From IMG/VR virus record IMGVR_UViG_3300034190_000222, positions 1 through 22,628 of that record: a stretch of DNA of 22,628 bases; one strand, 5' to 3'. The notes under the pieces are model-generated. The model made no database searches. It saw nothing but the letters and a program-made list of their open reading frames with translations, and was not told the origin of the DNA. Shown one piece after another: positions 1 through 22,628 of this stretch (positions are counted from its first letter, which is position 1; each line of letters opens with the position of its first letter). A program made the position numbers and the translations under genes. This DNA comes from a virus.

Positions 1-659
1 TGTCTATGATTGACCAATGTATGCGACCAGACTTAACGTTAGGTCAGGTATATAAAAACTTACATTTAGTTGCTGGACTTGACCCTGCATCAGCAGGATA
101 CCAAGCATCAGTACTTTGGGGTATTGATGTATATAGAGCTGAATTATATTTAGTAGATTTAGAAAATAGACGAGGGGGCGGAGTAAGGGCTGCACTTGAC
201 CAAATATCTGATTGGCTACATAAATACGATTGTAGACATTGGATAGTAGAAGAAAATGGTTTCCAAACTGCTATTAGACAAGATGAAAAGATAAAAGAAT
301 TTACTTTACGTTCAGGTGTACAGATACAGGGACACTTAACTGGAAAAAACAAACATGACCCACTATATGGTGTAGGTGCAATGGCTGATTTATTTGAAAA
401 TAAAAAAATACATTTACCTACTGGTGATGGTGGTTCAAATGCAAAGATACAGCAATATCGACAACAACTGTTATACTTTGATGGAAAACCTGTTTCAAAG
501 CGAAACAAGGAAAAAACTGATATAGTTATGGCTAGTTGGTTTCCGATGAAGGTTTTTAGAAGGCTGCAGAAAGAACGGGCTGCTGATATAGGACTAGATT
601 ACACACCTAGTTATGGAGAGTACAAGATGACAGATATGAATGACGCACCATGGGCATAG
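1..659 (+). CDS. terL: Terminase large subunit, C-terminal nuclease part (5' truncated)
   Basis: The reading frame is open from the window's left edge, so this is the C-terminal part of a larger protein. The large terminase is the packaging motor that cuts concatemeric DNA and pumps it through the portal. What remains looks like the RNase H-fold nuclease domain. Counting from the first Met (position 6), there is a hydrophobic strand ending in GLDPAS (Asp26), a second strand WIVEENGF with acidic Glu82/83, and a late KTDIVMASW with Asp172; these are the spaced acidic residues expected for two-metal nuclease chemistry. The ATPase domain must lie upstream. The end overlaps the portal start by 10 bases, the usual terL-portal pairing. 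The ATG at position 6 is probably internal, not the true start. Family assignment is from motif and context, not from a search. Confidence 0.85.
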   Translation, partial: SMIDQCMRPDLTLGQVYKNLHLVAGLDPASAGYQASVLWGIDVYRAELYLVDLENRRGGGVRAALDQISDWLHKYDCRHWIVEENGFQTAIRQDEKIKEFTLRSGVQIQGHLTGKNKHDPLYGVGAMADLFENKKIHLPTGDGGSNAKIQQYRQQLLYFDGKPVSKRNKEKTDIVMASWFPMKVFRRLQKERAADIGLDYTPSYGEYKMTDMNDAPWA

Positions 660-2440
660 AAAATTTAGACGTTAAATCTTACAAAGAAATAGTTAGAAAT
701 GCTGCTGAGTTAACTACAGGCAAATTAACACAAGAACGTCAAGTTTCTAAAGCAAGAATTAAATCAATACTTAATGGTGGTGCAGATGGTATTAAAGCAT
801 TACTAGGTAACACAATGGAGACCTCTGATGCTGACTTACTACCAGCTCCTAACATGTTGCAGTCTGGTATTGACCGACTTGCACAAAAGATTTCAGGTAT
901 ACCTCAAGTACGAGTAGATGTACCAAACAGTAATGACTCTACTAGAAGTAAAATACGTGCAGAAAAATTAGAACGTATTGTTAGTAACTATGATGACAAA
1001 CAAAATTTAAGTTTACAACTAGCACAAGCTGCAAGATGGTTGCCAGGATATGGTTACTGTGCTTGGGTAATAACAACTAAAAGAGATAAGAATGGTTTTT
1101 ATTATCCATCTGCAGAACTAAGAGACCCTTATGATACCTTTCCAGGTAACTTTGGTCCTGACCAACAACCTAGAGAAATGGCTGTTGTTAGAAGAATACC
1201 AAGATATAAACTTGCTCAAATTTATCCAGAGTTTGCTAAAGAGATTTTAAAAGAAGATGAGGATGATAAAGAGAATGATAATTACTCTGATACTGCTACA
1301 CCGTTTATGTCTTATGAAGGTGCTAGAGAACAGAAATGGGAAGATAACACATACTCTGGTGTAAGAATAATTGAATACTATGACATGGGTGGTACTTATG
1401 TTGTATTCCCAGAACGCAATATGATATTAGATTTTATACCTAACGTATTATCAACACCACCATTTGTGTTTATGAAAAGAGTTTCTTTCGATGCATTAAA
1501 AGGACAGTATGACCATGTTATAGGTTTGATGTCTATGATGGCAAAAATAAATATTATGTCATCTATTGCAATGGAAGATGCTGTGTTTACAGAAACTAAC
1601 ATATCGGGAGAGATAGAATCCGGACAATACAGAAAAGGTAGATTTGCGGTAAACCATCTAGCTCCAGGTACACAAGTTTCTAAACCACAGAACAATATAC
1701 CGTATCAATTGTTTCAACAAGTTGATAGATTAGAACGACAACTACGTATGGTTGGTGGTTACCCAGTTACTGATGACTCACAGTCACCTAACTCTTTTGT
1801 TACTGGTGCTGGACTATCAGAACTTAACTCAACTATGTCATTAATGATTAATGAGTATAGAGAAATTATAAAACTTGCAATAACCGAAATGGACTCTAAG
1901 AGATTAGAAATGGATGTAGTTCTTTCTTATACACAAGAAATACAGAAAAAACCTATGGCTGGTTTCTTTAATGGTTCTGCTTTTACAGAAAACTATAATC
2001 CTCTTGCTGATATTGGTGGGGATTTTAGAACAAGACGTATTTATGGTGTTATGGCTGGATTTGATGAACCACAAAAAATTGTAACTGGTTTGCAATTATT
2101 ACAAGCTGGTGTTATAGACACAGAAACTTTACAAGATAACATAGATGGCTTAGACAATATAGCTAAAGTACAAGAACGTATACGTAAAACTAAAGCTGAA
2201 CAAGTGTTATTTGATTCTATACTTGCTAGAGCAGCACAAGGTGATGCATCTGCAACTATGGCAGCTATAGCTATTTACGAGTTCCCTAATGAAATGACAG
2301 CTATTATGAAACAGTTTTACACTCCTGAAGAACCACAGATGACACCTGAACAGGAGATGATGATTCAACAACAAATGATGCAACAGCAGATGGGAGGACA
2401 AGGTGGACCGCCAACAATGGCACAAGCATTTGGAATGTAG
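650..2440 (+). CDS. Portal protein
   Basis: A 596-residue protein directly after the terminase, the usual place and about the usual length for a portal. The portal is the dodecameric ring at one capsid vertex through which DNA enters and leaves and to which the neck attaches. The N-terminal part has the helical start and the 'PAPNMLQSGIDRLAQKISG' type segment common in portals, followed by a mixed alpha/beta clip and stem region with YGYCAWVI and RDPYDTFPG motifs. The last ~40 residues are rich in Met, Gln and Pro (repeats of QQMM type), a common low-complexity portal tail. The start has no close Shine-Dalgarno sequence; GGAGAG lies about 30 bases upstream, so translation is probably coupled to terminase through the 10-base overlap. 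Assignment rests on position, length and general pattern. Confidence 0.85.
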   Translation: MGIENLDVKSYKEIVRNAAELTTGKLTQERQVSKARIKSILNGGADGIKALLGNTMETSDADLLPAPNMLQSGIDRLAQKISGIPQVRVDVPNSNDSTRSKIRAEKLERIVSNYDDKQNLSLQLAQAARWLPGYGYCAWVITTKRDKNGFYYPSAELRDPYDTFPGNFGPDQQPREMAVVRRIPRYKLAQIYPEFAKEILKEDEDDKENDNYSDTATPFMSYEGAREQKWEDNTYSGVRIIEYYDMGGTYVVFPERNMILDFIPNVLSTPPFVFMKRVSFDALKGQYDHVIGLMSMMAKINIMSSIAMEDAVFTETNISGEIESGQYRKGRFAVNHLAPGTQVSKPQNNIPYQLFQQVDRLERQLRMVGGYPVTDDSQSPNSFVTGAGLSELNSTMSLMINEYREIIKLAITEMDSKRLEMDVVLSYTQEIQKKPMAGFFNGSAFTENYNPLADIGGDFRTRRIYGVMAGFDEPQKIVTGLQLLQAGVIDTETLQDNIDGLDNIAKVQERIRKTKAEQVLFDSILARAAQGDASATMAAIAIYEFPNEMTAIMKQFYTPEEPQMTPEQEMMIQQQMMQQQMGGQGGPPTMAQAFGM

Positions 2441-2441
2441 T

Positions 2442-2609
2442 ATGGATGAATATTTAGAAACAGAGTTTTGGGATATGATATATCAAGAATATGGTGTGGA
2501 AGATGAGCTAGATATATTATCTGAAAACATATGTGAAATTATTATGCCTAGAAAAGGTATTATTATTTTAATTACAAAGGATTATAACGATGGCAAAGAA
2601 ACGTTCTAA
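2442..2609 (+). CDS. Small acidic protein of unknown function
   Basis: A 55-residue frame starting one base after the portal stop (TAG then TATGG). The frame stays open upstream to a GTG at 2403, but that would overlap the portal by 38 bases, so the ATG at 2442 is preferred. The protein is acidic in its first half (MDEYLETEFWDMIYQEYG...) with a hydrophobic strand GIIILIT near the end. The last 20 bases overlap the next gene. No family is recognised. Its place between portal and the next structural gene suggests a minor head or assembly role, but this is only position. It could also be a non-functional frame, although the tight packing argues for a real gene. Confidence 0.55.
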   Translation: MDEYLETEFWDMIYQEYGVEDELDILSENICEIIMPRKGIIILITKDYNDGKETF

Positions 2610-2979
2610 TAGAGGCGGATATAGACAACCTGCTAATCCTGCACCTGTAGCTACACCACAAGGTGGGCAAAGGACTGACGGAGGTCCAGGTAGTTCTAAA
2701 CAACCTCTTAGAAGGCTTCCAGACGCTGATTACGGTGCAAATAAAGCATTTGTTGAACAACAACAAGCAGCTCCCCTACCTTCACAACAAGGCATAGTTA
2801 CACCTAATATCTTTGCACCTACTGAAAGACCTACTGAACCTATTACTGAAGGTGTACCAGTAGGACCAGGTAGTAGTGGTGTGCGAATGACTGACAATGT
2901 AGATATGATGCTACAAGCTATGTATGAAATAAATCCATCACCAGTTATATTAGAGTTAATAAATAATAGGAATAGATAA
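2590..2979 (+). CDS. Hypothetical low-complexity Pro/Gln/Gly-rich virion-region protein
   Basis: A 129-residue protein with a good ribosome binding site (AAAGGA at about 2576-2581). The first 20 residues are basic (KKRSNRGG) and residues 1-100 are rich in Pro, Gln, Gly and Thr, suggesting a largely disordered chain. Only the last ~25 residues (a DNVDMMLQAMYEINPSP type helix) look folded. The stop overlaps the start of the giant gene by one base (TAATG), so the two are likely translationally coupled. A basic disordered N-terminus with a short C-terminal helix could be a DNA-contacting or linker protein of the head, but I recognise no family and do not assign a function. Confidence 0.65.
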   Translation: MAKKRSNRGGYRQPANPAPVATPQGGQRTDGGPGSSKQPLRRLPDADYGANKAFVEQQQAAPLPSQQGIVTPNIFAPTERPTEPITEGVPVGPGSSGVRMTDNVDMMLQAMYEINPSPVILELINNRNR

Positions 2980-5900
2980 TGGGTTTTCACCTTTTTGATG
3001 AAAACGAAGAAATGGATTTTATCTTAGGTAATACCTATGATGATTTACAAATTGGTCAACTAAATACACAGTTTGCATTACAACCTCAAGTTGTATCTGA
3101 ATTAGAAAAAGTAACTGAAAAGTTTCAAGTACCTGCAGATATAGCATTACCTTATGTTTTAGCAGGAGGTACAGCTGAAGCAGATACTATGAAACAAATT
3201 GCAGATGATGTTGCTTACAATCGTGCTAAAAAAGAAGCTGTTATTTGGGAAGAACTACAAGAAAAATATCAATACGAATCTTTAGAAGATAATATGAAAA
3301 TGACTTTAGGTACATTACTTAAAGGAGATGCACAATTAGGTGTATGGGGATTTGCAGGATTAGATGCACTATTTCAAACATTTGGACCATCAGGTAAATG
3401 GTCTCTTGCTGCTAGCGCTCTTAACAAAGCATTACCTGGTCAACCTATGGTAGTAGGTAGGTCACAAGCATATTTAAGAGATTTAAAAGAATATGACGAT
3501 ATGTTACAAAAAGGTTATACCAAAGCTGAAGCACAAGCAAAACTACAAATTGATGTATCTTTTACTGAAGTAGAAAATATTGGTAAAGATACTAACTTAA
3601 GAGGTGATATACGTAAACATCTTGCCATGATGAAAGAAGCTAATGATATGGGTGGTGAAGCTGTTTTATTTAACATGATGCGTCAAGTAGTTAATGGTAA
3701 ACCAGTTAACTTTGACAGGGGTACAAAAATTACTTTAGAGTCTGTTAAAGCAGAAGATACACCTTATTACATTGATTTAATTAACAATTATGGTTATACA
3801 CCAGAAGAAGCTCGTAAATTTATTTACAATAAAATTGGTGAGCCAATCAAAAACTTTGACGAGAATGGTGAAATTAACTACACATCAAATGTTAAACCAA
3901 ATCAAATTAATTTTTACGCAGGTAGAAGAAAACAAAAATATTTTTTTATGGGTGACAAAATGGAACAAGATTTATACAAAGAAGATTGGACCGATAAAAA
4001 TATACTCTTGGAATACTCTCCAGGTAAAGTACATACTGGACAAATATACGAACCAGGAACTAGACAGTTTGATTTAGCATCTGGACTTATTGATGCATCA
4101 TATCAAATAGTACCTGAAATATTTGGAGGTAAGGGTATAAGAGGCGTAAGAAATTTAAGAAAAGGATTTACACGTGTTAACAAAGCTATGGAGTTATCAC
4201 AACAATTAGGTCGTGTTAAAAAAAGTGGTAAGATGCAAAGTCTTAGACCTATGGCTATTGCTAATCAAATTGCTAAAGAAGCCGCAGGTGAAGTAGACCC
4301 TTTTATTGGTAAAGGTAACTTTAGTAAAATAACAAATTCTAAAACAGGTAAGTTAAAATCATTAGATGAAGTAACAGTATCTAAAAGAGATATATATACC
4401 TCGACACGTAAAACAAATAAAAACCATACTTTTTTTGGTAAAGTACCAAGATTGTTTCAAAATACTAAAAAAGAAATACTCAATGACCCTGTTATGGTTG
4501 ATTACTGGAAAGCTTTAGCAGCAACAGGTATTGATGATTTAGCTTCTGTATCTACTAATCCAATGTTATCTAAGATGCATCCTTCAATATTAAATGAACT
4601 TGTTTTAGAAAACGATTGGAGAAAAATTAGAAAGATGCATGGAGACATGATGGATACAGGTTATGCCATTAAAGATGAAGCAGGTAATGTCAACAAGTAT
4701 AAGTTAGAACAATTTTATCAAGACGGTAGATTACCAGTACGTGGTTCTTTTGTTCTCAATAAACTTTTAAGAAATACTGCTAAAAAAGGTACACAGCTAC
4801 AACAAAAAGGTGGAGTTTATGGTAACACTATGGGTACAGCTTTATCTGCATTAGGTGATGAAACAGCTGCATATCGTAGTGCAGGTAGTTACTTAGGAGA
4901 AAAAGCACGTAAAGGTAAAGAAACTTTAGGTAAGGTAGTACCTTTTTCACCAGAAAGAAGATTTAGAAAATTAATAGACCCTAATGACGTTGATGGAAAA
5001 ATCCTCGATGATTTAGATTCTTTAGGTAATAACATTGGACCACAGAAAGCTTTAGATAAAGTAGGTGGACCTCAATTAGAATTTGAAAAATATTTAGGTT
5101 TTAGTTCTAACTTTAACTCTACATACAATCCATACTATAGAAAGTTACTTGGATTTATACCTGAACAAGGAATACCTCTTAATAGTTTACAAAACGGTTA
5201 TACACAATTAGTAAGTCATTTACAAATTAATGGTTATAGCCAAAGAGATATGTCTCGTAGATTAAAACAATTTTTAGATTTAGATTTTAACGATAAAAGA
5301 AGTATACGTGAATTTACTAAAGTACAAGCTGAAGAAGATTTAGCTTTAGTAGCTAAACGTGGTGGTCAATGGGAGTATGTTGTTAGAGCTACTAATGAAC
5401 AATTTAAAGCAGTTGACAAATCTAAAATCTATGCAGCAGGAAGAAATAAAAAAATAATACCTAACACAGGTAGTGGTTATGAAATGTACACAATAAAAGC
5501 ACCTGATGGTTCTTCTGTAAATATGCCTATGATGACTGGTTCTATGTTTTCTGAAATGACAGACAACATTGCTCCGTTATTAGATTACAGAATTATACAA
5601 GGCTCAATGAGTCGTATGTTTAAAGCTTATGATAAAGATGTTGAAATACAAAAAGTAATGACTAAAAATATTAGTGATGCTGTGGAGTATGGTAAATATA
5701 AATTGAATCAAGGTTTTGGAGATGCTACTAGAGTTAATCCTTACGAAAAAGGTGTAATTAGTGTAAAGAAATTAGAAGATGACATGGTTACTAATATGCT
5801 CAGTTTTTATACACGAAACGTATTTAAGCCATTAGTACTTGCACGATTTGCTTTTTTTACTCGTGTATTCTTAGAAGAACAAGCACGTATTGCTACAGCA

Positions 5901-8669
5901 GGTTTATCAGGTTTATACAATCATCCTTTTAAATATGTACAATGGTTAGCTTCGCATAATCCTAATTCTAAATTAGCTAAGTTACCTTTTATTAAAGGAG
6001 CAGAATACAATGATGATGGAGTACAGTTATTACAATCATTAGAAGCTATGGAAGCTGCTAAAAATAGTTTTAAACCTACACAATTAATTGGGCCTGGTTC
6101 TAAAAATAAAAAACATACAGAGTATTTAGCTAAATCAAAAGCAGAGTTAACACAAAAAAAATATGCAAAACATATGTTCTTTGAACTAATGTCTTTACGA
6201 AATGACCCTATAGCAAGAAAAGTTGCAGAGTATGGTCATGGTTCTAAAGACTTAAATAAATGGTTAGCATCACCAGCAGGTAGGTCAGCAAGAATGGACT
6301 TATTTAATTATGGTGGTAACAAATGGCAAGAGATTATTAAAGACGGTGATTTCTTAGACCAACATATTCAGTATCTTGAAACAAGAATACGTATTAAATC
6401 TGGTGGAAATATTGATTGGCAAAAAGATGCTATAAAACAAAAAGGTGGTAAGTATAGATACAAACTTGAAACAGAAGAATTAGGTAATATTGATTTACGT
6501 AATGCTATAGCTAAAGGAAAGCTATTAGATAGAAATGGTAAAGAACTAGATTTTTATGAAAATGCAGATAAAACTTTAAGAGGTTTTAAATTAAAACCAA
6601 TTATGGATGAGTTTGAGCATTTGTTATCTGGTGGATTAGATGTTGGTGACGTTAAAGTTACAAGAAATGTATTAGATGAAGCTGACCAAGGAAGTCTTGC
6701 ACAGATTGAAGAAGGATTAGATGCAGCTTTTCAAGTATTGTTTGATAATCTTATGACTAAACCTATTGGTTATTTAAATAGGTCTCCTGTTTTTGTACAA
6801 TATAGATGGGAGTATATATCAAGTAACTTTAATAAATACAGTCCTACATTACAAAAGAAATTTATTAAAGAAGCACAATCACAAGCAGTTCCTAATGCAA
6901 CTCTAAGAGAACTTAAAGGATTAATGGCTACACATAAAAAAGGTACGATAGCTGATTACGATGTTATTAATGTAGAAAGTAAAGCATTTGGACTAGCAAT
7001 GGTTAAAAACTTACTATATGATACAAAACAAAAACACGCTATATCAGATAAATTATTAAACATATTTCCTTTCGCAGAAGTTTGGTTTGAAGTATTCCAA
7101 ACATGGGGAAAGCTATTAGTAGAAAACCCTACTGTATTACGTAAAGCACATGTTGCTTTGCGTGGAGGTACATCTGCTGATGCATTAGGTAGTAGTTCTG
7201 AAGATGGATTCTTTTCTCCTGACCCAAGAAATCCAGATGATGATATGTATGTATTACCATTTGGTGGGTATTTATCTAGTCAGATTTTTGGTGATGATTC
7301 TAATACACGTATATCACCAAGAGGTTATGTACAAGGTGTTAACTTATTAGGACAAGGATTTGTACCTGGACCTAACCCATTAGTAGGATTTGCTATAAAT
7401 AAACTTATACCAAAACATGGTACAGTTTCTGAATTAATTAGGGAACAAGTTTTTGGTGACTTTCCTCCACCAGAAGATGTTGGAGATATTATAGCTATAT
7501 CACCTGTATATAAAAAATTAAGAGCTTCTTATGTAGATAAAGAAAATTTTGAAGTAATAACTGACGACAGTAAAGAAATATATAGAATGCGTGCTAATGC
7601 TACTAATGATTTGTATAGATATGGTATGGCATCAGGACAAAATAAAAAACTATATAATGAAGGTAAATTAAATACTTATCTCAATGAATTGTTTCCTAAT
7701 CAATGGACACCAGAAAGTGTTACACAAAAACAAATAGACGAAGCTTATATGGAATATGCTAAAGAAAAATCAGGTACATTATTTAGAATGCAGTTTTATT
7801 ATCAATTTATAGGTCCTACTGGTTTTAAGCCAGAGTATTTCTTAAAAGATGAAAGCGGTAAGTTATGGGGACAAGCTGTATTATTTGAGGAATACAATCG
7901 TATAAAAGAAGAAAATGAAGGTAATGATATTGCTACATACAATGAATTTTTTGAACTATATGGTGTAGAACATCCTTGGTTAATGAGTCCTAAATCACAG
8001 TCAGAAACAGGTAGACAACCTTCTAGTGTACGTGTACAAAAAGTACAAGCAGAAAATCCTGAAGTATTTAAACAACTTAAAGTTAGTGGTTATTACTTAA
8101 ACATTGACAATCCTAACGAAGAAAAAAATTGGAATGATGTAGTTTATGATAAAAACTTATTATCACCTGACCAATATCGTAGAGGTGTAAATGATACAAT
8201 AGGTTTCTTTAGGTATAAATCTTATTCAAGAAACTTAGATGCTTTAGATATTGGATATGAAAAGAAAACTTTATTAAAAAGAGTTTATAGAGAACAGCTT
8301 AAACAAACACTTCCTGGGTTTCAAGCAGATGAATATGGCCTTACTACACCTCCTTCTACTAAAGATATATTTAATGAAATGCGAGAAAAGTGGAGAAGTA
8401 TACCTTATGTTATGGAACAAGATACTGGTAAAGGTTTTGCAGAAATAATGCCTTACTGGGAAGAAATGGAACAGATATCATTAGAGTATGGAACAGATAC
8501 TTGGTGGTTAACATCTAATGATACACAAGCTTTGAGTATGAGAATTTGGATGTATAATAAAGCACAACAAATAATACAGGAATATCCTGAGTTTTGGGGT
8601 GTATGGAATGGAGTTATGTTAAAGTTATATAGAGATGACTTCGAAGTATTGGATTATATAGGCAAATAA
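2979..8669 (+). CDS. Giant (1896 aa) putative internal/ejection virion protein
   Basis: One uninterrupted 1896-codon frame, a quarter of the window. Start ATG overlaps the preceding stop by one base and has AGGA eight bases upstream. I see no signal peptide and no catalytic motif I would trust. The chain is mostly charged, lysine-rich helix, with conserved-looking hydrophobic islands: residues ~949-980 (KPLVLARFAFFTRVFLEEQ then ATAGLSGLYNHPF), ~1265-1285 (GYLNRSPVFVQYRWEYIS) and ~1360-1378 (LNIFPFAEVWFEVFQTW), then a PFGGYLSSQIFG segment near ~1426. Such islands resemble those in very large virion proteins of other tailed phages, which I know only as uncharacterised. Size, position in the structural region and coupling to neighbours support a virion role, possibly ejected with the DNA like the large internal proteins of T7-type phages. 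A tape-measure role is less likely because the tail genes look short-tailed. Function remains inferred. Confidence 0.8.
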   Translation: MGFHLFDENEEMDFILGNTYDDLQIGQLNTQFALQPQVVSELEKVTEKFQVPADIALPYVLAGGTAEADTMKQIADDVAYNRAKKEAVIWEELQEKYQYESLEDNMKMTLGTLLKGDAQLGVWGFAGLDALFQTFGPSGKWSLAASALNKALPGQPMVVGRSQAYLRDLKEYDDMLQKGYTKAEAQAKLQIDVSFTEVENIGKDTNLRGDIRKHLAMMKEANDMGGEAVLFNMMRQVVNGKPVNFDRGTKITLESVKAEDTPYYIDLINNYGYTPEEARKFIYNKIGEPIKNFDENGEINYTSNVKPNQINFYAGRRKQKYFFMGDKMEQDLYKEDWTDKNILLEYSPGKVHTGQIYEPGTRQFDLASGLIDASYQIVPEIFGGKGIRGVRNLRKGFTRVNKAMELSQQLGRVKKSGKMQSLRPMAIANQIAKEAAGEVDPFIGKGNFSKITNSKTGKLKSLDEVTVSKRDIYTSTRKTNKNHTFFGKVPRLFQNTKKEILNDPVMVDYWKALAATGIDDLASVSTNPMLSKMHPSILNELVLENDWRKIRKMHGDMMDTGYAIKDEAGNVNKYKLEQFYQDGRLPVRGSFVLNKLLRNTAKKGTQLQQKGGVYGNTMGTALSALGDETAAYRSAGSYLGEKARKGKETLGKVVPFSPERRFRKLIDPNDVDGKILDDLDSLGNNIGPQKALDKVGGPQLEFEKYLGFSSNFNSTYNPYYRKLLGFIPEQGIPLNSLQNGYTQLVSHLQINGYSQRDMSRRLKQFLDLDFNDKRSIREFTKVQAEEDLALVAKRGGQWEYVVRATNEQFKAVDKSKIYAAGRNKKIIPNTGSGYEMYTIKAPDGSSVNMPMMTGSMFSEMTDNIAPLLDYRIIQGSMSRMFKAYDKDVEIQKVMTKNISDAVEYGKYKLNQGFGDATRVNPYEKGVISVKKLEDDMVTNMLSFYTRNVFKPLVLARFAFFTRVFLEEQARIATAGLSGLYNHPFKYVQWLASHNPNSKLAKLPFIKGAEYNDDGVQLLQSLEAMEAAKNSFKPTQLIGPGSKNKKHTEYLAKSKAELTQKKYAKHMFFELMSLRNDPIARKVAEYGHGSKDLNKWLASPAGRSARMDLFNYGGNKWQEIIKDGDFLDQHIQYLETRIRIKSGGNIDWQKDAIKQKGGKYRYKLETEELGNIDLRNAIAKGKLLDRNGKELDFYENADKTLRGFKLKPIMDEFEHLLSGGLDVGDVKVTRNVLDEADQGSLAQIEEGLDAAFQVLFDNLMTKPIGYLNRSPVFVQYRWEYISSNFNKYSPTLQKKFIKEAQSQAVPNATLRELKGLMATHKKGTIADYDVINVESKAFGLAMVKNLLYDTKQKHAISDKLLNIFPFAEVWFEVFQTWGKLLVENPTVLRKAHVALRGGTSADALGSSSEDGFFSPDPRNPDDDMYVLPFGGYLSSQIFGDDSNTRISPRGYVQGVNLLGQGFVPGPNPLVGFAINKLIPKHGTVSELIREQVFGDFPPPEDVGDIIAISPVYKKLRASYVDKENFEVITDDSKEIYRMRANATNDLYRYGMASGQNKKLYNEGKLNTYLNELFPNQWTPESVTQKQIDEAYMEYAKEKSGTLFRMQFYYQFIGPTGFKPEYFLKDESGKLWGQAVLFEEYNRIKEENEGNDIATYNEFFELYGVEHPWLMSPKSQSETGRQPSSVRVQKVQAENPEVFKQLKVSGYYLNIDNPNEEKNWNDVVYDKNLLSPDQYRRGVNDTIGFFRYKSYSRNLDALDIGYEKKTLLKRVYREQLKQTLPGFQADEYGLTTPPSTKDIFNEMREKWRSIPYVMEQDTGKGFAEIMPYWEEMEQISLEYGTDTWWLTSNDTQALSMRIWMYNKAQQIIQEYPEFWGVWNGVMLKLYRDDFEVLDYIGK

Positions 8670-9959
8670 ATGGCAACAAAAGAAGAAATATTAAAACTAT
8701 TAGCTGAATATTCTGACATGATGGGTGAAATACCTGATACAGGTATATACAACATAGTAACTGTTATAAACAATTTAGAAGATAACATATATTTTTCTGA
8801 TAAACCAGAGCTATATGCTGAACTTAAACAAGCTAACTCTGATAAAGATTTAGTTAAAATGAAAGAAATTTTAGATAAAGCTACTGGTTCTAATGCTGGT
8901 ATATCTTTTGAACTTGAACAACTTGAAAAAGAAAAAGGTATGCAATTACCTGATGAACAACGTGAAGCTTTAGACCAACAGTTAAAAAATATAGATAATG
9001 ATGTAGCTAATGGTACATTAGAACCTGATGCAGCTCAGACATTAAAAGATGAAACCATAAACCAAGCTTTTTTAATTAACCCAGAAGAAGGAACTAATCT
9101 AATAACTGGAGAAGATGGTAAAAAAACTGTATCTACAGGATATTTTTCTACAGTATTACATTCACATATCTTTGCACAAGATGCATCTGTACCAGAAATA
9201 GTACAGTTTCAAAATTATTTAATTGAAAATGGTCTTGCAACAGACATGGATTTTGCTGGTACTAAAGGATTATATAGCGACACATTAAAACAAAAGATAC
9301 AAGAAGTAATGTTATGGGCTGATTCCAACTTAGATGCTGGAGTAGGTACGTCATTACATGAAAAAATTATGAATCAACCTCCTTTGTTTTTTGCAGATGT
9401 TCAGTATCAAGAAATGGATTTATCTTTTGAAAGAAACTTATTTGGTCATGCAGTAGAAGAAATGTCTAGAAGAAAAGCTGCTGGAGATGACATTAGTTTA
9501 TCTGAAGAAATTAAAGCTATGGCACAACAATACATGCCTCCTAAACCTAGTGTGTTAGAAGATATGGTTGAGTCATACTTTGTTGCTAATACAGGTAGAA
9601 GTCCTACTGCTAGTGAGTTAAATAATTGGTCAACAGCTTTAGCAGATAGTTATTCTGAATCTTATGCACAAGCTGTAACATTTATGGAAAAATCTGCTGA
9701 GTGGAAATTAACAGGTAAACCTACTTACACTACACAAGCAGGTATAGACCCTATGACAGAACAACCTAAAACTACATTTACACAAACAGGTACAGAATAT
9801 AACTTAGATGAATTATCACAATATCAACCTATGACACCTTCAGAAATATTTGAAACTAAATTTGAAGAAGAACTTGAATCTGATATAGATGCTTTTACAG
9901 CTGGTAAAGAAATGAAAGAAATGCAGAATAAACTTTTGTCTGCTATGTACGGAAAATAA
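8670..9959 (+). CDS. Putative virion protein with TGRSPT-x-x-EL motif
   Basis: A 429-residue acidic, helical protein starting directly after the giant gene's TAA (no gap) and ending in a TAATG overlap with the next gene. Residues ~20-150 are Glu/Asp/Lys-rich helix with likely coiled-coil stretches. Around residues 175-215 a segment (PEIVQFQNYLIENGL then GLYSDTLKQKIQEVM) has the rhythm of a peptidoglycan-binding-like helical repeat, but weakly. Residues ~305-320 contain VANTGRSPTASELNNW; a GR-x-P-T-x-x-E-L signature recurs, to my memory, in minor virion proteins of other phages. The coupling to the giant gene suggests the products are made together, probably as particle components. No enzymatic function is proposed. 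Confidence 0.7.
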   Translation: MATKEEILKLLAEYSDMMGEIPDTGIYNIVTVINNLEDNIYFSDKPELYAELKQANSDKDLVKMKEILDKATGSNAGISFELEQLEKEKGMQLPDEQREALDQQLKNIDNDVANGTLEPDAAQTLKDETINQAFLINPEEGTNLITGEDGKKTVSTGYFSTVLHSHIFAQDASVPEIVQFQNYLIENGLATDMDFAGTKGLYSDTLKQKIQEVMLWADSNLDAGVGTSLHEKIMNQPPLFFADVQYQEMDLSFERNLFGHAVEEMSRRKAAGDDISLSEEIKAMAQQYMPPKPSVLEDMVESYFVANTGRSPTASELNNWSTALADSYSESYAQAVTFMEKSAEWKLTGKPTYTTQAGIDPMTEQPKTTFTQTGTEYNLDELSQYQPMTPSEIFETKFEEELESDIDAFTAGKEMKEMQNKLLSAMYGK

Positions 9960-12292
9960 TGTTATCTGTTATATCACAAGCTTCTAAATCTGTATATGAT
10001 GCAAATATTACATCATACGATAAAAAATATAAAATGTTAAGTAACTTAGCTGAACGTAATTTTACATATGATAATAAAAAATATAGAAGTGTAGAACATG
10101 CATATCAAACATTAAAGTCAGGTAAATTTGATGAAAATATATATACAAAATATTTACAAGCAGATTTTAAAAATGGTATGGGTCCTAAATTAGTAGGACG
10201 TATGGGTACGTATAGACCTGTTACAGATGGTTTAATGAAAAATTTAATAAAAGAATCTTTAGCGCAAAATCCAGACAAGTTACAACTATTATTAAAAACA
10301 GGTAATGAAAAATTAACACACACAATAGGCAATGATTATTGGACTAATAGATTTCCTGAAATTTTAACAGAGCTTAGAGATGAACAGATAAGTGCAACCC
10401 CTAAAACTAAAACACCTACATCTAAAAATACATTGAAAATATATTATCCATATGCAAATAAAAACAAAACAATTAATCATGCAAACTCATATAAACAAAT
10501 TGTAGAAGCACAAAATCCTGGTTTAACTGTAGAGTTAGTAGATAATAAATCACAATCAGATATGGTATTTGGTCGTGGACAAGGTATGGGTAATCCTTTT
10601 TCAAGTGAATCATCACACAAAGAAGTAATAGTTAAAACAAGATATTTTGATGAAACAATGATTATGTATGAAGCATGGCTTAAAGGTGAACCTATGCCAG
10701 AAGGTACAGTTCCTATTACACCAGAACAACAAAAAAGATTAAATGCTTTAAAAGCAGAATGGGATAATAAACTAAAACCTTTTAAATCTAGTTCATCATT
10801 TGAAACTGTTAAAAGATATTCAGTAGAAGATTTACGTAATAACCCAGATAAAATATATATTTTTGGTGATAATACAGAAGGTTGGGGTAAAGGTGGTCAA
10901 GCAATTGTACGTGATGAATCTAATGCATTTGGTATTTCTACTAAAGATAGTCCTACACAATTTATGTCTGATAATAATTTTGAAGCTAACAAAGCAAAAA
11001 TAGATGCAGATATAGCAGCTATTAAAGCAGATGGTAGACCTATTGTATTTCCTGAAGATGGAATTGGAACAGGTAGAGCAGATTTAAAAAATAAAGCTCC
11101 TAAAACTTGGAATTATTTAGAAGAACAAATAAATGAATTAAGAGGTAAAACTTCTAATAATGCAGGTGAAATTAAATTTAACCAAGTAGACCCTAATCCT
11201 CGTTACCCTGAAAGAACAAAATATAATGCAGTCAATTCAGATATAACTTATGATTTTGCTAAAGGTGCTGTGGGTAGTGGTGCTACAAAAAAACATGCAG
11301 GAAATAAGTACAATTGGGTTGGTATTAATGATGATGGATTAATGACTAAACCAAAAAAACCTTTGGCAGAAGCAATAGCTAAAGATTTGTTAGATGGTAA
11401 AACTGTCAATATAGCTGGACATGGTATTTATAAATCTACAAGAAGAGGTTCTGTAGGTTTTACTAGACCAATGGCACAATCTGTTATAGATAATGAAATG
11501 GTTGAATTATTTCAAATAGTTGATGAGATTACTGGAGATAATCCAATTACAGGAAAAGTTATTTCTGGTGGACAAAGTGGATTTGATAAAGCTGGAGTAC
11601 AAGCAGCACATTTGTTTGGTATTCCTACTGAAGTAAATTATTCAGGAAAAGGTTTATGGAGAGATAGTACTGGTAAAGATATAGATAATTTTGATTCATT
11701 TAAAAAAAGATTTGATACCTTTGGACCACGTTCAGTAGGTGCTGCACAAGTAAATTTAGAAGGACAAGTAGATAACATTTCAAAAAAATATAATTTGCCT
11801 AAAGGAACTACTAAAAAGTTTCTTTCTTCTTTTGCTAATAATGTTTTAGACCCTATGGAATCTATTATAGTTAAAAGTCTCACAGCTGTAGGATTAGGAG
11901 CATTAGCTGGACCATTAGTAACTTATGAAATATCTAACATTCTTTTAAATATGTTTCAAAAAGGTGAACAATCAGCTGCAAAAATACAATTAGCAAACTC
12001 TGCAATTTTTGGGGAAGCTTTAGGTTTAATAGAAGACTCTTCAGAATATACCGAAGGTTTAGAATTTGAAATTATAATAGATGCTTTAGAAGGTGTTGTA
12101 AATTTTTCAGAAATGTCTCCTGTTATGTATGCAGAAGATAAAGCATTACAAGTTCCTGTTATCCGAAAAGGTGTTGATACTGTTATGAAACCTGTTTCAA
12201 AAGTTTATGATACAAGTAAAGATTATTTAAAAACAGGTGGACAACATCTTATAGATGCTGCTTCTAGAATTGGAAGGACAATTACAGAATGA
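9959..12292 (+). CDS. Multi-domain NADAR / SLOG-like ADP-ribose-processing protein in virion gene block
   Basis: A 777-residue protein with four recognisable parts. Residues 18-141 form a NADAR domain: KMLSNLAERNF, SVEHAYQ, then LTHTIGNDYW (Asp126, Trp128). NADAR enzymes remove ADP-ribose from guanine in nucleic acid and act in NAD-related pathways. Residues 199-243 (VFGRGQGMGNPF plus a Tyr/Trp helix) resemble DUF4326, without its Cys/His end. Residues 284-395 carry YIFGDN, GKGGQAIVRDE, NAFGISTKD and VFPEDGIGTGRADL, a phage/bacterial family of unknown function with a macro-like look. Residues 425-590 carry VNIAGHGIY, VISGGQSGFDKAG, GIPTEV and GKDIDNFDSFKKRF, a YpsA/SLOG-like Rossmann domain that usually binds nucleotide-derived ligands. 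Residues 636-665 are hydrophobic, then an amphipathic tail. Overlaps both neighbours (TAATG, ATGA). Likely role: handling ADP-ribose or NAD-derived molecules in the host, perhaps delivered by the particle. The NADAR and GGQSG calls are firm; the other two moderate; delivery is inference. Confidence 0.82.
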   Translation: MLSVISQASKSVYDANITSYDKKYKMLSNLAERNFTYDNKKYRSVEHAYQTLKSGKFDENIYTKYLQADFKNGMGPKLVGRMGTYRPVTDGLMKNLIKESLAQNPDKLQLLLKTGNEKLTHTIGNDYWTNRFPEILTELRDEQISATPKTKTPTSKNTLKIYYPYANKNKTINHANSYKQIVEAQNPGLTVELVDNKSQSDMVFGRGQGMGNPFSSESSHKEVIVKTRYFDETMIMYEAWLKGEPMPEGTVPITPEQQKRLNALKAEWDNKLKPFKSSSSFETVKRYSVEDLRNNPDKIYIFGDNTEGWGKGGQAIVRDESNAFGISTKDSPTQFMSDNNFEANKAKIDADIAAIKADGRPIVFPEDGIGTGRADLKNKAPKTWNYLEEQINELRGKTSNNAGEIKFNQVDPNPRYPERTKYNAVNSDITYDFAKGAVGSGATKKHAGNKYNWVGINDDGLMTKPKKPLAEAIAKDLLDGKTVNIAGHGIYKSTRRGSVGFTRPMAQSVIDNEMVELFQIVDEITGDNPITGKVISGGQSGFDKAGVQAAHLFGIPTEVNYSGKGLWRDSTGKDIDNFDSFKKRFDTFGPRSVGAAQVNLEGQVDNISKKYNLPKGTTKKFLSSFANNVLDPMESIIVKSLTAVGLGALAGPLVTYEISNILLNMFQKGEQSAAKIQLANSAIFGEALGLIEDSSEYTEGLEFEIIIDALEGVVNFSEMSPVMYAEDKALQVPVIRKGVDTVMKPVSKVYDTSKDYLKTGGQHLIDAASRIGRTITE

Positions 12293-13515
12293 GTTATAAA
12301 GTAAAATCAGATAAATCAGCAGAGCTTATGTACATAGCAGACACTGGTGAATACAAGATTATAGTAGACGTTGGCGATACAATATACGTATTTGATACAC
12401 CAGCAGGTTCTACATTGTCACAATTAACTGACTACCAAATGGTTGAAGGTGAGAATGAAAAAAAAGTTAGAACAAAACTTGGTATTTATGTAACAGATAA
12501 CACAACTTTTAACTCTGGATTTTACAACAATGATAGATTAGTAAGCGTTCCTATAAACGTTAATCAAATAACACCTGCTATAGCTGACGATGCTAATGAT
12601 GTGTTAAAAGGTTTTTTTGATGGACAAAAGAACATGATAGAAATTTATGGTGCATCTAATGATTTGTGGACAGACCCAGAGTATTTAGCAGAAATAGCAT
12701 CTCTTACTGCACAAAATGATGGAGATGTTGATGCAGCTGTAGAAGTGTTTGAAGGTACACCTGCTTATGGAGCTATCTTAGAAAGATTAAAAGTATCTGA
12801 ATCAGAATTACAAGCACAAAAACTTTTAAGGTCAGACCCATTAGGTTTTGGAAACGTAAGAGAAGATAATATATTAAACCTAGAAGGTGCAGTACAAGCA
12901 TCAGGAGGAAGTATTCCTACAGAAGCTGTACATTATTTAGCAGACTTAGTTACTAAAGGTATTATGACATTAGATGGTGCTAAAAGAAATATCATAGGTG
13001 CAACAGATAAATACAGTACTTATGCAGATAAACTAGATGCAGGTTTTGTTGGAGTATTAGAAGGCAAAGATATAACTTTAACTAAAACTGGCGAAGAAGA
13101 TGTACAAACTTTATTGGATACTTACTTACCTTCTTACTTGCACGGAACTATTGATATAGCTAAAGAAGCAGGTAAGATACGTGCTAATCCAGATTATGAA
13201 GATACACTTGTTGCAAGTATGAAAAAAGCTAGGTTTGCTGATTACAATATGTATGACGAAGATGTCAACTGGAATGTAATTTTAGCTGGTAAAAAACAAT
13301 TGTACAAAACTGTTATGGGTAATGAACCTAAAGAAGATGACCCTGCTTTAGATGCAATTATTAGAATGAATGATACAGGTAAAGCTACATCTTATCTTAG
13401 AGAAATAGGATTAGAACAAGGTAATCAAAATGTTATGGCTGATAGAGATAAAGCAGCAATGGCAGCATTTGGTGATGGTACAATAAGAAGTCAAGCATAT
13501 GTGGAGAATAGATAA
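12289..13515 (+). CDS. Putative virion protein, unknown family (408 aa)
   Basis: A 408-residue acidic protein whose ATG overlaps the stop of the NADAR gene (ATGA) with AAGGA about 12 bases upstream. The first ~100 residues are beta-rich (YKIIVDVGDTIYVFDTPAG, VSVPINVNQI). The rest is helical with many Asp/Glu and repeated A-x-x-x-G patterns, including SGGSIPTEAVHYLADLVTKGIM around residues 205-228, which looks like a small helical unit seen in minor virion proteins. The C-terminus (FGDGTIRSQAYVENR) is polar. No catalytic signature is visible. Coupled translation with genes on both sides and place before the scaffold gene suggest a particle component. Confidence 0.7.
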   Translation: MSYKVKSDKSAELMYIADTGEYKIIVDVGDTIYVFDTPAGSTLSQLTDYQMVEGENEKKVRTKLGIYVTDNTTFNSGFYNNDRLVSVPINVNQITPAIADDANDVLKGFFDGQKNMIEIYGASNDLWTDPEYLAEIASLTAQNDGDVDAAVEVFEGTPAYGAILERLKVSESELQAQKLLRSDPLGFGNVREDNILNLEGAVQASGGSIPTEAVHYLADLVTKGIMTLDGAKRNIIGATDKYSTYADKLDAGFVGVLEGKDITLTKTGEEDVQTLLDTYLPSYLHGTIDIAKEAGKIRANPDYEDTLVASMKKARFADYNMYDEDVNWNVILAGKKQLYKTVMGNEPKEDDPALDAIIRMNDTGKATSYLREIGLEQGNQNVMADRDKAAMAAFGDGTIRSQAYVENR

Positions 13516-14468
13516 TGCCAGAAATATTTAGAAAAGACTTAGTAGGTTCATACACTGTAAGTGATTTAGAATATTACGGAGATGGTACTAAAGAAAACCC
13601 AGGGTTAATTAATGATAATTATTCTTTACAGCCACAAGCTTATGACAGTGGTAGTACTTCAGGACCTAAATACAGTGCAGAAGAGGGATATACAACAGGT
13701 ACTGCTTTGTTTCCTTTTTTACCAGAAAAAGTACTTAAAGAATTTTCTAAACAATGGGCGAAATCTGGTGATTCAGAAATTGCATTAGGTGCAACTAGAC
13801 AAACAGCAGATTGGAAAGCCGAGTTTGGATATTTACAAAGAGATGATGGTTCATTAATAATGGATGAAATATCAGCATTATCTACTAAAGCAACATATGA
13901 ACAAACATTATCTGAAGTAGGTATTAAAGACTTTAGTGATTTTAAAGATGAATTTGAATCTTTAATAACAAATGAAGTGTCTGGTGCAGAGTTTCAACAA
14001 CGAATAGATATAACTTATGCAGGTGTTGTTAATCAAATACCAGAAGTAGAAGCACTATTTAGAGATAGATATGATATAAACGTTGATGCACCTACAATAT
14101 TTGGTGCTTTAATTAATCCAAAGATACAAGATAAAGTATTAGCAGGAGAAATACAAACATTACAGTTACAAGCAGAAGCTAGTTCTAGAGGATTTACTAC
14201 AAGTTTTTCAAGATTTCAAGAACTTAAAAACAGAGGTTTAAGTCAAGAACAAGCTAGAGGTATTTATCAAACTGCTAATCAAACAATAAGTCAAGCAGAA
14301 TCTATTGGTAGAGAATTAGATATAAATACATTAGAAGAAGCTACATTAGGTGAGACAAACGCTACTAAAAGATTACAAAAGATATCTGCAGAACTTCAAT
14401 CTAAACAAGGTATACAATTAGGAGCTGCAAAAATAAATGACGAAGTTACTGGACTTATAGCAGATTAG
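13515..14468 (+). CDS. Putative virion protein, helical (317 aa)
   Basis: A 317-residue protein starting in a TAATG overlap with GGAGA upstream. Residues 1-75 are polar and low in predicted structure (YGDGTKENPG, DSGSTSGPKY). From ~120 onward it is helical: an ELQQRI-like segment (SGAEFQQRIDITYAGVV), then a repeated Ala/Gln-rich stretch with LQLQAEASSRGF, FQELKNRGLSQEQARGIY and TLEEATLGETNATKRLQ. I recall this arrangement, an 'aliphatic-x-x-Q-A' helix followed by G-L-S-x-x-Q-A, in minor virion proteins of actinobacterial and marine phages, but I have no function for it. It is the last gene of the coupled block; the -10 element of the next unit overlaps the region just after its TAG. Confidence 0.7.
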   Translation: MPEIFRKDLVGSYTVSDLEYYGDGTKENPGLINDNYSLQPQAYDSGSTSGPKYSAEEGYTTGTALFPFLPEKVLKEFSKQWAKSGDSEIALGATRQTADWKAEFGYLQRDDGSLIMDEISALSTKATYEQTLSEVGIKDFSDFKDEFESLITNEVSGAEFQQRIDITYAGVVNQIPEVEALFRDRYDINVDAPTIFGALINPKIQDKVLAGEIQTLQLQAEASSRGFTTSFSRFQELKNRGLSQEQARGIYQTANQTISQAESIGRELDINTLEEATLGETNATKRLQKISAELQSKQGIQLGAAKINDEVTGLIAD

Positions 14469-14470
14469 TG

Positions 14471-14476
14471 TATAAT
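14471..14476 (+). promoter_or_regulatory. -10 element TATAAT of a candidate promoter for the scaffold/capsid unit
   Basis: A perfect TATAAT hexamer two bases after the stop of the upstream gene. A start site about seven bases downstream (~14483) would begin the transcript at the first pseudoknot of the leader. No convincing -35 hexamer is present at 16-18 bases spacing (candidates ACTGGA or CTGGAC match poorly), so a phage-modified polymerase or an activator could be needed. The placement at the head of a structured leader and a strongly expressed gene pair is the main support. Confidence 0.5.
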
Positions 14477-14482
14477 AGACAT

Positions 14483-14650
14483 TAAGCGTTGCGTGGTCCG
14501 CTAATAGACCTGCACTCAGCTTTCAAAGCCTACGTAGAAAGCTCGTATTAAAACCGTAGAGTAATGGACTTATAGCTTTAAGCTACCAGAGAGATAAGTC
14601 AAGTGGTAAAGGTAGCACCCCGATAGGATTGCCTATGGTCTTATCTGACA
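14483..14650 (+). ncRNA. Structured leader RNA with three tandem H-type pseudoknots upstream of scaffold/capsid
   Basis: The 208 bases between 14468 and the scaffold start carry no gene but dense complementarity. Pseudoknot 1: AGCG 14485-14488 with CGCT 14499-14502, and GGTC 14495-14498 with GACC 14507-14510. Pseudoknot 2: AGCTTTC 14518-14524 with GAAAGCT 14537-14543, and loop bases CTACG 14530-14534 with CGTAG 14555-14559. Pseudoknot 3: GACTTAT 14567-14573 with ATAAGTC 14594-14600, and loop bases GCTACC 14582-14587 with GGTAGC 14611-14616. A final hairpin pairs ATAGG 14623-14627 with CCTAT 14632-14636. A competing helix joins AGATAAG 14592-14598 to CTTATCT 14640-14646. There is no T-run, so it is not a simple terminator. 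It may control translation of scaffold and capsid, or be a separate small RNA. I match it to no known family. Confidence 0.65.
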
Positions 14651-14664
14651 GGTTAATACATAGT

Positions 14665-14670
14665 GGAGGT
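14665..14670 (+). promoter_or_regulatory. Ribosome binding site of scaffold gene
   Basis: GGAGGT, six bases before ATG 14677. It decides the start: the frame stays open to a TTG at 14629, but that codon lies inside the hairpin of the leader RNA and has no ribosome binding site. Confidence 0.8.
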
Positions 14671-14676
14671 ACAAAG

Positions 14677-15132
14677 ATGGAAGAATTTGATGCACCAGAA
14701 AACGGTGTTAAACAAATGAGAGAAGCTCTCGATAGACAAGCCGAGAAAAATAAAAAGCTTGAAACAGAATTAGCTCTTTATAAAGACAAAGAGATTGATT
14801 CAGTTTTTGGTGAGATTGGCTTAGAAACTAACAAGGGTTTTGGTAAGGCGTTAAAGCAAGTGTATGATGGACCTATTAATAAAGAGTCCATTGCAGAGTT
14901 TGCTAAGACTGAGTATGGTTTTGAACCAAGCGGTCAAGTACAGAATGAACCACAGACTGAACTTGAACAGCCAGTACAAGACGATGCACGTTCTAGAGTA
15001 GCTGCACTTGATGCAAATTCAGTGTCTGATATACCTCAAGATGTCAATGAACAGTTGGCTAACATTCTACAGAATGGGTCTGTTAAGGATTCCTTAGCAG
15101 CAAAGCTAAACATCATGGACCAACAAAAATAA
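14677..15132 (+). CDS. Capsid scaffold protein
   Basis: A 151-residue acidic protein directly upstream of the major capsid gene, the classical place for a scaffold. Scaffolds co-assemble with coat subunits in the procapsid and leave before or during packaging. Residues ~8-40 form a charged coiled coil (EALDRQAEKNKKLETELALYK), residues ~45-85 are a mixed helix region, then a Gln/Glu/Pro-rich disordered linker (~85-110), and a C-terminal helical part (VNEQLANILQNGSVKDSLAAKL) that would be the coat-binding end. The product lacks the Ser/His/Asp signature of a fused protease, so maturation proteolysis is not evident in this window. Codons are somewhat richer in C/G than in the upstream block. Identification rests on context and composition, which is typical since scaffold sequences diverge quickly. 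Confidence 0.8.
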   Translation: MEEFDAPENGVKQMREALDRQAEKNKKLETELALYKDKEIDSVFGEIGLETNKGFGKALKQVYDGPINKESIAEFAKTEYGFEPSGQVQNEPQTELEQPVQDDARSRVAALDANSVSDIPQDVNEQLANILQNGSVKDSLAAKLNIMDQQK

Positions 15133-15137
15133 AAAAT

Positions 15138-15161
15138 TAATACGACAACATAATACGGAGG
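15138..15161 (+). promoter_or_regulatory. T7-promoter-like motif and ribosome binding site before capsid gene
   Basis: In the 35-base gap before the capsid gene, TAATACGAC (15138-15146) is identical to bases -17 to -9 of the T7 class III promoter, and after a partly matching stretch comes TA-ATA-CGGAG. The heptamer TAATACG is repeated at 15151-15157. GGAGG 15157-15161 is a strong ribosome binding site six bases before ATG 15168. The core CACTATA that is best conserved among T7-like promoters is missing, so the promoter call is weak, while the ribosome binding site is sound. Confidence 0.35.
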
Positions 15162-15167
15162 TAGAAT

Positions 15168-16286
15168 ATGGGAGCAATATCCCTAACTAACAATTCAATT
15201 TACTCCCAGAAGATTAATAACTTTTCTGGTGAGTTATTCCGTGTAGGTGGTCAAAGAACTCCTTTCTTGTCAGCAACAGGAGGATTAAACGGAGGTAAGG
15301 TTTTACAATCTACTTTCTGGCAAATCCAAGCTGCTGATAGTGCTGTAGTTTCCTCTGAGCCAACAAAAGCTCAAGAAGGTGCGCAGCCAACAGAGTATCT
15401 TGGAAGAGATAGAGTCGCTTATACAGGCGTTACTCAAATCTTCCATAAAGGAATTAAGATGACCTACACAGCTATGGCAACATATCAACACCAAAATCCA
15501 TTCGATTTGAGTGCAAACATTGCAAACTCATCTGATGGTGATGGAACAGTTACAGCTGCTGACAAACTTGCTTTGTCCGGTAGTAACCCAATCGTTGATG
15601 AGTTCGCAGAGCAAATGTCTATGGCACTTGAAAAAGTGGCTAGAGAAGTAGAGTGGTTCGCATTCAACGGTACATTCGCAGATGGTGCTAATACAACACC
15701 AGGTGCTGGTACAAGAGAAATGCGTGGACTTAACGAGTATTGCGCACTAAACGCTAATGCTAACAATACAGTTGCACCTACATTTGTAGGCGGTAACGTA
15801 CACTATTGTGATGCATCTGGTGATGGTTCAGGCGCAGATAAAGTACTTTCATGGGATTCAATCTCAGAAGGACTTAAGAGACTATATGATGCTCACGCAC
15901 CAATGCAGTCTCCTGTACTTTGTGTTACTCCTAAGCAACTACTTGACTTAAATAAAGAACTACTTGCTGGTACAGTTGGTATTACAGGAGCAATCATTCC
16001 TAGAGATAGAAATGTTGCTGGTATCGATATTGATACTATTGTAACTCCATTCGGTTCAATCGGAATGATGGTTATAGACCCTAATATCATGCCTGCAAAC
16101 AGTGCATTTATTTTGGACTTTGCGTTTATACAACCAGTGTTCACAAATATCCCAGGATATGGAACAGTGTTTGTTAGAGACATAGACCAAGATGATTATG
16201 CAAGAGTATCAAAAGCTATCTACATGGAAATGGGATACGACTTTGGTCCTCCTTCATATCACTTGCTATTCAAAGACGTAGCTTAA
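15168..16286 (+). CDS. Major capsid protein (HK97-fold, SU10/DUF5309-like)
   Basis: A 372-residue protein after the scaffold with a GGAGG ribosome binding site. It should form the head shell. The pattern resembles the DUF5309/SU10-type HK97-fold coat: N-terminal arm, EPTKAQEGAQP (residues 64-74) on the E-loop side, VTQIFHKGIKMTYTA (88-102), the spine-helix segment FAEQMSMALEKVAREVEWFAFNGT (146-169) and REMRGLNEY (183-191). An insertion at 119-140 has SSDGDGTVTAADKLAL, an EF-hand/dockerin-type calcium loop spacing (Asp123, Asp125, Thr127, Asp132). Codon use differs from neighbours: Phe is mostly TTC (about 12 of 19), whereas the first 11 Phe codons of the giant gene are all TTT, as expected for selection on a very highly expressed gene. 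The fold assignment is from pattern, not search. Confidence 0.88.
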   Translation: MGAISLTNNSIYSQKINNFSGELFRVGGQRTPFLSATGGLNGGKVLQSTFWQIQAADSAVVSSEPTKAQEGAQPTEYLGRDRVAYTGVTQIFHKGIKMTYTAMATYQHQNPFDLSANIANSSDGDGTVTAADKLALSGSNPIVDEFAEQMSMALEKVAREVEWFAFNGTFADGANTTPGAGTREMRGLNEYCALNANANNTVAPTFVGGNVHYCDASGDGSGADKVLSWDSISEGLKRLYDAHAPMQSPVLCVTPKQLLDLNKELLAGTVGITGAIIPRDRNVAGIDIDTIVTPFGSIGMMVIDPNIMPANSAFILDFAFIQPVFTNIPGYGTVFVRDIDQDDYARVSKAIYMEMGYDFGPPSYHLLFKDVA

Positions 16287-16309
16287 GAATATAGAAGTAT
16301 TGAAGATTA

Positions 16310-16342
16310 GGGTAGGAATCCACCTCCTGCCCTTTTCTTCTG
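16310..16342 (+). terminator. Rho-independent terminator after major capsid gene
   Basis: GGGTAGGA (16310-16317) pairs with TCCTGCCC (16325-16332), eight base pairs with one G-U, closing a seven-base loop; the stem is followed by TTTTCTTCT. It lies 24 bases after the capsid stop, the only strong GC stem plus T-run in the window, and would end the scaffold/capsid transcript or dampen readthrough into the tail genes. Confidence 0.8.
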
Positions 16343-16349
16343 CTATAGT
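16341..16349 (+). promoter_or_regulatory. Candidate extended -10 promoter for tail gene unit
   Basis: TGCTATAGT fits the extended -10 form TGnTATAAT with one mismatch, immediately after the terminator T-run. The start would fall near 16356, giving a leader of only two or three bases before ATG 16359 and leaving the AAGGA at 16349-16353 outside the transcript. No -35 is visible. Readthrough of the terminator would use that AAGGA instead. Confidence 0.3.
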
Positions 16350-16358
16350 AAGGACAAC

Positions 16359-16691
16359 ATGCAATTACAAAAACAAGTTTTAATAGACGTTTCAGCAGAC
16401 AACAGTAACTCTACAGCTGCACAATGTGACGGTTTATTGTTATCAGGGATAGAATTTCCTGCAGCAATGACTGGTTCAAACGTTACATTTGACTTCTCTT
16501 ATGATGGAAGCACTTGGGTAGACGTAGTAGAAACAGATAATACTGAAGTTACATATGTAGTTTCACCAGGAAACATGGTAAGAGTTGACCCTAGTGGTTG
16601 GGCTTTTGCTGCAATAGGTTTCTTAAGAGTAACATCTGATGGTAACGAAGCTGCTGATAGAGAAATTAATTTAGTATTTAAACAAAGTTAG
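16359..16691 (+). CDS. Small beta-sandwich virion protein (head decoration or neck)
   Basis: A 110-residue protein between capsid and neck genes. The sequence alternates hydrophobic and polar residues in the manner of an all-beta sandwich (SGIEFPAAMTGSNVTFDFS, then YDGSTWVDVV, TYVVSPGNMVRVDP, AIGFLRVTS). I know this pattern, 'P-x-x-W/M-T-x-x-x-x-F-x-x-S-x-D-G-x-T-W/Y', from many phage structural genes in the head-tail joining region, often annotated only as structural protein. A decoration protein or head fibre is likely; a role in the neck cannot be excluded. The AAGGA about six bases before the ATG supports this start. Confidence 0.65.
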   Translation: MQLQKQVLIDVSADNSNSTAAQCDGLLLSGIEFPAAMTGSNVTFDFSYDGSTWVDVVETDNTEVTYVVSPGNMVRVDPSGWAFAAIGFLRVTSDGNEAADREINLVFKQS

Positions 16692-16699
16692 GAGTCGTT

Positions 16700-17710
16700 G
16701 TGAGTAACACAATAGGCAACCTAGTAGACAGGGTATTTAGAGAATACTTAGAACCACCAGAAAGTGTTGAATCATATTCATATTTAACTGGTAATATTTC
16801 TAGTACAACACAAAGTACTCTTAATTATGAAGGAGATTTGTTTTCTTCAGAAGAAGAAGATGCTTTAGACGCTGGAGCTATTCTTGAAATAGGTCAAGAG
16901 TTAATGTTTTCTAAATCTCTTAATGTTGTAACTAATGAAATAACTGTACAAAGAGGTGCAAGAGGTACAACAGCAACAACACATAATGCTGGAGAGTTAA
17001 TTAAAATAACTCCTGCTTTTCCTCGTAAAAGTGTATACGATGCAGTATCAGACCAAATTAAAAATTTATACCCCACATTGTATGCTGTAGAAACACAAGC
17101 TTTAACATCTGGAACAGGATATAGAGTACTTGGTACTTATGGTAGTAATGTAGATGATAACAATCACATAATAACACCGTTAAAAGCTATTTCACAATAC
17201 ACAGATTGGTCATCAGGCTCAGACCAAACAGGTCTTACTTATAAAGGTGTTGGTGTAGAACTTATACAGTTACCTAATCCTTTTGTTTGGACTGATGAAG
17301 GTGGTGTTGAAAGAACTAAAACATACACAACAGGACCTAGTACAGTAAATGCTGTACAATTTTATGGTATTGCTAGTGGACATGAAGTGTTTGTTACTTT
17401 TAAAAAGAAGTTTGTTGCTCCTACTAATGAGTCTACAACGTTAGCAACAATAGGTTTAGAATCAGAATATGAACCTATAGTTATGATTGGTGTTGCTGCA
17501 CAAATGTTAGCTGGCAAAGATATAAATAGATTAAACACACCTTATATTACACAACAGTTAGAAGCACAAAACTTTCCTGTAGGTAGTGGAGGTAGTGTAA
17601 CAAACAGTTTATTAAGATATCAACAGCTACTTATACAACAAGCTAGGTCTAATTTAAGGTCTAAATATCAAGAACCAGTAACATTTAATAATATTAATTA
17701 CGTAACATAA
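16700..17710 (+). CDS. Head-tail adaptor / tail tubular-like protein
   Basis: A 336-residue protein starting with GTG and preceded by GGAG at 16691-16694, eight bases after the previous stop. N-terminal helix NTIGNLVDRVFREYLEPPE is followed by a beta region in which GQELMFSKSL..EITVQRGARGTTATTHNAGELIKITP carries the RG-x-x-GT-x-A-x-x-H-x-x-G motif typical of phage connector/adaptor proteins, then a helix VYDAVSDQIKNLYP. This resembles the adaptor (gp11/gp4-like) proteins that link the portal to the nozzle in short-tailed phages. C-terminal segments (LLIQQARSNLRSKYQ) are helical. Position after the capsid and before the beta-propeller gene agrees with an adaptor role. Overlaps the next gene by one base (TAATG). 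Confidence 0.7.
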   Translation: MSNTIGNLVDRVFREYLEPPESVESYSYLTGNISSTTQSTLNYEGDLFSSEEEDALDAGAILEIGQELMFSKSLNVVTNEITVQRGARGTTATTHNAGELIKITPAFPRKSVYDAVSDQIKNLYPTLYAVETQALTSGTGYRVLGTYGSNVDDNNHIITPLKAISQYTDWSSGSDQTGLTYKGVGVELIQLPNPFVWTDEGGVERTKTYTTGPSTVNAVQFYGIASGHEVFVTFKKKFVAPTNESTTLATIGLESEYEPIVMIGVAAQMLAGKDINRLNTPYITQQLEAQNFPVGSGGSVTNSLLRYQQLLIQQARSNLRSKYQEPVTFNNINYVT

Positions 17711-19701
17711 TGGCTAGAGTAGCGTCAACTTCTAATGTACGTAACCCTAAACGTTATGGTTACGACTGTAGATTAGATAATATTTATTTACGAACAGCTA
17801 CAGGTCCAGGTAGAGAGTTAACTATACAATCTTCTGATGTACAAGCAGGACAAAATGTTAATGTTAAACAAAATCCTGAAGATTTTACATCTAACTTAGG
17901 TCGTATATATTCAAGAAATAATTTTAGTTCTGGTCAAGGATTAGACACAGCACATAGAGCAGATGGTAAACCAGATGATGTTAATAGATTCTGGGATAGT
18001 AAAGGTATAGATGTATTTCATGGAGATGATGAAACTTCTTATCATATACATTTACTACATCAAACTGCTGATGTAAACGTTAGAGGTGGAAGTTTACAAT
18101 TTGCTGGTACTAATAACTATATGACACAAACTACAGATGGAAAGATATGGGTAACTGACAATACAAGTGTATATTACTCTACAGATGCAACTTCATGGAC
18201 TGAAGTAGCTGCTGGTACAAACAACGCAACACATAACTTTACAGGCATAGCTTCATTTGGTAACAAATTATTTCTTACAACTAAAAATGGTGTAGCAGGT
18301 TCACAGTTAATAGAGTTTGATGGTACAAGTACTTGGACTGTACAAACTACTGCACAATCTAGTGCAGGTGGATTAACAGGTGTATGGTTTGTTAAAAATA
18401 GATTATGGATTACAGGTAATGATGGTACTGCAGAATACATATGGGAAGCTAGTCCGTTTAATAAATCATGGTCTAGTTCTGATTTACAAGATGCAGACAG
18501 CATAGTAGAAGTAGAACCTACACATGAGTTTACAGGTATTATTGATGGTGGTGCAGCAGTATTAGCATCTAGTACAGATGGTACAGTGTATTCTTTTAAA
18601 CTTACTAGCGGTTCTTTTGTAAACCAAGGACAAACAAAAATACCATTTGAAGAAGTACATTCTATAGAAGCTACTGAAGGTATAGTATTTTTAGGTACTA
18701 AAGAAAGTACAACTCAAATTGGAAGGTTGTATAGAACAGAACTTGTAGCAGCTGACGACTTGTATGTATTAGCTAACAGACAGTTAGTAAAAGAATGGGT
18801 TGTTACAGGTGTAGATACAACACCTCATGCTATGTTTGTTAGTCGTGATAGTGTGTATATGGGTGTAAAAGAAAAAACTAATGAAGTAAATTTGTGGCGA
18901 TATTACCTACCAACAGGTGGTTTGGCTAGAGATTTACAAACAACAGGTAACAGTTTTGTTTATGGTATTACACAAAATGCAGGTAAATTTGTAATATCTG
19001 TATCAGGTAGTGATGTATATAAAGAACAATCTACATATGAATCTACAGGTTATCTATTGTTATCAGCAGCAGATTTCTTTACAGCGGAACAAAAACAGTT
19101 TGTTGGTGCAGAAGTTTCTACTATAAATTTACCTGATGATACATCAGTAAGTTTACAGTATTCAACTAAGTTTGAAGATTTAGATACACCAGAAGCAGCT
19201 ACATTTACTAATGCTGTTACACAATTAGGTGGTACAGGAGACGAAGAAAAACAAATAGCAGAAGTATCTCGTTATATTATTGGTAAAGTTGTATTAAATT
19301 CAACTACTAACACTAATACACCTAAAGTAAAATCTGTACAATTTCGTGCATTAGCTAGACCTGAACTTGTAGTAGCACAGATACCTGTAAACATTAGTGA
19401 TAGAGTAGAAAGACCAGGTAGAAAGCCTTTATTGGTAAAAGGATTAGGAGATACATTATACAAAACATTAAGTTCTAAAGAAGGTGATTCAGTTACATTA
19501 GAATTGTTTCAACCAAAAGAAGTTATTAGAGGAGTTATAGAACAGATAAGTTATCCTATACAATCTAATGAAGTACTAGGAAGTGATACTACTTATGCTA
19601 TAATCACAGTGCGTGGTACTAGACAAGGTACTATTGAAGAAGTAACATCTATACATACACCAGGTATTGCCGCTTGGGGTATAATGAGATTTGGAGCATA
19701 A
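17710..19701 (+). CDS. Tail nozzle-type protein with beta-propeller
   Basis: A 663-residue protein, by far the largest tail gene here. Residues ~130-450 contain repeated blade-like strands: TDGKIWVTDNTSVYYST, SWTEVAAGT, NKLFLTTKNGVAGSQLIEFDG, WTVQTT, KNRLWITGNDGTAEYIWEA, and more beyond; this suggests a beta-propeller, as in the T7 gp12-type nozzle of short-tailed phages. Residues ~460-560 look like an extra beta-sandwich, and ~575-640 (LLVKGLGDTLYKTLSSKEGDSVTLELF, then GVIEQISYPIQ) a small beta-barrel. It starts in the TAATG overlap with the adaptor gene and ends overlapping the next start, so the three tail genes are coupled. Tail nozzle is the best guess from length, fold and position. Confidence 0.65.
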   Translation: MARVASTSNVRNPKRYGYDCRLDNIYLRTATGPGRELTIQSSDVQAGQNVNVKQNPEDFTSNLGRIYSRNNFSSGQGLDTAHRADGKPDDVNRFWDSKGIDVFHGDDETSYHIHLLHQTADVNVRGGSLQFAGTNNYMTQTTDGKIWVTDNTSVYYSTDATSWTEVAAGTNNATHNFTGIASFGNKLFLTTKNGVAGSQLIEFDGTSTWTVQTTAQSSAGGLTGVWFVKNRLWITGNDGTAEYIWEASPFNKSWSSSDLQDADSIVEVEPTHEFTGIIDGGAAVLASSTDGTVYSFKLTSGSFVNQGQTKIPFEEVHSIEATEGIVFLGTKESTTQIGRLYRTELVAADDLYVLANRQLVKEWVVTGVDTTPHAMFVSRDSVYMGVKEKTNEVNLWRYYLPTGGLARDLQTTGNSFVYGITQNAGKFVISVSGSDVYKEQSTYESTGYLLLSAADFFTAEQKQFVGAEVSTINLPDDTSVSLQYSTKFEDLDTPEAATFTNAVTQLGGTGDEEKQIAEVSRYIIGKVVLNSTTNTNTPKVKSVQFRALARPELVVAQIPVNISDRVERPGRKPLLVKGLGDTLYKTLSSKEGDSVTLELFQPKEVIRGVIEQISYPIQSNEVLGSDTTYAIITVRGTRQGTIEEVTSIHTPGIAAWGIMRFGA

Positions 19702-20369
19702 TGGCAGATAGAGCAACACAAATAGTAAACTTTTATGAAACAACTATTACTAATAGTGATTTCAGTGCAGGTGCTACATCATTTACTGTAAATACAGCTC
19801 CTACTACTAACGGTAGTACAGGTATAACTTCTGCTACAACAGGTAATCAAAACTCTTGGATTTATTTAGTTATTGACCCAGACTCTACAAGTAACAGAGA
19901 AATTGTTATTGTTAAAACACACTCATCTGGTTCGACAACATTTAGTGATGTTGAACGAGATTATGATGGAAGACAAGAAGCTGGTGGAGCTCCAGCAGAT
20001 ACAGGTATTGCTCATGGTATAGGCACGACAGTTAGACTTGCTGTATTAGCTCAACATATACAAGACCAAAACGATAGAGTTGCTACAAATATTTCATCAT
20101 TAACAACAGCTGTATCAGATTTTAATACAAACAGTGCTGCAGCAATAGTAACTTTTAATAGTAATGGTACTACTGCAATAAGTAATATTAATGCTTCATC
20201 AGCTACAGCTATGATTAATAATGCTACTGATGGTACTTCTGCAACTGTAGATGTAGCAGCAGATTACGCGTTAATTTATGATGCAACAGATAGCACAGCT
20301 AAAAAAGTTTATGTAAGTCAAGTTGCACCTCCAGTTGAAGTACACCCATTTTTAATTATGGGAGCATAG
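19701..20369 (+). CDS. Tail-attached fibre base protein (222 aa)
   Basis: ATG 19701 overlaps the previous TAA and has TTGGAG upstream; the frame is open nine codons further (to 19674) but that part lies inside the preceding gene. The first ~120 residues form a beta domain with a typical 'ftV..aP', 'W-I-Y-L-V-I-D-P' and 'E/D-R-D-Y-D-G-R' motif and a G-x-x-A-x-x-H-x-x-G-T-T-V run (GIAHGIGTTVRLAVLAQ), the same class as in the adaptor gene. Residues ~130-200 are a Ser/Asn/Ala/Thr-rich repetitive stretch (ISSLTTAVSDFNTNSAAA) that probably forms a trimeric coiled shaft. The chain ends at HPFLIMGA. It is likely the protein that attaches a fibre to the nozzle. Confidence 0.6.
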   Translation: MADRATQIVNFYETTITNSDFSAGATSFTVNTAPTTNGSTGITSATTGNQNSWIYLVIDPDSTSNREIVIVKTHSSGSTTFSDVERDYDGRQEAGGAPADTGIAHGIGTTVRLAVLAQHIQDQNDRVATNISSLTTAVSDFNTNSAAAIVTFNSNGTTAISNINASSATAMINNATDGTSATVDVAADYALIYDATDSTAKKVYVSQVAPPVEVHPFLIMGA

Positions 20370-20370
20370 C

Positions 20371-20571
20371 ATGGGTATATTACTTATGCTTAAAGAAGGT
20401 GGAAGTTTAGGAATAGACACTATTGGAAATAAGCCAATAGATGAAGATATAGATTTACTACCTGATACTATTGGTGGTATTGAAATTGATAGACAGTTAA
20501 TGTTATGGACAGATAGTGGACTTGCATTACAATATCTTGATGTAGATACCTTGCTTTTGGTTGGGGTGTAG
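20371..20571 (+). CDS. Small hypothetical protein in fibre gene cluster
   Basis: A 66-residue frame, one base after the previous stop, with GGAGCA upstream. The chain is hydrophobic-aliphatic with Asp, Gly and Ile (GGSLGIDTIGNKPIDEDIDLLPDT..., DTLLLVGV at the end) and lacks a clear membrane helix; it resembles a beta-strand repeat. A 7-base-pair hairpin (20420-20426 with 20434-20440) lies within it. No family recognised. It could be a small tail fibre component or chaperone, but this is position only. Confidence 0.5.
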   Translation: MGILLMLKEGGSLGIDTIGNKPIDEDIDLLPDTIGGIEIDRQLMLWTDSGLALQYLDVDTLLLVGV

Positions 20572-20577
20572 TATACT
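20551..20577 (+). promoter_or_regulatory. Weak candidate promoter before 20605 gene
   Basis: TATACT at 20572-20577 just after the stop of the upstream gene, with TTGCTT (20551-20556) as a -35 at a short 15-base spacing. The start would be near 20584, with AGGAG in the leader. The short spacing makes this doubtful. Confidence 0.25.
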
Positions 20578-20604
20578 ATTAAAGAATATTTAGGAGAATA
20601 AAAT

Positions 20605-20934
20605 ATGGCAAATGCTTACAAAATATTAGGACAAAATGCAGATGCATCAGCAAATGATGTAACACTGTATACAGTTCCTGCATCTACAGAAACAATCGTA
20701 TCTTCTATAACTGTTTGCAATCGTGAAAATGCTGCAAATACTTTTAGAATAGCTTTAAAACAAGATGGTGGTGCTGTAGCTGTTGAAGATTATATTGCTT
20801 ATGATGCAAATATACAAGCTAACGATACTATTACATTAACTTTAGGTCTTACTATGGATGCAAGTGATGTTATTAGTATTGGTGCTTCAGATGCATATGT
20901 AACATTCAGTGTTTTTGGCACAGAAATTAGTTAA
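20605..20934 (+). CDS. Small beta-sandwich tail protein
   Basis: A 109-residue protein with AGGAG (20592-20596) eight bases before ATG. The all-beta pattern (NDVTLYTVPASTETIVSSITVCNRENAANTFRIALKQDG, then AYDANIQANDTITLTLGLTM, DVISIGASDAYVTFSVFG) is common in phage tail and fibre regions, where such domains are usually annotated only as structural. It is likely a tail appendage or receptor-facing beta-sandwich. Its place before the glycine-rich adhesin gene, two bases away, suggests the two work in the same appendage. Confidence 0.65.
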   Translation: MANAYKILGQNADASANDVTLYTVPASTETIVSSITVCNRENAANTFRIALKQDGGAVAVEDYIAYDANIQANDTITLTLGLTMDASDVISIGASDAYVTFSVFGTEIS

Positions 20935-20936
20935 AA

Positions 20937-21857
20937 ATGTCTGTATCAAGTCTTAAAAATTTAGGATTAACTGGGTCAAAAGGTAAAGATTTAAATTCTT
21001 TTGCATCCCCATTAGAAATTGAGTACATAATACTAGCAGGTGGAGGTGGAGGTTCATCAAATGGTGTTAGAGGTGCAGGTGGCGGTGGTGGAGGCGGCTA
21101 TCGTTCATCAGTAGTTGGCGAAAGGTCGGGAGGTTCTGATAATGGAGCTTCGGGTGCTACTAGTGGAACTGTTGAAAATAAATTTGCACCAGTTAAAGGA
21201 ACTAACTACACAGTAACTGTTGGCGGTGGTGGTGCTTATGGAGCAACAGGAGCAGTAGGAAGCAACTCAGTTTTTGCAACTATAACTTCAAGTGGTGGTG
21301 GAATGGGTGGAAATGTCGGAACAGCTTATCCACGAGGCGGCTCAGGAGGTTGCTCTGGTGGTGGTGGACATGGTCAATCTGAAGTTGGAGCTATTGGAAA
21401 CTATCAAGGATTTAGAGGTGGAGCAGGACTAGACAACAACCCATTTTTCTCAGGTGGAGGCGGTGGAGGTATCGGAGGAGAAGGCGGAGATGCTCTCAAT
21501 GGAGGCACAACAGCAACAAGATTTGGAGGAGCAGGTGGCGTTGGAATAACTTCTTCTATTACTGGAACTCCTATAGGTCGTGGAGGTGGAGGCCGAGGAG
21601 CTGCTGTTAATACTGCACACAATCTTGGAGCAACTTCTGATGGAGGCGGTGGTGCTACAGTTAACTTAGGTGGTGGCGGAAATGGTAACTCTTCTGCTGG
21701 AAGCTCTGGAACAGTTGTTCTTAAATATCCTAACATTTACTCAATTACAGTTGGTGCAGGATTAACTTGGACAGGTAGTGATGAACAAAGTCTTGATGGC
21801 GGTGCTTTTAAGTATGCAGAATTTACTTTAGGTACTGGAAGTGTAAGTTTTAATTAG
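20937..21857 (+). CDS. Glycine-rich tail-fibre adhesin
   Basis: A 306-residue protein. Residues 1-35 form a short strand region (SPLEIEYIILAGGGGGSS); residues 40-265 are dominated by Gly (runs such as GAGGGGGGGY, FSGGGGGGIGGEGG) with interspersed Ala, Ser, Thr and Asn. This is the poly-glycine helix type of phage adhesin domain, in which packed glycine helices carry receptor-binding loops. The last ~40 residues (VVLKYPNIYSITVGAG, then a GALK-like beta end) look globular. Base composition is GC-richer than the rest because of GGA/GGC codons. The start has no clear ribosome binding site and follows the previous stop by two bases. The role, host recognition, follows from this domain class. Confidence 0.72.
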   Translation: MSVSSLKNLGLTGSKGKDLNSFASPLEIEYIILAGGGGGSSNGVRGAGGGGGGGYRSSVVGERSGGSDNGASGATSGTVENKFAPVKGTNYTVTVGGGGAYGATGAVGSNSVFATITSSGGGMGGNVGTAYPRGGSGGCSGGGGHGQSEVGAIGNYQGFRGGAGLDNNPFFSGGGGGGIGGEGGDALNGGTTATRFGGAGGVGITSSITGTPIGRGGGGRGAAVNTAHNLGATSDGGGGATVNLGGGGNGNSSAGSSGTVVLKYPNIYSITVGAGLTWTGSDEQSLDGGAFKYAEFTLGTGSVSFN

Positions 21858-21866
21858 GAGAAAATT

Positions 21867-22277
21867 ATGGCACATTACGCATTTTTAAACGACAACAATA
21901 TAGTAACAGAAGTTATTACTGGTAAAGACGAAACAGATACCGATACACTTCCTGAAGGTTTTGATAGTTGGGAAGCATGGTATTCAGATTTTCGTGGACA
22001 AACTTGTAAAAGAACTTCCTATAACACTTTTGCTAATGCACATAGTGGAGATGGAACTCCTTTTAGAGGTAACTATGCAGGTATAGGACATACTTATGAT
22101 GCAACTAATGATGTATTTATAGAACCTAAACCTTATGAAAGTTGGACATTAAATGAAGATACTTGGACTTGGAAAGCACCAGTAGATAAACCTGACTTGA
22201 CTGAAGAACAAGAAGCTGCAGGTAGTGTTTATGTATGGAATGAAGATACAACTTCTTGGGATTTAATTACACCTTAA
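21867..22277 (+). CDS. Conserved marine-phage tail protein (cyanophage-like)
   Basis: A 136-residue protein with AGGAG before ATG. The pattern MAHYAFLNDNNIVTEVI, then CKRTSYNTF, FRGNYAGIGHTYD and PYESWTLNEDTWTWKAPV is very like a small protein found repeatedly in cyanophage and pelagic-phage genomes, usually near tail fibre genes, with the typical Trp-rich C-terminal repeat (WNEDTTSWDL). No function is established that I can cite with confidence; it is probably a tail appendage or fibre component. It supports a marine origin for the phage. Confidence 0.75.
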   Translation: MAHYAFLNDNNIVTEVITGKDETDTDTLPEGFDSWEAWYSDFRGQTCKRTSYNTFANAHSGDGTPFRGNYAGIGHTYDATNDVFIEPKPYESWTLNEDTWTWKAPVDKPDLTEEQEAAGSVYVWNEDTTSWDLITP

Positions 22278-22294
22278 AACATTTATGATATAAT
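22266..22294 (+). promoter_or_regulatory. Candidate extended -10 promoter for lysis-type genes
   Basis: TGATATAAT (22286-22294) is a perfect extended -10, with ATTACA (22266-22271; four of six matches to TTGACA) 17 bases upstream. The start would fall at ~22301, exactly the ATG of the next small gene, giving a leaderless message. This is the best-formed sigma70-like promoter in the window. Confidence 0.55.
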
Positions 22295-22320
22295 CCAATA
22301 ATGGATTTTATAATTGGATT
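22292..22320 (+). promoter_or_regulatory. Hairpin that would enclose the start codon of the next gene
   Basis: AATCCAAT (22292-22299) pairs with ATTGGATT (22313-22320), eight base pairs around a 13-base loop that contains ATG 22301; three further T's follow. In readthrough RNA the hairpin could hide the start codon or act as a weak terminator; in RNA started at ~22301 its left half is absent. Confidence 0.4.
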
Positions 22321-22438
22321 TTTGCTAGGGTATTTTTTAAAAGAAATTAGTTCTTATCTTAAAAGAATAAGCAAATACGACCTAGATAGTAACATAGATA
22401 AGGAATGGGATTTCCTATCTAGAGATGACTTACCATAA
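22301..22438 (+). CDS. Small membrane protein, probable lysis-cassette member (45 aa)
   Basis: A 45-residue frame read directly: MDFIIGFLLGYFLKEISSYL, then a charged tail ending in SRDDLP. The first ~13 residues are a hydrophobic segment and the rest is charged, so it is probably an N-terminally anchored inner-membrane protein. There is no ribosome binding site; the upstream promoter would give a leaderless transcript. The end abuts the next gene (TAA then ATG). It could be a small holin-accessory or spanin-like protein, or an unrelated membrane peptide; there is not enough sequence to decide. Confidence 0.55.
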   Translation: MDFIIGFLLGYFLKEISSYLKRISKYDLDSNIDKEWDFLSRDDLP

Positions 22439-22606
22439 ATGACACACAACAATGGCTATACCCAAAAGGAACTTCTCAATATGGTTATTGAACGACTAGA
22501 CAAAATAGAAGATAAGCTTGATTCTAAATTAGACAAACAAGAATTTTATAAAGTATTAACGCTCATTGTAGCAATAGGTGGAGTTGTAGCAGCCCTTGTA
22601 ATGTAA
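22439..22606 (+). CDS. Putative small holin-like protein (55 aa)
   Basis: A 55-residue frame starting directly after the previous stop. Residues 8-38 form a charged, coiled-coil-like helix (ELLNMVIERLDKIEDKLDSK), and residues 39-55 (a VLTLIVAIGGVVAALVM type run) make one hydrophobic transmembrane helix at the C-terminus. A charged helix plus one C-terminal membrane helix is common in small phage lysis proteins of the hemolysin XhlA type. The context, at the end of a tail module and followed by another start, supports a lysis cassette. Identification is from shape only; the family could be different. Confidence 0.6.
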   Translation: MTHNNGYTQKELLNMVIERLDKIEDKLDSKLDKQEFYKVLTLIVAIGGVVAALVM

Positions 22607-22628
22607 TGCTAAGAATACTCTTAGCTCT
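22606..22628 (+). CDS. Start of a further gene, truncated by window end
   Basis: An ATG overlaps the previous stop by one base (TAATG) and opens a frame beginning MLRILLA that runs off the window. The hydrophobic start would fit a signal or membrane anchor, as in a lysis enzyme, but only seven residues are visible. Confidence 0.4.

What the first reader, a model, noticed from the sequence alone, without database searches (positions are those of the whole stretch)
9959..12292. NADAR + DUF4326-like + FGDN/GGQA + SLOG-like domains fused in one phage protein inside a virion gene block
Seen: residues 18-141 carry NADAR motifs, 199-243 a GRG-x-x-x-GNPF segment, 284-395 a FGDN...GGQA...NAFGIST...VFPEDGIGTG domain, and 425-590 a SGGQSGFDKAG...GKDI domain. 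Known: NADAR removes ADP-ribose from guanine and opposes DarT-type DNA ADP-ribosylation; SLOG/YpsA folds bind NAD- or nucleotide-derived ligands; members of these families recur together in NAD/ADP-ribose gene neighbourhoods. Inference: a four-module ADP-ribose/NAD processor, one base from structural genes on both sides, with a hydrophobic tail. It could be packaged and injected to disarm DarTG or TIR/NAD-based defence at entry, the reverse of T4 Alt, which is an injected ADP-ribosyltransferase.
Basis: partly seen in the sequence, partly recalled or inferred. Interest (0 to 1): 0.88.

Follow-up and report, generated by a model that had tools for sequence, protein, structure and literature searches.

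The report
Swappable anti-ADP-ribosylation virion cargo protein
A marine phage carries, among its particle genes, a protein built from several exchangeable domains that bind or cut ADP-ribose; close relatives swap in different ADP-ribose enzymes at the same spot, which suggests a cargo gene evolving quickly against bacterial defences that use NAD or ADP-ribose.

Summary
Window 9959-12292 encodes a 777-aa protein with a phage-type NADAR domain (catalytic E46, K53, H121 present), a truncated DUF4326-like module, DUF7831 and a YpsA-like SLOG domain, inside the portal-to-capsid gene block. The 'hydrophobic tail' is a family-specific helical C-terminal domain.

New here: the gene is a hypervariable cargo slot. 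In about 60 related marine phages the flanking genes are conserved while this gene runs from absent to 1,518 aa. The nearest relative (93-95% DNA identity on both sides) carries NUDIX instead. In 50 whole records all 6 NUDIX and all 3 NADAR hits lie in this slot. Single modules have been exchanged recently (94-95% DNA identity, ending at domain edges) between otherwise divergent phages. The putative host order holds both NrtR-DarT-NADAR and NrtR-Macro-DarT loci.

Packaging and injection remain inferred. The general idea (packaged NADAR/Macro/SLOG/Nudix/DUF4326 effectors) was published in 2017-2022. New variant of a known kind; interest 0.62.

The parts
9959..12292 (+). Slot gene: 777-aa modular cargo protein
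   Evidence: ORF; syntenic, length-variable gene in relatives
9998..10384 (+). NADAR module (residues 14-142), phage (His) type; E46, K53, H121
   Evidence: PF08719 E=1.3e-5; YbiA 2b3w E=4.6e-5; residues invariant in A9; roles from PMC11543638 and PMC11125620
10415..10783 (+). DUF4326-like module (residues 153-275), C-terminal half missing
   Evidence: PF14216 E=0.001, below cut-off, positions 8-51/82; 95.4% DNA identity to L086 over 371 bp
10796..11143 (+). DUF7831 module (residues 280-395), probable macrodomain; FGDN 302-305, GGQA 312-315, TK 328-329, DGIGTG 367-372
   Evidence: PF25176 E=3.5e-32; model pLDDT 90.8; top structural rows are macrodomains, Z 5-6.1; 94.0% DNA identity to L088
11174..11728 (+). 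SLOG (YpsA-like) module (residues 406-590); SGGQSGFDKAG 536-546
   Evidence: cpYpsA E=4e-4; PHROG 10774 E=7.5e-10; model pLDDT about 90 over most of 425-557
11729..11749 (+). Junction motif RSVGAAQ (residues 591-597), a variant of the G-x-SLGAAK motif
   Evidence: same motif at the C-terminus of the g13515 family and at payload/anchor junctions of other slot proteins
11768..12289 (+). C-terminal anchor domain (residues 604-777), helical, found only in this phage family
   Evidence: Shared with slot proteins carrying other or no payloads; 84.9% DNA identity to L004
8670..9959 (+). Upstream flanking gene (429 aa, unknown function), 1-bp overlap with the slot gene
12289..13515 (+). Downstream flanking gene (408 aa, unknown function), 4-bp overlap with the slot gene
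13515..14468 (+). 317-aa conserved protein; its relatives end in ...LGAAKKGDEVTGLIAD
2979..8669 (+). 1896-aa conserved giant protein of unknown function, same block
650..2440 (+). Portal protein (by similarity to Streptomyces phage portals)
   Evidence: tblastn E=4e-13
15168..16286 (+). SU10-type major capsid protein
   Evidence: PF17236 E=1.2e-41

Best explanation
The gene is a cargo slot in the portal-to-capsid operon of a family of about 44-kb marine phages. Its protein consists of exchangeable N-terminal modules that act on the ADP-ribose moiety, joined to a family-specific C-terminal helical domain. Here the payload is NADAR + truncated DUF4326-like + macrodomain-like DUF7831 + SLOG. Proposed mechanism: (1) the protein is made late with the head proteins [inferred from operon position]; (2) the C-terminal domain seats it in the virion [inferred: that region is kept while payloads change]; (3) it enters with the DNA [inferred]; (4) NADAR hydrolyses ADP-ribose from guanine, and the macrodomain-like module removes ADP-ribose from thymine or from other adducts or free derivatives, while SLOG binds or cleaves an ADP-ribose/NAD-derived ligand [activities inferred from family and conserved residues]; (5) this blunts DarTG-type DNA ADP-ribosylation or ADP-ribose-based signals at entry. 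Shown here: the modules, their exchange, the restriction of NADAR and NUDIX to this slot, and the presence of both DarTG types in the putative host order. The modular ADP-ribose cargo reading is about 85% likely; virion packaging about 60%; DarT-type DNA damage as the main target about 40%, soluble ADP-ribose derivatives about 40%.
For: Domain hits. NADAR E46/K53/H121 match the catalytic set given in PMC11543638 and PMC11125620. DUF7831 model: the 19 best structural rows (Z 5.2-6.1; 102-110 of 123 residues aligned) are all macrodomains, among them DarG 5m31, TARG1 2lgr and Poa1p 6lfq; it is related to A1S_2505 (hhalign 85%, E=6e-6), whose PTK and GT motifs line up with NFPTK and LGT in a macrodomain encoded next to DarT (weak on its own). 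Slot nature. NUDIX replaces the whole payload in the nearest relative. All 6 NUDIX and 3 NADAR hits in 50 whole records are in the slot. Over 86 loci and 4,132 six-frame ORFs every NADAR, DUF4326-like, DUF7831, A1S_2505, SLOG and NUDIX hit is in the slot. Module exchange at DNA level and under purifying constraint (dN<dS). In 7 of 15 pairs with flanks at least 85% identical the slot keeps under half of the flank identity. DarTG1 and DarTG2 in the putative host order.
Against: No proteomics; packaging rests on position only. The NADAR and anchor parts of the model have low confidence, and NADAR is below Pfam's cut-off. The DUF4326-like module is truncated. The macrodomain assignment is structural and moderate (Z about 6; Foldseek E about 0.8; no sequence hit to PDB macrodomains). 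Many relatives have short, unrecognised or no cargo, so it is dispensable. T4 gp30.3, of the same His type, de-ADP-ribosylates guanine in vitro but did not rescue E. coli from DarT1 (PMC11125620). The host link rests on two phage contigs binned into one MAG.
Confidence: 0.55

Rival explanations
1. Late intracellular protector, not injected: the gene is merely co-transcribed with head genes, and the enzyme protects replicating or packaging DNA (or NAD pools) of the producing cell.
For: Only position argues for packaging; overlapping start and stop codons show co-translation, not packaging. PMC9503650 itself notes that such contexts may instead protect the packaging machinery.
Against: The same C-terminal domain is kept under very different payloads and also exists with no recognisable payload, which suggests a role of its own, such as docking. 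That domain was found only in this phage family.
Confidence: 0.25
2. The payloads target soluble ADP-ribose derivatives (cADPR-type signals, ADPr-1''-P, free ADPr) or salvage NAD, rather than DNA adducts.
For: PMC9503650 argues this for phage NADAR/Macro/SLOG/Nudix. NUDIX, which cuts the diphosphate, occupies the same slot in sister phages, and its nearest curated models are NadM-Nudix and the ADPr-responsive repressor NtrR (below cut-offs). SLOG is predicted to bind ADPr-derived ligands.
Against: NADAR and the DarG-like lysine motif are the two known activities against DarT1 and DarT2 adducts, and both DarTG types occur in the putative host order.
Confidence: 0.4
3. Structural head protein with degenerate binding domains: the N-terminal modules are decoration or regulatory sensors without catalysis.
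For: Truncated DUF4326-like module; cargo dispensable.
Against: Catalytic residues conserved across NADAR relatives at 43-50% identity; invariant loop residues across DUF7831; replacement by NUDIX with a near-intact Nudix box.
Confidence: 0.1

Closest known systems
Polyvalent proteins (Iyer et al. 2017, PMC5512222)
   Same: Large multi-domain proteins encoded by phages near portal/terminase genes, predicted to be packaged and injected; they include ART, GNAT and NUDIX-linked domains.
   Different: The 2017 text does not mention NADAR or SLOG. Here the C-terminal domain is new, and the gene is a slot with whole-payload and single-module exchange among close relatives.
Viral NAD/ADP-ribose network: packaged NADAR, Macro, SLOG, Nudix, DUF4326 (Iyer et al. 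2022, PMC9503650; Iyer et al. 2021, PMC7824862)
   Same: Same domain families; fusions of DUF4326 with SLOG, Macro and NADAR; prediction that they are packaged against ADP-ribose-based defence.
   Different: Those cases are mostly myoviruses and jumbo phages with standalone genes. Here it is a roughly 44-kb marine family with one dedicated, swappable locus, and DUF7831/A1S_2505 is proposed as the macrodomain part.
T4 gp30.3 (phage NADAR; PMC11125620)
   Same: His in place of the Glu/Asp catalytic residue; E and K conserved.
   Different: Standalone gene; here fused to other modules and placed in the virion block.
DarG macrodomain and TARG1 (PMC5179494, PMC8501950)
   Same: Fold match of DUF7831; TK motif at the place of the catalytic lysine (K80 in DarG, K84 in TARG1) in a profile alignment.
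   Different: Shorter domain (about 120 aa), no significant sequence match, no DarT-binding domain.
T4 Alt
   Same: Phage enzyme of ADP-ribose chemistry thought to enter with the DNA.
   Different: Alt adds ADP-ribose to host proteins; the modules here would remove or degrade it. No ART domain was found.

Membership tests
NADAR superfamily, phage (gp30.3, His) type | Sequence match to the NADAR/YbiA profile | tested here: met
   PF08719 E=1.3e-5 though below the curated cut-off; YbiA 2b3w E=4.6e-5 with a family profile
NADAR superfamily, phage (gp30.3, His) type | Conserved Glu and Lys seven residues apart, plus His as third catalytic residue | tested here: met
   E46, K53, H121; invariant in A9; roles from PMC11543638 and PMC11125620
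NADAR superfamily, phage (gp30.3, His) type | YbiA fold | tested here: inconclusive
   Model confidence 34-83 over residues 1-145; not usable
DUF4326 | Match to PF14216 over the whole domain above cut-off | tested here: not met
   14.5 bits against 25, positions 8-51 of 82 only; 'DUF4326-like, truncated'
DUF7831 | Match to PF25176 above cut-off | tested here: met
   111 bits against 27, E=3.5e-32
Macrodomain (DarG/TARG1-like) | Macro fold | tested here: inconclusive
   The 19 best VIA rows are all macrodomains, Z 5.2-6.1, 102-110 of 123 residues, but Z is under 8 and Foldseek is weak
Macrodomain (DarG/TARG1-like) | Catalytic lysine at the place of DarG K80 / TARG1 K84 | tested here: inconclusive
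   TK (K329) nearly invariant in DUF7831; PTK of related A1S_2505 aligns with NFPTK of a DarT-linked macrodomain; profile probability is low
SLOG (YpsA-like) | Sequence match and Rossmann-type fold | tested here: met
   cpYpsA E=4e-4, PHROG 10774 E=7.5e-10; confident alternating alpha/beta model with generic Rossmann-type matches
Polyvalent protein | Two or more effector domains in one polypeptide | tested here: met
Polyvalent protein | Encoded among portal/terminase/head genes | tested here: met
Polyvalent protein | Packaged in the virion and injected | not testable with these tools
   Needs proteomics and a delivery assay

The most novel reading that the evidence does not exclude
A dedicated 'warhead slot' in a phage virion: one head-gene locus with a fixed C-terminal docking domain, in which whole ADP-ribose-directed payloads (NUDIX; NADAR/macro/SLOG/DUF4326 combinations) and single domains are exchanged by recombination, so that one particle can carry activities against both guanine (DarT1) and thymine (DarT2) DNA ADP-ribosylation at entry; a short G-x-SLGAAK motif between payload and anchor, shared with a neighbouring head-block protein, would serve maturation cleavage or docking.
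Probability: 0.3. Interest if true: 0.85.

Novelty: new variant of a known kind. Interest (0 to 1): 0.62.

Why it matters
If true, it gives a natural, testable case of phage particles pre-loaded with anti-ADP-ribosylation enzymes, and a locus where the arms race can be read directly: same phage backbone, different payload. It would make the open prediction that NADAR, Macro and Nudix proteins are packaged and injected testable with defined pairs (payload against DarT1, DarT2 or soluble ADP-ribose signals). It also offers a fold and a function hypothesis for DUF7831 and A1S_2505, two unassigned phage families, and a short motif that may mark cargo docking or processing.

Tried and rejected
- A single-protein scan of viral contigs found no relative of the whole protein; relatives came through the capsid protein and an alignment.
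- Full-length model: too large and partly low-confidence for fold search; matches were generic Rossmann folds. DUF7831 was refolded alone.
- PDB sequence search with DUF7831 and A1S_2505 profiles gave only chance hits (triosephosphate isomerase and others), so the macrodomain reading rests on the fold and motif order.
- PHROG 9995 as a divergent NADAR: co-linear motifs but hhalign 22%; not claimed.
- Giant 1896-aa protein and the 408-aa and 317-aa neighbours: no family or structure hit worth naming; a virion RNA polymerase or ejection role was considered and left open.
- PADLOC: no defence-system model on the slot proteins beyond chance.
- Host: only one MAG, with two co-binned phage contigs, one a terminally redundant 43.8-kb genome, not integrated; treated as weak.
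- Anchor domain outside this family: none found.
- NUDIX as a generic MutT housekeeping gene: its nearest curated models are NAD-related, but all below cut-off; substrate left open.
Full report
1. Observation. Window 9959-12292 (+) is one 777-aa ORF. It overlaps the upstream gene by 1 bp (TAATG) and the downstream gene by 4 bp (ATGA). Pfam gives DUF7831 at 285-390 (E=3.5e-32), NADAR at 21-127 (E=1.3e-5, below cut-off) and cpYpsA at 534-557 (E=4e-4); PHROGs 1017, 2072 and 10774 cover the same three regions. DUF4326 scores only 14.5 bits over half its length. The window is a virus record of 22.6 kb with TerL, a portal-like protein and an SU10-type capsid protein. The gene lies between portal and capsid genes, where other phages keep MuF-type effectors (PMC5512222).

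2. NADAR. A profile of the window protein and relatives hits YbiA (2b3w, E=4.6e-5). In six relatives the E-H-A-Y-Q-x-x-K motif and a histidine are invariant; in the window these are E46, K53 and H121. PMC11543638 and PMC11125620 describe E and K as superfamily catalytic residues, with Glu (YbiA), Asp (DarT1-linked) or His (phage gp30.3) as the third. T4 gp30.3 removes ADP-ribose from guanine in vitro but does not rescue cells from DarT1 (PMC11125620).

3. DUF7831. Folded alone with 22 sequences it reaches pLDDT 90.8. Foldseek is weak (macrodomains at E about 0.8), but in the realignment the first 19 rows are macrodomains of alphaviruses, yeast Poa1p, Thermus DarG, human TARG1 and TTHA0132 (Z 5.2-6.1, 102-110 residues), above unrelated rows, which start at Z 5.0 with a designed hydrolase and otherwise stay at 4.7 or below. 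The tool warns that Z under 8 can be a common arrangement. DUF7831 is related to A1S_2505 (hhalign 85%, E=6e-6), which replaces it in the relative L058. A1S_2505 aligns end to end, though at low probability, with the macrodomain next to DarT in L127, motif by motif: FGSN/NTVN, GKGAAL/GAGIAL, LPTK/FPTK, IGTNLAG/LGTQLGG. The lysine in that place is the catalytic one in DarG and TARG1 (PMC8501950). I take the macrodomain reading as about 75% likely.

4. The slot. Eighty relatives were fetched through the capsid protein. Upstream and downstream genes are conserved and in the same order, while the gene in this place runs from absent (L041, L042, L044, L045, L047, L057, L067) through 154 aa to 1,518 aa. 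Residues 604-777 of the window protein recur, at 23-70% identity, in slot proteins with other or no recognisable payload. The nearest relative, L002, is 94.6% identical in DNA up to the start codon and 92.7% from the last 57 bp onward, but carries a NUDIX domain instead of the four modules. Six of 50 whole records carry NUDIX and three carry NADAR; all nine hits lie in the slot gene and none elsewhere. Family-specific profiles over 4,132 ORFs of 86 loci put every NADAR, DUF4326-like, DUF7831, A1S_2505, SLOG and NUDIX hit in the slot; only PHROG 9995, a recurring module of unknown function, also appears once elsewhere. In 7 of 15 pairs whose flanking proteins are at least 85% identical, the slot protein keeps less than half of that identity.

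5. Module exchange. At DNA level, residues 152-275 are 95.4% identical to L086, 280-395 are 94.0% identical to L088 and 89.2% to L089, and 604-759 are 84.9% identical to L004, while flanking genes of these loci are only weakly similar or not alignable. The edges coincide with the module edges. Within modules dN is below dS (0.035/0.10, 0.053/0.11, 0.131/0.33). The window protein is therefore a recent chimera assembled from whole domains.

6. Host and defence. The only hit of the capsid protein in bacterial genome contigs is a MAG labelled Actinomycetota (1.1 Mb; GC about 34% for phage contig and window). It holds two phage contigs of this family; one is a terminally redundant 43.8-kb phage genome. 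The link is by co-binning only. In 42 genomes of that order two have DarT: one as NrtR-DarT-NADAR (NADAR-DarT1 E=2.4e-78), one as NrtR-Macro-DarT (Macro E=2.5e-13). Both DarTG classes thus exist in the putative host order, next to the NAD regulator NrtR.

7. Mechanism. The common denominator of all identified payloads is the ADP-ribose moiety: NADAR (N-glycosidic bond to guanine), macrodomain-like (distal-ribose linkages), NUDIX (diphosphate), SLOG and DUF4326 (predicted ligands; PMC9503650). The position and the conserved C-terminal domain suggest a cargo that rides in the particle. Steps shown: modules, conserved residues, slot, exchange. Steps inferred: packaging, injection, activity, target. 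Which target dominates (DarT adducts or soluble derivatives) is open.

8. Known versus new. Polyvalent proteins, and packaged NADAR/Macro/SLOG/Nudix/DUF4326 effectors, are published predictions (PMC5512222, PMC7824862, PMC9503650). A search of the held papers found no text on DUF7831, and A1S_2505 only in two papers on Acinetobacter. New here are the dedicated slot, its turnover, the module-level exchange, the C-terminal domain, and the macrodomain proposal for DUF7831/A1S_2505. Hence: new variant of a known kind.

Noticed in passing
window 11729-11749; C-terminus of 13515-14468; relatives in L005, L014, L019, L022, L040, L051, L086, L088: A short motif G-x-[ST]LGAA[KQ] sits 16-17 residues from the C-terminus of the 317-aa protein family (25 of 79 ORFs) and at the payload/anchor junction of slot proteins (11 of 64, counting a variant in the window), and nowhere in the other virion families. 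It may be a maturation-protease or docking site.
   Followed up: partly
L082 (OQ221537.1) 4001-4507; L083 (MT774382.1) 4001-4510: The closest phage-database matches of the SLOG domain lie in giant crAss-like phage proteins; one is annotated as a putative RNA polymerase, the other spans over 4,000 aa. A second case of SLOG in a very large, possibly virion-packaged protein.
   Followed up: no
L068, L010, L018, L022, L040, L051, L086 slot proteins; L021 19845-21116: PHROG 9995 is a recurrent slot module of unknown function next to DUF4326-like, DUF7831/A1S_2505 and SLOG modules; it also occurs in Pseudomonas jumbo phages. It may be a divergent NADAR (weak).
   Followed up: partly
L127 and L128: Two genomes of the putative host order carry NrtR-Macro-DarT and NrtR-DarT-NADAR: DarTG1 and DarTG2 each placed next to the NAD regulator NrtR.
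   Followed up: partly
G053 contig C36 (L131-L133): A phage genome of this family (43.8 kb with about 10 kb of end repeat) was binned into an Actinomycetota MAG, together with a second related phage contig (C30) that has a separate SLOG protein.
   Followed up: partly
window 8670-9959: The gene upstream of the slot also has a variable N-terminal part (residues 1-155) and a conserved C-terminal part (156-428); it may be a second, milder variable locus.
   Followed up: no
L063 4057-6933: The gene in the slot position of this more distant relative carries a GNAT acetyltransferase domain (PF00583, E=6.9e-6), a domain also listed for polyvalent proteins.
   Followed up: no
window 19674-22277: The tail-side genes match relatives only in their N-terminal parts (for example 19674-20369 over residues 10-147), as expected for exchangeable tail fibres.
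   Followed up: no
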